Shown here one piece after another: positions 1 through 64,000 of a DNA stretch of 64,000 nucleotides. A program made the position numbers and the translations under genes. The stretch comes from Strigamia acuminata. Taxonomy: Eukaryota > Arthropoda > Chilopoda > Geophilomorpha > Linotaeniidae. Every line of letters begins with the position of its first letter. The stretch's first letter is position 1. Where the stretch lies: positions 8,715,601 to 8,779,600 of the forward strand of contig OX442324.1 of the NCBI GenBank assembly GCA_949358305.1, in the 5' to 3' direction. The notes beneath the pieces are model-generated. The model was not told where the DNA came from, did no database searches, and was given only the letters and a program-made list of their open reading frames with translations.

Positions 1-1620
1 CAACCAAAGTTGTTGCAATCAGACTGGAAGTAATAGCTACTGTTTTATTGCAATTTTGTTCAGTGCTTTATTTCCAATTAAACTAATTTTGTGTGTTTTT
101 TAAGGATTTTCTACTATTGTTGAAATTTTGCATTTAATGTGTTTGAATTTCTTTTCAGGATTTTTCATATTAAATCATTTTGTGCCTTATTAAACTTTTT
201 CAGTGTTATTTAGTGTTCTAGTGTTGTGAAATTGGATAATTCAATTTATTATCACTTATTTTTGGTGTTTTATTGCGTATTTTATTACATTTTATCAATC
301 CTAATGGATTTTCTAGTTGTACGGCAATTTTTGAGTGCATTCGTCGAAATGCAGCACAGTTACGCTATACGCGTGACGTCATTTTTCAATTCCTAGTCTT
401 GTTATTTCAGAACTTCTAACGTTCCGTTTTCACCTTTTTAATGTAGTTTTGATGTGTTTTAGTATTGTTTTATACTAAATCCAGTGTGCTCAGATTTTTT
501 CTAAGAGTTTTCGTTTCGCCGTTACGAACGTTCGTCGTCGGCCACCGCATGGGCGCGGCCGATGATGTTCGTTTCGTTCGGGTTACGATCCATTTCCGTG
601 TAGTATTGATTAAATAGTGTGATTTTGTTCAGGAAATAATATTTTCTATATTTATTTCAACATTGTCATGTGTTTTTATTCAGATCTTAAACTTGTGTTT
701 TCAAAATGCCGTGTTTTGCCGCCAATTCTGTGTTAGTTGGGCGCCATGTTGATTTTTACCGATAAATAATGATGTAATCGCTTGCCTTGTATTTTATATT
801 TGATTTATTCATTTATACTATTTCATTTCGATGATATTTATTCAATATTCTTTGCTATTTTAGTGCTTTTATTCCGTTCGGAATTCTATTGTTTTGGTTA
901 CGTCATTTTGTTGGCCGCTGATTGGCTATCGCGATCGTCTACTACACGATCATTGTTTTTTGCTTTGTTTTCAATGTTTGACTTTTCTGATCACATTGTT
1001 GCAATTATCTTTTTTGTTCCTGACATTCTGGTGATCATTTTGATATAAAACAAATTGTTTTTAGTGCCTTTTTTAATGTAATTTCAACTTTGCTGCGATT
1101 TCGTTCCTCCGTTGCTATGACAACGGAGTATCATTTTTGCTTTTGTATTTCGCCGCTATCGGCTTGGCGCGTGCCATAACTGGTACTGCGCATGTGCGGT
1201 TCCGTAGGAACCAATGTAATTGCTTGATTTAATTCAGTTTTCAACTAACTTCACAATAAACAAGTTGTTATTGTTAGCTCTCGTGATCTTTATTATTTTC
1301 GCCATTTTGCAATGTGTCGGGAGTAGTTACCAGCTCCCACAGGCTAGCCATTGGATAACATTAACCTGGATACCTATTACAACAGTGTTCTTATGCCACA
1401 ACAATACATTTAGGAACGGAATTAATGCATTTCAACACGGTATTCGTACTAACTTCTCTCTATATTGCTACGCGTACAGGCCGTCCCGATCAACGGACGA
1501 CCCGTAGCGCGTAATTCGGCTATAATTCGGATTAAAGTTGCTAAATTTCGTCCATAGATGGCGTTGGCAATCGATTAGATCATTGCCTCGTCACTGGACT
1601 TATCAATTAGTTAAAGGGGG
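1..1620. other. AT-rich non-coding stretch, left edge of window
   Basis: No coding region can be supported here; the two small open frames at 782-1048 and 1220-1507 show no family signature and no neighbour context. The stretch is either the DNA flanking gypsy element G or an unusually long upstream part of its LTR. A purine run AAAGGGGG sits at about 1612-1619, next to the point where the recognisable G LTR becomes plausible. The left boundary of G could not be fixed because no matching 3' LTR is present in the window. Confidence 0.4.
374..381. promoter_or_regulatory. Perfect CRE/ATF palindrome (TGACGTCA)
   Basis: The eight-base palindrome bound by CREB/ATF bZIP factors is seen once. It lies in non-coding DNA upstream of element G. 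A single 8-mer can occur by chance, so function is only a possibility. Confidence 0.25.
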
Positions 1621-2043
1621 TAACAGGAGCTTTCCTGTTAAGTGAATCCGCCCAAGTTCGGCAGTTCTCTTCCAGCTCTCACTTGAGAGTGAACTCAAAT
1701 CCCTCCTATCCAATGTCGGCCTGTTCTTGGCCGGCTGCGGAAAATATTGTCAATTTAATCACCATTTAATAGTTTCAGATTGCATCTCAATTCAGAGTGT
1801 TATTTATGGTTTATAATTAGAGTTTATATAATTTGAATGATTTGTGTAATTTATTATTTAAGTTTAAGATTTGTATCAATGTAAACAGTGTAACTGATCC
1901 AATTATAAGAGGAATCAAACAGCTTTGCTGTCTGGCTCCAATAAAGAGAATTTGACATTTAAACCTAAATAAAATGACTCTTCATTTCCTATCAAATCTC
2001 AGTTGTGTGGGTAGCCTCCAGTGGGCCTAAATCCCACATAACA
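1621..2043 (+). repeat. 5' LTR of gypsy element G (3' part; left edge uncertain)
   Basis: The right edge is firm. The sequence ends ATAACA at 2043, followed by the spacer AAG and the primer-binding site, exactly as in element E, whose LTR ends GTAACA, then AAG, then the same site. Poly(A) signals AATAAA lie at about 1942 and 1967, the usual distance from an LTR end. LTRs of E and F are 544 and 493 bp, so a start near 1500-1620 is likely but not proven. Confidence 0.55.
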
Positions 2044-2046
2044 AAG

Positions 2047-2056
2047 TGGTGGAGAT
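2047..2056 (+). other. Primer-binding site of gypsy G (tRNA-Ala 3' end)
   Basis: TGGTGGAGAT follows the LTR by three bases. It complements the 3' end of animal tRNA-Ala (ATCTCCA plus CCA). Elements E and F extend the match to 12 bases (TGGTGGAGATGC). The tRNA assignment rests on my knowledge of tRNA-Ala ends. Confidence 0.6.
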
Positions 2057-2060
2057 TGCG

Positions 2061-3129
2061 GTTTCCCCAAATACAGCCCCAAAATTAAAATAGAAAAACC
2101 CAAACTTGAAAAATTTAATAAAAAATAGTCAAAATTTGTGAAAATTCATTAAAAATTTGCAAAATTAGGTTAAGAAATCAAAATTTAGAGTTGAAAAACT
2201 CGAAAATTGGCAAAATTAGAGTTAAAATTAGTAAAAATTAGCTTTGAAATTGTTTAAAAATCTTATAAAGTTTAGAAAGATCCCAACCTAATTTCAATAT
2301 GCATGATTCATTGCTAGAAATGATAGGAAAGATAAGAGTGACTCATTATTAATAGAGTCAATTAGAGTTAATGAAGTTAAAATTAGAAAAGCTAAAATAA
2401 AGCAATTGAATATTTAATTGGATGACTTTACAATTGGTATTGTTTGATTTGATAATTGAATGAAATTTGGATTTGTGAGTTGTTTATGATAAAATAGTTT
2501 ATTAGATAAAGAATTTATTTATGGTGTTTTTGATAAAATTGAGAATTAATAGAGAGAAATTACCTGAATTTGCTAATGAATAGTTTTGAATTTCAGAATA
2601 TTTTGTAAATTGTTCATTGATAAAGTGTTTTGATGGAATTGAATATTAATAAGATGTATTGTGCAGATTTATTAGTGAATTTGTTTCTTTTTCAGGGGAT
2701 TTTGTAAAGTGTTACTAATAAAGAGTTTTCTTGAATATTTACTAATGAAAATTTTGACAATTTTGAAATATGACCGTGAAAATTTGATTGTTTTGATATT
2801 TTGAATTAAATAAAGGTAATGACTGTGAAAATTGAATTGTTTTGAAGTGGATTTAATTGATTGTTTTTCAGGATATTTTGTTGAATATTTACTGATGGTT
2901 ATTTAGTGTTTTTTATAAATGACCGTGAAAATTGAATTGTTTAATTATTGAATTTGTTTCAGAAAGTGAAAGTGTTTTGTGAAAAGTGTTTATCAATAAA
3001 AAGGAATTGCTTCGACCCAAAGGATTGTGTCTTCTCTACATTTAATAAATCATTGCGGACTCTAGACGTTACGCGTTTTCAAAATACGTAACGGATTACC
3101 TGCTCTCAGGTGTTAAGAAAGAAGAGGAG
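2061..3129 (+). other. Untranslated leader of gypsy G, with short degenerate repeats
   Basis: AT-rich leader of about 1.05 kb between the primer-binding site and gag. A unit close to GACCGTGAAAATTGAATTG occurs three times (about 2772, 2821 and 2920). No gene is supported. The gag frame is already open from 3049, but no ATG is present between there and 3436. Confidence 0.55.
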
Positions 3130-4548
3130 TTGGAAGAAGAGACAGCATTGAGTGATAAAGTGTCTGATCGAAGGAGGAAGCCAAAACCCAAAGAGGAACT
3201 TAAAACTCAAAAAAGGGAAGGTGAAACCCCGCAACAGCACCGTATACGAGTTGTTAGTGCTGATCTTCAAGCTGAATTGTTTCCACACGAGGTGGAGCAA
3301 TTAGGAGAACTATTGATACGGGAACAGAGTGATCTAGACGACGCAGACGAGAAGGACATTTTCCAAGACGTTGAGGAGCAACCAAATTTAGAACTTTCAT
3401 ATTTGTGTATTAATAAAGAACAATCTCCAATTAAGATGGCTAATGCTTCGCCATCACCAGAACTAGTGGCAATACAAACAGTATTACAAAATTTAGTGGT
3501 TAATAGAAGAAATCCAGTTGATTTTGATCCAGCCACTGGAAATATCAACACATGGTTAATTGGATACAAAGATACGATTGCCGATGATACTGAAAGAATT
3601 AAACATCTGTCAATTGTGCTGAAACATTCTGCATCATCGTGGTATTTGGACCAACTTCCATTACATCCGACTAGAACTTGGACTGAATGGAAAGATGCGT
3701 TGAAAACAAAATTTCGACGACAAATAACAGCAATTTTGGCGAAATTACAAGCAATGCAGCACAAAGATGGGACAGCTTTGGAACACATGCAGAAGATATT
3801 AAAGGAATGCTCTTATGCAAGGCCGTCGTTTACGGAAGATCAAAAGATATTTCATGTGTTTCAGGGACTTAAAAAGGTGATCAGAGATAAATTAGTAGCC
3901 AATTACCCAAAGACGTTGGACCAATTAACATCACAACTTGGATTGTTGGAAGCCCACGCATTCAATGAGGACCCTGCAGATGTTTTACTAACCCTACTGC
4001 AAAAAGCTGTTGATACAACAGGTGAGGTGACACCGAGTTGCTTGGTAGAACCGAGCGACGTCAATAAAACAAAAGACGAGTTGTTAGCAGAGGTCAAAGT
4101 GCTAAGACAACAGCAGCAGTTTGGGGGTGTTCAATATGCAGAGGTCACTCCTGTCTTCTACCAAGATTTATGGTATACACCACATCCAAACCAGGGCCAG
4201 TTCTACAATAGAGGAAACTTTAGAGGACGACCTGGACAACAACGTGGATGGTGGAACAACAACAGCAATTGGAACCAAGGTAGAGGATGGAATAATAATA
4301 AAGGTCAAAACAAAGGCAATTGGAATAATCAGTGGAATAATTCTGGCCAAGGATTCCAACAACAACAACCACAACAGCAATGGAATCCACCACAACAACA
4401 ACAAGATCAAAGACAACAGGGGAATCCAAATAACCAAGGCCACCCACGAAATCCAAATTATAAAGGTAAAAATTTCATTGAAAATTACCAAGGCCGAGGT
4501 CAACGAGGAGCCCCACGTGGTGGACCACCTAATCCACGGGAAAACTAG
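3130..4548 (+). CDS. gag: Gag polyprotein of gypsy G
   Basis: Structural protein that would assemble the virus-like particle. It is recognised by alignment with the Gags of E and F: all three share the segment LVV-x-[RK]-x-[RN]-P-V, then D/Y-D-x-x-x-GNI-x-x-W, and a tryptophan-rich core. The C-terminal third has no CCHC zinc knuckle and is dominated by N, Q, G, W and R (about 4190-4540), a low-complexity RNA-binding type. The frame is open from 3049 without ATG; the first in-frame ATG is at 3436 in a KMANAS context, matched by KMATSS in E and KMTSPQ in F. Translation may start there or upstream at a non-ATG codon. The stop at 4546-4548 follows a putative -1 frameshift site. Confidence 0.8.
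   Translation: MEEETALSDKVSDRRRKPKPKEELKTQKREGETPQQHRIRVVSADLQAELFPHEVEQLGELLIREQSDLDDADEKDIFQDVEEQPNLELSYLCINKEQSPIKMANASPSPELVAIQTVLQNLVVNRRNPVDFDPATGNINTWLIGYKDTIADDTERIKHLSIVLKHSASSWYLDQLPLHPTRTWTEWKDALKTKFRRQITAILAKLQAMQHKDGTALEHMQKILKECSYARPSFTEDQKIFHVFQGLKKVIRDKLVANYPKTLDQLTSQLGLLEAHAFNEDPADVLLTLLQKAVDTTGEVTPSCLVEPSDVNKTKDELLAEVKVLRQQQQFGGVQYAEVTPVFYQDLWYTPHPNQGQFYNRGNFRGRPGQQRGWWNNNSNWNQGRGWNNNKGQNKGNWNNQWNNSGQGFQQQQPQQQWNPPQQQQDQRQQGNPNNQGHPRNPNYKGKNFIENYQGRGQRGAPRGGPPNPREN
4539..4548 (+). promoter_or_regulatory. Putative -1 frameshift site at gag stop of G
   Basis: GGAAAAC lies directly before the TAG stop of gag. Pol is in the -1 frame and open from this point, without an ATG of its own. 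F has the same bases and E has GGGAAAC at the same place. The function is inferred from position and conservation. Confidence 0.5.
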
Positions 4549-7483
4549 AATGGCCACAAAGACGGAAAAACAAGAAGAAATTCAAAAAGAGAAAATTAGA
4601 AATCATCGAGTTGAACGCCACAGATGAACTTTTGCAGATTCCAGTAGTAGTGAATGGTTTGGAAGTCGCTGGTGTCTTGGATTCCGGAGGCTATCGCAAC
4701 ATCATTAATGAAGATTTGGTAAGAACTCTGCAGCTCAAATACCAACCATGTCCACATGTTCGACTTAGAGTTGTAGATGGTTCATTGATAACCCCAGTAG
4801 GAAAAACCAGGATTACCATTGATGTTGGACAACAACAACATACTATTGAAGTGCTGATTGTCAGCAGATTTGGCAACCATTTACTGCTAGGAGATAATTT
4901 TTTAAGATCTGCAAGGTGCCAGCTCGATTATGACCAACAGAAGATCTTTGTAGGGCCAAAAGATAAACAACAAGAAGTATTCCCAATGTCCAAGAATTAC
5001 ACTGAACAAAACTATATTGCGCGAGTTTTAAAACCAATAACGATACCAGCTTTACATGAATGTGTAGTACCAATAAAGATAGCAAAGAAAGTTGATGATG
5101 AATTGTTTGTAGAACCATTAAGTGGAGTAATTGATCGATTTGGCGTGATTTGTTGCAAGACATTGACTAAATTCAGAAAAGGTGAAAGAGTTCTCCGTGT
5201 TGCGAATCCAACTAAAAAGACAATCTATTTAGGAAAAAACTCAGCAGTTGCAAAAGCATTTTACGTGATTGAGTCTGGCTTGTTAGATGAAAAAAGAGCT
5301 GATCAATTTGACTTTAGCAAGGCCATGGCAAATGAGAATATGACACCAACTCAACAGGAACTGATGCGACAGCTGCTAGAGAAGAATTCGGATAGATTTG
5401 CAACATCTGACAGTGACTTAGGCAGAGCTCAAGCAATAAAACATCGTATTGATACGGGAGACTCTCCTCCAATCCACTTACAGCCATATAGACGATCTAT
5501 TAAGGAAAAAGAAGTTGAGGATGCTGAAACGAAGAAGTTACTCGAGATGGGAGTTATACGTGAGTCAGAGAGCCCATGGAGTGCCCCAGTATTACTGATC
5601 AAAAAGAGAGATGGCAAATGGAGATTCTGTGTGGACTGGCGAAGATTAAATGCAGTAACCAAGAAGATGGTCTATCCTCTACCGCGCATCGACGACACCC
5701 TAGACCAACTAGCGGGTGCAAAATTCTTTACAATGATGGATTTAATCCAAGGCTACTTCCAAGTAGAAATCGATGAAGCCGACAAGGAAAAGACAGCTTT
5801 TACGACATCTTCTGGCCATTACGAGTTTAACGTTTTGGGCCAGGGATTATGCAACAGCCCTGTAGCTTTCCAGAAGTTGATGAATAAAGTATTGGAAATC
5901 TCCTGGGTCGAGTCTGTATAGCTTACATTGACGATTTGATAATATTCTCAAAGACATTTGAACAGTACCTCATAGACGTGGACGCAGTTTTTCAAAAGCT
6001 CAGAACGGCAAACCTGAAAGTTAAGTTGAGCAAATGTACGTTTGCCACCGACACCATTCGATATTTAGGACATGTGGTTGATGCTGATGGAGTTTCACCA
6101 GATCCCAGGAACCTGGAAGCAGTCGCGAAGTTTCCACTTCCTGTGAACGTTAAACAACTACGTGGTTTTTTAGGACTCTGCTCTTATTACCGAAAGTTCA
6201 TCAAGGGATTTGCAGATATTTCTAAACCTCTGGTGAATCTCACTAAAAAGGACGAGAAGTTTGACTGGGGACCACCCCACGATACAGCGTTCATCACACT
6301 CCGAAATGCATTAATAACAGTACCGGTGTTGGCGCATCCAGATTTCGCTCAGCCATTCATAGTATCAACCGACGCAAGCGCGTATGGAATGGGAGCCATT
6401 TTGAAGCAAAAGATCAACAACCAGGAGCGAGTTGTAGCGTATGCAAGCAAACTGATGAGCACAGCGGAACAAAACTACACCGCCACTGAAAGAGAGTGTC
6501 TCGCCATAATGTTTGCAGTACAGAAATTCAGACCTTACTTGTACGGACAGAAATTCCAAATAATAACCGACCACCAACCCCTCCAATGGCTGAAGTCAGT
6601 CCGAAATCCCAATGGACGCTTAGCCAGGTGGGCATTGCAATTAGTAGACTTTGATTTCGATATAGTGTATAAAAGCGGCAAAAAGCACACAGATGCCGAT
6701 GCACTAAGTAGGATACCAGACCAGATGAGTGAAGAAGAAATAGAAAAATTACCTTCGCTTTTCTTGGAAAATTTGGACCTCCCTGCACAACAGAGGATGG
6801 ATCCCAAACTACTGGACCTAATTACAGCAGTTGAAAACCTAGAGCAACTTCCAAAGAAGAGGAGACCACCGCTTAAGCAGTACGTGCTCCATGAGAAAAC
6901 GCTATTTAGGAAGAAAAATTCTTCAAGTTCCCTAAATACGGAAGGATTATTGCTAGTAGTTCCGAAACAACTCCAGAAGGATGTATTGCATGAAATGCAC
7001 GACGGATTACTAGGAGCTCACTTAGGTTTGGCAAAAACATGGAAACGAATAAGAACAAGATTCTTTTGGACGAGAATTTACACCGACGTTAGAAAATACG
7101 TCTTGTCCTGCCAAAGCTGCGCAAAAGCAAAATCGATGACAACTCCAGCAAAAGGACTAATGCAACCGTGGTCAACCGTCTCAAAACCATTCGAGCGGAT
7201 TGGAATGGACACACTTGGACCTTTCCCATTGTCAAAATTAGGAAATAAACACGTTTTCGTTGTGACTGATTATTTGTCAAGATCTGTGATTGCAAGAGCT
7301 GCACCAGTAGGAACAGCTCTAGAAGCAGCAAAGACCTTGGTTTATGAAGTGATTCTTAAGGAAGGCAGCCCAAGAGAAATTTTAAGCGACCGTGGAACGG
7401 AATACAGGAACCAAATGATTGAAGAAGTATCTAATTTATTCAAAAGTTTGCATAAAACAACGTCAGGATACCACCCAAGAACA
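4549..7483 (+). pseudogene. pol: Pol of gypsy G, 5' part: protease, RT, RNase H, integrase start
   Basis: Reached by a -1 shift from gag. The protease shows DSGG (about 4680), in place of the usual D-[ST]-G-A. RT follows, with LPRIDDTLDQL and the YIDD active site near 5926-5937. RNase H has STDASAYG near 6366. The integrase has its H2C2 zinc binding region (6995-7130), the first core aspartate in GMDTLG (about 7205) and the second in SDRGTEY (about 7385). Near 5893 one G of a GGG is missing relative to E and F, which shifts the frame inside RT just before YIDD. At 7483 element D interrupts the protein just before the third catalytic residue. It is non-functional as it stands. Confidence 0.85.
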
Positions 7484-7864
7484 TGTTGGTATTTGGAGCA
7501 GACATATGGTCACAGCCAGTTAATCTTGCGTGTTTCTATATTGTAAGCGGCTCATGTAGCGCGGTGATCGATTGTTGAGTCGTCTGCTCGAAAGAGCTTA
7601 TTGTTTAGTCTGTTTTGGTGTGTTATCACTTGATAATACATGGTTTTATCTTTATTTATGTAAAGGACAAATCGATGATGGTTATCCATTGATTTGTTCT
7701 CTTTTGTTATGTATTTGACTTGAGGAGAACAAATCTCAAGTCATGACACTTGTTTTTATGATTTGGTCAAATAAAAGGGCTGCCGACGGTTTGTCAGCAA
7801 TGTCAGCACATTTTAACTATGGCTGCATTTTTCCAACTCACTACACATTTAGTAAATCCCAATA
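7484..7864 (+). repeat. Left (5') LTR of element D
   Basis: 381 bp starting TGTTGG, ending CCCAATA, and preceded by GAACA (7479-7483). The right copy at 51465-51845 is the same length and I see one difference (A/T near 7809). It contains the hairpin GACAAATC ... GATTTGTTC, also found in a related form in LTR B. The near-identity means D inserted recently. Confidence 0.85.
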
Positions 7865-9483
7865 ATGGTAGCAGAGGATGGTTTATTTTTAATTTTCCCC
7901 TCTGTCTCAACCATTCTCCCCTCGCTCAATGATGGGGAAACTTCATCTTCCACTGTGTCCACAAAGGGGGAAAGTTCCTGTTCACAAGTGAGTTCCTCAT
8001 AAATCTCTTCATCACTTGTGGCAAGTGTTTCTAAGTGTTCCCCCTCGTTTGCAATACTTCCATACTTATTAAAGTCAACTTCTTCACTCAGCGACAATGG
8101 GGGAATTTGCAATGTCGAATTAATTTCCTCATTCTGTCCTCCATTGCTAAAATCGACCTGTGGATCACATTGATTTGATTCAACCATCCCCAAATTTTCC
8201 CCCTCATTTCCAGTAAACATACGCTCATTGATGCCAACTTCTTCATAAGTCAACAATGGGGGAATTTCAAACTCCATTTCCAATGGGGAAAGCACTTCCA
8301 GCTGAGGGGATATTGGCACTCCAACAACCTTCGATGGAATTTCAATTCCTACATTTCCCATATTATCTAAAGTTTCATCTTTATTGGAGAATTCCAGAGA
8401 GGGTTTAACTTCCCCCTCGTGCCAATAAGTCCACTCAGAAAACTTCATATTGTTTCGAGAAACTTGGAAAATTCTGTTTTTTACTGGGTCCCAGACCCGG
8501 TATTTCCTTCGTGAATTAGAATACCCGATCAGAGCACCCATCCAGAAATATCTTTTCCCATCATTAATGTGGGCAACTTTAACTCTAGACCCCACGCATC
8601 TGAGATGTCGTACCGATACACACCGGTCATACAACACATTGTACGGGGATTTCCAGTTCAAATTAATTCTGGGGGCTCTATTCCTTAAATATATTATTGT
8701 GTTGGCTAGCTCCAACCACAAATAACCTGGAAATTTATTTTCTACAATCAAACTTTCTACCCCGTTCATGATATCCGCATTAGCCCTTTCGGAGATGGAG
8801 TTAGCCACTGGGTTGTCAGAATTTATACTATTAATTGTAATCCCATAATTCCCCATTACTTCTACCCATGTTGCTAATTCTTCTGTGGAAAAATCCATCC
8901 CAGGGCCCAAATAAACTCTAGTCACAGTTCCTCTCAAGCATTTAATTTCAGCTAACCAATATTGAAATTGCACTAAAATGCTATTTTCCTTTAATGGTCT
9001 AAACCATGCGTATTCAGAATAATTATCTGTTATAATGACATATTTTTCCCCAGTTGAATGTGGGGCCCTCCAAACACTCAAATGTACAGCTTCTAAAGCT
9101 TTCCTGTCATCATTCTTCTGTGTTGAGGGAATATTCTTCTTTGTCAAATCTCCTGTTATAGGAGAGGTCCCTGTGTTCTCCAATTGAACTCCAAAAACGT
9201 CTGTTGATCCATTCATAGCATAAATGCTTTCCTTATTCAAATACCCCAGACGGGTATGCCATAATTCTAATGGGAGGACCCGGTCCTTTTCAAACTTTTC
9301 TTTCTGTTTTGTCACATTTCCAGAACACTTTTTCTGATTTTTAATATCAAAATTCAAGGGACCACTCTGTTTAATTCCAGTCATACTTGACTTTTGGTTT
9401 CTCAAAACCCTTTTAGATTTCCCTGAAATCTCTCTTAAAAGATTACTCTTTTGCAAATCTATTTGCATTAAGGGGGTCACCAC
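7849..9483 (-). CDS. Integrase-like protein of D block, catalytic aspartates lost
   Basis: The 544-codon frame resembles the copia pre-integrase and integrase region. It has WHTRLGYLN (the usual form is WH-x-R-[LM]-GH), an ISERANAD segment matching the catalytic-glutamate region, and the C-terminal RVWDPVKN segment shared with B and C. The first catalytic aspartate position reads LSVWRAP (B has MDVWGA) and the second reads YLGPGMDF (B has KTDNGGEF), so both are gone. The pre-integrase CxxC pair is absent. The C-terminal third is acidic with two related repeats (IPPL ... EEV ... NEGE). No RT follows: the frame runs into the inverted primer-binding site at 7884, and its last codons are read from that site. 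It is open for 1.6 kb and may be a retained non-catalytic protein or a young relic. Confidence 0.6.
   Translation of the reverse strand: MVTPLMQIDLQKSNLLREISGKSKRVLRNQKSSMTGIKQSGPLNFDIKNQKKCSGNVTKQKEKFEKDRVLPLELWHTRLGYLNKESIYAMNGSTDVFGVQLENTGTSPITGDLTKKNIPSTQKNDDRKALEAVHLSVWRAPHSTGEKYVIITDNYSEYAWFRPLKENSILVQFQYWLAEIKCLRGTVTRVYLGPGMDFSTEELATWVEVMGNYGITINSINSDNPVANSISERANADIMNGVESLIVENKFPGYLWLELANTIIYLRNRAPRINLNWKSPYNVLYDRCVSVRHLRCVGSRVKVAHINDGKRYFWMGALIGYSNSRRKYRVWDPVKNRIFQVSRNNMKFSEWTYWHEGEVKPSLEFSNKDETLDNMGNVGIEIPSKVVGVPISPQLEVLSPLEMEFEIPPLLTYEEVGINERMFTGNEGENLGMVESNQCDPQVDFSNGGQNEEINSTLQIPPLSLSEEVDFNKYGSIANEGEHLETLATSDEEIYEELTCEQELSPFVDTVEDEVSPSLSEGRMVETEGKIKNKPSSATIIGIY
7866..7884 (+). other. 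Primer-binding site of D (initiator tRNA-Met 3' end)
   Basis: TGGTAGCAGAGGATGGTTT lies one base after the LTR. It complements the 3' end of animal initiator tRNA-Met (CCATCCTCTGCTACCA) over its whole length. Immediately after it the sequence switches to the inverted coding block. Confidence 0.7.
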
Positions 9484-10177
9484 CTTTAATTGTGGTCGCG
9501 CAACCTAATTCTTTATTATTCAAACATCCCTTGTCTAATTTATTCAATTTTCGGTTCTGTTTTAAAGACGGGGGATTCTTTTCTGCGGTTTTTACAAAAA
9601 CCCTTTGTTCCTTCTGTTTACCAGTATCTGGAATGTTAATTCGATTACCTTTGTCCCCCTCGTTCCTTTTATCCCGAACCTGGTTCGGATAATCTGTTCC
9701 TGTCAATCTAGGCTTAATTCCTTTCTTTGTTTTGACAAAACTAAGGGGGTTACCACATTTAACTGTGGTGAAATTCAATTTCTTATTTCCATTGCTAGCT
9801 TTTATTTGAACCTTGTTCAAACATTCTAAATCCCCGTGTCCATGTTGGGATTTGATGTTTTGCACATCATTCATGGCATTCAAAATCCCATTTGAATCAA
9901 CCACCCAATTGTCCTGATTTATGTTACTAGTGCCCCGCACTTTGCTATAACTAACCCCATTTGTTTCCCTCACATGCATATGCATTGCACAAAGTGTCAA
10001 AACTAGATCACTAATGGCCCCTGCCATAACATCAATGTTTTCTGTTAGTGCGCTCTTACAAACTAAATGGGTTAGTGACAATACACTTTTGTCAAAATCA
10101 AAACACAAATCAAATTTCTCTTTTCCAAGAACACTAATTTTCTTCTGCAATTGTTCCCTAAGTGCGTTACTACTCAA
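9443..10177 (-). CDS. D block upstream frame: Gag/protease-position protein, 3' part
   Basis: This lies upstream of the integrase-like frame and overlaps it by about 40 bases in another frame. NWVVDSNG near the middle sits where B has WYVDTGATDH, so it may be a decayed protease active site. The rest is lysine- and asparagine-rich and is not recognised; there is no UBN2-type Gag core and no CCHC knuckle. Its upstream end is cut by the fold-back element; across that insertion (minus one TA copy) the frame is continuous with 11343-11597. It is expected to act in the same element as the integrase-like protein, but the function is unknown. Confidence 0.45.
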   Translation of the reverse strand: MSSNALREQLQKKISVLGKEKFDLCFDFDKSVLSLTHLVCKSALTENIDVMAGAISDLVLTLCAMHMHVRETNGVSYSKVRGTSNINQDNWVVDSNGILNAMNDVQNIKSQHGHGDLECLNKVQIKASNGNKKLNFTTVKCGNPLSFVKTKKGIKPRLTGTDYPNQVRDKRNEGDKGNRINIPDTGKQKEQRVFVKTAEKNPPSLKQNRKLNKLDKGCLNNKELGCATTIKGGDPLNANRFAKE

Positions 10178-11359
10178 ACCCAGGTGTAAGTGGTCACTTC
10201 TTTTCAGTGTGTAATCAAATGTTTATTTCAAGTTTTTCAGGTTTAGTGTAATAAATAAATAAATTTGCACATGAGGGTTGAAAAATACACTGAGTTTACT
10301 TTAATTCAAAAAAAAAAAAACCAAAATAAACAAATAAACAAAAAAGTTATGACTGATTTCAGTTGAGTTATTTGACACAAGTGAAAGTGGTCACTGCACT
10401 ACTTGACTCATGTGAAAGTGGTCAAGTCATTTTAATATTTTGTAACATCTTCTTTAGCATTAATTACTGCCTGAATACGGTCTGGCATGGTTTCTATTAG
10501 TTCTTGACAATATTCTGGAGTGATCGAGCCCCACAGGCCAAGTCAAAACCTAAATGTGATGGGTTTGAAAACTGAGCAATTGACTTGACTTTATGTTTAG
10601 AATCATTTTCCTGCTGAAATACCCATTTCAAAGCCAGTTTATCACCTGCAAATTGAAGCATAACAATCCTTCAACACTTTTTTATAAGTATATTGGTCTG
10701 TGAAACCCTTAATTTAATGTTGTGGACCGATACACATACAGGAAACCATCCCCAAGCCATTTTACTATTGGGATGGCTTGGGGATGGTTTCCTCTATGTG
10801 TATCGGTTCACAACATTAAATTAAGGGTTTCACAGACCAGTATACTTATAAAAAAGTGTTGAAGGATTGTTATGCTTCAATTTGCAGGTGATAAACTGCT
10901 TTGAAATGGATTTTTCAGCAGGAAAATGATTCTAAACATAAAGTCAAGTCAATTGCTCAGTTTTCAAACCCATCACATTTAGGTTTTGACTTGGCCTGTG
11001 GGGCTCGATCACTCCAGAATATTGTCAAGAACTAATAAAAACCATGACAGACCGTATTCAGGCAGTAATTAATGCTAAAGGAGATGTTACAAAATATTAA
11101 AATGACTTGACCACTTTCACATGAGTCAAGTAGTGCAGTGACCACTTTCATTTGTGGCAAGTGACACAACTGAAATCAGTCATAACATTTTTGTTTATAT
11201 GTTTATTTTGGTTTTTTTTTTTTGAATTAAAGTAAATTCAGTGTATTTTTCAACCCTCATGTGCAAATTTATTTATTTATTTCACTAAACCTGAAAAACT
11301 TGAAATAAACATTTTGATTACACACTGAAACGAGGTGACCACTTACACCTGGGTTTGAG
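10173..11359. mobile_element. Tc1-type fold-back element (long palindrome)
   Basis: Two arms of about 587 bp (10173-10760 and 10773-11359) are near-perfect inverted copies around a 12-base loop. The element is flanked by TA (10171-10172 and 11360-11361), the Tc1/mariner target duplication. Outer ends read CTCAAACCCAGGTGTAAGTG. Each arm carries the 3' end of a Tc1-like transposase gene: a stretch ending QAVINAKGDVTKY and then a stop is read outward on the plus strand before 11100 and on the minus strand after 10436. It is non-autonomous and inserted in the D block frame. Confidence 0.85.
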
Positions 11360-11597
11360 TAGTATGCACTGCCTGTCCGTTAAAGACATTCTGTCCATGT
11401 GTTTCCATCTTCAATTGTGCCTTGTGTGTGTCATCCATTGTCTGCTTGTTGCAGGCATGCACATTGTCTGTTAAAAACCTTCTTATTGCATAAAACACTG
11501 TATGCACAAAATTAGCACTAAACAACCACACCAAACTCACTAATAAATTTAGTGAAGGCACAAAACACATTGCTTCAATTATTTGTAGCACTTTCAC
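11343..11597 (-). CDS. D block upstream frame, N-terminal part
   Basis: Starts with ATG at 11597, about 90 bases after the leader hairpin, as gag does in family B. The first 45 residues are strongly hydrophobic (LNLLVSLVWLFSANFV) and could be a signal anchor or membrane segment, which is unusual for a copia Gag. The real reading frame continues past the fold-back insertion at 11360 into 10170-9443; the last codons before the stop are read from the fold-back itself. No known domain is seen. Confidence 0.4.
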   Translation of the reverse strand: MKVLQIIEAMCFVPSLNLLVSLVWLFSANFVHTVFYAIRRFLTDNVHACNKQTMDDTHKAQLKMETHGQNVFNGQAVHTTQTQV

Positions 11598-13925
11598 AAA
11601 TTAACACTTTTCCACTTTGGAAAATTCACAAAAACAATTTCCCCTCCAAAAATAAGGCGAAAATACAAAACTTCCCGTGGGCTAATCTCACTAAGTGAGA
11701 TGATAAACTCCACACAGTATCCCTCGAGTTCCGACCGGACTCCTAGGACCGCGGGACACTCGGTGGCCAGGGAAAGCCTGTGTGGAAATAGGATCTTGCT
11801 ACTCGACTGAGTAAAGGGCAAGAAACAAACAAAAGGACCCCAAAACAAAACCTTAAATAACTATACAAAGTTTCACGACAACCCCGAAAATAAACAATAA
11901 TACACTGCTGGCAAGCTGTCGTTGAAATTGCGGGACGTTTGCGTCGCAAATCCCGCGAAGACGTCGCTGAAACGTTGTCCAAATACGCTGACTTTCACTT
12001 CTTCCCCCCTCTCCCTCCAATGGAAGAAGTTGACTTTCACTTGTGCACCTGGCACAAGACTTTACCGGTCCCTTCGTTGCACAGATACCCGTCCCGGGCT
12101 AATCCGAGATCGGCGAATCTCAATTCGCACGTTGCGTGCGCCAAATGCTTGCAAAAATCGAAATGTCCTCGAAAAATTCCGTAACGTCGCTAAAACGTTG
12201 GTTGCACACTCGTAGAACGTCTACGCGACGTAATTCCACGCTGAGATAATCCCACGACGAGCTGTGAAAGATCCTCGTTCGTTTTCACCAGACTGGCATG
12301 AACGGCGCCATCTTGGATTCGGCTGCACCGCACATCTCGGTGAAAAAACAACAAAATTAATAATAAATCGACCAAATAAATGTTCCTACTGTCGCTAGGC
12401 AATCTTATCGTGTTCCTACACGATTCCACAGTCGAATCTCGGTGATTTTCTGCGAATTTCGACGCACTATCGTCGAATGCGACGTCGCTCGCTCGTTGCG
12501 TGTCTCGTCGCTCCAAATCGCCGGAATAACCAATTCAAACCGCTCGTTTGTCGTGTCCCGGACACGAGATGATTCTCTATCCACCGATACACGTTTCCTA
12601 AACGTTTTCCAAATCGATGGGCACGTATTTAAAACATGCGTCGTGCTTCAAAACGATCACAAATCGCTGCACTCGTTGCCGCCGAAAATGTTGGTCTATA
12701 GGACCGTGAGATATTATCGATGTGATATAGGATCACATTTGAACTGTTTATTTCATTTATCTCGATGTATTTCCACATTTCATTTAATATTCGATATTGT
12801 TTATCTTTTCCCGTATTTATATACACTTGTTGTGTTTTTGCATGAAGTATCATGCAGGTCTTAATGCTTTGTTAAGCTTTACGGAATTTCTCAATTCCGT
12901 AACGCCAATTCACGACACCAGGTGTCGTCAGTGTACTTATCACCTTCCAATATGGCGGCGACCATCGTTTTGGCTCTCGCCCTTTTCATTTCACACTGTA
13001 ATGGACTCATTTGTGAGTATTCCCTTTTCATTAAATATGTTTTATGTTTTTAAGCACTTGTTTATCATTTGTCACGGCGTATAAGCGAATATCGCGGCCG
13101 TTTTATTTGTTTTTCGATTCCGACGTCGCCCACACGTTCGCACGAGTAGTGCGACGCCTTTGCGACGTTTTCGCCACGCTGCACTCGACGTTTCGAGTGG
13201 TTTTTGGTCGTTTTCCTCTGCTACCGACCTACAGAAAAATGCTCGTTTCCGACGAAAAACAATTCGATTTATTTCCAAACCGCTTCCTATCGCTTCCTGG
13301 GATCCTTATGTGGTCCCACGTTGTAATTTCCAGTGCTGAGAGACGTTAAAGCTGGCGAAAACACTCGTAATGTGTTGGCGAAAGATGTTCGCGCACGTCG
13401 CCGGTCAAAAATCCTCGTTTTGACCAAAAATTGTCTTCGAATCAACTCGAAACCGCTTCCAAACGATCCGCCGTGCCTTTTTGCACCAAAACGATGCCAA
13501 ATCCAGCGTTGTAAACCGCTGGGCGACCTGGAGACAGTCTAAACACGGCCACTTCTGAAAATCACACTGGGCGCCGCCATTTTGGAAATGTCCGTGGGTG
13601 AAGCACTTGATGTGGTCATTTTACTAAAAATGCACCGTGATAAATTCGACAAACTATATAATTCAGTTCTTACGGTCGTATCAATGCTTTCCCTCAACGT
13701 TTCGGCACTCAAATCCGCGAAAATTTCGTTCGAAATCACTTCTTCCGTTTCGACGGGAGATCGTCGTCACTCGATGCCCAAGAAGGCGTCCCCGCTTCGG
13801 CCCGCGTGTCCGTGAATTCCCGTGCTTTTCGCAACTTCGCGAAAATGAAGTGAAACGACTTCCTACTCACTGTCGACCCAATAGAAGTTGTTACAACGTT
13901 GTCCTAACGTTGTAAACCACCCTCT
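11598..13925 (-). other. Leader of the inverted D block, CpG-rich, no gene
   Basis: About 2.3 kb between the inverted primer-binding site (13920-13935) and the ATG at 11597. It parallels the B leader near gag: a perfect hairpin ATCTCA-CTAAG-TGAGAT at 11685-11701 followed by similar flanks. Several short open frames on both strands lack any signature and are not called. The primer-binding site here reads TGGTAGCAGAGGGTGG, preceded by only four bases of the D LTR end. Confidence 0.5.
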
Positions 13926-13935
13926 GCTACCATTA

Positions 13936-14180
13936 TTTTGGCAAAAGCAACTGGAAACCTCGAGGGAAAACTTCGAATTCGGCAGGGATTCAGCGTGGCA
14001 CGTGTTTTACTTGTGGCGGAACAGGCCACTTCGCTCGCGAATGCCCCTCACCGCCTAAACAAGGAACATTTTCCTCTAATGTCAACTCACCTGCCCAGCC
14101 GAAACGTGGGGGTGGTCGTGGCAAAGGACGAGGAAACAGCCAGCAAAGGGCCAATCTTACCCAAATATTTTCGTTTGAAG
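13936..14180 (+). pseudogene. Fragment of copia B gag (zinc knuckle region), chimeric
   Basis: This plus-strand fragment matches B1/B3 gag around the CCHC knuckle CFTCGGTGHFAREC and the RGGGRGKGRG tail. It starts abruptly after the inverted D leader and ends by switching to the LTR B end within a shared stretch GTTTGAAGA (both parents contain it). It keeps CAG where B1 has a TAG stop at 18657-18659. It has no start and no continuation, and looks like the product of template switching. Confidence 0.75.
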
Positions 14181-14190
14181 AATCGCCAGG

Positions 14191-14603
14191 AAGCTGATTT
14201 AAACGGGGCGCGAAACCGACAAGCGTGCGCCATCTTTAATTCGTGAGAAAGTAAGAGACAGTACACAGTTAGAGGCTATCTTGCACTCTCCAACAATATA
14301 GGATAAATCATTGCTGTGTTTTCAATGATTTGTCCTTTATTTATAATCAATAAACAATAAAAAAACGATAAAACACAAATCGCTTTTCCAAGCAGACGAC
14401 ATCAGGGACGTGTGCTGTAAAGAAGAGAACATTCAACCGCGGTACGTAACAAGCATTGATAAAAATCATTATCGGTTGAATACTGGATCGGGACATTAAT
14501 TTACAACACACTTGTTACACATACTCGGAAATTGTGTAACCAATAAATCACGCAACACAGAAACAAATGTTTAGGCACCACAAAATGGGTTTGCAACCCA
14601 ACA
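14191..14603 (-). repeat. 3' LTR of B1, truncated
   Basis: Minus-strand LTR B starting TGTTGGG at 14603. It lacks the last 60 or so bases of the LTR, which are replaced by about 20 bases of the LTR end in the opposite orientation (14170-14190). Against 26541-27012 it also lacks an 18-base stretch near 14337. The polypurine tract (AAAGGGGGATT on the minus strand) lies at 14604-14618. Confidence 0.8.
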
Positions 14604-14621
14604 AATCCCCCTTTGCCTAAA

Positions 14622-17600
14622 CTATTTATTTACGACAAAAATGTGTTCGCAAAGAGTGTTTAACCTTGGTTTCGCTAACCATTTGGATAAAACATCCGCC
14701 ACGTTCAAAACCCCTGCGATATGCTTAATAGAGAACGTGCTCTTCTCGAACCAATCACGGACGAAATGCAATTTGACATCTATATGCTTGTTAGCACGGT
14801 TCTCTATTCTATTCTTTGTGTACTGGATCGCCGGCATAGAGTCGGCGTACACGCACGGGGTTGCTCGATCAACGCAGAACATAATGTCTGCGTCGTACAG
14901 CCGATGAAGCCATATAATATCCTTCACCCCATCGACCACGGCCAGAAATTCACTCTCCATGATCGACAGGGAGGTCATCGTCTGCTTATGGCAGTTCCAC
15001 GAGATCGGAACTCCCCCTAGATATACTATATGGCCCCCAAAGCTCCTCCTTTTGTCTTGGTCCAGGGCAAAGGACACGTCAGTGTAGACTGTGAGTGAAT
15101 CGTTCTTGCAATTCGATAAATCAATGGCGTAGTCGGGTGTTTTTCCCAAATATCGCAAAATTTGCATTAGCATGCCCACATGACGCGCAGAATGAGTTTC
15201 GTTATATTGCGAGAGGGCAATGACCGAGAATAAAATATCAGGCCTTGTCCTGCTCGCAACAAACAGAAGACTTCCGACCAAGTTCCTGTACGGAAATGAG
15301 GTGTTAACCTGCTCACCAACTTTGACCTTTTGGATCATCGTACCCGGGGTCCCCGGGACTTTCACGCGGTGACACGGATCCACTCCGTACATTTTACACA
15401 ACTTCTCTATGTACCTTCTCTGGTGAATTCGGATTCGCCCCCCCGATCTGTCGAACTCGATACCCAACAATAGGGTCACCGGACCTAAGTCGACAATGTC
15501 GAAGAAACTTCGAATCCATTTGAGAACGCATTTCTCAACGTAATCGTCTCTTGAGAAGAGAACAATGTCGTCCACGTAAAAGACGATTACGGCCTCGTTG
15601 TCCAGAGAATAGACACAATTTAATCCCAACATCGGTACAAATCCCAGTTGGAGCAGACGGTCGTGAAGTACCTGGTACCACATTCGTCCGCTCTGATGCA
15701 GACCATATAAAGCCTTCAGCAGCATCCAACATTTATGTCGGTTCTTCGATGTTCTGTAGCCCTTGGGGACTTCACAATATTGCACTGTATCGAGGTCGCC
15801 ATAGAGGTAGGCGGCCTTGATATCGATGTGCACGTCGCGCCAGCCCTTAAGCACTACCAAAGTGCAGAAAAAGACGATTACGAGGACGAAGTTGACAACT
15901 GGAGAAAATACTTCAGTAAAGTCAATCCCGGGCCTCTGTTTAAATCCCTGGGCCACTAAACGAGCTCGATAACGTCTAATGACTCCAGTATGGTCGCGCT
16001 TCATTTTATATATCCATTTTGTCCCCAAAAGCTGTACGTCTTTAGGCTTGTCAATTTCGCGATAGACTTCTCGCTCATCGAAAATATCTATTTCATCCTT
16101 CATGGCCCCTTCCCAATAGGGTTTGTTGATGCCCCCAATCGCCTCCTCGTAGGTGTCAGGCTCAACTGCGCAAAACCCCGCAAAAGGTAAGGGCTTTTCA
16201 CTGTCAGAGGTTTTGAAATCGAACAAGCTCGGGTCATATGCGAAACCCTCCCCGTCGCACCATCGCGCAACATCTGTTCGACTTCTCAATTTATCCTCAT
16301 TGGGTGAGAAATAGACTACATCAACTTTTCCCGCAGTTGCCCCGGCTTTACGGACTGACGCAACCCGTCTCCACTTAGTCATGTCCAGTGGCAGCAACAT
16401 TGGGTCTGGGGTTTCTTTCACTTTACCCCTTTTGCCCGAACCGCGACGGGCTTGTATTCCCGGAGGAAGTTCGACTTCCTCATCGTCTTCGGGATAAACG
16501 TTGAAAAATTCTCCATCATCCCCCTTCGCCCCCCCAATTTCTTCAATCGGATTATCCCCACCACGTTCATCGTCCCCAACCAAATCCTCTGCAGTAGTTT
16601 CCACTGCAGGCAGTTGTGTCGCCTGCTTGACCTGTGGTCTCAATTCAGGCCTAAAAGCGGGCTTTGGGGTTGTGGGTAATGCAGGTTTTGCTTTCGGAGC
16701 AGGGGGTTGGGCAGGAGGTTGAGCAGGAGGTGGGACAACAACCACTTCCTGAACCTCTTCTTCAGCTTCTTCGGCAGGGGCAATGGAATCATCATCGTCG
16801 TCTTCGGTTTCAGAAGGAGAACCTGCAAAATATTCAGGTTCCTTATGTCCACTTTGTGGATGGTGCAATCTCTTGCCCACTTCATACCAAAAAGAATCCT
16901 CAAAAATTCGGACATGTTTAGACGCAAACACTTGATTCCGTATGGGATCCCAGATCCTGTAGCCCCTTGTGGATATTGCATATCCAATCAATGCTCCCGC
17001 CCATGCCCTCCCTTCCAGCTTGCCCTTGCGAACTTGGGACGGGATATGGACGAAAGTCTTTGATCCAATACATTTAATATGGCGTAGGGACAATTTCTTG
17101 TCGAAAAATACTGTGTAAGGGGTTTTCCCCTCAATCCCCGCATGTGGAAACCTGTTTTTCAAGTATACGACTGTCGTCGCCAATTCAGCCCAAAGGGGAT
17201 AGGGGAAACTGTTCTCGATCATTAGAGCCCTAACCCCGCTAACAATGGTACGGTTGGCCCTTTCGGCCACGGAATTCATTTCCGGAGAGTATGCGTTTGT
17301 GCGAATGCACTTCAATCCAATTTTCGACGCATAATCATCCCAATTCCTGGAAATGAACTCCCCGCCATTGTCTGTTTTGATACATTTCACTTTCTTGCCC
17401 GTTGTTCGTTCTATTTCCGTCAACCAACGTTTGAAATGACCCAAAACTTCCCCCTTGGTCTTCATCGTAATTATCCACATATAACGTGAATAGTCATCAA
17501 CTAGGATGAAGTAAAAATTGGCCCCACCCAAGGATGTCTTCTGTGATGCTCCCCACACGTCCATGTGGACGAGGGACAAAATCTCTTTTGTAGAGATAGC

Positions 17601-18560
17601 AATAATAGGGGGAAAACTTGCCCTCATGCTCTTCGCACGCGCGCATGCGTCGCATGTTGACAAATTTCTGTCTGAAATGCTAATCCCGAAAACATCTTCC
17701 AGTTTCTCCAAATGGGAGATGCTCTTAGCATTCAGATGCCCCATCCTCGAGTGCCATGTGTCCATGGTCTGTGGCTGTTCTTTGTTTTTCACTGTTACTT
17801 TGGTCAAATCCCCATTAACTTTCGCATTCGCATTTGCTTGGGGAGTATTCGCAGAAGGTATTTGAACCTCATTTCCCGTCTTTGTTAAAGTAATCGCCGC
17901 AGGCGCGTTCATCTTAGCTGTTTCGCTCACTTGCGCAATTAAATTAGGTGCGGATTTTCCCTTATCCGACTTGCTCGAACTGTTTAGTAAAGCGGACTTA
18001 TAATTAAGCATGGTTAGTAACGGTTGTACAAATTTTTCATCCTTTACAGATGACTTGATCAAGTCGAGGACAGCAGCTGCATTCTGGTGCGCAGTTAATG
18101 CAGCTGTGTTTACATTCTTAGCCTCGATACGGCAGCTGACTTTATACAGCCTATCGCTTGTTCTAACTGCCGTGATCGATGGCTCCTCGATCTTGTTCAT
18201 ATAAATCGATATTTTCCCATTCTTGACAAATGTGCACAACCCCGCTTCGTCGGTGCGCCCTAGCGAGATTAGATTCTTGCGGAAATTCGGCGCATAATAA
18301 ACGTTTTCCAGAGTTATTTTCCTTTGTTTGTTTCCATAAAGTGAGGTAAGAACAATGCTGCCGACCCCTTCAATCTTCGATTTTCCTTCCCCTTGTAACA
18401 CACTGAAATTGGATAAAGGCTTATAATCGGAGAACCAGTTCCGGTTGAAGGAAAAGTGGTCGGTCGCTCCTGTGTCCACGTACCACTGCGAGTCGAATTG
18501 TCCGTGCGACACAAGAGACAACGGTTGCGCAGGGGCCTCGTCCAAGACTGCAGAATACAA
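14622..18560 (-). CDS. pol: Copia B1 Pol: protease, integrase, MBD-like, RT, RNase H
   Basis: 1312 codons without interruption. Protease DTGA at residues 29-32; pre-integrase WHSRMGH from about 263 with CDAC; integrase D in MDVWGA (about 334), D in KTDNGGEF (about 397), E in NSVAERANR (about 433). An acidic and proline-rich linker follows. A methyl-CpG-binding-like domain lies at about 729-782 (16210-16376). Then RT with YVDD near 993 and RNase H with YTD near 1160 and MESEF near 1200, ending at KWLAKPRL. In copia elements Gag and Pol form one polyprotein, so translation would normally enter from gag; here that is blocked by a TAG at 18657-18659 and a gag deletion. The pol part itself looks intact. 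Confidence 0.9.
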   Translation of the reverse strand: MYSAVLDEAPAQPLSLVSHGQFDSQWYVDTGATDHFSFNRNWFSDYKPLSNFSVLQGEGKSKIEGVGSIVLTSLYGNKQRKITLENVYYAPNFRKNLISLGRTDEAGLCTFVKNGKISIYMNKIEEPSITAVRTSDRLYKVSCRIEAKNVNTAALTAHQNAAAVLDLIKSSVKDEKFVQPLLTMLNYKSALLNSSSKSDKGKSAPNLIAQVSETAKMNAPAAITLTKTGNEVQIPSANTPQANANAKVNGDLTKVTVKNKEQPQTMDTWHSRMGHLNAKSISHLEKLEDVFGISISDRNLSTCDACARAKSMRASFPPIIAISTKEILSLVHMDVWGASQKTSLGGANFYFILVDDYSRYMWIITMKTKGEVLGHFKRWLTEIERTTGKKVKCIKTDNGGEFISRNWDDYASKIGLKCIRTNAYSPEMNSVAERANRTIVSGVRALMIENSFPYPLWAELATTVVYLKNRFPHAGIEGKTPYTVFFDKKLSLRHIKCIGSKTFVHIPSQVRKGKLEGRAWAGALIGYAISTRGYRIWDPIRNQVFASKHVRIFEDSFWYEVGKRLHHPQSGHKEPEYFAGSPSETEDDDDDSIAPAEEAEEEVQEVVVVPPPAQPPAQPPAPKAKPALPTTPKPAFRPELRPQVKQATQLPAVETTAEDLVGDDERGGDNPIEEIGGAKGDDGEFFNVYPEDDEEVELPPGIQARRGSGKRGKVKETPDPMLLPLDMTKWRRVASVRKAGATAGKVDVVYFSPNEDKLRSRTDVARWCDGEGFAYDPSLFDFKTSDSEKPLPFAGFCAVEPDTYEEAIGGINKPYWEGAMKDEIDIFDEREVYREIDKPKDVQLLGTKWIYKMKRDHTGVIRRYRARLVAQGFKQRPGIDFTEVFSPVVNFVLVIVFFCTLVVLKGWRDVHIDIKAAYLYGDLDTVQYCEVPKGYRTSKNRHKCWMLLKALYGLHQSGRMWYQVLHDRLLQLGFVPMLGLNCVYSLDNEAVIVFYVDDIVLFSRDDYVEKCVLKWIRSFFDIVDLGPVTLLLGIEFDRSGGRIRIHQRRYIEKLCKMYGVDPCHRVKVPGTPGTMIQKVKVGEQVNTSFPYRNLVGSLLFVASRTRPDILFSVIALSQYNETHSARHVGMLMQILRYLGKTPDYAIDLSNCKNDSLTVYTDVSFALDQDKRRSFGGHIVYLGGVPISWNCHKQTMTSLSIMESEFLAVVDGVKDIIWLHRLYDADIMFCVDRATPCVYADSMPAIQYTKNRIENRANKHIDVKLHFVRDWFEKSTFSIKHIAGVLNVADVLSKWLAKPRLNTLCEHIFVVNK
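16210..16376 (-). other. MBD-like domain encoded in B1 pol
   Basis: The segment begins KWRR and contains VRKAGATAG, VDVVYFSP, KLRS and SLFDF in the order and spacing of the methyl-CpG-binding domain. Compared with human MBD1, the stretch from Trp15 to Ser45 aligns without gaps. Arg22, Asp32, Arg44 and Ser45 are kept; Tyr34 is Val. B2 (28620-28786) and B3 (32705-32870) carry the same domain. Confidence 0.8.
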
Positions 18561-18656
18561 CGTATGCGGTTCGTCTTCAAACGCATGTATTTGGGTAAGA
18601 TTGGCCCTTTGCTGGCTGTTTCCTCGTCCTTTGCCACGACCACCCCCACGTTTCGG

Positions 18657-19449
18657 CTAGGCAGGTGAGTTGACATTAGAGGAAAATGTTCCTTGTTTAG
18701 GCGGTGAGGGGCATTCGCGGGCGAAGTGGCCTGTTCCGCCACAAGTAAAACACGTGCCACGCTGAATCCCTGCCGAATTCGAAGTTTTCTCTCTAGGTTT
18801 CCAGTTGCTTTTGCCAAAAAAAGCATTTGCGTTGTCCACTGCACTTGGTACGACGCCAAACTCGTTGTTCTGCTCATAAAGGCGATTGTATTCGCCAAGC
18901 AACCTATCTTTGACATTTTGGGCTGTGAACTCTGCATCGCCCCAGTGGTATGCAGTTTGCTTCACAGCTTCATATTGTGGGGGCAAAAGGTCCAAGTATT
19001 GAAATGCCAGGAACTCATCGGAGACTTCAATCTTCACATCTTTTAATTCTGTGACTTTTCGATCCACTCTTCCGGTGAAAACCAACATTTCTTCATTCTC
19101 TAGCAGTTTCAAATTGAGAAATTCGCGACGAAGACGAGCCCGACGTGCTCTCGTTGTCGGCTTTCAACGCCTCCCATACTTTTGCAGCAGTGGGGCAGGC
19201 AACGGCTATAACCTGTTGCGGTTCGGCGCAACTCATGCACAACGTAGACATGGCTTTGTCTTCCCGGACAGTAAATTCTCTTTTTTCCTTTGCCGTCGCT
19301 GTGTCCGGCAATTTCGGCTCTGTGCCGTTCACGTGGCCCCAGACACCGTTGTATTTGAGCAGAAGTTGAATCTGCACCGCCCATGTTGCATAGTTCGTGC
19401 CGTCGAGCTTCTTGACATCTTTATAGTCATCATGCCTATTAGAAGCCAT
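18657..19449 (-). pseudogene. gag: Copia B1 gag, broken
   Basis: ATG at 19449 opens MASNRHDDYKDVKKLDG, the UBN2-type copia Gag core. An 11-base deletion near 19160 (compared with B3, between short GC repeats) shifts the frame and gives a stop at 19093. The downstream part in the right frame holds the CCHC knuckle CFTCGGTGHFAREC (about 18720-18765). A TAG replaces CAG at 18657-18659 just before the protease region. It cannot give a complete Gag-Pol; B3 has the intact gag. Confidence 0.85.
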
Positions 19450-20059
19450 CGCGGAGACACAAAAACACTATTCCGGTGAAAATTGTGTGGAAAAATCACA
19501 ATTTCGGAAATTATTCCGCACTAACACTGCACAAAATATCACACACTTGCACAAATGTCACCCCCAAAAGTAAAGGCGAAATATACGCAACAACCCGGGG
19601 AATCTCAATAAGTGAGATTAGATAACCTTTGCTGGCAATTCCCCAACTCTTCCGATCGTAGCACCTAGGCTCGCGGGATGGTTGGGTGGCCGTGAATAAG
19701 CCCAGCAAAGAATACAGTGCCACGTGCCCGACTGGACGTAGGGTGGCACCGATACTAACAAGGGAAAAAACAAAAACCTTAAAACTATACAAAGTTTCAC
19801 GAGATAATAAATAAATATACACTGTCGGTGTGAAGGTGGCTTCCGTGATGAGATCCCACGCCGCAAAACGTTGATCCTGCACGGAAATGGGCTGACGTGC
19901 CTTCTCGTATGCGCACGTCGCACAAAACGAGGGAAAAATGACGGTATTTCACCTCGTCGCCGTCGAATTAACTCACACGCACGCCGGGGTGCTAATGTGA
20001 GGAGAATCCCTCTCAACTGGTGCACCCTGCGTGCAAAACCAGGGTTTCCTCTTGAAATC
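19450..20059 (-). other. B1 leader, gag-proximal half
   Basis: Untranslated leader continuing across element A from 25872. It holds the hairpin AATCTCA-ATAAG-TGAGATT at 19601-19619 and a longer stem (CTTTGCTGG with CCAGCAAAG, about 19627-19712). Both are also present in B3's leader. No gene is seen. Confidence 0.6.
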
Positions 20060-20365
20060 TGTTGAAATTGCTTGTATACTTGTGTTAATTGCATAGTTCT
20101 GCAGCAATGGTGTGGAAAAAGTCCAAAGTAAAAACACAGGTGTTTACAGGTATGAAATCAAACATAGAGTGAGTTTTATTTCTCAAGTCACATGACATGC
20201 CCACAGGTATACGACGCCACCTTATGGTGATAAATACAAACACATTTGTAAACATAATCACAGCTATTAGTTTTAGCCAAAAGCAAACATAAACAAAAGG
20301 TCACAATAAGTATAAAGTGTCACTGCTTGATAATACGATACAAATATATATACGATATTTCAACA
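20060..20365 (-). repeat. 3' LTR of element A
   Basis: 306 bp; sense strand begins TGTTGAAATATCG and ends AATTTCAACA. The minus-strand polypurine tract GAGGGGGCCGAT abuts it at 20366-20377. Confidence 0.9.
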
Positions 20366-20383
20366 ATCGGCCCCCTCGTAATA

Positions 20384-22717
20384 TCAAGCGCTTAATACAT
20401 TCATATCAACCAAGAAACGATTACAGAAATACACTAAATCGGTTTTATCCACGGATTTTGTGAAAATATCCGCAAAATTGCACTTAGTGCCCACATGTGT
20501 AATCTGAAGATTATCTCTTCTTACTAGCTCCCGAATGAAATGATATCGCACGTCGATATGCTTCGTTTTGCGATTTTCGACGTTGGACCTTGTGAAATCA
20601 ACCGTCGATATGTTATCGCATAACACGTGGTGATTGAATTTATCCGCTAATTCGGGAACAATTTCGTAGAGCACTCTTAGAATCCATATGTAGTCTTTTA
20701 CTGTTTCAGTAAGAGCTACATATTCTGCCTCCATGGTTGATAAAGTGACGTTTCGTTGTTTGAACGTTCTCCAATATACGGGTGAATTTCCTAGCAATAT
20801 AATAGTCCCACCAACGGAAATTCTGTCGTCCCTATTGTTGGCATAATCGGAATCACTGTAGCCAACGACCTCGACACGATCATTAGGGAAGAGCATCAAT
20901 CCAAGGCTCTTTGTTGTCCTGAGGTAACTCAGCAAATCCAGCAATGCGATCCAATGGTCCCATCCTGGATTGGACTGAAATTGGCTAAGGATGTTGATGG
21001 CATACGTTAAGTCGGGTCTGGTTCTTGATCCAATAAATGCCAGACATCCCAGTAGGTTCCGGTAAGGGATTTTTTCCATAATCCTAAAGTCTTCGATCGT
21101 GTTCGGACATTGTTGTTTGGTGAGAATGGTGGACTTTACCATTGGCTGCGATCGAATTTTCACTAACTTCAAGTGGTTGTCAAATCTCAACAAGACTTTA
21201 TTGATGTAGGTCTTTTGATGTAGCACCATCTGCTCTCTATATGAGGTAATTTCGACGCCTAACAATTTTTTTGTCTGTCCAAGAAAGACCAAATCGAATT
21301 GTGTTTTGACCATGTTCAACACATTCATGGCATCTTCATACTGCTTTCCAAAAACTACAATGTCATCCACGTAGACTATTAAATATGCGATGTTTCCATA
21401 TTTATAGACGCAGTTGCACCAATTTACGTGTTGCAGTCCGAGTCCAAGCAAAGTATCCTCCAATTCAATTCCCCATTCACGCCCTGACTGGTGCAAACCG
21501 TAAATTGCACGGAGAAGTTTACAGACGTAATTCTCCTTGCCTTGGCAAACAAAACCCTTTGGCTGACGCATGTAAACGGTTTTGTGCAATTTCGCATAGA
21601 GGTAAGCACATTTCACGTCGGCTTGGATGTAACTCCACTTCAACATGCAGACAAGCAACGTAAACATAAATCGAACGATGGAGAAGTCGACTACTGGTGA
21701 AAATGTTTCTTCGTACGACTCGCCGTAGACTTGTGAGAAGCCTTGCGCGACAAGTCTCGCTTTGTAACGTGCGATTTTCCCCTCATCGTTCTGTTTGGTG
21801 GTGTAAATCCACTTGCAGCCAATTATCTTGGTGTCTGGCGGCGGTGGAACCAACTCCCACACCTCACGCTCGTGCATCGTATCAATCTCGTCGCACATCG
21901 CTTGATTCCATTGTTGTTTTTCAGGTGCATTGGCGACTTGTTCAAAGCGCGTTGGTATAAATACTTCGAGATGATTTGCCTCCAAGTTAACGTCAATGTC
22001 ATCCGCAGTCACATTCGATTCGGAAGGCTTCTTTTTCCTTTTGTCGTCAAAAAGGTGTTCCGGAATGTGAAGGTTGTGCTCCACACAATAGCGTTTGACT
22101 TCCGGAATTGAACGTAACCTCGGTTTATCATATCCTTCGATTGTATATTCAATGTCTTTTTGACCAGTTGGTCTTGTCTTCTCGGTCTTTTTCCATACAA
22201 GAGCTGGTATGGTCGGAATTGGGTTTGGAAAAACCTGTCCAGGTTGTTGCAGAACGTTTGGTTGCTTCACTGCTGGCAAGTTGTGTCGCAACGCATCTTC
22301 GGGCAGTCTGAACTTCAACCTAACTGGAGGTAATTCTTCTCCCTCTTTCTTCTTGATAGGTTGTGGCGGGGGTAGCGGTGGCCTCACATCCTCGTCGGAG
22401 TAGTATTGACGGTCATTGTCGTTGTCCAGATTATCATTGAGATTGTCAATGTACGTCGTATATCTCTCCGGTAGGCCCAGCACGCCTTCAACTCCGCGCC
22501 TGCTCTCAACGAATTTTACGTCGCTGGTCTCAATAACTTTTGAAAAATCAGGCAACCAGACTCTGTACCCCTTTGTAATTCTGGAATACCCTAACATGAT
22601 GCCGTGCAGTCCTTTATTGTCTATTTTTCCATCACGTACTCGCTTTTGCACAAAACACAGACTTCCAAATTTTCGTAAATGCCGAAGTGATGGTTTGCGG
22701 CCATAATATAACTCCAT
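20384..22717 (-). CDS. pol: Copia A Pol, 3' part: integrase end, MBD-like, RT, RNase H
   Basis: Same frame as 22826-24889, separated only by one stop codon at 22826-22828 (Arg CGA to TGA judged from B and C). It begins in the integrase C-terminal region (PSLRHLRKFGS). An MBD-like segment follows at 22045-22200 (WKK ... KTRPTG ... KDIEY ... RLRS ... VKRYC). RT follows with KWIYTTKQNDEG, YGLHQSGREW and YVDD near 21362-21373, then RNase H with GYSDSDYA and MEAEYVAL, ending ADIFTKSVDKTDL. Apart from the stop, no damage is seen in A. Confidence 0.9.
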   Translation of the reverse strand: MELYYGRKPSLRHLRKFGSLCFVQKRVRDGKIDNKGLHGIMLGYSRITKGYRVWLPDFSKVIETSDVKFVESRRGVEGVLGLPERYTTYIDNLNDNLDNDNDRQYYSDEDVRPPLPPPQPIKKKEGEELPPVRLKFRLPEDALRHNLPAVKQPNVLQQPGQVFPNPIPTIPALVWKKTEKTRPTGQKDIEYTIEGYDKPRLRSIPEVKRYCVEHNLHIPEHLFDDKRKKKPSESNVTADDIDVNLEANHLEVFIPTRFEQVANAPEKQQWNQAMCDEIDTMHEREVWELVPPPPDTKIIGCKWIYTTKQNDEGKIARYKARLVAQGFSQVYGESYEETFSPVVDFSIVRFMFTLLVCMLKWSYIQADVKCAYLYAKLHKTVYMRQPKGFVCQGKENYVCKLLRAIYGLHQSGREWGIELEDTLLGLGLQHVNWCNCVYKYGNIAYLIVYVDDIVVFGKQYEDAMNVLNMVKTQFDLVFLGQTKKLLGVEITSYREQMVLHQKTYINKVLLRFDNHLKLVKIRSQPMVKSTILTKQQCPNTIEDFRIMEKIPYRNLLGCLAFIGSRTRPDLTYAINILSQFQSNPGWDHWIALLDLLSYLRTTKSLGLMLFPNDRVEVVGYSDSDYANNRDDRISVGGTIILLGNSPVYWRTFKQRNVTLSTMEAEYVALTETVKDYIWILRVLYEIVPELADKFNHHVLCDNISTVDFTRSNVENRKTKHIDVRYHFIRELVRRDNLQITHVGTKCNFADIFTKSVDKTDLVYFCNRFLVDMNVLSA
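22045..22200 (-). other. MBD-like domain encoded in element A
   Basis: The most diverged of the three versions. The start Trp, the first arginine (KTRPTG), the DIEY strand, RLRS and the helix VKRYC are kept; the loop after the first arginine is about four residues shorter and Tyr34 of MBD1 is Glu. It is recognised mainly because B and C have clearer versions at the same place. Confidence 0.6.
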
Positions 22718-22825
22718 TGGTGTTTTGTCTGAGTTTAACTTCGCTATCCTATTCCTGAAATAGTTGAAAGTTAAAATTGCCTCGCCCCAAAAGCGATGTT
22801 CCAGTTGTGCGTCATAGATGAGAGC

Positions 22826-24889
22826 TCACATGCCATTTGCTAGTGTCTGGTTTAATCTCTCAGAAACGCCATTTTGGGCGGGTGTGTACGCATTTGTCCT
22901 TTCGTAAGCGATCCCTTGTTGGTCAAGATACTCTCCAAATTTATTCGAACAAAACTCCATGCCATTGTCCGTGCGGATGGCCAGGATTGACTTTCCCAGT
23001 AGTCTTTCAATCCGTTTTGCGTGTTTTTGAAAAATGCCGAACACTTCATCCTTTTGTTTCATCAAGTAAACCGTGGAATAACGGGAAAAATCATCGGTTA
23101 TAGTCAGGAAATACCTATTTCCTGAAAGTGTTGGCGTTGAAAAAGCCCCGCATACGTCCATGTGCAAAAGTTCCAAAGGCTGTTTCGACCTAATTCCTGG
23201 TAGAGATTTATGAGAGATGGCCTTTTTCTTCGCGAGCGTGCAAACATCACACTGCGTGATTGGCACGTCCAAAATCGGTAGTCCAACTACTGCATCACGC
23301 TTGCTCATTTCTTGCACGCTTGGGAAGTGGATGTGTCCAAGTCTCTCATGCCATAATCTCGCTTCTTCTGGATTGGAGGCCTTTTTGGTTGAGCTAGTCG
23401 GTTCTTGCATTTGTTGTGTTTGTTGCTCGCCAGTACTCGCCTTGTTGCTTTCTTTCAACTTCAATTTTTCAATGTCTAGTTTTGAATCACTTGTTTTGAC
23501 ATAATAAAGTCTGTCCTTTTTAATTGCCTCCATTAATTGTCTCTTCCATTGTGGATCGTAGATTTTCACTACTCCCGAGCCAATTGCCACTTTGCATCTG
23601 GCTTCGTCGATGCAAGGTCCCGACAATAGATTTCTCCTTAAATCTGGCGCGTAATACACTTTCTTCAATGTGATTGGGATTGTGTCAGTTCCCACCACAC
23701 ACATCACGCACACGTCTCCTACTCCTTGGATTTGTATTAGCGTCTTCTTGTCCGCTTGGCTTATAGTGCCTTTCATTTCTTGGAAATTTACGAATTGGTT
23801 CCTATTCTTACAGAAATGCCCAGTGGCCCCGGTATCATAGATCCAACAACTGCTGGTTGCGCCACACTGCAGCATCTCCTCTTCACTCAATTCGGTAAGG
23901 AAACCAACATTCATCATATCCGTGTCCAATTCTTCGACAGTATTCGTGTTTTGGTTACTAGCTGGTGTGAGTTGGACTGTGCAATCCCTCGCCCAGTGCC
24001 CTGGCTGATTGCATCGGAAACACGGCCCCCGTGGTGATGATCCGGTGGTGTTTCCTCGAAAATTCCTTGTGTTCTTGTTTCCACGATAATTCGATCGTCC
24101 ACCTCTTTGTCCTCCTCCAAACCCACGACTGTTTTGGCCACTATTCCCTTGTTGCTGTTGTTGCTGGAACTTTGGCGTGTTGTCGTTATTTTTCGCGTTG
24201 GAGTTGTTTGGCCCCGTGCTGAAGGCATCGACGATTGGCCCCTGGCCCGAATCCCTTCTCTGTTGTGCAAGTCGACCTTCTTCTGCCACTAACTCCACTT
24301 CCACCTTTTCCAGTGTAAAGTCTTTGTCATCCCATCTGTATATGCTCTGCACTATCGATTGAAACTCTTGTGGTAAGTAACGAATCAACTGAAAGGCTTG
24401 ATATAAATTGTCCAACTGGTGTTTAACATCCGCCAACTTCTTTGCAGCATTCCTAATTTTTGCGGCAAAAACTCCAATCGTCTCCGTGGCTGGATCGTAC
24501 TTAAGACTGAAAAATTCGTCCAATAAACGTATTGTACGTGCTCTTGACACCGGCTCGAAATTGGTTTTCAAGGTGATCCACGCTGTCTTGGCGTCATCAA
24601 TCCCATTGAGCAGCTCGTGGTACTGCTCCTCGATTGAATAATAAATCAGACTGAAAGCTCTTCCTTTTCGTAGCTGATAGTCGGATCGGTCTCTCCACGA
24701 CGCTCCAGGTGCCAGCGCCTCTTCCGTACCATCGGTACCATGGTGCATCAACAGCACTTTGATCTGCTGTTTCCAGCCATCGTAGTTAGTCCGATTCAAT
24801 AGTGTGACCTTTCTGTCCAATTTGTCCGATTCCATCGTGATGTGCGCTTGTAAAATGCTCAAACTTGGTTTCCCACTCAAAACGCACAC
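22826..24889 (-). CDS. gag-pol: Copia A Gag, protease and integrase, 5' part
   Basis: The likely start is the ATG at 24835 (MESDKLDRK), although the frame is open further up. UBN2-type Gag core, then an N/Q/G-rich stretch, CCHC knuckle CFRCNQPGHWARDC (about 23985-24025), protease DTGA in WIYDTGATGHF (about 23840), pre-integrase WHERLGH ... CDVC, and integrase D (MDVCGA), D (RTDNGMEF), E (NGVSERLN). The frame stops at TGA 22826-22828 inside integrase, where B and C read on; the change is a CpG-type C to T. One base change separates A from a complete frame. Confidence 0.9.
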   Translation of the reverse strand: MCVLSGKPSLSILQAHITMESDKLDRKVTLLNRTNYDGWKQQIKVLLMHHGTDGTEEALAPGASWRDRSDYQLRKGRAFSLIYYSIEEQYHELLNGIDDAKTAWITLKTNFEPVSRARTIRLLDEFFSLKYDPATETIGVFAAKIRNAAKKLADVKHQLDNLYQAFQLIRYLPQEFQSIVQSIYRWDDKDFTLEKVEVELVAEEGRLAQQRRDSGQGPIVDAFSTGPNNSNAKNNDNTPKFQQQQQQGNSGQNSRGFGGGQRGGRSNYRGNKNTRNFRGNTTGSSPRGPCFRCNQPGHWARDCTVQLTPASNQNTNTVEELDTDMMNVGFLTELSEEEMLQCGATSSCWIYDTGATGHFCKNRNQFVNFQEMKGTISQADKKTLIQIQGVGDVCVMCVVGTDTIPITLKKVYYAPDLRRNLLSGPCIDEARCKVAIGSGVVKIYDPQWKRQLMEAIKKDRLYYVKTSDSKLDIEKLKLKESNKASTGEQQTQQMQEPTSSTKKASNPEEARLWHERLGHIHFPSVQEMSKRDAVVGLPILDVPITQCDVCTLAKKKAISHKSLPGIRSKQPLELLHMDVCGAFSTPTLSGNRYFLTITDDFSRYSTVYLMKQKDEVFGIFQKHAKRIERLLGKSILAIRTDNGMEFCSNKFGEYLDQQGIAYERTNAYTPAQNGVSERLNQTLANGM

Positions 24890-25550
24890 TTGTATTCGTC
24901 AAAAACACTTTGTCTACTGGATACTCGCAACTAAGTGCAGTGTTGCGAGGTTAGTTCGCTCTTAGACTAAGTTAGTATCAACTCTAGCACAACACTAAGC
25001 TAATAATATAATAATTCCGAAAATAAACACGAAAATTGTTCATAAATGTTGTCTTCGAGATGCTTTCCTGCTGTGCTTCTCGTTGCATTACGCTTCACGC
25101 GTGTTGTTCTGCCAATTGTTCTCCAATTTTCCGTCTTTGTTTCTGAATTCCTTTCCGCTTGTTTCCGTCCAGAAAATTCAGGTTCACACTTCACGTGTGG
25201 TTGTAAAGAATTTCCGTCCCGCTTTGGCACTCGTTGAATCGTTTCCGTCTCGTAATTATCGTCTCGTCGACGATACGTATTGCTTCTCGCAATATCAAAC
25301 GGTAACGTCCAAAATTCGGAAAATAAAGGAAATATAAATAATTGTTTTATATTGTTATATTGTTCTATATTGTTCTATATTGTTCCTGTGTTGTTAGTTG
25401 ACTCGAAATTGTTTCCAAACGCTGATTCTCATGGCACAAACACAAGCTGGTCACATTCATCATGGGCGCCGCCATTTTGAATAATTAGAGGAAATTTCTC
25501 AAAACCTCTCTAATTTGATGAAAATGATTCCAAATTGTTTTCTCACGATT
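24890..25550 (-). other. Leader of element A
   Basis: About 660 bases between the primer-binding site and the gag ATG. No gene or repeat is seen apart from the ATATTGTTCT triplication at about 25350-25385. Confidence 0.6.
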
Positions 25551-25564
25551 TCTGGCCCATAACC
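25551..25564 (-). other. Primer-binding site of A (internal initiator tRNA-Met)
   Basis: The minus strand reads GGTTATGGGCC one base after the LTR. This complements the anticodon arm of initiator tRNA-Met (GGCCCATAACC), the half-tRNA priming known from Drosophila copia, not the tRNA 3' end. Confidence 0.65.
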
Positions 25565-25565
25565 T

Positions 25566-25871
25566 TGTTGAAATTGCTTGTATACTTGTGTTAATTGCAT
25601 AGTTCTGCAGCAATGGTGTGGAAAAAGTCCAAAGTAAAAACACAGGTGTTTACAGGTATGAAATCAAACATAGAGTGAGTTTTATTTCTCAAGTCACATG
25701 ACATGCCCACAGGTATACGACGCCACCTTATGGTGATAAATACAAACACATTTGTAAACATAATCACGGCTATTAGTTTTAGCCAAAAGCAAACATAAAC
25801 AAAAGGTCACAATAAGTATAAAGTGTCACTGCTTGATAATACGATACAAATATATATACGATATTTCAACA
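25566..25871 (-). repeat. 5' LTR of element A
   Basis: 306 bp, same ends as 20060-20365; one difference seen (G at about 25769, A in the other copy). Confidence 0.9.
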
Positions 25872-26521
25872 AAATCGTCGGCAAACTCGTCTCGTTTGCT
25901 AAACGTTCGCTCGTCGCTCGAAATTCGTCGTAGCGACGTAAATAACGCTTCGAAAATTCCGCCGATTGTCGGTTATCCTTCCCACGATCGTAATGGTATC
26001 CAACGTTGTTAATTTCCAGCGCTGGGTATCCCAAAACTGCTTGAAAACGTCCGTGGTCAAACGCAGACACGATTAACGATGGCCGCCGCCATCTTGTGTT
26101 TCATCGGGCGTGGATTCGTTTGAAAAAAAATGGCTTATTTCGCCAAAAGAAAATCAACAATTGTTCCTACCGTCCTTGGTATTTCGGTTGTTGCTTATTT
26201 GAGCACACAACCGTCCCGAAATGATCCTACGACGTCTCGAAGCACACACTCGGCGGTTAGGCTTCGCCGCCACTCGTAATGCACGAGAATGACCGTCGTT
26301 TGATCGTACGACGCCAAAACGTTGACAACGCTTATTTTCGCGTTGAAAGACACAAATAATAGTTCGAAAGTACCCGTACAGTTCTCCGCACACGTTCCAA
26401 CGACGATTACCGCACCGAAAAATTCGTTTTTGCGACGAACTGGGCGGGCGCGACCTTCGCGCCTTCACATCGTTGAAAAATGGTCGTGCAACTCTTCAAA
26501 ACTTCCTAACAGGATCGTTTT
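25872..26521 (-). other. B1 leader, LTR-proximal half
   Basis: CpG-rich leader between the B1 primer-binding site and the A insertion. No coding region is supported; short open frames on both strands have no signature. Confidence 0.55.
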
Positions 26522-26536
26522 GACCCTCTGCTACCA
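26522..26536 (-). other. Primer-binding site of B1 (initiator tRNA-Met 3' end)
   Basis: The minus strand reads TGGTAGCAGAGGGTC, four bases after the LTR end. It matches the initiator tRNA-Met 3' end over about 12 bases. Confidence 0.65.
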
Positions 26537-26540
26537 CTTG

Positions 26541-27012
26541 TGAAGTCATTCCTGGCGATTCTTCAAACGAAAATAAATCCAAAGCTGATTTAAACGGTGC
26601 GCGAAACCGACAAGCGTGCGCCATCTTTAATTCGTGAGAAAGTAAGAGACAGTACACAGTTAGAGGCTATCTTGCACTCTCCAACAATATAGGATAAATC
26701 ATTGCTGTGTTTTCAATGATTTGTCCTTTACAAATAAAAGCACCGGTATTTATAATCAATAAACAATAAAAAAACGATAAAACACAAATCGCTTTTCCAA
26801 GCAGACGACATCAGGGACGTGTGTTGTAAAGAAGAGAACATTCAACCGCGGTACGTAACAAGCATTGATAAAAATCATTATCGGTTGAATACTGGATCGG
26901 GACATTAATTTACAACACACTTGTTACACATACTCGGAAATTGTGTAACCAATAAATCACGCAACACAGAAACAAATGTTTAGGCACCACAAAATGGGTT
27001 TGCAACCCAACA
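26541..27012 (-). repeat. LTR B shared by B1 (5') and B2 (3')
   Basis: About 472 bp; sense strand TGTTGGGTTGC ... GACTTCA. On its upstream side lies the polypurine tract of B2 (27013-27026), on its downstream side the primer-binding site of B1. It contains the hairpin AGGATAAATCATTG ... CAATGATTTGTCCT (about 26691-26727). The sense-strand end may be 2-4 bases further out. Confidence 0.85.
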
Positions 27013-27030
27013 AATCCCCCTTTGCCTAAA

Positions 27031-29075
27031 CTATTTATTTACGACAAAAATGTGTTCGCAAAGAGTGTTTAACCTTGGTTTCGCTAACCATTTGGTTAAA
27101 ACATCTGCCACGTTCAAAACCCCTGCGATATGCTTAATAGAGAACGTGCCCTTCTCGAACCAATCACGGACGAAATGCAATTTGACATCTATATGCTTGT
27201 TAGCACGGTTCTCTATTCTATTCTTTGTGTACTGGATCGCCGGCATAGAGTCGGCGTACACTCACGGGGTTGCTCGATCAACGCAGAACATAATGTCTGC
27301 GTCGTACAGCCGATGAAGCCATATAATATCCTTCACCCCATCGACCACGGCCAGAAATTCACTCTCCGTGATCGACAGGGAGGTCATCGTCTGCTTATGG
27401 CAGTTCCACGAGATCGGAACTTCCCCTAGATATACTATATGGCCCCCAAAGCTCCTCCTTTTGTCTTGGTCCAGGGCAAAGGACGCGTCAGTGTAGACTG
27501 TGAGTGAATCGTTCTTGCAATTCGATAAATCAATGGCGTAGTCGGGTGTGTTTCCCAAATATCGCAAAATTTGCATTAGCATGCCCACATGACGCGCAGA
27601 ATGAGTTTCGTTATATTGCGAGAGGGCAATGACCGAGAATAAAATATCAGGCCTTGTCCTGCTCGCAACAAACAGAAGACTTCCGACCAAGTTCCTGTAC
27701 GGAAATGAGGTGTTAACCCGCTCACCAACTTTGACCTTTTGGATCATCGTACCCGGGGTCCCCGGGACTTTCACGCGGTGACACGGATCCACTCCGTACA
27801 TTTTACACAACTTCTCTATGTACCTTCTCTGGTGAATTCGGATTCGCCCCCCCCGATCTGTCGAACTCGATACCCAACAATAGGGTCACCGGACCTAAGT
27901 CGACAATGTCGAAGAAACTTCGAATCCATTTGAGAACGCATTTCTCAACGTAATCGTCTCTTGAGAAGAGAACAATGTCGTCCACGTAAAAGACGATTAC
28001 GGCCTCGTTGTCCAGAGAATAGACACAATTTAATCCCAACATCGGTACAAATCCCAGTTGGAGCAGACGGTCGTGAAGTACCTGGTACCACATCCGTCCG
28101 CTCTGATGCAGACCATATAAAGCCTTCAGCAGCATCCAACATTTATGTCGGTTCTTCGATGTTCTGTAGCCCTTGGGGACTTCACAATATTGCACTGTAT
28201 CGAGGTCGCCATAGAGGTAGGCGGCCTTGATATCGATGTGCACGTTGCGCCAGCCCTTAAGCACTACCAAAGTGCAGAAAAAGACGATTACGAGGACGAA
28301 GTTGACAACTGGAGAAAATACTTCAGTAAAGTCAATCCCGGGCCTCTGTTTAAATCCCTGGGCCACTAAACGAGCTCGATAACGTCTAATGACTCCAGTA
28401 TGGTCGCGCTTCATTTTATATATCCATTTTGTCCCCAAAAGCTGTACGTCTTTAGGCTTGTCAATTTCGCGATAGACTTCTCGCTCATCGAAAATATCTA
28501 TCTCATCCTTCATGGCCCCTTCCCAATAGGGTTTGTTGATGCCCCCAATCGCCTCCTCGTAGGTGTCAGGCTCAACTGCGCAAAACCCTGCAAAAGATAA
28601 GGGCTCTTCACCGACAGAGGTTTTGTAATCGAACAAGCTCGGGTCATATGCGAAACCCTCCCCGTCGCACCATCGCGCAACATCTGTTCGACTTCTCAAT
28701 TTATCCTCATTGGGTGAGAAATAGACCACATCCACTTTTCCCGCAGTTGCCCCGGCTTTACGGACTGACGCAACCCGTCTCCACTTAGTCATGTCCAGTG
28801 GCAGCAACATTGGGTCTGGGGTTTCTTTCACTTTACCCCTTTTGCCCGAACCGCGACGGGCTTGTATTCCCGGAGGAAGTTCGACTTCCTCATCGTCTTC
28901 GGGATAAACGTTGAAAAATTCTCCATCATCCCCCTTCGCCCCCCCAATTTCTTCAATCGGATTATCCCCACCACGTTCATCGTCCCCAATCAAATCCTCT
29001 GCAGTGGTTTCCACTGCAGGCAGTTGTGTCGCCTGCTTGACCTGTGGTCTCAATTCAGGCCTAAAAGCGGGCTTT
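27031..29075 (-). pseudogene. pol: Copia B2 pol fragment: MBD-like, RT, RNase H
   Basis: Second B copy, missing gag, protease and integrase. It begins at an inverted junction at about 29075, inside the linker before the MBD-like domain (28620-28786). RT with YVDD near 27985. A run of eight C (about 27847-27854, seven in B1) shifts the frame after the RT, and a TGA at about 27259-27261 replaces Cys of the B1 sequence in RNase H. The rest to KWLAKPRL is intact. Frames: 27803-29075, 27262-27810, 27031-27258. Confidence 0.9.
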
Positions 29076-29652
29076 GCAACCCGGAAAGCAAGTACGAAGG
29101 CGCGGACGTGCGCGACGACGATTGCGGATCGTTTGTCCGCGGTTACACGGAAGTGTGTACGCGGCTTGCACGTCAGCCCCAATTCCGTGCGAAGACAACG
29201 TGAAGACAACGTTCAACACGTCGTGGGTACCAATTACGACGCAAGGATCCCGTAATTGGCCAACTTCACATCTAAAATTGTATTTATTTTTGATTTGTCG
29301 TGAAACTCTGTATAGTTTTAAGGTTTTTGTTTTTTCCCTTGTTAGAATCGGTGCCACCCTACGTCCAGTCGGGCACGTGGCACTGTATTCTTTGCTGGGC
29401 TTATTCACGGCCACCCAACCATCCCGCGGGCCCCAGGAGGCGCGAACGGAAGAGTTGGGGAATTGCCAGCAAAGGTTATCTAATCTCACTTATTGAGATT
29501 CCCTGGGTTGTACTGCATTATTCGCCTTCACTTTTGGGGGTGACATTTGTGCAAGTGTTGTGAATTTCAGTGAAGTGTTTGTGCGGAATAATTTCCGAAA
29601 TTGTGATTTTTCCACACAATTTTCACCGGAATAGTGTTTCTGTGTCTCCGCG
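29076..29652 (+). other. Leader of B3, truncated at an inverted junction
   Basis: Plus-strand B leader whose upstream part and 5' LTR are missing; at 29075 it meets B2 head to head. It keeps the hairpin AATCTCA-CTTAT-TGAGATT (29482-29500) and the longer stem formed by CTTTGCTGG (about 29391) and CCAGCAAAG (about 29466). Confidence 0.65.
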
Positions 29653-32163
29653 ATGGCTTCTAATAGGCATGATGACTATAAAGATGTCAAGAAGCTCGAC
29701 GGCACGAACTATGCAACATGGGCGGTGCAGATTCAACTTCTGCTCAAATACAACGGTGTCTGGGGCCACGTGAACGGCACAGAGCCGAAATTGCCGGACA
29801 CAGCGACGGCAAAGGAAAAAAGAAAATTTAATGTCCGGGAAGACAAAGCCATGTCTACGTTGTGCATGAGTTGCGGCGAACCGCAACAGGTTATAGCCGT
29901 TGCCTGCCCCACTGCTGCAAAAGTATGGGAGGCGTTGAAAGCGGCTTACCAGCCGACAACGAGAGCACGTCGGGCTCGTCTTCGCCGCGAATTTCTCAAT
30001 TTGAAACTGCTAGAGAATGAAGAAATGTTGGTTTTCACCGGAAGAGTGGATCGAAAAGTCACAGAATTAAAAGATGTGAAGATTGAAGTCTCCGATGAGT
30101 TCCTGGCATTTCAATACTTGGACCTTTTGCCCCCACAATATGAAGCTGTGAAGCAAACTGCATACCACTGGGGCGATGCAGAGTTCACAGCCCAAAATGT
30201 CAAAGATAGGTTGCTTGGCGAATACAATCGCCTTTATGAGCAAAACAACGAGTTTGGCGTCGTACCAAGTGTAGTGGACAACGCAAATGCATTTTTTGGC
30301 AAAAGCAACTGGAAACCTCGAGGGAAAACTTCGAATTCGGCAGGGTTTCAACGTGGCACGTGTTTTACTTGTGGCGGAACAGGCCACTTCGCCCGCGAAT
30401 GCCCCTCGCCGCCGAAACAAGGGACATTTGCCTCTAATGTCAGCTCACCTGCCCAATCAAAACGTGGGGGTGGTCGTGGCAAAGGACGAGGGAAGAGCCA
30501 GCAAAGGGCCAATCTTACCCAAATACACGCTTTCGAAGACGAACCGCTCACGTTGTATTCTGCAGTTTTGGACGAGGCCCCTGCACAACCGTTGTCTCTT
30601 GTGTCGCACGGACAATTCGACTCGCAGTGGTACGTGGACACAGGAGCGACCGACCACTTTTCCTTCAACCGGAACTGGTTCTCCGATTATAAGCCTTTAT
30701 CCAACTTCAGTGTGTTACAAGGGGAAGGAAAATCGAAGATCGAAGGGGTCGGCAGCATTGTTCTTACCTCACTTTATGGAAACAAACAAAGGAAAATAAC
30801 TTTGGAAAACGTTTATTATGCGCCGAATTTCCGCAAGAATCTAATCTCGCTAGGGCGCACCGACGAAGCGGGGTTGTGCACATTTGTCAAGAATGGGAAA
30901 ATGTCGATTTATATGAACAAGATCGAGGAGCCATCGATTACGGCTGTTAGAACAAGCGATAGGCTGTATAAAGTCAGCTGCCGTATCGAGGCTAAGAATG
31001 TAAACACAGCTGCATTAACTGCGCACCAGAATGCAGCTGCTGTCCTCGACTTGATCAAATCATCTGTAAAGGATGAAAAATTTGTACAACCGTTACTAAC
31101 CATGCTTAATTATAAGTCCGCTTTACTAAACAGTTCGAGCAAGTCGGATAAGGGAAAATCCGCACCTAATTTAATTGCGCAAGTGAGCGAAACAGCTAAG
31201 ATGAACGCGCCTGCGGCGATTACTTTAACAAAGACGGGAAATGAGGTTCAAATACCTCCTGCGAATACTCCCCAAGCAAATGCGAATGCGAAAGTTAATG
31301 GGGATTTGACCAAAGTAACAGTGAAAAACAAAGAACAGCCACAGACCATGGACACATGGCACTCGAGGATGGGGCATCTGAATGCTAAGGGCATCTCCCA
31401 TTTGGAGAAACTGGAAGATGTTTTCGGGATTAGCATTTCAGACAGAAATTTGTCAACATGCGACGCATGCGCGCGTGCGAAGAGCACGAGGGCAAGTTTT
31501 CCCCCTATTATTGCTATCTCTACAAAAGAGATTTTGTCCCTCGTCCACATGGACGTGTGGGGAGCATCACAGAAGACATCCTTGGGTGGGGCCAATTTTT
31601 ACTTCATCCTAGTTGATGACTATTCACGTTATATGTGGATAATTACGATGAAGACCAAGGGGGAAGTTTTGGGCCATTTCAAACGTTGGTTGACGGAAAT
31701 AGAACGAACAACGGGCAAGAAAGTGAAATGTATCAAAACAGACAATGGCGGGGAGTTCATTTCCAGGAATTGGGACGATTATGCGTCGAGAATTGGATTG
31801 AAGTGCATTCGCACAAACGCATACTCTCCGGAGATGAATTCCGTGGCTGAAAGAGCCAATCGCACCATTGTCAGTGGTGTTAGGGCTCTAATGATCGAGA
31901 ACAGTTTCCCCTATCCCCTTTGGGCTGAATTGGCGACAACAGTCGTTTACCTGAAAAACAGGTTTCCACATGCAGGGATTGAGGGGAAAACCCCTTACAC
32001 AGTATTTTTCGACAAGAAATTGTCCCTACGCCACATTAAATGTATTGGATCGCAAGGGCAAGCTGGAAGGGAGGGCATGGGCGGGAGCATTGATTGGATA
32101 TGCAATATCCACAAGGGGCTACAGGATCTGGGATCCCATACGGAATCAAGTGTTTGCATCTAA
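29653..32163 (+). CDS. gag-pol: Copia B3 Gag, protease and integrase
   Basis: 836 codons from ATG 29653. UBN2-type Gag core (residues about 1-200), CCHC knuckle CFTCGGTGHFAREC (about 30360-30400), protease WYVDTGATDHFS (about 30630), pre-integrase WHSRMGH ... CDAC, integrase D in MDVWGA (31551), D in KTDNGGEF (31740), E in NSVAERANR (31845). It is the intact version of the gag that is broken in B1. A 32-base deletion at about 32050 (compared with B1) removes the start of the integrase C-terminal segment and shifts the frame, so the last 40 codons are not original. Pol continues in 31970-33682. Confidence 0.9.
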   Translation: MASNRHDDYKDVKKLDGTNYATWAVQIQLLLKYNGVWGHVNGTEPKLPDTATAKEKRKFNVREDKAMSTLCMSCGEPQQVIAVACPTAAKVWEALKAAYQPTTRARRARLRREFLNLKLLENEEMLVFTGRVDRKVTELKDVKIEVSDEFLAFQYLDLLPPQYEAVKQTAYHWGDAEFTAQNVKDRLLGEYNRLYEQNNEFGVVPSVVDNANAFFGKSNWKPRGKTSNSAGFQRGTCFTCGGTGHFARECPSPPKQGTFASNVSSPAQSKRGGGRGKGRGKSQQRANLTQIHAFEDEPLTLYSAVLDEAPAQPLSLVSHGQFDSQWYVDTGATDHFSFNRNWFSDYKPLSNFSVLQGEGKSKIEGVGSIVLTSLYGNKQRKITLENVYYAPNFRKNLISLGRTDEAGLCTFVKNGKMSIYMNKIEEPSITAVRTSDRLYKVSCRIEAKNVNTAALTAHQNAAAVLDLIKSSVKDEKFVQPLLTMLNYKSALLNSSSKSDKGKSAPNLIAQVSETAKMNAPAAITLTKTGNEVQIPPANTPQANANAKVNGDLTKVTVKNKEQPQTMDTWHSRMGHLNAKGISHLEKLEDVFGISISDRNLSTCDACARAKSTRASFPPIIAISTKEILSLVHMDVWGASQKTSLGGANFYFILVDDYSRYMWIITMKTKGEVLGHFKRWLTEIERTTGKKVKCIKTDNGGEFISRNWDDYASRIGLKCIRTNAYSPEMNSVAERANRTIVSGVRALMIENSFPYPLWAELATTVVYLKNRFPHAGIEGKTPYTVFFDKKLSLRHIKCIGSQGQAGREGMGGSIDWICNIHKGLQDLGSHTESSVCI

Positions 32164-33682
32164 ACATGTCCGCATTTTTGAGGATTCTTTTTGGTATGAA
32201 GTGGGCAAGAGATTGCACCACCCACAAGGTGGACATAAGGAACCTGAATATTTTGCGGGTTCTCCTTCTGAAACCGAAGACGACGATGATGATTCCATTG
32301 CCCCTGCCGAAGAAGCTGAAGAAGAGGTTCAGGAAGTGGTTGTTGTTCCACCTCCTGCTCAACCTCCTGCCCAACCCCCTGCTCCGAAAGCAAAACCTGC
32401 ATTACCCACAACCCCAAAGCCCGCTTTTAGGCCTGAATTGAGACCACAGGTCAAGCAGGCGACACAACTGCCTGCAGTGGAAACTACTGCAGAGGATTTG
32501 GTTGGGGACGATGAACGTGGTGGGGATAATCCGATTGAAGAAATTGGGGGGGCGAAGGGGGATGATGGAGAATTTTTCAACGTTTATCCCGAAGACGATG
32601 AGGAAGTCAAACTTCCTCCGGGAATACAAGCCCGTCGCGGTTCGGGCAAAAGGGGTAAAGTGAAAGAAACCCCAAACCCAATGTTGCTGCCACTGGACAT
32701 GACTAAGTGGAGACGGGTTGCGTCAGTCCGTAAAGCCGGGGCAACTGCGGGAAAAGTTGATGTAGTCTATTTCTCACCCAATGAGGATAAATTGAGAAGT
32801 CGAACGGATGTTGCACGGTGGTGCGACAGAGAAGGCTATGCCTACGTCCCGGAACTTTTCGACTTCAAAACCTCTGACGGCGAAGAGCCTTTACCTTTTG
32901 CGGGGTTTTGCGCAGTTGAGCCTGACGAGGAGGCGATTGGGGGCATCAACAAACCCTATTGGGAAGGGGCCATGAAGGACGAGATAGATATTTTCGATGA
33001 GCGAGAAGTCTATCGCGAAATTGACAAGCCTAAAGACGTACAGCTTTTGGGGACAAAATGGATATGTAAAATGAAGCGCGACCATACTGGAGTCATTAGA
33101 CGTTATCAAGCTCGTTTAGTGGCCCAGGGATTTAAACAGAGGCCCGGGATTGACTTTACTGAAGTATTTTCTCCAGTTGTCAACTTCGTCCTCGTAATCG
33201 TCTTTTTCTGCACTTTGGTAGTGCTTAAGGGCTGGCGCGACGTGCACATCGATATCAAGGCCGCCTACCTCTATGGCGACCTCGATACAGTGCAATATTG
33301 TGAAGTCCCCAAGGGCTACAGAACATCGAAGAACCGACATAAATGTTGGATGCTGCTGAAGGCTTTATATGGTCTGCATCAGAGCGGACGGATGTGGTAC
33401 CAGGTACTTCACGACCGTCTGCTCCAACTGGGATTTGTACCGATGTTGGGATTAAATTGTGTCTATTCTCTGGACAACGAGGCCGTAATCGTCTTTTACG
33501 TGGACAACATTGTTCTCTTCTCAAGAGACGATTACGTTGAGAAATGCGTTCTCAAATGGATTCGAAGTTTCTTCGACATTGTCGACTTAGGTCCGGTGAC
33601 CCTATTGTTGGGTATCGAGTTCGACAGATCGGGGGGGGCGAATCCGAATTCACCAGAGAAGGTACATAGAGAAGTTGTGTAA
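31970..33682 (+). pseudogene. pol: Copia B3 Pol middle part: linker, MBD-like, RT
   Basis: True sequence from about 32055. Integrase C-terminal segment (RIWDPIRNQVF), acidic and proline-rich linker, MBD-like domain at 32705-32870, then RT with KWICKMKRDHTG and YVDN near 33498, where B1 and B2 have YVDD: the second active-site aspartate is Asn, so this RT would be inactive. A run of eight G near 33632 (seven in B1) shifts the frame; B2 has the same extra base. Confidence 0.85.
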
Positions 33683-34159
33683 AATGTACGGAGTGGATCC
33701 GTGTCACCGCGTGAAAGTCCCGGGGACCCCGGGTACGATGATCCAAAAGGTCATAGTTGGTGAGCGGGTTAACACCTCATTTCCGTACAGGAACTTGGTC
33801 GGAAGTCTTCTGTTTGTTGCGAGCAGGACAAGGCCTGATATTTTATTCTCGGTCATTGCCCTCTCGCAATATAACGAAACTCATTCTGCGCGTCATGTGG
33901 GCATGCTAATGCAAATTTTGCGATATTTGGGAAACACACCCGACTACGCCATTGATTTATCGAATTGCAAGAACGATTCACTCACAGTCTACACTGACGC
34001 GTCCTTTGCCCTGGACCAAGACAAAAGAAGGAGCTTTGGGGGCCATATAGTATATCTAGGGGGAGTTCCGATCTCGTGGAACTGCCATAAGCAGACGATG
34101 ACCTCCCTGTCGATCATGGAGAGTGAATTTCTGGCCGTGGTCGATGGGGTGAAGGATAT
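33675..34159 (+). pseudogene. pol: Copia B3 Pol: end of RT and RNase H start
   Basis: Continues B3 pol after the frameshift, from KMYGVDPCHRVKVPGTPG to the RNase H residues MESEFLAVVDGVKDI. It is cut at 34159 by gypsy E. RNase H YTDASFALDQ is present near 33990. Confidence 0.9.
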
Positions 34160-34703
34160 TGTTACGTGTGGGTTGGGGTGATCCACACACATAACAAATG
34201 CTAATTAATTTAGCAAAGACCTTGAAATCCTTTAGGTGAAATGATTGAGAGAACTGATTTATCATTTAAATAAATCTCTTTTATTCTATGGGATTTATTA
34301 CAAACTTAACAAAATCAAATGATAAACATAATCCTTTATTTTACATAAACATAAAGCAAGAAAGCAAGAATGATAATCAAATTATATCTCTATGAATTTG
34401 GAAAGGCGGGGTGGGACCAAGCGCTGTGTGCGCTGGTCCACAGAAGCCTTTACTTACCATGTTAACTGTTTGAGGCTCAGAACATTTCTGCTCTCTCAAA
34501 CCCACTTAGCTCACCAGGTAAACTCTGGGTCCACCCCCGCTCTACTTGATTGATTAGTCCAGTTGCCCTGTGCATAATTAACACAGTGACAACTGGTGAG
34601 CGGATTTGGAAACTCCAGTGTGCCTAGTGAGAGCTTTCAGAATTAATTCTCTAAACAGAGCGTTTAGGCCCGCTGTCGTACAGCGAGGTCTGCGCTCGTA
34701 ACA
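34160..34703 (-). repeat. 3' LTR of gypsy E
   Basis: 544 bp, sense strand TGTTACGAGCGCAG ... CACACGTAACA. The polypurine tract AAAGGGGGGGG (minus strand) abuts at 34704-34715. Confidence 0.95.
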
Positions 34704-34715
34704 GCCCCCCCCTTT

Positions 34716-35313
34716 GAAAAATTTTGGTCTCCAAAATTCAAATTGTTTCAAATGGAAATACCCCCAAATTTCTACTTCGAGATTATCATTTTCACTTCTA
34801 ACTTTCAACATCATTCTTGCTCTTCACAAAATTTTTAACAAAATTTACGAGAATTGTTCTATTACCTTTATATCCCTCAATTCTTAGTTTAACAATACTT
34901 TTCTTGGAAAAGCCAATTACATAAAATTAAACTCTTCGTGTTTGTCTATACACAAGAGAAAATCTAAAACAAAATTTTACACAAAATTATACAAGTAACA
35001 ATTGTAATTTCAATTTTAGTCTTCTTCGATTTCTTCAATTGTCGCATCCTCTTCGAAGGTTATCAGATGATCTTTGATGATTTCCAACGCAAATCGACTT
35101 CTTAAATCATAAGTTTGTCGTGATGTCATTCCGACTCGCTTATCTATCGTCGTTTCGTCCTCCTCTGTTAACTTAGTATCCAAATCGGACAAAGATATTT
35201 GTTCGTCCATCATAAATTATCCAACTTCTAAGTCGAAACACAATGTTAAGCAGTTTTACTTACTGGCCTCTCGCTTAATCGCTCAATAAAGTCGAACTTT
35301 CTGCGCAAGGTGT
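34716..35313 (-). other. 3' region of E between pol and the polypurine tract
   Basis: About 600 bases, non-coding except for the small acidic frame at 35016-35213. Confidence 0.6.
35016..35213 (-). CDS. Small acidic protein downstream of E pol, unknown
   Basis: 65 codons, starting with two ATGs, 100 bases after the pol stop. Very acidic, ending TIEEIEED. Near its start it reads DEQISLSDL, which resembles the conserved tail motif DEDQISLKSLFEP of the E Pol itself. It may be a separate accessory product or a decayed duplicate of the Pol tail. F and G have no equivalent that I can see. Confidence 0.35.
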   Translation of the reverse strand: MMDEQISLSDLDTKLTEEDETTIDKRVGMTSRQTYDLRSRFALEIIKDHLITFEEDATIEEIEED

Positions 35314-38300
35314 TCAATAAAACCGGCGATAATTTGTCCGTGCTCGTGGTCTTAACCGCTCAGAACGGAAATCACGTGTTTCGTCAGCGACGTCCTCTGT
35401 TGGCAATTTCTTCGAACGTTCCTCCGATGTCACTTCCGGCTCGAACAACGATTTCAAAGAAATCTGATCCTCGTCACTTATGAATCTTTCTTGGCATGGT
35501 TTTTTTGATTGTTTTAGTGCTTTTTTAGTGTTAATTCTAACTTCTTCAATTCCTTTACTTTCCATCAACTTAGTTTTGTTAGAATTTTCCGCCTTCACCT
35601 CAGTTTCACTATTCCTATCCATAATTATGGATACTTCTTTCCTTGGCTTGTAAGGTTTTAACCTTTCTACATTTACAATGTCTGATTTTTTACCAGTTGA
35701 ATCTACTATTTGGTAATCGTTTGGTGCAGTTCGGCGCACTATTTCGTAAGGACCAGAATATTGTGGCAGTAATTTCTCACTGAGTCCAACCTTTCTGTTC
35801 GGTTTTTTCAAATAAACGTATTCTCCAGGCTCGAACTCCACAACCTTTCTGTTCTTATCAAATCTTTCTTTGCTTTTAGCTGACATCTGCTCCAGTCTCT
35901 GGTTTGAGATTCTCCTTGCTGCCTCGATGAATTTGGCAGTTCTCAAAGTGAATTCCTTCTTCGGGAGATTCAGATTCACATCGACGTTAACATCTGCTTC
36001 ATACCCCCTTAATAAAAAGTATGGGGTATATCCAGTTGTCTCGTGAACCGACGTGTTGTACGAGAATAACAGGTGTGGCAGGAAATCATCCCAGTCCGTA
36101 TGATCTTCATTTACGTAGTTCAGAAGCATTTTCGCAAGTGTTGCGTTAAAACGCTCCGTTAAACCGTTTGTCCTGGCATGATATCCGCTAGTTGTTTTAT
36201 GTTTTGATTTATAGAGTCTCGAGACCTCCTCCATCAATTCATTTCTGTATTCTGTACCACGGTCAGTCAGAATTTCCCTTGGAGATCCTTCTTTCACCAT
36301 TATCTCATAAACTAAAGCATCCGCTGCTGCAATGGCCGTGCAAGTTGGTGACGCTCTCGCACAGACCGCTCTAGATAAATAGTCCGTCATAACAAACACA
36401 TAATTATTCCCTTTCTTTGAAGTCGGGAACTTTCCTAAAGTGTCCATTCCTACTCTTTGGAATGGTCTGGTCACGGTTGTCCAGGGCTGCAATAATCCTT
36501 TTGGTGGTGTGGTATCTGTTTTTGCTGCAGCGCACTTCTTGCAGGACAAGACGTAGTCTCTGACCTCTGCATAAATTCTGGGCCAATGGAATCTGGTGCT
36601 TATTCTTTTCCAAGTTTTCGACAGGCCCAGATGAGCTCCTGGAAGGCCATCATGCATCTCGTGCAGAACATCTTGCTGTAAGTGTTTTGGCACAACCAGC
36701 AGTAACCTTTCGTTGCCCAGGAAATTCTTCCTTCTGAACAAAACTTCATCCTGGAGCACGAACTGTTGTAAAGATCGTCTCTTCTTTTTCGAAAGGCGCT
36801 CAATATCTCGAAGTGCATCAACGTATTCCTTCAGCTTCTGATCCTTTCGCTGCTCGGCAGGTAGGTCCAGATTTTCCAGTAGCAACAAAGGTAAATCAAT
36901 TATTTCTTCTTCGCCCACTGCCTCAGGAATACGACTTAACGCATCTGCATCTTGATGTTTTTTACCACTCTTGTGAATGACCTCATAGTCATAGTCCACC
37001 AATTGGAGTGACCATCTGGTGAGTCGTCCGTTGGGATTTCTCACAGTTTTGAGCCACTGCAACGCTGAATGGTCCGTAATAACGTAGAATTTTTGGCCAT
37101 ACAAGTAAGGTCGGAACTTTTGTATGCCAAAGATGATCGCAAGGCACTCACGTTCTGTCGTATCATAATTCTGCTCTGCTTTGCTAAGCAGTCGGCTAGC
37201 GTAGGCTACGACATGTTCTTGTTTATTTATCTTTTGTTTCAGCACAACTCCTAATCCATATGCACTGGCGTCAGTAGAGATCATAAAGGGCTCGCTGAAA
37301 TTTGGATGAGCCAGCACTGGAACTGTCGTTAGGGCCGTCTTCAGCTTCTGGAACGCTTCATCGTGTGGCGGTCCCCAATCATACTTTTCTTCTTTCTTTG
37401 TCAGATTTACAAGGCACTTGGACACGTCTGAAAAACCACGAATAAATTTGCGATAATAAGAACATAATCCAAGAAATCCTTGCAACTGCTTTACTGTTGT
37501 TGGTTTTGGGAACTTCGCCACGGACTCCAAATTACGTGGATCCGGTGAAACTCCTTTTGCATTGATGACGTGTCCCAAATACTTAATGGTATCCGTTCCA
37601 AAAGTGCATTTACTTAATTTGACCTTTAAATTCGCCGTGCGCAATTTCGAAAAGACGTTGTCTAAATCAACCAAATGCTGGTCGAATGTCTTTGAAAAGA
37701 TGATCAGATCGTCCAAGTAGGCTATACACACTTTTCCTAGGAGGTTACCAAGCACTTTGTTCATGAGCTTTTGGAATGCCGCAGGACTATTACACAAGCC
37801 CTGGCCCAGTACATTAAATTCGTAATGACCGGAAGACGTTGTGAACGCAGTCTTTTCCTTATCCTCCTCATCAATCTCGACTTGGAAATATCCCTGGATT
37901 AAATCCATCATGGAAAAATACTTCGCACCTGACAGTTGGTCTAAGGTGTCGTCGATTCGGGGGAGTGGGTAAACCATCTTCTTAGTCACTGCATTCAGCC
38001 GCCTCCAATCAACACAAAACCGCCATTTGCCATCACGTCTCTTAATTAAAAGGACTGGCGCACTCCATGGACTCTCGGACTCTCTGATTACATCCATTTC
38101 AAGCAGTTTCTGGGTTTCCTCTGCTTCGACTTCTTTCTCTTTCATGGATCGGCGATATGGCTGCAGGTGAATTGGCTGTGCATCACCTGTGTCTATTTTA
38201 TGCTTGTAGACCTTTACTCTGCCTAAATCCTGATCTGAAGTGGCAAATCTATCTTCATTCTTACGCAGTAGGCTCTTCAGCTGCTCCTTTTGGTTTGTAT

Positions 38301-39111
38301 CCAGTAGATCACTTGACACGGCGGAATCAAAGTTCAAGCCATTAGGTGGCTGCTCCTCAAAACTACCAATGTCAATGACGTGGTATGCCTTGGCAATCGC
38401 TGTTCCTTTCTGCAGATAAACCGCCTTCTTCGTCGGATTCGCAACTCGCATTATGCCTGATCCATCCTTAAATGTAGTTAGAGTTTTACAGCCAATTACT
38501 CCCAATCTATCAGTCAAATTGGATAATGGCTCTGCAAACAAATCTTCATTAGTTTTATTATTGTTCACTCCAATGAAAAGCATGCATTCGTGCATTGCTG
38601 GAATTTTTATTGATTTAGTAAGTCTGCCAATAAATGTTTGTTCCAGATAATTTCTTGACATTGGAAAAACTTCCGGTTTAAATCCTTCACTTTTTCGCCC
38701 CACAAAGACCTTCCGTCGGTCATAGTCCAACACACACCCTGCTTGTTTGAGGAAAGGATCACCTAGTAAGAGCTCATGACCAAATCCCCGCACTACTAAT
38801 ACCTCCATGCTGTAGTCCAATCTTCCAATAGTGACTGTAATTTTCCCAATTCCTTCAGGAGATATTAAGGAGTTATCAATTACCCTCAATTTGATATAAG
38901 GGCAAAGCCGACGTGACAGTTGCAATCTATCAGCCAGTTCCTCACTTATAATATTTCTATATCCACCTGAATCCAATACACCTTTGACTTCTAAATTGTT
39001 CACTACGACAGGTATTGTCAGCATTTCTTCAGTGGTGTTAATGTCAACTATTTCCAACTTCCTTCTCATTCTTCTTCTCCTACGCCTACTTTTTAACTGT
39101 CTTTGTGGCAC
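35314..39111 (-). CDS. pol: Gypsy E Pol: protease, RT, RNase H, integrase
   Basis: 1265 codons, intact, in the -1 frame after gag. Protease LDSGGYRN (about residues 45-52); RT with LPRIDDTLDQL and YLDD near 464; RNase H STDASAYG near 610; integrase H2C2 region (36530-36660), D in GMDTLG (36443), D in LTDRGTEY (36265), E in NGLTERFNA (36150), then a GPY/F-type module (SGPYEIVRR, about 35750). The tail carries SDEDQISLKSLFEP, shared with F and G and of unknown role. No chromodomain is recognised. With identical LTRs this is a good candidate for a functional element. Confidence 0.95.
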   Translation of the reverse strand: MPQRQLKSRRRRRRMRRKLEIVDINTTEEMLTIPVVVNNLEVKGVLDSGGYRNIISEELADRLQLSRRLCPYIKLRVIDNSLISPEGIGKITVTIGRLDYSMEVLVVRGFGHELLLGDPFLKQAGCVLDYDRRKVFVGRKSEGFKPEVFPMSRNYLEQTFIGRLTKSIKIPAMHECMLFIGVNNNKTNEDLFAEPLSNLTDRLGVIGCKTLTTFKDGSGIMRVANPTKKAVYLQKGTAIAKAYHVIDIGSFEEQPPNGLNFDSAVSSDLLDTNQKEQLKSLLRKNEDRFATSDQDLGRVKVYKHKIDTGDAQPIHLQPYRRSMKEKEVEAEETQKLLEMDVIRESESPWSAPVLLIKRRDGKWRFCVDWRRLNAVTKKMVYPLPRIDDTLDQLSGAKYFSMMDLIQGYFQVEIDEEDKEKTAFTTSSGHYEFNVLGQGLCNSPAAFQKLMNKVLGNLLGKVCIAYLDDLIIFSKTFDQHLVDLDNVFSKLRTANLKVKLSKCTFGTDTIKYLGHVINAKGVSPDPRNLESVAKFPKPTTVKQLQGFLGLCSYYRKFIRGFSDVSKCLVNLTKKEEKYDWGPPHDEAFQKLKTALTTVPVLAHPNFSEPFMISTDASAYGLGVVLKQKINKQEHVVAYASRLLSKAEQNYDTTERECLAIIFGIQKFRPYLYGQKFYVITDHSALQWLKTVRNPNGRLTRWSLQLVDYDYEVIHKSGKKHQDADALSRIPEAVGEEEIIDLPLLLLENLDLPAEQRKDQKLKEYVDALRDIERLSKKKRRSLQQFVLQDEVLFRRKNFLGNERLLLVVPKHLQQDVLHEMHDGLPGAHLGLSKTWKRISTRFHWPRIYAEVRDYVLSCKKCAAAKTDTTPPKGLLQPWTTVTRPFQRVGMDTLGKFPTSKKGNNYVFVMTDYLSRAVCARASPTCTAIAAADALVYEIMVKEGSPREILTDRGTEYRNELMEEVSRLYKSKHKTTSGYHARTNGLTERFNATLAKMLLNYVNEDHTDWDDFLPHLLFSYNTSVHETTGYTPYFLLRGYEADVNVDVNLNLPKKEFTLRTAKFIEAARRISNQRLEQMSAKSKERFDKNRKVVEFEPGEYVYLKKPNRKVGLSEKLLPQYSGPYEIVRRTAPNDYQIVDSTGKKSDIVNVERLKPYKPRKEVSIIMDRNSETEVKAENSNKTKLMESKGIEEVRINTKKALKQSKKPCQERFISDEDQISLKSLFEPEVTSEERSKKLPTEDVADETRDFRSERLRPRARTNYRRFY

Positions 39112-39113
39112 TA

Positions 39114-39123
39114 CTAGTTTCCC
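39114..39123 (-). promoter_or_regulatory. Putative -1 frameshift site at gag stop of E
   Basis: The minus strand reads GGGAAACTAG, with GGGAAAC in the X XXY YYZ phase relative to gag (codons GGA AAC before TAG). A -1 slip continues as GKL, then through VVPQRQ, into the open pol frame. Confidence 0.6.
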
Positions 39124-40376
39124 CGGTTCTGTTGTTTTTGATTCCCAGGTGGATTTCTTGCTTGGTTATTACCGCTGTTATTGTTAGCAGGACCATTTCC
39201 TTGGTTACTGTTATTTTCTTCATTATTCTTATTATTATAACGCCAAGTATCACGCCTCTTCCCACCGCCACCTCTGTTTTGTGACGCACAGCAGGTGCAG
39301 TTGGGCTGATGGAAACATCCGGGTCCAGTTTGCTGCTGCTGAAAATTCTGCCAGTTCTGCGGAGAACTTTGCTGGAATTGCTGCTGCTTCTGCTGGGTTC
39401 CTTGGAAAAATTTTCCTCCTTGACGCTGATTGTTGACTGGGGTAAACCAAGTCCCTTGATGGAAAATTGGAGAGATCGTCTCTTGCAATACGCCATTCTG
39501 CAAAAACATATTCTGTTCTTTTAGAAAGTTGTTTTCTGCTACAAGTTCTGCGAGCGACTTTGGGGCTTCTGCCACTCCAGTCAAATAAGTTGACGGTGCG
39601 ACGGTCGCCTTGTCAGCCACAAGTTTCTGTACAAGGGTCAGTAAAGCTGTCGACGGATCTTCCTTCACTCCATGGGCTTCATAAAGCTGAACTCTTTCCA
39701 TCAAATCATCCATAGCTGTAGGAAAAACTGTCATCAACCTGTCTTTTATCGGCTGTTTCATAGCCTGATAGACATAGTTGATTTTCTGGGTTTCACTGAG
39801 GGCTGGTCTGGCAAATGAACACAAGTGGAGAACTTTCTTAATAAAGTCAATGGCTGTCCCTTCTTCATGCTTAAGGGCGTGTAGGGTATTGAGGACGTGC
39901 TCGGGCCTACGGCGGAATTTTTTCTGCAATGCTGCTTTCCATTCGTCCCAAGCCCAGCTAGGGTTAGCTTGTAGCTGCTCGACGTACCAGGAGAGCGCAT
40001 CTTCCTTCATTACTATCGGCAGATGCTTGGCACGTTCCGTATCCGTAGCAACAATCGCTTCATAACCAACAATCCATTCGTCAATGTTCCCCGTTCTGGT
40101 ATCATAATTGACTGGATTGCGCTTTTGCACTACTAGTCCTTTTAATAGGGTTTCCAACGTTGCAGTTGAACTAGTCGCCATCTTGACTTCTTCTAGAGGT
40201 TCACTATCCTCTGGTTCTATCTCACTATCCAAATGTTCATCAGACTTGAATTCTGTTGTTAATGTGTAGTGTCGCTCTCTGTCTTCCGCAATTATACTTG
40301 ATGATTTCTTGCGAAATGTTATATTTGAAGGATCCAGCTTCAATATGGATCCACTCCAACCATAGAAGGCACACAC
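39114..40376 (-). CDS. gag: Gag polyprotein of gypsy E
   Basis: 420 codons as an open frame; the first codon of this span is GTG and the first conserved ATG is at 40181 (KMATSS). The N-terminal part is acidic (EPEDSEPLEE). The core aligns with G and F (LVVQKRNPVNYD, GNIDEWIVGYEA, WDEWKAALQKKFRR). The C-terminus is Q/N-rich with a cysteine cluster CFHQPNCTCC but no CCHC knuckle. It ends with a putative slippery site and TAG at 39114-39116. Confidence 0.85.
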   Translation of the reverse strand: MCAFYGWSGSILKLDPSNITFRKKSSSIIAEDRERHYTLTTEFKSDEHLDSEIEPEDSEPLEEVKMATSSTATLETLLKGLVVQKRNPVNYDTRTGNIDEWIVGYEAIVATDTERAKHLPIVMKEDALSWYVEQLQANPSWAWDEWKAALQKKFRRRPEHVLNTLHALKHEEGTAIDFIKKVLHLCSFARPALSETQKINYVYQAMKQPIKDRLMTVFPTAMDDLMERVQLYEAHGVKEDPSTALLTLVQKLVADKATVAPSTYLTGVAEAPKSLAELVAENNFLKEQNMFLQNGVLQETISPIFHQGTWFTPVNNQRQGGKFFQGTQQKQQQFQQSSPQNWQNFQQQQTGPGCFHQPNCTCCASQNRGGGGKRRDTWRYNNKNNEENNSNQGNGPANNNSGNNQARNPPGNQKQQNRGN

Positions 40377-40945
40377 TCACAAAACACAAATTCACCTCAC
40401 CTGTGAAACACTAATCACTAAAACACTTTCACCATGCTAAGGAGAAAAGAAAATAATTCATAATATTATTACTTATAACTGTGCATGAGTTAAAATTGTT
40501 TTAAAACTATTTACAATTCTTAAAATTATTCAAAATATGTATAACCTTAAAATGATTTATCATTAAAACTAGGCTTTAATTCTAAAATACTGTTTAATTG
40601 TTTTCAACTAATTAAATATTCAGTAACATGCAAACTCATTTAACATTCATGCTCAGTTTCAACTCAAACACTTAAATATTCAACACTTTTACACAAGATA
40701 ATTAAATATTCAACATTTTCACACAAAACAATTAAATATTCATTCCCAATTCTCAATTTTCACACTAAAATTGATTTTCACAAGTCTCTTTATTTGCTTT
40801 CAAATCTGATAATATTATAGGCAATTTGCTTTCTCAACCTTACTCATTTTCAGGGACAAATTTTCAACTATTTTACTCAAAATTCCAGATTTTTACTAAC
40901 ATTTTAGCTCTTAAATAAAGCAATTATACAGGGTCTTTTAATTCC
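40377..40945 (-). other. Leader of gypsy E with ATTAAATATTCA repeats
   Basis: AT-rich leader. A unit close to ATTAAATATTCAACA recurs at least four times between about 40608 and 40745. No gene. Confidence 0.6.
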
Positions 40946-40957
40946 GCATCTCCACCA
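40946..40957 (-). other. Primer-binding site of E (tRNA-Ala 3' end)
   Basis: The minus strand reads TGGTGGAGATGC, three bases (AAG) after the LTR. Confidence 0.7.
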
Positions 40958-40960
40958 CTT

Positions 40961-41504
40961 TGTTACGTGTGGGTTGGGGTGATCCACACACATAACAAAT
41001 GCTAATTAATTTAGCAAAGACCTTGAAATCCTTTAGGTGAAATGATTGAGAGAACTGATTTATCATTTAAATAAATCTCTTTTATTCTATGGGATTTATT
41101 ACAAACTTAACAAAATCAAATGATAAACATAATCCTTTATTTTACATAAACATAAAGCAAGAAAGCAAGAATGATAATCAAATTATATCTCTATGAATTT
41201 GGAAAGGCGGGGTGGGACCAAGCGCTGTGTGCGCTGGTCCACAGAAGCCTTTACTTACCATGTTAACTGTTTGAGGCTCAGAACATTTCTGCTCTCTCAA
41301 ACCCACTTAGCTCACCAGGTAAACTCTGGGTCCACCCCCGCTCTACTTGATTGATTAGTCCAGTTGCCCTGTGCATAATTAACACAGTGACAACTGGTGA
41401 GCGGATTTGGAAACTCCAGTGTGCCTAGTGAGAGCTTTCAGAATTAATTCTCTAAACAGAGCGTTTAGGCCCGCTGTCGTACAGCGAGGTCTGCGCTCGT
41501 AACA
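40961..41504 (-). repeat. 5' LTR of gypsy E
   Basis: 544 bp, no difference seen from 34160-34703. Confidence 0.95.
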
Positions 41505-41803
41505 ATATTATATGGCTTCATCGGCTATACGACGCAGACATTATGTTCTGCGTTGATCGAGCAACCCCTTGCGTGTACGCCGACTCTATGCCGGCGATCC
41601 AGTACACAAAGAATAGAATAGAGAACCGTGCTAATAAACATATAGATGTCAAATTGCATTTCGTACGTGATTGGTTCGAGAAGGGCACGTTCTCTATTAA
41701 GCACATCGCAGGGGTTTTGAACGTGGCAGATGTTTTAACCAAGTGGTTAGCGAAACCAAGGTTAAACACTCTTTGCGAACACATTTTTGTCGTAAATAAA
41801 TAG
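41505..41803 (+). pseudogene. pol: Copia B3 Pol 3' end (RNase H)
   Basis: Continues the B3 RNase H after gypsy E, through YADSMPAIQYTKNRIENRAN to the terminal KWLAKPRL region and stop. The coding match with B1 is close. The polypurine tract AAAGGGGGATT (41811-41821) and the LTR start follow. Confidence 0.9.
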
Positions 41804-41821
41804 TTTAGGCAAAGGGGGATT

Positions 41822-41835
41822 TGTTGGGTTGCAAA
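41822..41835 (+). repeat. Start of B3 3' LTR, cut by element C
   Basis: TGTTGGGTTGCAAA. The LTR resumes at 50434 after copia C, with GCAAA duplicated. Confidence 0.9.
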
Positions 41836-42344
41836 TGTAGAACAGAGGGGCGCAGATATTGGCGAAATATCGCTGGGAAGCGTGCAAATCACTGGAAAAA
41901 AAATCAGATTTACTCACTTTTAAAGAATTGTAAATATATAGGTAGATGGATTTTACAAGTTTGTAAATTAGATTTACAAACAATTGAAAATAAGTCTTTT
42001 CCAAACATATTTACAATCTGGAAAGAGACCATTTCCGTGACTTTTTTTACAATAACTTTACAAACATTTTCAATTGTGTAATTATAATTTCATAATATAT
42101 TTCCAATGTATTTCAAATATATTTCCAATATATTTCCAATATATTTCCAATAAAAAAATCTACTACCCTCCATTTTGAAAAATTTAAATACATGAACCCA
42201 ATTTTTTTTTTTTTTAAGATGTTTGATTTTTTTTTCAAACACCATTCAACAATTAGTTTTCATTGATTTGATCACAATTTGCATGTTTTATTAACAGTTT
42301 TATTTAAATTTATTTTAATCTTATAGTTTTCTTTTTTCTTACCT

Positions 42345-42417
42345 TGACCTCTGCTGGAATTGAACCTGGGACCCTTTATTCTAAAGACCACTGCCCTATC
42401 CACTAGGCTAGTATGGC
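42345..42417 (-). ncRNA. tRNA-like relic with pol III A and B boxes
   Basis: The minus strand has an A box TAGCCTAGTGG and a B box GGTTCAATTCC with the 44-base spacing of a real tRNA. Acceptor-stem and T-stem pairing is poor and the anticodon arm is irregular, so it is a decayed tRNA or tRNA-derived (SINE head-like) sequence, not a working tRNA gene. Confidence 0.5.
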
Positions 42418-42531
42418 TTGTAGCAATTCTATGCATAACTTCCTATAAATAGTAACTTCTTTGTTAAATAATGTATTTCAGATTCATTGCATTAAAAATA
42501 CAATCAATCTCACATTGTCACATTGTCACAT

Positions 42532-42584
42532 ACGTGTCGATGAAACGTACCGTCGATGAAACAATCCGAGTTTCATCGACACGT
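42532..42584. repeat. 15-bp perfect hairpin inside the DNA transposon
   Basis: ACGTGTCGATGAAAC (42532-42546) pairs with GTTTCATCGACACGT (42570-42584). The loop holds another copy of GTCGATGAAAC. Confidence 0.7.
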
Positions 42585-43620
42585 ATTTTTCCGTCCTTGC
42601 GCCCTGATTGGCCCGATTTCATATTGTCCATGTCGGTTCGAAATTGGACCGTTTTATACATTATTTTCTCTTCTGAGTTCAAATTTGATACAATTTTATT
42701 GTTCCTGACCGCATTTTACCTAGTTCTTGTTACATTTCAGATATTTAAATGTTAAATTTAAATTTCAAGTATTTTCTTGCTTTTACATTATTTTTACAAT
42801 CATTGTGAAATGAAGTTTACAACACATTTCCATCTAAAAGAAAATTGATTGGAAACAACATTTCAAACAAAAGATTTACAACTAATTGAAAATATGACTT
42901 TTCATCTCTAGGATTTACTACACATTTTCAGAAGTTTGGAAATATATAAATATTTCCAACACATTTCCAACAAATTTCCGCATCATAGTAAATTCAACTT
43001 TTCCAAATAAATTTTCAACTTGGAAATGTTTGGAAATATGCTTTTTTTTCCAGTGAATGGCGTCGCAAATGTGCGACGGTTAATTCCGATAACGGAAATG
43101 GCGTCGCCGATGTTCGCAAATGAGCGACGAACGATACGCAACCGTATCGTGAAATGCGGCGCCGAATTACAATGCAAAGAAGTGTTTTACACTTATACAA
43201 ACGTGTAAAACGAGTTAAAACAAAATATAATTCTATTTAATCATTGGAAATAAAATAAACTTACATAATGGTGTGAAAATTGGCAGGAAAGCTCTAACTG
43301 AGATGTCTGCCATCTTGGTTTGGAAATACAATACAACTTGGGCACTCTGGTGCCAGATAACAGTATTAAAGTTAACAAAAGAATAAATCTTATAGATATA
43401 AACAGATATCATACGGAATTACGTATGTGACAGCACATATCATACGGAATTACGTATGTAACAGCATGAAACCGTTAACAAATGCCGTATTCGACATATA
43501 TAAGTGATAAAACTCAATTAATACATCGAATTACATCGAACTAAAAACTAAATAACATGAACGACATTTGATATCGATAAATAAATGGTCTTTTGACCAA
43601 CAAATCCCCTCTTCGATGAC

Positions 43621-43823
43621 AAATGTAGGGGAAAAATACTAACAAATACTGGAATTACAGTGTATTACATTCAAAAAAAAAAATAATATGGGCGAATAAT
43701 CAAGCCGGGTACTGATATTGAAGAACTCTTCACTAAGGAAGCCCGAGAATTCCCACTGAACTTGATTATCCTCAACTTTGGGAAAAACAACTTAGGAATG
43801 TCATTACAGAAGGTAGTGCAGGT
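43621..43823 (-). other. 3' untranslated region of C
   Basis: Short stretch between the pol stop and the polypurine tract; nothing else seen. Confidence 0.5.
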
Positions 43824-46316
43824 CTATGATCTGAAGATGTTGGCAATCAGCGATCGTAGACGCTCCGAACTGAGCCATTTCGTGAAAATGTCCGCGACAT
43901 TGAACTCGCTTTCCACTTTTCGGAGATCAAAGCGTCCCGCCGTGAACCATTCCCTGAGCCAGTGATAACGAACGCGGATATGTCGAGTCTTCGAGTTCTC
44001 CACATCGTTTGAGGTGAACTGTATGCTGGCCAGGGCGTCGGAATAAACGACGGGTCGAGATAGACGATTCAAAGCTGGAAACTGGGTGTACACGTGATTC
44101 AACCAATACAGCTCCTTGACACACTCAACAAGGGCGATGAACTCCGCTTCCATTGTTGAGCATGCCACGGTTGACTGTTTTCGGCAAGACCAGCCGATCG
44201 GTACGTTTCCAACGTAGGTGATGTAGCCACCGAAGCTCAAGGATGTTTCTGGATCGCTTGCCCACGACGCGTCAGTGAATGCCCACAGTTGTGATGATGT
44301 GCAACCGGACAACTCAATGCACAAGTCCGCAGTGTTGGCGACGTATTGCATGACCTGTAGCAATGCACGGATATGCGTTTGATTGTAGCATGTGTTGAAT
44401 TGTGCCAGAGCAATCACTGAGTAAAGAATGTCGGGGCGCGTTCTTGACGCCAGGAATAATAATGATCCAATGAGTGACCTGTAGGGAAAGTCTGCCAGAT
44501 TTTCGGTTGACCCTCTCACGAGTGTGGTGCCGGGAGTCACGGGAACCTTGATGCGATTGTTGATTGCAATGTCAAACTTCTTCACAAGTTTTGCGATGTA
44601 CGCACGTTGTGTGATGAACGTGCGCCCTGCGTCACGGATGAACTCAACGCCCAGTAGTCTCGTGATTGGACCAAGGTTAACTATCTGGAACTTCGAGCTG
44701 ATGAGGGCAAGCAACTGGCTGAGAATGCTGTCTGATGCATAAAAGAGAACAATGTCATCGACGTAAATCAGCATTACGGCGGAATTTCCAAAAGTGTAGA
44801 CACAGTTACATGCCGGCATCTTCTTAAATCCCAGATCTCGCAGGGCTTCGTCCAGCTTTTCAAACCACTGCCTTCCTGATTGGTGCAGTCCGTATAGCGA
44901 TTTTACGAGTAGCCAAACGTTGTTGGGGTCAGAGCATGTGGCACCTGCAGGGATCCTCATGTAAACCTTGTGTTTTAACTCACCATACAGGTACGCACAT
45001 TTAACGTCAAGATGGGCGTCCTTCCAACCACGCAACACAACCAGGAGACAGAAGAATAGGCGAATTAAAACAAAATTCACCACTGGGCTGAAAACTTCAT
45101 CATAATCCACGCCCAGGGTTTGACGAAATCCCTGCGCGACTAGACGGGCCCTGTATCGTGTGATGGTGCCGGTTACATCCGTCTTCAATTTGAAGATCCA
45201 CTTGCAGCCCAAGATGGTAGTGTTAGGTGGTCTAGGGACTTCTACATAGACCCCTCTCTCGACGAACGTTCCCAGCTCCTCATCGATGGCTTCGCGCCAT
45301 TTCGGAGCATCCGTGAATTTGGGTATTTCGGCATAAGAAGCCGGTTCCGTTCGACAAAGATGGGCTGCATGATGAGGTCCTGGGATAATTGGCAACGTGT
45401 ATTCAATATTGCGGAACGTGAAAAGTTCAGGCTCATAGTCTATATTGTTAAGCATGCAATATTCTTCAATGTCTCTCGGTGATCTGAGTCTGATTTCAGG
45501 CATTGGAAAATAGTAAACGTCGGTCCTAATCTTCCCAGGTACTTGATCTTTTCTAAGATGCTCTTCGCGTCTCCAATTACTACATTCTGAATTCCCGCCG
45601 ACGAGTCGCCACATATGTGCTGTATGACGCTCAGTCGCTGCAGGAACTTCAGTTCCTGTTATGGGAGGAATCGGAGCAGGAGACATTGGAGTGTCATCAA
45701 ATACTGGTACAGTATGGCTCCCTGAATCTGCTCCACGCCCTTTACGACGATACGTGATATATCGTGCTGGCAAACCGGGCGGAGATTGATGAGCCAACTG
45801 TCCAGCTGACGCTTCAGATTGATGATGTGATCGGTCAGGCGAAGTTGGTGGAGTTTGGCGATGCGACCGAGCAGGTGAAGGTGGTGGAGTTTGACATGGC
45901 GATTGTTCGGGCGACGTGCCAGTGAATTCAGATGTTCCAGGATAAAGTGAAAGTTCATCTATTTTATTAATATCGGCATCTGTATCGTCCTCATCTGGTG
46001 GAATCCATAGAATAGGATACGATTGAGATTGTCTCAAACTAGCTGAGCTTGGTAACTCCAACGCACATGCATCTAATAATCGCTGCTCAGGTGTCGTCGG
46101 AGGCGGCAAGTAGACAAGAGGTGTATGCATTGACGCAGATGTTGAAGTCTGGTTGTCATTGCCATTGTCATCATCGTTATCGCTGTTATCAGAGCGATCA
46201 GAATCAGACCCTTTCAACCAACGATGATATCTGACATTATCGTCAAATGATACGGATTGTTGTCCATTGCCGTTTTCAAGGAATGTTTCATCAGGTCTTT
46301 GCGTTGAACCTCGCAA
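43824..46316 (-). CDS. pol: Copia C Pol, 3' part: linker, MBD-like, RT, RNase H
   Basis: 830 open codons, in the same frame as 46440-48923 but separated by two stops (TAG 46440-46442 where a Trp codon is expected, and TAA 46347-46349). A Ser/Pro-rich linker is followed by the MBD-like domain at 45412-45576 (WRREEHLRK, TDVYYF, RLRS, LFTF). RT with KWIFKLKTDVTG, YGLHQSGRQW and YVDD near 44757-44768; RNase H AFTDASWA and MEAEFIAL, ending ADIFTKWLSSERLRSL. The protein would be the replication enzyme of C if the stops were absent. Confidence 0.9.
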   Translation of the reverse strand: MRGSTQRPDETFLENGNGQQSVSFDDNVRYHRWLKGSDSDRSDNSDNDDDNGNDNQTSTSASMHTPLVYLPPPTTPEQRLLDACALELPSSASLRQSQSYPILWIPPDEDDTDADINKIDELSLYPGTSEFTGTSPEQSPCQTPPPSPARSHRQTPPTSPDRSHHQSEASAGQLAHQSPPGLPARYITYRRKGRGADSGSHTVPVFDDTPMSPAPIPPITGTEVPAATERHTAHMWRLVGGNSECSNWRREEHLRKDQVPGKIRTDVYYFPMPEIRLRSPRDIEEYCMLNNIDYEPELFTFRNIEYTLPIIPGPHHAAHLCRTEPASYAEIPKFTDAPKWREAIDEELGTFVERGVYVEVPRPPNTTILGCKWIFKLKTDVTGTITRYRARLVAQGFRQTLGVDYDEVFSPVVNFVLIRLFFCLLVVLRGWKDAHLDVKCAYLYGELKHKVYMRIPAGATCSDPNNVWLLVKSLYGLHQSGRQWFEKLDEALRDLGFKKMPACNCVYTFGNSAVMLIYVDDIVLFYASDSILSQLLALISSKFQIVNLGPITRLLGVEFIRDAGRTFITQRAYIAKLVKKFDIAINNRIKVPVTPGTTLVRGSTENLADFPYRSLIGSLLFLASRTRPDILYSVIALAQFNTCYNQTHIRALLQVMQYVANTADLCIELSGCTSSQLWAFTDASWASDPETSLSFGGYITYVGNVPIGWSCRKQSTVACSTMEAEFIALVECVKELYWLNHVYTQFPALNRLSRPVVYSDALASIQFTSNDVENSKTRHIRVRYHWLREWFTAGRFDLRKVESEFNVADIFTKWLSSERLRSLIANIFRS
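45412..45576 (-). other. MBD-like domain encoded in element C
   Basis: Compared with MBD1 there is one extra residue before the DVYY strand. The residues at Arg22, Asp32, Tyr34, Arg44 and Ser45 are all present, so this is the version that keeps the full set of methyl-CpG contact residues. Confidence 0.75.
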
Positions 46317-46439
46317 AGACTTCCGATAAGATTGATGTTCGTCGATTTAAACGTGAATAGATTCATATACTCTGTCTTCGACCGGATTCCAGACTCTGTA
46401 GCCGCGGGTGCTGGTGGCGTAGCCAACAAGATATCCTTC

Positions 46440-48923
46440 CTAAGCACGCGCTTCCAGTTTCTTGCGTCCCGGTGCAGTGTAATGCACCCAACACTTAGAT
46501 CCCATTTTACGTAGGTGACGTAATGACAAATCTCTTTGTCGCCAAAGAATGTATGGGACTTGATGTTTCAGTCTGGAATGTGGGCTCCTATTTTTTATAT
46601 ACCCGAAGGTAACGGCGAGTTCGGCCCAGAGTGCATCAGGGAGCTTTGTTTCTGAAATAATCGATCGGACACTGTCGGCCATTGTCCGGTTTATCCTTTC
46701 TGCTGTCCCGTTCATTTGTGGCGATGCGGGGTTAGTTCGCTGTCCCTGGATACCCTTTTCTTGAAGATAATGCAAGAAATCATTTGACATGAATTCGCCG
46801 CCCCTATCGGATCTGATTGCCTTTACGGTAGTATTCTGAACCCGCTCAACTCTGGCGACGAAGTCTTTAAATGCAGCAAATGTCTGAGATTTGTGTGTCA
46901 GAGGAAAAATCCAGGTGTAGCGTGTTGCATCGTCAATTATGGTGAATACATAGTCCGAGCCGCCTAAGGAAGTCACTGGGGCTGGCCCCCACAGATCCAT
47001 GTGTAAAAGGTCTAATGGCTTTGAAGTCATGGGATGTGGGTCCGGCTTGTGAGAAGCTCTTGTAGATTTAGCAATACGGCAGTCATTGCAGGCCAACTCT
47101 TGACGGACTTCTGCTGGCTCCATGCCATGGACTTGTTCATTGGCCGCTAGCAACTTTATGGCGTTAGTATGAAGGTGGCCAAGACGGCTGTGCCACAAAC
47201 CAGTTGCATCCTTCACTGTAGTAGGATTAGCAACAACCTTCTGTTTTGGATTAGAGGTTTCGCTGGGTAGAAAGGCATGTGGCAAGGACTTTAGGATGTC
47301 AACATAGGATTGGATATCTGGATTTTTCTGGGGAGGCGGAGGAACGGTAACTTGTGCAGGTAAAGGGGGGTTAGGAATTTGATGAACTGGCATTTGTTTC
47401 GCTGGTTCGATAGCAGGCAAAGTTATGCGAAAGTCTGAAATTTCCCGTTGTTTTGATTTGCCCTTCTTTGGCTTTGGCACGTTGTCGAAATCTACTTCCG
47501 ATGTGACAAGTGTTTGCACAGGTTGGAGTGTTATTTGGACTGGCGGTTGAGTGATTGTTGAAACAGTTGGCGTCACAAGATGCGTTGAGCATAAACCGTC
47601 CAAATAATATAATCCACCGCGTTCTCTCGCACGAATAATAAGTGAACGGAAGTCTGTTTGATAAACATTCACCTCTCCATTGAAGAAATGCACATGATGA
47701 TTTGTCTTATCAATCTTTGACACCGAAATCAAATTGGCTTCGAAATTCGGCGCAAAGAGAACGTTCTTCAAATTGATGGTGCAATCCGCGCCGTCGACCG
47801 ACGTGAGCAATTGAACTGTCCCTCGTCCTGTCACCTGTGATTTGCCTTGGCCTAACGCAATATCAAATGGCTGGATATTTGAAAAATCTGTAAACCAGTC
47901 ACGCACGTGAGAAACGTGATCCGTTGCCCCGCAATCCACGATCCATTCATTGGATTGCATGAAATGGACCGTAGGACGCTCAATAATCTGCGGAGCACTG
48001 CAAAAGAATGTCCCCTCTCGCTTCGGACGCGAACTTCCACGTGGACGGTTGTCTTCAACCTTGGCAGCGGCATTTTTGTTACGTCTGCGGCTTTTACTTC
48101 GCGACGAACGCTGGACAGAGGCTGTGGACTGGTTCTTATCCCCACGTGGCGGTTGAGGGCAACGGTTGGCGTAGTGACCCATTTGATCACAGTTGAAACA
48201 CTTGATTTTAGACAAATCCCGCGGTCCACGAGATTGATTACGCTGGCGAAATTGTCCTTTTGAGGTATGTCCTGACGGTTGGCTAGTCAATCCCATGGCC
48301 TTTAAACGCATCTGCTCGGACAATAACTGTTCTGCCACTTTAGTTGGAGTAAAGTTCGGATCGGGCCAGTGGTAAACTGCAAACGTGGCCTGGGCATATT
48401 CCGGTGGTAAACCCTTGAGATATTGGAAAGAGTGATGTTCTTCTGAGACATTTTCACCAACGTCTTTTAATTGTTGCACAAAATGGTCCACTCTTCCGAT
48501 GAAATCAGGCATATCCTCACCGGGTTTGAGTTGGAGGCTCAAAAATTCCCATCTCATGGCCGATCGTCTGGCCCTGGAACTGGGTGCGTAGATAGTAGCC
48601 AATTTATCCCATGCTTCTTTTGGTGTATTGCAAGCATCAAGGGCAGAACGTTTCGCTTCGCTAACGTGAATATAGATGTGGCCGAGTGCTTTGTCCTTTT
48701 TCACAGCATAACGGTCCTTTTCCTTCTCAGTTAAAGTGGCTAGATGCTCGGCCTCCTTTTCCTCGGTCACGTGTCTCCATAAGCCTTCGGACTTCAGGAG
48801 CATACGCATGGAACGTTGCCATGATTCATAGTTCCCAACGGTGAGTACGGGAACCGTGCCGCCCGATAATTCCGACGCTTTCTTCATTGCGGAGTGGAAA
48901 ACTCGACACAACGCGACGAACAC
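46440..48923 (-). CDS. gag-pol: Copia C Gag, protease and integrase
   Basis: ATG at 48887 (MKKASELSGG). UBN2-type Gag core, CCHC knuckle CFNCDQMGHYANRC (about 48165-48210), and protease at about 47935 reading DCGATDH: Cys is in the position that is Ser or Thr in active aspartic proteases. Pre-integrase WHSRLGH ... CNDC, integrase D in MDLWGP (about 46995), D in RSDRGGEF (about 46805), E in NGTAERINRT (about 46700). The frame stops at 46440. It is the same gene as 43824-46316, broken by two nonsense codons. Confidence 0.9.
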   Translation of the reverse strand: MFVALCRVFHSAMKKASELSGGTVPVLTVGNYESWQRSMRMLLKSEGLWRHVTEEKEAEHLATLTEKEKDRYAVKKDKALGHIYIHVSEAKRSALDACNTPKEAWDKLATIYAPSSRARRSAMRWEFLSLQLKPGEDMPDFIGRVDHFVQQLKDVGENVSEEHHSFQYLKGLPPEYAQATFAVYHWPDPNFTPTKVAEQLLSEQMRLKAMGLTSQPSGHTSKGQFRQRNQSRGPRDLSKIKCFNCDQMGHYANRCPQPPRGDKNQSTASVQRSSRSKSRRRNKNAAAKVEDNRPRGSSRPKREGTFFCSAPQIIERPTVHFMQSNEWIVDCGATDHVSHVRDWFTDFSNIQPFDIALGQGKSQVTGRGTVQLLTSVDGADCTINLKNVLFAPNFEANLISVSKIDKTNHHVHFFNGEVNVYQTDFRSLIIRARERGGLYYLDGLCSTHLVTPTVSTITQPPVQITLQPVQTLVTSEVDFDNVPKPKKGKSKQREISDFRITLPAIEPAKQMPVHQIPNPPLPAQVTVPPPPQKNPDIQSYVDILKSLPHAFLPSETSNPKQKVVANPTTVKDATGLWHSRLGHLHTNAIKLLAANEQVHGMEPAEVRQELACNDCRIAKSTRASHKPDPHPMTSKPLDLLHMDLWGPAPVTSLGGSDYVFTIIDDATRYTWIFPLTHKSQTFAAFKDFVARVERVQNTTVKAIRSDRGGEFMSNDFLHYLQEKGIQGQRTNPASPQMNGTAERINRTMADSVRSIISETKLPDALWAELAVTFGYIKNRSPHSRLKHQVPYILWRQRDLSLRHLRKMGSKCWVHYTAPGRKKLEARA

Positions 48924-49774
48924 ACTGACTCAAGGAATGGTACGTTAAATACTGGAGCACTGCACAAATGCTGACTTCGATTCGGAGCACTGAACTGAAG
49001 CACTTCACACACACTTTCGAGGCGGAAACCTTCAAAGGGAGAGCCGATGCTACAATCAGCTGATAGCTTGTGACAAGTGTCCCCCTAGCGTCCTTTACGA
49101 CCACCTGGGGTCACGGGAATGCTAGGTGGCGCAGGGCTCAGCCTTGTCACAAAATACAAACACAGCAGTGGACGGAATGCCCGAAGAGCTGTGTCGAATC
49201 TAATAAGGTCCCACACCAAAATACCCTTAATTCTAACAAAGGTAAAGACGAAAGAAGGAGAAATAGATGAATCTCTTGCGGTTGCAAGCTCGTACAAATG
49301 AAGGCACGAGACAGCTTTCTCGAAAAGCTGCTAGAAAACGCTATTTCGGATGTAAAATCCGAAATCTTCTCGAATAAATCGAGGCTCTTCACAAAATAAT
49401 CTTCTGAAGATCGGAGACGACCGCCGTTCACCGGGGAACTAAGCGGCGAACAATCTAGTGTTCGGTTCTCGTTGGAACTGCCGCTTCGTGCTAAGCAGTG
49501 TCGAAAATCCAGTTTCGTCGAAAAATCTGCAAAAACAAAAGAAATTTGCCTCAAAATCCGCGAAACCCGCGAGAAAATGGACAAAATTAAACGAATATCG
49601 TTGAAATCGATAGCCCTGGCTATCGGTAACGTCGTGGAAACGTCGGCGACGTCCAGGAAACAAAATGGCGCCGTGTGGATTCGTGAAATCTGAAAATAAA
49701 CAACTTTTCGGCGCACAAATCGTTTTCACGAAATATGGGTCGAAAATTAATCGAGAAATGGTTGTTCTAGCAGA
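48924..49774 (-). other. Leader of element C
   Basis: About 900 bases between the primer-binding region and gag. No gene supported. Confidence 0.55.
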
Positions 49775-49833
49775 CAACCATCCTCTGCTACCAGAGGATG
49801 GTTGCCAGATAAAGCAACCATCCTCTGCTACCA
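49775..49833 (-). other. Duplicated primer-binding site of C with inverted copy
   Basis: The minus strand carries TGGTAGCAGAGGATGGTTG twice (49815-49833 and 49775-49793), each matching the initiator tRNA-Met 3' end. Between them is an inverted partial copy (CAACCATCCTC on the minus strand, 49794-49804) that can form an 11-bp hairpin with either neighbour. Confidence 0.75.
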
Positions 49834-49835
49834 AA

Positions 49836-50433
49836 TGTAGAACAGAGGGGCTCAGATATTGGCGAAATATCGCCGGGAAGCGTGCAAATGGCGTCGCAAA
49901 TGTGCGACGGTTAATTCCGATAACGGAAATGGCGTCGCCGATGTTCGCAAATGAGCGACGAACGATACGCATCCGTATCGTGAAATGCGGCGCCGAAATA
50001 CAATGCAAAGAAGTGTTTTACACTTATACAAACGTGTAAAACGAGTTAAAACAAAATATAATTCTATTTAATCATTGGAAATAAAATAAACTTACATAAT
50101 GGTGTGAAAATTGGCAGGAAAGCTCTAACTGAGATGTCTGCCATCTTGGTTTGGAAATACAATACAACTTGGGCACTCTGGTGCCAGATAACAGTATTAA
50201 AGTTAACAAAAGAATAAATCTTATAGATATAAACAGATATCATACGGAATTACGTATGTGACAGCACATATCATACGGAATTACGTATGTAACAGCATGA
50301 AACCGTTAACAAATGCCGTATTCGACATATATAAGTGATAAAACTCAATTAATACATCGAATTACATCGAGCTAAGAACTAAATAACATGAACGACATTT
50401 GATATTGATAAATAAATGGTCTTTTGACCAACA
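49836..50433 (-). repeat. 5' LTR of element C
   Basis: 598 bp, sense strand TGTTGGTCAAAAGACC ... CTGTTCTACA; the empty-site copy that defines the DNA transposon insertion. Confidence 0.95.
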
Positions 50434-50896
50434 GCAAACCCATTTTGTGGTGCCTAAACATTTGTTTCTGTGTTGCGTGATTTATTGGTTACACAATTTC
50501 CGAGTATGTGTAACAAGTGTGTTGTAAATTAATGTCCCGATCCAGTATTCAACCGATAATGATTTTTATCAATGCTTGTTACGTACCGCGGTTGAATGTT
50601 CTCTTCTTTACAGCACACGTCCCTGATGTCGTCTGCTTGGAAAAGCGATTTGTGTTTTATCGTTTTTTTATTGTTTATTGATTATAAATACCGGTGCTTT
50701 TATTTGTAAAGGACAAATCATTGAAAACACAGCAATGATTTATCCTATATTGTTGGAGAGTGCAAGATAGCCTCTAACTGTGTACTGTCTCTTACTTTCT
50801 CACGAATTAAAGATGGCGCACGCTTGTCGGTTTCGCGCACCGTTTAAATCAGCTTTGGATTTATTTTCGTTTGAAGAATCGCCAGGAATGACTTCA
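50434..50896 (+). repeat. B3 3' LTR, remainder after element C
   Basis: Continues LTR B from GCAAACCC to GACTTCA. It is followed by CAAG and TGGTAGCAGA (50901-50910), a partial primer-binding site, then D sequence. Confidence 0.85.
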
Positions 50897-50910
50897 CAAG
50901 TGGTAGCAGA

Positions 50911-51279
50911 CCGGTAGAGACACTGATAGGTGTGGGTGAAGATAAAGTCTTTAGGACAGAGGGGGAATGCGGAAAGATTAAAAGACGCAAGAAAAGGTGT
51001 AGGAAATCCAAGAATGTTGTTTTAATGAAAACAAAGGATGATGAATATGGTTTGGCCGTTAATGAACCGATATTGGATAATAAAACAACTAAAAATGTTA
51101 CGTTGATGGAAGCGGATGACATGGAATGTGAATTGATGGCTGGTGAGCCGGATTGTATTAGTTATGTCCTGACCGAAGGGGTTGTGAAATTTGAAGAGCT
51201 AAGCGAACGGGACAAACAAACTATAATTGATAAGTTAGGATTCACGTGGGACGAAAAGTTCATTTACCCCAAATATTAG
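50911..51279 (+). CDS. 3' coding remnant of D, unknown C-terminal protein
   Basis: The frame is open through the chimeric junction and ends at TAG 51277-51279. It begins with a basic run (GKIKRRKKRCRK) that may correspond to the GKIKNK at the end of the inverted integrase-like frame, so it probably is the C-terminus of the same protein. The remainder is acidic and ends GFTWDEKFIYPKY. No RT, RNase H or other known domain is seen. About 190 bases later come the polypurine tract and LTR, so D has no room for an RT downstream. Confidence 0.45.
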   Translation, partial: PVETLIGVGEDKVFRTEGECGKIKRRKKRCRKSKNVVLMKTKDDEYGLAVNEPILDNKTTKNVTLMEADDMECELMAGEPDCISYVLTEGVVKFEELSERDKQTIIDKLGFTWDEKFIYPKY

Positions 51280-51452
51280 AGAGGGAATGAGATTGTACTT
51301 TAATTGAACTGGAGTCTTTAACATCAAGTACGTTTTGGTTAGGAGAGAACAACTTGTAACCCTAGATAAATGTATTTTCGGGGCGCGATTGGAATAATGC
51401 GCAGTGATGGGGTTATAGCGTATTCTTCTGTCCGGTTTAGACCATATGCTGC

Positions 51453-51464
51453 TCAGAGGGGGTA
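51453..51464 (+). other. Polypurine tract of D
   Basis: CAGAGGGGGTA directly before the right LTR; it fixes the plus orientation of D. Confidence 0.75.
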
Positions 51465-51845
51465 TGTTGGTATTTGGAGCAGACATATGGTCACAGCCAG
51501 TTAATCTTGCGTGTTTCTATATTGTAAGCGGCTCATGTAGCGCGGTGATCGATTGTTGAGTCGTCTGCTCGAAAGAGCTTATTGTTTAGTCTGTTTTGGT
51601 GTGTTATCACTTGATAATACATGGTTTTATCTTTATTTATGTAAAGGACAAATCGATGATGGTTATCCATTGATTTGTTCTCTTTTGTTATGTATTTGAC
51701 TTGAGGAGAACAAATCTCAAGTCATGACACTTGTTTTTATGATTTGGTCAAATAAAAGGGCTGCCGACGGTTTGTCAGCAATGTCAGCTCATTTTAACTA
51801 TGGCTGCATTTTTCCAACTCACTACACATTTAGTAAATCCCAATA
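51465..51845 (+). repeat. Right (3') LTR of element D
   Basis: 381 bp, followed by the duplicated target GAACA (51846-51850). Confidence 0.9.
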
Positions 51846-52690
51846 GAACAAACGGATTAACAGAAAGATTTAACGCGACATTCGCAAAAATGTTGCAAAG
51901 TTATGTTAATGATGATCACACCGATTGGGACGAGTTCCTGCCATTTGTCCTGTTTTCCTACAACACGGGAGTTCATGAAACAACAGGTTACACACCGCAC
52001 TATCTTCTTCGAGGATATGATGTGGATTTGACAATAGATGTTAACCTAAATCTGCCCCAAAAAGAGTTCACATTACGCACATCAAAATTCATGCAACAGG
52101 CTAGGAAGATTGCAAATGAACGACTTCAAAAGCAGTCAGAGAAAAGTAAGAAAAGATTCGACAAAGATAGAGTCAACAAAGAATTTGAACCAGGTGAATT
52201 GGTTTATTTGAAGACCATAAATAGAAAAGTTGGCCTGTCAGAGAAGCTTTTACCTCAATTTTCCGGCCCCTACGAGATTGTGCGACGAACAGCTCCAAAC
52301 GACTACGAAATTATCAATTCAACAAGAAAGAAAAGTGATATTGTTAACGTAGAAAGGTTGAAACCGTATAAAGCAAGAATTGAAGAAGACATAGATGAAG
52401 CTTTGAAAGAAATGCCAGAAAAGAAAGTGAAATTTGCTGAAAAAGTGAAAAAGATCAGTAAAAAAGGAGAAATTGTAGTTGAAAAACTGGATAAACCAAC
52501 AAAAACAAAGCAAATCAAAGTTAAAGAACGATACATCGATGATAGTGAACAAATTTCCCTCAAATCATTGTTTGAACCGCAAATAGAACTCAAAAACAGT
52601 GAAAACCAGCTTAAAAACCCGCCACTAGATGGCGCACATACACGAACTGAAACCGAGACCAAAAACGAGAAAAATCAACTGTTGTTGTAG
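51846..52690 (+). pseudogene. pol: Pol of gypsy G, 3' part: integrase end and tail
   Basis: Resumes the G integrase at the third catalytic residue (NGLTERFNA), then the GPY/F-type module (SGPYEIVRRTAPNDYEI) and the tail motif DSEQISLKSLFEP shared with E and F. Stop at 52688-52690. It is intact in itself but separated from its 5' part by 44 kb. Confidence 0.95.
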
Positions 52691-52825
52691 GAATGGTTCG
52701 ATTGGATCAAGGATTAAATGGGCAATCCATGATTTCTGCTCAAAAATTACAAAAGGGTAAAATGAGGAAGTGGTTCGAGGGTGGGAGAATGGGAATGTTT
52801 AGGTTAGGTTATGTTAGGTTGTCCC
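52691..52825 (+). other. G 3' untranslated remnant, with TTAGG-like run
   Basis: Short purine-rich stretch, then TTTAGGTTAGGTTATGTTAGG (52799-52819), close to the insect telomeric unit TTAGG. No LTR start is recognised. Confidence 0.4.
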
Positions 52826-53450
52826 GCACGCTTCTGTATTTATATTTATACTTATTTTTAATTTTTATTTGTAAATGAAAATGTGTAATTCTAAAAGTTA
52901 AAATGTATTAAAACAATCCGTCAGAAAAATCAAATGAATTCTTATTTAAAATTGGTTTAATACATTTCAACATTCATTGCATTAAACATTTTAATTAAAT
53001 TAATTTAACCTTTTATCAATTTCATTTTAAATTGTATTTTATTTGAAATAGTTTTCTGCATTTATATTTCTATTTTATTTTTTATTTGTATTTGTAAATG
53101 AAAATGTTTAATGCTATTAATCTTAAAATGTATTAAAACAAGTTTAAATGAGAATTCATTTTTATTTACAAATGTGGCCTAGTTAATAGGCAAGTGTAAT
53201 TCTAAAAGTTAAAATGTATTAAAACATTTCACCAGAAAAAAAAAATCAAATGAATTCTCATTTAAAATAGTTTTAATACATTTCAACATTAATAGCATTT
53301 AACATTTTTATTTACAAATAAAATTTTTATTTAAGAAATTTCATTAAATCAATTTAACTTTTTAACAATTTCTTTTTAAATTGTATTTTATTTTAAATAG
53401 TTTTCTGCATTTATATTTGTACTTATTTTTTATTTGTGTTTGTATATAAA
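52826..53450. repeat. AT-rich tandem and inverted repeats
   Basis: A unit near TTCTGCATTTATATTTGTAC recurs at about 52830, 53050 and 53400. Between them are inverted copies such as AAATGTATTAAAAC with GTTTTAATACATTT (arms about 53085-53140 and 53270-53320). It may be a decayed MITE cluster. No gene. Confidence 0.6.
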
Positions 53451-53585
53451 TGAATCAGAATTTTTTCAGTTGATCAACGACCCTGAATCCTGACGGAGCG
53501 GAAAACCTATGCCCAATTTTCTAATTTTTCAAAATTATTTTTATATAAAAAATGAAAATCTATTTAGATTCGTTCAGTGCTCTGG

Positions 53586-54937
53586 ATGAATAGATACAAA
53601 TCCAAGAAATGCGTAGAGTTTTTAAAAGGAAAAAGAGAAAATGGACATTTATCTAAGGATTTCAAGTTACACATCAAGTTGGAACAACTCTTGGCGAAAT
53701 GCCGAGAATATGATGATTTTGTGAACATCGAGCCTCGGCCGTATTATCTTTACAAAAGTATCTTTGACGGACAAGTGCTTGAGTACATTGTCGAATTTGA
53801 CGAAAGGATTTTTGACATAGAAGACGTGATGAAAGATGCCACTCCAAATATCCGTGCATTGGCAGCAGAAGTTGCAGCCAGCATGAATTCGTGCAAAGTG
53901 AGCGTTATGATGCTATTGAGATATCGGCATTCCCTGAACAAGTCGACTGATCATCATAAATGGTACCAGGCCGATCCGTTCGTGATGCATTCGGACGATG
54001 TTGACCACATTCTGGATTCGGCTGCGAAACAACTGGCCATACAAAATGCCGAATTTGTCGAAACTCATGACTATTTATATTACCTTTGTGTGGACGAGAT
54101 TAAAATTAAGTTTGCTGCTTTACACCAGAAAGGTGGATGGTACAAAGATGTTCCGTCATTTCCGTTGAGTTTGAACAACGATTTGGCGGCCGTCATTTGC
54201 AATAAGAAAGCGATTTTGACTTTTAAAATTGAGTTGCAAAAGTCTTTTGTTTGGGCCGTTCTTGCATGTGTACATCCTACAGCTAATCATCCCGAACATG
54301 TACCAAATTACTTGAAGTATGAGCACGAATTGAACTTGCAAGGTTTTGAATTTCCTTTGTCTTACAGAAACGTAGAAAAATTCCAGTTGCAGAATCCCGA
54401 TATCGAAGTAACTATTTATTTTTGGGACAGCAATCGCGTGCAAAGATACGTGACCGTACACAGAAACAGGAAACATCACGTTGATTTATTCTTCTATGGA
54501 AATAATTGCTATGGACTTGTGAGGAATCTAAAACGTTTGCTCGGTTATTTTCCGTGCCACTACTGCGACAACCAATTCAAGAGCATTGTGGGTAGAGACA
54601 AACACTTGACAGTATTCCACTCCTTTCCTGAAGAAGAAGAATCGTCATATCAGGAACTGGATGAACATCTGCGCAGCAAAAAGGCAGTGGTAAATGTCCA
54701 GAACTCGGATCAAAAAAGTTTTTTGTGGTCCGTATTGGCTGCCTTATATCCGGCGCCCGATAATGTATGCAGAACGGGTTATTACGAACAGTTTATGGAC
54801 AAACTTAATCTCGAAGGGCTAGTTTTTCCCGTGGGTATGAAAGAAGTGCTTACGTTCGAAAGACGGAATAAAAGTTTGAACATTAATGTATTCGAGTTGC
54901 TGCCCACGTCACGGATTGTCCCGATAAAAGTGAATAT
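53586..54937 (+). pseudogene. Family B DNA polymerase gene, 5' part (virus/Polinton type)
   Basis: The open frame starts at ATG 53586 (open a little upstream; an upstream exon is possible). It is the N-terminal region of a large protein-primed-type DNA polymerase found in Polinton/adintovirus-like elements of invertebrates. A module of a KSF[VL]W[AS]VLA segment followed by a zinc finger occurs twice in tandem: 54220-54620 (finger CHYCDNQF ... H ... H) and 54690 onwards, whose finger lies beyond the gypsy insertion. Gypsy F interrupts the gene at 54937; the frame is continuous across it apart from the 4-base duplication. Whether it is a host-captured gene or an old element is unknown. Confidence 0.75.
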
Positions 54938-55430
54938 TGTTACGTGGCTAAATGGGGATTGATTTAGTCCTACGTGACATGAATTCACTCAAGAATGACA
55001 CAGGGTTTTATATGTAAAATGCCTGTTGGCTTTATTGTTCAAAGTCGGACATTTACTAATGTAAATGTTCGGTCATCAGCTCTTATTACATTTGTTCATT
55101 TATTAAACCTAAAACACATAAATGGTTCATTCAAATCAAATAAGGATGATGCTGTTGTTTATTCAATTCAGTTTAGGAAACCTAGTCCTGCCTGACCGTC
55201 AACCGGCTGGCAGTAGTAGGTGAAGGTAACAGTTTGAGACTCAAAAGAGATCTGAGCTCTCTGGCTTAATCAACTCACTAAGTAAACTCCTATTCCCCCT
55301 ATTAACTAAGTTGAACGGTCTGTGCATCTAATTAGGTGCACAGCGCCGTCTAGTGAGAATTCATTGCATTAAATGCCTAAACAGAGCGAGCAGAGCCAGC
55401 CGATACACGGTACGGCTCTACCGCGTAACA
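54938..55430 (-). repeat. 3' LTR of gypsy F
   Basis: 493 bp, sense strand TGTTACGCGGTAGAG ... CCACGTAACA. The polypurine tract AAAGGGGGGGGC (minus strand) is at 55431-55442. Confidence 0.95.
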
Positions 55431-55442
55431 GCCCCCCCCTTT

Positions 55443-56267
55443 AATTTTTTCGGTCTCTCGAAAAACAATGAATTGTTCTAACTAACGCATCTCCTTTCAC
55501 ATTAAAAAAAAATTCAAATCATAAACTCAATTTTACAATTTTGAGAATCTCTTTTCATCATCCTTATTTTTACAAAAATATAATATGATACACTTTTCAA
55601 TGTTTATAAATGTCATAGTCACTTTTTATTACATTTTTACATTGGAAACAATTTTCAAAGTTTAAAATTAAATAAAATTAACACTTTTCATCAATAATAA
55701 CACTTTTTGGTTTTTTGTTTTATATTACTTTTTTTCCCAGTTTTCAATTTTCTATAAAATAAAAAAAAACACACACAAAAAAAAATGTTCAAAGTTCGTG
55801 TTGATTTTACACTTATTCACTTAAAGAAGTTAAAGTTCACTTCACTCTCCTCCTTCCGCTTGATCCTTCTTATCTTCTTCCTTGATCAACTCGAATGGGA
55901 GAATTTCAAAATTTTCACAAAATTATTCCAATTTTCATTCACTATTTCATTTAACATTTCATGTTGCACTTAATTACACTAAATTTAACAATTCTTCAAC
56001 TAATTAGTCACTTGATAATATATGCACACACTAAAATTTCATTTTGAAGATTTAACACAATTATTTAAGCCTAAATTTCCATTTCGCGATGTTATTTTCT
56101 CACAAAATTCGCGATAAATTCGTTTCGTTTTTAAGCTATTTGTTCGCCAAATTCGTTCAAAATCCACTCCTTTCACTTACGGAATCACACACAAATCAAC
56201 TGCTGCTGTTATTAATGCTTTAGGTTTCTTTGAGTCACACAGTAAACCCGGTTCGTCTCAGAAAACC
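55443..56267 (-). other. 3' untranslated region of F, AT-rich
   Basis: About 820 bases between the pol stop and the polypurine tract. No supported gene. Confidence 0.6.
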
Positions 56268-59200
56268 TTAACACAATCCACTGTAGTCACGACGAGCCTG
56301 TTTGCGAAGGCGACGTGACCGGAAACTCTCGATTTCAGGCGGCGACGCGTCATCGACTGCGTCAGCGACACCTGTCGGCGGTTTTCGCAATTGATTTTCT
56401 TTGTTTTTCCGTTCGTCTTCGTTTTGCCATCTTTCCATAATTTCTTTCGGTCCATAGAGCGCTTTTAATCGCTCTTTTTCGCTTGGAATTGGGAAATTTG
56501 ACACTTTTGTTGTATTTTCTTCAGGTTCAAAGAGTGTTTTTAACGAAATTTGGTCGTCATCGCTAATGAATCGTTCTTTAGCGATCGGAATTGGCGAAAT
56601 TGACGTGTTTTCTTCAATTTCTTGTTGTTTTTCACTCTGTGTTGCAGTTTCATCAGCAAATGTGACTTTTTTAGCCGTCAATTCTTCTAATATCTCCGCT
56701 GGAATTTCTTCTCTGGGTTTATACGGTTTTAATCGTTCAATATTAACAATATCTGTTTTCTTTCCCTTTGAGCTTCTAATTTCATAGTCATTTGGCGCGG
56801 TTCTTCTTACTATTTCGTATGGGCCTGAGAACTGTGGTAGGAGTTTTTCACTTAACCCAACTTTTCTATTGGGTGTTTTGAGATATACTAATTCTCCTGG
56901 GTCAAATTCCACATGAACTCGGCCTTGATCGAATCTTTTTCTGCTTTTTTCTCCTTGCCACTCCAACCTTTCATTTGCTATTTTCCTAGCTTCTCTGATG
57001 AATTTTGAGGTTCGCAAGGTAAATTCTTTTTGAGGTAAGTTGAGGTTTACGTCCACGTTCAAATCAACTTCATATCCTTTCAAAAGATAATAAGGTGTAT
57101 ATCCTGTCGTCTCGTGCACACCGGTATTATACGAGAAAAGCAAAAATGGCAAAAAATCATCCCAGTCTCTCTGGTCCTTATCAACATAAATCTGCAACAT
57201 TTTTGCAAACGTCGCATTAAAACGCTCAGTAAGTCCATTGGTCCTTGGATGGTACCCTGAAGTGGTTTTGTGTAGGGCTTTAAACATATTTGATACTTCT
57301 TCCACCATTTTGTTTCTGTATTCTGTGCCTCTATCGCTCAGGATTTCTCTCGGACTGCCTTCCTTCAACATTAACTCATAAAGCAAGGTTCTAGCTGCTT
57401 CCAACGCTGTTGATGCTGGAGCTGCTCTAGCAATCACTGTCCGCGACAAATAATCTGTCATTACGAAAACATACTTGTTGCCCTTTTCGGAGGTTGGAAA
57501 ACTTCCCAGTGTGTCGATTCCAATCCTCTCGAAAGGCTTAGATATCGTAGACCACGGCTGCATTAAACCTTTTGGCGCTGTCGTCATTGATTTCGAGCTC
57601 GCGCAATGTGGACAAGAAAGTACGTAATTTCTAACGTCTTTATATATCCGGGGCCAGAAGAATCTTGTTCTCATTCTCTTCCATGTTTTGTTTAGGCCCA
57701 AGTGAGCACCCGTCAGTCCATCATGCATTTCTTCAAGAACGGCCGTTTTCAAATGCTGTGGAACGTATAACAGATTTACTTCCGTGTCTAGGGAATTCAA
57801 AGAATTTTTCTTCCTAAACAACACGTTATCGAGAAGGACGAACTGCTTTAGAGGACGTCTTCTCTTCTTCGGAAGTTGCTCTACTTGATTCATTGCGGTG
57901 ATCAATTCCAGTAGCTTCTTATCCTTGCGCTGCTCAGCAGGAAGGTCGAGCTGTTCGAGTAAAAGTGAGGGAACTATTTCGTTTTCTTCCTCGCTTAAAT
58001 CTTCTGGAATTCTGCTCAAGGCGTCGGCATCTTTGTGCGCTTTTCCGCTCTTGTAGATCACATCGAAATCAAAATCTACTAGCTGTAGGCTCCATCTAGC
58101 TAGTCTGCCATTGGGGTTTTTGACTGATTTTAGCCATTGGAGTGCCGAATGGTCTGTAATTATCTGGAACTTCTTACCATACAGATAAGGTCGGTACTTT
58201 TCAATTCCAAACAGAATAGCCAGACATTCCCTTTCTGTGGCTGTGTAATTCTGTTCTGCTTGGCTGAGAAGTCTACTGGCATAAGCTATCACATGTTCTT
58301 GTTTGTTTATCTTCTGTTTCAACACTGCTCCAAGACCATATGCGCTCGCGTCAGTCGATACCATGAAGGGTTCTTCAAAATTAGGGTGCGCAAGCACTGG
58401 CACGGTGATAAGGGCGGTCCTTAATGTTTTAAAGGCCTTGTCATGAGGTGGGCCCCAATCAAATTTCTCGTCCTTCTTCGTCAAATTGACTAAGGGCTTG
58501 GATATGTCCGCAAAACCTGGAATGAACTTCCTGTAATACGAACAGAGCCCTATGAATCCTCGAAGAAGTTTGAGGTTAGTAGGAACTGGAAACTTTGCGA
58601 CCGATTCCAAGTTCCTAGGGTCTGGTGATATACCCTCAGAGTCCACGACATGTCCCAAATACTTAATGGTGTTTGTCCCAAATGTGCACTTGCTCAACTT
58701 CACCTTTAAGTTAGATTGTCTTAGCTTGTCGAAAACGTTGTCTAGATCTTTCAAATGCTGATCGAATGTTTTAGAGAAAATGATAAGGTCGTCAATATAC
58801 GCTATACAGACTTTGCCTAGGAGGTTGCCTAAAACTTTGTTCATTAACTTTTGAAAAGCTGCTGGACTATTGCATAATCCCATTCCTAGGACGTTAAACT
58901 CAAAATGTCCGCTTGAAGTGGTAAATGCTGTTTTTTCGCGATCTTGTTCATCTATTTCGACTTGATAATATCCTTGAATAAGGTCCATCATGGAGAAGAA
59001 CTGTGCACCTGCCAGCTGATCTAAAGTGTCATCTATTCTTGGCAATGGGTACACCATTTTCTTTGTTATCGCATTCAAACGTCTCCAGTCGACACAAAAT
59101 CTCCACTTACCATCTCTTTTCTTTATTAGCAATACAGGCGCGCTCCAGGGACTTTCTGATTCCCTTATCACTCCCATATCAAGCAATTTCTTTGTTTCCT

Positions 59201-60212
59201 CAGCTTCGACTTCTTTTTCCTTCATAGAACGACGATACGGTTGCAAATGTATTGGGTCATGGTCTCCAGTATCGATTTTATGCTTATACACTTGAACTCT
59301 TCCCAAATCCTTGTCAGAAACAGCAAATCTGTCTTGATTCTTTTGAAGAAGTTGTCGCATTTGCTCTTGTTGGTCTTTATTCATTTTGTCTTTTGCTATT
59401 GAGGCGTCAAAGTCAAAACAGTGTACCTGTTTTTCATCAAACACCCCAACATCAACCACATAATAAGCTTTTGCGATTGCTGACTTCTCCTTCAGAAAGA
59501 CTGTCTTCTTGGTTGGGTTAGCCACTCGAATGATGCCTTTGCCATTCTTGAAATCTGTCAAAGTTTTACAACCTATCACAGCAAATCTATCAGTAACATT
59601 ATGCAATGGTTGCACAAACATGTCCAATGTTATTGCTTTATTCAAATAGATGGGAACAATGCATTCGTGCATTGGTGGTATAGTGATGTTTTTCATTACC
59701 CTCGCAACATAATTCTGATCAACAAAAGTTTTATTCATTGGAAATGACACTTCCTTTCCACTAGTTCGGCCCACAAAGATTTTTTGTTTGTCGTAGTCTA
59801 ACACACACTTCGCGAACAGCATGAATGGGTCACTTAGCAGTAATTCATAATGAAATCCTTTAACAATCAGGACCTCGATCCTGTATGTTAATTCACCAAT
59901 TGTAATGTTCATCTTGGTTTTTCCTATTGGAGTCACAAGTTCTCCGCTTACCCCTTGTAATCGTATATTTGGGCTTGGCGGGTACTTCAACTGTAAAGCT
60001 TCAGCAAGCTCTTCGCTGATAACATTGCGTTTTCCTCCAGTGTCCATAACTGCCTTGACTTCCATGTTGTTCACTATTACTGGAATTTCCAATAGAGATT
60101 CTGAAATGTTCATATTGACTACGATTATCTTTTCTTTTCTACTTTTTCTTTTCTTCTTTGGATGACAACATCTTCCTTGTTGATGGTGACATCTTCTTTG
60201 TGGCCGACCCAC
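56268..60212 (-). CDS. pol: Gypsy F Pol: protease, RT, RNase H, integrase
   Basis: 1314 codons, intact; the frame is entered by a -1 shift from gag, not at the GTG that begins this span. Protease MDTGGKRN (about 60040), RT with LPRIDDTLDQL and YIDD near 58797, RNase H STDASAYG near 58345, integrase H2C2 region (57600-57730), D in GIDTLG (57515), D in LSDRGTEY (57335), E in NGLTERFNA (57220), GPY/F-type module (SGPYEIVRR, about 56820). The tail SDDDQISLKTLFEP matches E and G. It is related to E over the whole length but clearly another family. Confidence 0.95.
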   Translation of the reverse strand: MGRPQRRCHHQQGRCCHPKKKRKSRKEKIIVVNMNISESLLEIPVIVNNMEVKAVMDTGGKRNVISEELAEALQLKYPPSPNIRLQGVSGELVTPIGKTKMNITIGELTYRIEVLIVKGFHYELLLSDPFMLFAKCVLDYDKQKIFVGRTSGKEVSFPMNKTFVDQNYVARVMKNITIPPMHECIVPIYLNKAITLDMFVQPLHNVTDRFAVIGCKTLTDFKNGKGIIRVANPTKKTVFLKEKSAIAKAYYVVDVGVFDEKQVHCFDFDASIAKDKMNKDQQEQMRQLLQKNQDRFAVSDKDLGRVQVYKHKIDTGDHDPIHLQPYRRSMKEKEVEAEETKKLLDMGVIRESESPWSAPVLLIKKRDGKWRFCVDWRRLNAITKKMVYPLPRIDDTLDQLAGAQFFSMMDLIQGYYQVEIDEQDREKTAFTTSSGHFEFNVLGMGLCNSPAAFQKLMNKVLGNLLGKVCIAYIDDLIIFSKTFDQHLKDLDNVFDKLRQSNLKVKLSKCTFGTNTIKYLGHVVDSEGISPDPRNLESVAKFPVPTNLKLLRGFIGLCSYYRKFIPGFADISKPLVNLTKKDEKFDWGPPHDKAFKTLRTALITVPVLAHPNFEEPFMVSTDASAYGLGAVLKQKINKQEHVIAYASRLLSQAEQNYTATERECLAILFGIEKYRPYLYGKKFQIITDHSALQWLKSVKNPNGRLARWSLQLVDFDFDVIYKSGKAHKDADALSRIPEDLSEEENEIVPSLLLEQLDLPAEQRKDKKLLELITAMNQVEQLPKKRRRPLKQFVLLDNVLFRKKNSLNSLDTEVNLLYVPQHLKTAVLEEMHDGLTGAHLGLNKTWKRMRTRFFWPRIYKDVRNYVLSCPHCASSKSMTTAPKGLMQPWSTISKPFERIGIDTLGSFPTSEKGNKYVFVMTDYLSRTVIARAAPASTALEAARTLLYELMLKEGSPREILSDRGTEYRNKMVEEVSNMFKALHKTTSGYHPRTNGLTERFNATFAKMLQIYVDKDQRDWDDFLPFLLFSYNTGVHETTGYTPYYLLKGYEVDLNVDVNLNLPQKEFTLRTSKFIREARKIANERLEWQGEKSRKRFDQGRVHVEFDPGELVYLKTPNRKVGLSEKLLPQFSGPYEIVRRTAPNDYEIRSSKGKKTDIVNIERLKPYKPREEIPAEILEELTAKKVTFADETATQSEKQQEIEENTSISPIPIAKERFISDDDQISLKTLFEPEENTTKVSNFPIPSEKERLKALYGPKEIMERWQNEDERKNKENQLRKPPTGVADAVDDASPPEIESFRSRRLRKQARRDYSGLC

Positions 60213-60221
60213 TAGTTTTCC
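60212..60221 (-). promoter_or_regulatory. Putative -1 frameshift site at gag stop of F
   Basis: The minus strand reads GGAAAACTAG. Pol is open in the -1 frame from here and begins GKL, then PQR, as in E. Confidence 0.55.
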
Positions 60222-61543
60222 TCTTCTTGTTGACCTTGTTGTGGGTTCTGCTTAGGATTAGGGTTAGTTTTACCACCCCCTTGTGTCCTTTTCTTCTTAA
60301 ACCACCTTTTGTTGTTTGGGTTCCCTCTATTCTCTTGAGGTTGTTGCTCCTGTGGCGCTGATGTGTTATGTTCACAACCATAACGATGCCAACATCCACA
60401 TGAACGCGTTGTTGTCGGACTGCTATTTGACCGTTGTCTACCTCTGTTATATCTACCTCTAAAGTTCTGTCCGCGCTGCGATGCTGGAATATACCACTCG
60501 CCTTGTATGAATAATGGAACCGATTGTTGTGGCTCTACTGACTCACTCACGAGCTTTTGCTGTTTTAATTTGATATTTTCAGCTAATAACTCGGCGTAGC
60601 TTACTGGGGATCCCCCTATTCCAGACAGTATACCTGTTGTCGTAGGGTTCACCTTTTCATCTACAACTTTTTTGAACATTGTGAGCAGTAGATCCGCTGG
60701 TTCTTCTGTTTTGTGACTTTCATACAATTTAAGTCTCTGTTCCATTTCTTCTAACGTCGATGGAAATACTGTTATCATCATCTTCTGCATTGCAGGCTTC
60801 AAACCTTGGTAAACATAATTTATTTTCTGAATTTCAGTCATTTCTGGTAGAATAAACGCACATTCGGCCAAGACTTTCTTCATGAAGGCATCTGCTGTAC
60901 CCTCTTTATGTTTCATGAAGTGGAGAGTATTATAAACATTTTCTTGGCTTCTTCTAAATTTTTTCTCGATCTGTGGTTTCCAATCCGTCCATTTCCATGT
61001 CGGATTCTTCTTTAGTTGTTCCACAAACCATGCCAATCCATCAGTCTTTAAGGCTAATGCTAGATGTTTTACTCTCTCATCATCTGTTCCTATTGTAGCT
61101 TCATATGCCACAAGCCATTGGTCGATGTTGCCCTTTTCTGTATCATAAGTGACAACAGGTCGCTTCTGCACTACCAAACTCTTCAATAAGTCGGTCAATA
61201 CGTCCGTTGGAGTCTGTGGTGATGTCATTTTTGGAAAATTTGGTTCAATTGGTGTTGGAACTGGTTTAGTCTTTACTGGTGTAAATGTCTTTATTATTTC
61301 TTCTAAACCTTTTTGTGGAATTAATTTTATTAACGGAGTAGCGAAATCCAACTTCTGTAGGATTGATTGAGGTTGAGATCGGACTTCTTTATCTTCCTTC
61401 TGAGGTTCAGTGTCAGATTCGGATCCAGTGTTCCTTTTCTTTCTAGTAGCGATAAATTTCAAATCCGGTTCGGGCAATTCCCAATTTTGTAAATCTTGAA
61501 GATTATCCGTATTAAACTGCGACAATTTTATTGGCTTAGCCAC
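60212..61543 (-). CDS. gag: Gag polyprotein of gypsy F
   Basis: 443 codons from ATG 61543 (MAKPIKLSQF). The acidic N-terminal part, then the core shared with E and G (LVVQKRPVVTYD, GNIDQWLVAYEA, WTDWKPQIEKKFRR) beginning near the conserved Met at 61228. The C-terminus is R/G/N/Q-rich with a CGCWHRYGC cluster and no CCHC knuckle. It ends in GGAAAAC then TAG, overlapping pol. Confidence 0.9.
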   Translation of the reverse strand: MAKPIKLSQFNTDNLQDLQNWELPEPDLKFIATRKKRNTGSESDTEPQKEDKEVRSQPQSILQKLDFATPLIKLIPQKGLEEIIKTFTPVKTKPVPTPIEPNFPKMTSPQTPTDVLTDLLKSLVVQKRPVVTYDTEKGNIDQWLVAYEATIGTDDERVKHLALALKTDGLAWFVEQLKKNPTWKWTDWKPQIEKKFRRSQENVYNTLHFMKHKEGTADAFMKKVLAECAFILPEMTEIQKINYVYQGLKPAMQKMMITVFPSTLEEMEQRLKLYESHKTEEPADLLLTMFKKVVDEKVNPTTTGILSGIGGSPVSYAELLAENIKLKQQKLVSESVEPQQSVPLFIQGEWYIPASQRGQNFRGRYNRGRQRSNSSPTTTRSCGCWHRYGCEHNTSAPQEQQPQENRGNPNNKRWFKKKRTQGGGKTNPNPKQNPQQGQQEEEN

Positions 61544-62074
61544 ACTAAAGCCTTTATATTGCGCTTTTTATCACTTTCACTAGCACTGATTCACTTTCTA
61601 AACACTGAATACACTAACACGAATTCATTACCTGAAAACTTAAAGTGTTATTAGCATATAATACATAAATATTACACTCAAAATTACAAAGAAAATAAAC
61701 CATCAATAACATTTCAAAACAATTTGTTCAATTCCTATAAATTCACAAAATTTCCTGTAAATAAATATCAAAATTAGTATTTATACACTATATATTTTAT
61801 TTATTCTAAATATAACAATTGTAAATCAATTTATTAATCCCTAATAAACAATTAAACTCTATTTTCATTTCCAAAATGCAAATTATTTCACACAATGACA
61901 TTAAATATTCAAGCTGTGACTTCACTTATCTTTACCAACTCTGAGTCATTCAAGATAATTGCTATAAAATCAGCAATTTTCAAGTTTTTATTTCTAGATT
62001 TTTATTAAATTATTTTGGCAATTTTAATCCAATTTTAATGGGATTTTAAATCTAAACGGGCTACAATCGAGACC
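61544..62074 (-). other. Leader of gypsy F
   Basis: AT-rich, no gene seen. Confidence 0.6.
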
Positions 62075-62086
62075 GCATCTCCACCA
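62075..62086 (-). other. Primer-binding site of F (tRNA-Ala 3' end)
   Basis: The minus strand reads TGGTGGAGATGC two bases after the LTR end. Confidence 0.7.
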
Positions 62087-62088
62087 GT

Positions 62089-62581
62089 TGTTACGTGGCT
62101 AAATGGGGATTGATTTAGTCCTACGTGACATGAATTCACTCAAGAATGACACAGGGTTTTATATGTAAAATGCCTGTTGGCTTTATTGTTCAAAGTCGGA
62201 CATTTACTAATGTAAATGTTCGGTCATCAGCTCTTATTACATTTGTTCATTTATTAAACCTAAAACACATAAATGGTTCATTCAAATCAAATAAGGATGA
62301 TGCTGTTGTTTATTCAATTCAGTTTAGGAAACCTAGTCCTGCCTGACCGTCAACCGGCTGGCAGTAGTAGGTGAAGGTAACAGTTTGAGACTCAAAAGAG
62401 ATCTGAGCTCTCTGGCTTAATCAACTCACTAAGTAAACTCCTATTCCCCCTATTAACTAAGTTGAACGGTCTGTGCATCTAATTAGGTGCACAGCGCCGT
62501 CTAGTGAGAATTCATTGCATTAAATGCCTAAACAGAGCGAGCAGAGCCAGCCGATACACGGTACGGCTCTACCGCGTAACA
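62089..62581 (-). repeat. 5' LTR of gypsy F
   Basis: 493 bp, no difference seen from 54938-55430. Confidence 0.95.
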
Positions 62582-62585
62582 ATAT

Positions 62586-64000
62586 TCAGACAAACCGCCT
62601 TACCACTATTAATCTACTGAAGAAGCAAAATCATTACATGTGGATCAAGGATTTCTCGCGACTCATGAGCGTTGGCGATGGCCACAAGAGGTATTATTGT
62701 ATGAACTGTATGAACGGGTATTCCAGCGCCAAAGTGCTTGTTAAGCATAAACGATACTGCGGAAAAAACACTCCCTCCGCCACTAAATGCCCCGAAGAAG
62801 GAACGATCTGTACGTTCAAGAGTGAAAAAAAAAAATATCCTGTACCGTACGTTTGCTACGCTGATTTTGAGGCATTCTTAGTGCCTGAAGTGGAGATCAA
62901 ACCCACTTTACATTCGATCACCATTAATTCTCACGAGCCGTGTGGTTATTCGTTTAAAGTAGTGTGCACGGAGAACGAAGCTTATTCCAGACCGTTACAG
63001 CTGTACAGAGGTCCGGATGCCGTCGATCATTTTTTGCAATCGTTGCGTGCAGAAATTAAAGCCGTGGTTTGTCAATTTTCCCAATTGGAAAAACAATTCA
63101 ATACCAAAATGATGACTCCATTTGAATGGAACGCATTTAGAAATGCAACAACTTGTTTCTTATGCGATGGCGAGTTCTCCAAAGCTGAAGGATGGACTAA
63201 AGTCTTGGATCACAACCATTTCACTGGTAAGTTTCGCGGAGCCGCACACGGCAAATGTAACCTCAACTACCATTGGCGGAGATCTGTGCCGGTAGTTTTC
63301 CATAATGGGAAAAGGTATGATTTTCATTTGATATTCCCACATTTGACCGTCGAGACAGAAAAAGTGACCGTCATCGCCGAAAACTCGGAATTATACAAAT
63401 CTTTCACGCTGAGAATCAATACCAGCGATGATCCAAAAGTGCCCCGTAAAGTTACGTTAAAATTCTTGGATAGTTTCCAATTTCTCGCGAGCAGTTTATC
63501 CAATTTGGCTAAAAATCTAGAGAAGTCGCAGTTTGTTGTCTTTCGAAGCGAGTTTAAGGGCGAGGAAATTGATTTTCTTAAGAGGAAAGGAGTATACCCT
63601 TACAGATATATGACCGGTTGGTCAAAATTTCAAGAAGATGAACTTCCGCCGATAGAAGAATTTGAGAACATATCCGACGACGATTACCAATATGCCCAGT
63701 TAGTTTGGAAAACGTTGGGAATTAAAAACATGGGCGAATATCACGATTTATATCTGAAGACCGACACTCTGTTGTTGGCGGATATATTCGAACAGTTTAG
63801 GAAAATGTGTTTGAATCACTACAAGCTGGACCCCTGTCATTATATCACGTTTCCGAGTCTGTCTTGGGACGCAGCACTGCTCATCACCAAAGTTAAATTG
63901 GAGGTTCTGTCTGATCCAGATATATACATGTTTGTCGAACAAGGAATAAGAGGCGGTGTTGCCACGATCAGTCAACGCTACGCCAAAGCTAATAATCCTC
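62586..64000 (+). pseudogene. Family B DNA polymerase gene, continued (partial at window end)
   Basis: Open to the last base in the frame left at 54937. A zinc finger (CMNCMNGY ... KHKRYC, about 62698-62760) completes the second tandem module. Exonuclease motif I is DFE at 62863-62871. A recombination endonuclease VII-like HNH module follows (CFLC, then LDHNHFTGKFRG, then CNLNY; about 63150-63275), placed between exonuclease motifs I and II (FHNGKRYDF, about 63298-63325). DSFQFL and the KTDTLLLADIFEQFRK to YAKANNP region lead towards the polymerase domain, which lies beyond the window. No stop or frameshift is seen, so the only visible damage is gypsy F. Confidence 0.85.

Follow-up and report, generated by a model that had tools for sequence, protein, structure and literature searches.

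A methyl-CpG-binding domain between integrase and reverse transcriptase of copia retrotransposons in Strigamia acuminata

The window, by which we mean the whole analysed stretch of 64 000 nucleotides of Strigamia acuminata DNA, contains three copies of a copia-type element (B1, B2 and B3) along with two further copia elements, A and C. Features that bear on a methyl-CpG-binding domain (MBD) in these elements are as follows.

14622–18560, minus strand: copia B1 Pol open frame of 1312 aa, with Pol_BBD, gag_pre-integrs, rve, SH3_retrovirus, MBD and RVT_2
16212–16373, minus strand: B1 MBD, from W to K (aa 730–783), by Pfam, AlphaFold2 model and Foldseek/VIA-align
20060–25872, minus strand: copia A element with LTRs at 20060–20366 and 25566–25872 (99.7%) and a 4-bp direct flank AATC
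20384–22717, minus strand: copia A Pol, with an MBD-like segment at the same place as in B
22040–22195, minus strand: the reduced MBD-like segment of copia A, with a short first loop and Glu at the Tyr34 place
28622–28783, minus strand: B2 MBD, from W to K (Pfam 1e-9)
32708–32869, plus strand: B3 MBD, from W to K (Pfam 2.2e-11), in a copy split by a gypsy element at 34159–41504
43056–50433, minus strand: copia C element with long repeats at 43056–43602 and 49887–50433 (99.1% identical, ends as aligned)
43824–46316 and 46440–48923, minus strand: copia C Pol frames
45414–45575, minus strand: copia C MBD with the Arg-Tyr-Arg triad kept (DVYYFP...RLRS); Pfam 15.6 bits, under the cut-off of 21

The copia order of protease, integrase and reverse transcriptase (RT), with RVT_2, was found in B1, and terminal repeats were found in A and C. 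Upstream of the B1 Pol, a fragment of gag that includes a CCHC knuckle is found in another frame (18657–19112); thus the gag-pol of B1 is broken. Nested insertions occupy 29259–50910: B3 is split by a gypsy element whose two LTRs are identical, and the far end of B3 appears to have received copia C. Elsewhere in the window, a copia relic (7849–10177, minus strand) retains SH3 and integrase-like sequence, with no RT in frame and no MBD seen in the tail; an inverted repeat of ∼1.2 kb at 10161–11370 matches its own reverse complement at 95%.

The MBD of B1 is encoded on the minus strand, between the integrase and RT domains (Pfam positions: SH3_retrovirus, aa 487–559; MBD, aa 729–784; RVT_2, aa 831–1069). 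The match to PF01429 scored 39.7 bits (E = 3.8e-10) against a curated cut-off of 21, and the three B copies ranged from 38 to 44 bits. When the PDB was searched with a profile of eight copies, the best match was MBD2 (E = 1.6e-15). In a Foldseek search with the AlphaFold2 model of the B1 domain the top 45 rows were all MBD/TAM folds; the MBD of SETDB2 with C11orf46 was present among the fold matches. By Pfam profile, profile-to-PDB search and fold alike, the B segment is a true MBD. Pfam matches of B1 included no further domain of MBD proteins, and no chromodomain was found among the Pfam matches of B1, A and C.

These results bear out the initial annotation, which had proposed an MBD-like domain at this place in the B Pol, with a gap-free match to MBD1 from Trp15 to Ser45 (which we take to be MBD1 residue numbering). 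The stretch concerned, WRRVASVRKAGATAGKVDVVYFSPNEDKLRS, has 31 residues; equivalents of Arg22, Asp32, Arg44 and Ser45 are present in it, and Val stands at the Tyr34 place, as had been described. The range given there for B1 agreed with ours to within a few bases and lacked the strand, which is minus. B2 and B3 were also rightly named as carriers (both exceed the Pfam cut-off, at coordinates within a few bases of those proposed), but the list was too short, as versions of the domain are also present in two more copia of the same window, C and, in a reduced state, A.

Every copia Pol with an RT in the window (B, C and A) thus has the domain at the same place, reduced in A. The case for C and A was made with profiles built from other copies. 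In such leave-out comparisons C scored 45 bits and A scored 20–21 bits (E from 3e-7 to 6e-7), while shuffled A sequences reached at most 7.2 bits among the 521 of 1000 shuffles reported. Eleven other MBD rows scored at least 89 bits against the same profiles, in which their own sequences or near copies sit; L002 scored 8–9 bits in a chosen frame that ends before its MBD. The maximum for 15 copia Pols lacking the domain (13 from the same genome and two copia contaminants in bacterial assemblies) was 3.9 bits. The Pfam search gave no MBD match in copia A, and the fold match of the C domain is weak (best Foldseek E 0.065, with MBD/TAM in the top 16 rows); L001, L003 and L006, from elsewhere in the genome, scored 47–52 bits with the Pfam MBD.

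To estimate constraint, dN/dS of the MBD was compared with that of the linker just before it, in the six pairs that allowed an estimate for each (no MBD ratio could be obtained from the L042–L008 and C–L004 pairs, owing to saturation). The values were as follows.

B1–L043: MBD 0.04, linker 0.30, integrase 0.04
B1–L013: MBD 0.12, linker 0.28, integrase 0.04
L043–L013: MBD 0.05, linker 0.28
L013–L042: MBD 0.23, linker 0.32
B1–L042: MBD 0.18, linker 0.30
L008–L040: MBD 0.20, linker 0.23, integrase 0.10

The MBD ratio was the lower one in all six pairs; as dS is high in most of them, the ratios are rough. Constraint is clearest in B1–L043, B1–L013 and L043–L013, and in L008–L040 the MBD hardly differs from the linker, by a small margin. 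The MBD therefore appears to be mostly under constraint, and a functionless MBD is disfavoured by dN/dS below that of the linker.

A genome-wide search extended the domain to several hundred scored copia loci. We scored 150 loci each for PF01429, for relatives of C (at least 67% identity) and for relatives of A (at least 76% identity), out of 1092, 1246 and 398 candidates, respectively; these three larger figures are unscored first-look counts that may overlap, and the scored sets can be told apart by identity. Each of the 150 scored PF01429 loci clears the cut-off, and 149 are free of internal stops; the surrounding frame has 1627 aa at 49 loci and 1567 aa at 24. The set includes one short exon that is not copia (C3:20309085). 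Many frames of C relatives have 1647–1701 aa, and many of those of A relatives ∼1500–1533 aa. A C-type MBD at G000:C1:66463876-66464145 lies inside an open frame of 3432 aa, double the usual length.

In a maximum-likelihood tree of 24 rows built from RT only, the nine MBD rows and the 15 MBD-less copia rows are split by a branch with support 100/97, and A is separated from the other eight MBD rows (99/96). L001, L002, L003 and L040, which have a partial RT or are near copies, were left aside, as was L006; B1 and L043 in the tree are close relatives. Within this genome, the MBD is a trait of a lineage. A single gain on the stem of this lineage would be the simplest reading of the RT tree, whose root is unfixed. 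Outside the genome, IMG/VR gave no relatives by protein or RT alignment, and the search of GTDB contigs gave L048 and L049, copia contaminants that have no MBD.

The residues that matter for methyl selectivity vary within the lineage. The Trp and the equivalents of Arg22, Asp32, Arg44 and Ser45 are invariant in eight aligned copies (A being aligned with a shortened loop). Tyr34 is kept in C, L001, L002, L003, L004, L006 and L041, and in all 10 sampled relatives of C (67–97% identity). Its place is taken by Val in B, L013 and L043, by Ile in L008, L039 and L040 and by Trp in L042. In A and in six of six sampled A relatives the residue is Glu, if the preceding KD is taken as the Asp32 place; the first loop is short here and automatic alignment put the residue elsewhere. 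As the Val, Ile and Trp rows form one branch of the RT tree (100/100), loss of the tyrosine at the base of this branch is the simplest reading. Score groups and the loci sampled suggest that most of the 150 scored PF01429 loci belong to the Tyr-less branch.

According to the part of PMC9520026 available to us, the methyl selectivity of MBD2 depends critically on two arginines and a tyrosine, and the weak selectivity of MBD3 is put down mostly to a Tyr-to-Phe change relative to MBD2. MBD2 requires this tyrosine for its selectivity; having no counterpart of it, B makes a poor candidate for methyl reading. Judged by these residues, copia C of the window would be a better methyl-reading candidate than B. 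Methyl-CpG steering of integration, which had been suggested for B, seems plausible for the families with Tyr and weaker for B.

The host has candidate components of a methylation pathway. Four DNMT1-like loci and one DNMT2-like locus were found (L031, L032, L033, L034 and L036, labelled by reading their translations), and these five account for all 11 PF00145 matches. DNMT3 may be absent, as far as a PF00145 search that short exons could escape can tell. From the DNMT1-like genes we infer that the host methylates its DNA. One host MBD2/3 locus was found (L046, around C5:5733299-5733592), with Phe at the selectivity tyrosine (GKIDVFYY); its MBD is divided across two exons.

Decay of CpG in the elements was assessed by comparing copies with each other for transitions at CpG versus other C. 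Counts were 27/521 versus 50/1789 for B1–B3 (p = 0.012), 7/285 versus 10/861 for B1–B2 (p = 0.15) and 11/207 versus 14/642 for B2–B3. The excess at CpG was ∼2 for B copies, 1.6 for L001/L002 and 1.0–1.2 for the L013, L008 and L003/L004 families; two MBD-less families also gave 1.0–1.2. By CpG decay, then, methylation of the MBD copia elements looks weak. Observed/expected CpG was 0.99 in the window, 0.97 in 36 MBD copia, 1.23 in 40 MBD-less copia and 1.45 in seven host loci, classes that differ in composition, so that the ratios carry no conclusion on methylation.

Chromosomal positions were compared for 149 MBD loci (C3:20309085 having been dropped beforehand), 150 copia loci selected by RVT_2 and 150 gypsy-type loci. 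The RVT_2 loci were taken as MBD-less on the basis of 40 translations read out of 150 (L072 and L074 were too short to judge) and the profile run on 13. Among 264 pairs of MBD and RVT_2-selected loci closer than 500 kb, 78% were of the same kind; shuffling gave a mean of 50% and a maximum of 60%, and none of 300 shuffles reached the observed 0.78. The two kinds of copia thus tend to occupy different parts of the chromosomes. MBD copia and gypsy were much more mixed, with 57% of 441 pairs of the same kind and two of 300 shuffles as high. As gypsy fills much the same regions as MBD copia, the map can be explained without the MBD; Pfam gave no MBD in the gypsy copies of the window. The map fits a common gypsy-rich compartment, and either targeting or later selection could have shaped it.

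The families differ in detail. On contig C3, 20 C-type loci lie in the first 13 Mb and one beyond, and on C6 one and five, respectively; A-type loci follow this map loosely (eight and three on C3, four and six on C6). With 'arm' regions drawn post hoc, after the data had been seen, the arm share was 12/50 for the L013 type, 3/32 for the L008 type, 7/35 for the B/L043 type and 5/8 for the L042 type, these labels being score groups with small-contig loci and some rows excluded. It was 44/139 for C-type and 49/139 for A-type loci (11 small-contig loci excluded from each), and 115/147 for RVT_2-selected copia and 32/136 for gypsy (hand sums with small contigs excluded). We also observed a wider spread through the chromosome arms for the L042 family, with Trp at the Tyr34 place, than for the families with Val or Ile: of 38 sites of a tag, 20 lay in the arms, again with the post hoc regions. 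The tag is an arbitrary 13-mer, taken to represent the L042 family as it recurs ∼540 bp from the MBD of that family; of its 41 sites, 38 entered the count, after those on C7 and C95 and the L006 copy had been dropped. TTAGG repeats, which are typical of arthropods, form arrays in the genome; contig C1 begins with such an array.

LTR elements whose integrase carries a chromatin reader are known, the readers being chromodomains. In chromoviruses of the Ty3/gypsy type, likewise, a reader domain lies C-terminal of integrase in a lineage of LTR retrotransposons; here, in contrast, the elements are copia rather than gypsy and the fold is that of a DNA-methylation reader rather than a histone reader. 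The copia MBD shares domain homology, fold and the invariant Trp, Arg, Asp, Arg and Ser with cellular MBD proteins (MBD2/3, MBD4, MBD1 and MeCP2; PF01429) and differs from them in lying inside a retrotransposon Pol and, in the B, L008 and L042 branch, in lacking the selectivity tyrosine.

The initial annotation knew of no copia lineage with an MBD, and none was found in the open-licence literature, where titles and the starts of abstracts gave no copia with methyl-CpG binding (annotation elsewhere is possible); yet a diatom copia, CoDi-A, is on record, in the portion of PMC2774666 available, with a putative chromodomain at the integrase C-terminus. CoDi-A and the present elements are thus both copia with an integrase C-terminal reader, a putative chromodomain there and an MBD here, in different hosts. 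According to the accessible part of PMC9673352, the integrase tail of Ty1 holds a targeting domain and that of Ty5 drives integration into heterochromatin. The targeting sequence there lies in the C-terminal tail of a copia-superfamily integrase, where the MBD also lies; the Ty1 and Ty5 motifs, however, are short and bind a host protein (AC40 and Sir4), while the MBD is a folded domain of the DNA-reader type. Dinoflagellate and charophyte retrotransposons encode DNA methyltransferases (PMC5890265, as far as available); they have likewise captured a DNA-methylation module, but theirs is a writer enzyme and the present one has a reader fold. A term search of the main text of PMC5890265 found no mention of MBD. 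In open-licence print we thus found no DNA-methylation reader in the integrase region of an LTR retrotransposon, chromodomains being the known precedent.

We consider it probable that a true MBD was captured once and has been kept as a folded module of the integrase tail, where it would bind DNA or chromatin and tether the integration complex. The capture would have occurred on the branch leading to the MBD copia lineage. The module sits in the C-terminal tail of integrase, after SH3 and just before RT, and would stay with integrase after processing, although it might go with RT instead once the protease has acted. As the position is that of the Ty1/Ty5 targeting domains and of the CoDi-A chromodomain, an integrase-borne tether suggests itself; by analogy with these tail domains and with the chromodomains of chromoviruses, the MBD would hold the integration complex at its target. 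Families with both Arg and the Tyr (C, L001, L003/L004, L006 and L041) could favour methylated CpG, and in the B/L013/L008/L042 branch, where Val, Ile or Trp replaces the Tyr, DNA is probably bound almost irrespective of methylation.

A copia integrase that reads methylation, such that C-type elements land at methylated CpG and the B, L008 and L042 families later lost selectivity and changed sites, is a possibility that we put forward tentatively. If true, these would be the first retrotransposons known to us to aim by means of a 5-methylcytosine reader. It is somewhat doubtful that the MBD is blind to methylation in every family, acting like that of MBD3 to raise the affinity of integrase or RT for DNA non-specifically or where CpG is dense. 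Val, Ile, Trp or Glu in place of Tyr in the B, L008, L042 and A types would fit such blindness, as would the Phe of the host's own MBD2/3, the weak CpG decay and the Tyr-to-Phe change to which the same available part of PMC9520026 attributes most of the drop in selectivity from MBD2 to MBD3; but the retention of Tyr together with both Arg in C, L001, L003/L004, L006 and L041, and of the Tyr in each of the 10 sampled C relatives, would be unexpected if methylation were irrelevant.

A role after integration or during expression is unlikely. In such a role the MBD would serve as an anti-silencing decoy, masking methylated copies from host MBD2/3-NuRD; the host MBD2/3 gene and the four DNMT1-like loci mean that a reader pathway may exist, and retrotransposons with their own DNMT are known from the accessible text of PMC5890265. 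A position in the polyprotein between integrase and RT, however, is better suited to enzymes bound to the particle than to a decoy abundant in the nucleus, and the elements show little sign of methylation. We give little credence to a structural insert with no DNA role, such as a partner-binding or folding module: some MBD-like domains do bind proteins (that of SETDB2 with C11orf46, for instance) and A-type copies have lost much of the first loop, but all eight aligned copies retain both arginines that contact DNA, along with the aspartate and serine. Chance resemblance, or a general copia linker unrelated to MBD, can practically be dismissed. Copia linkers are variable and of low complexity, and A and C fall below the Pfam cut-off, but the 15 MBD-less Pols stay at or under 3.9 bits and the profile-to-PDB and fold matches point the other way; Pfam, the PDB profile, Foldseek and the leave-out profile scores rule this explanation out.

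In a diverse lineage rich in long-frame copies, the genome offers MBDs with and without the selectivity tyrosine, and it has MBD-less copia as well, so that whether methylation steers integration is directly testable in one species; the copies also form a natural series of MBDs free of host duties. Among the MBD-less copia, L050, L073, L080 and L088 have KRGPGRP, KRGRGRR and GKRGRPRK runs in the linker that joins SH3 to RT, the position in the integrase tail that the MBD takes in its own lineage. We take these runs to be AT-hook-like; from their sequences it looks as if different copia lineages had been fitted with different DNA-binding tails.
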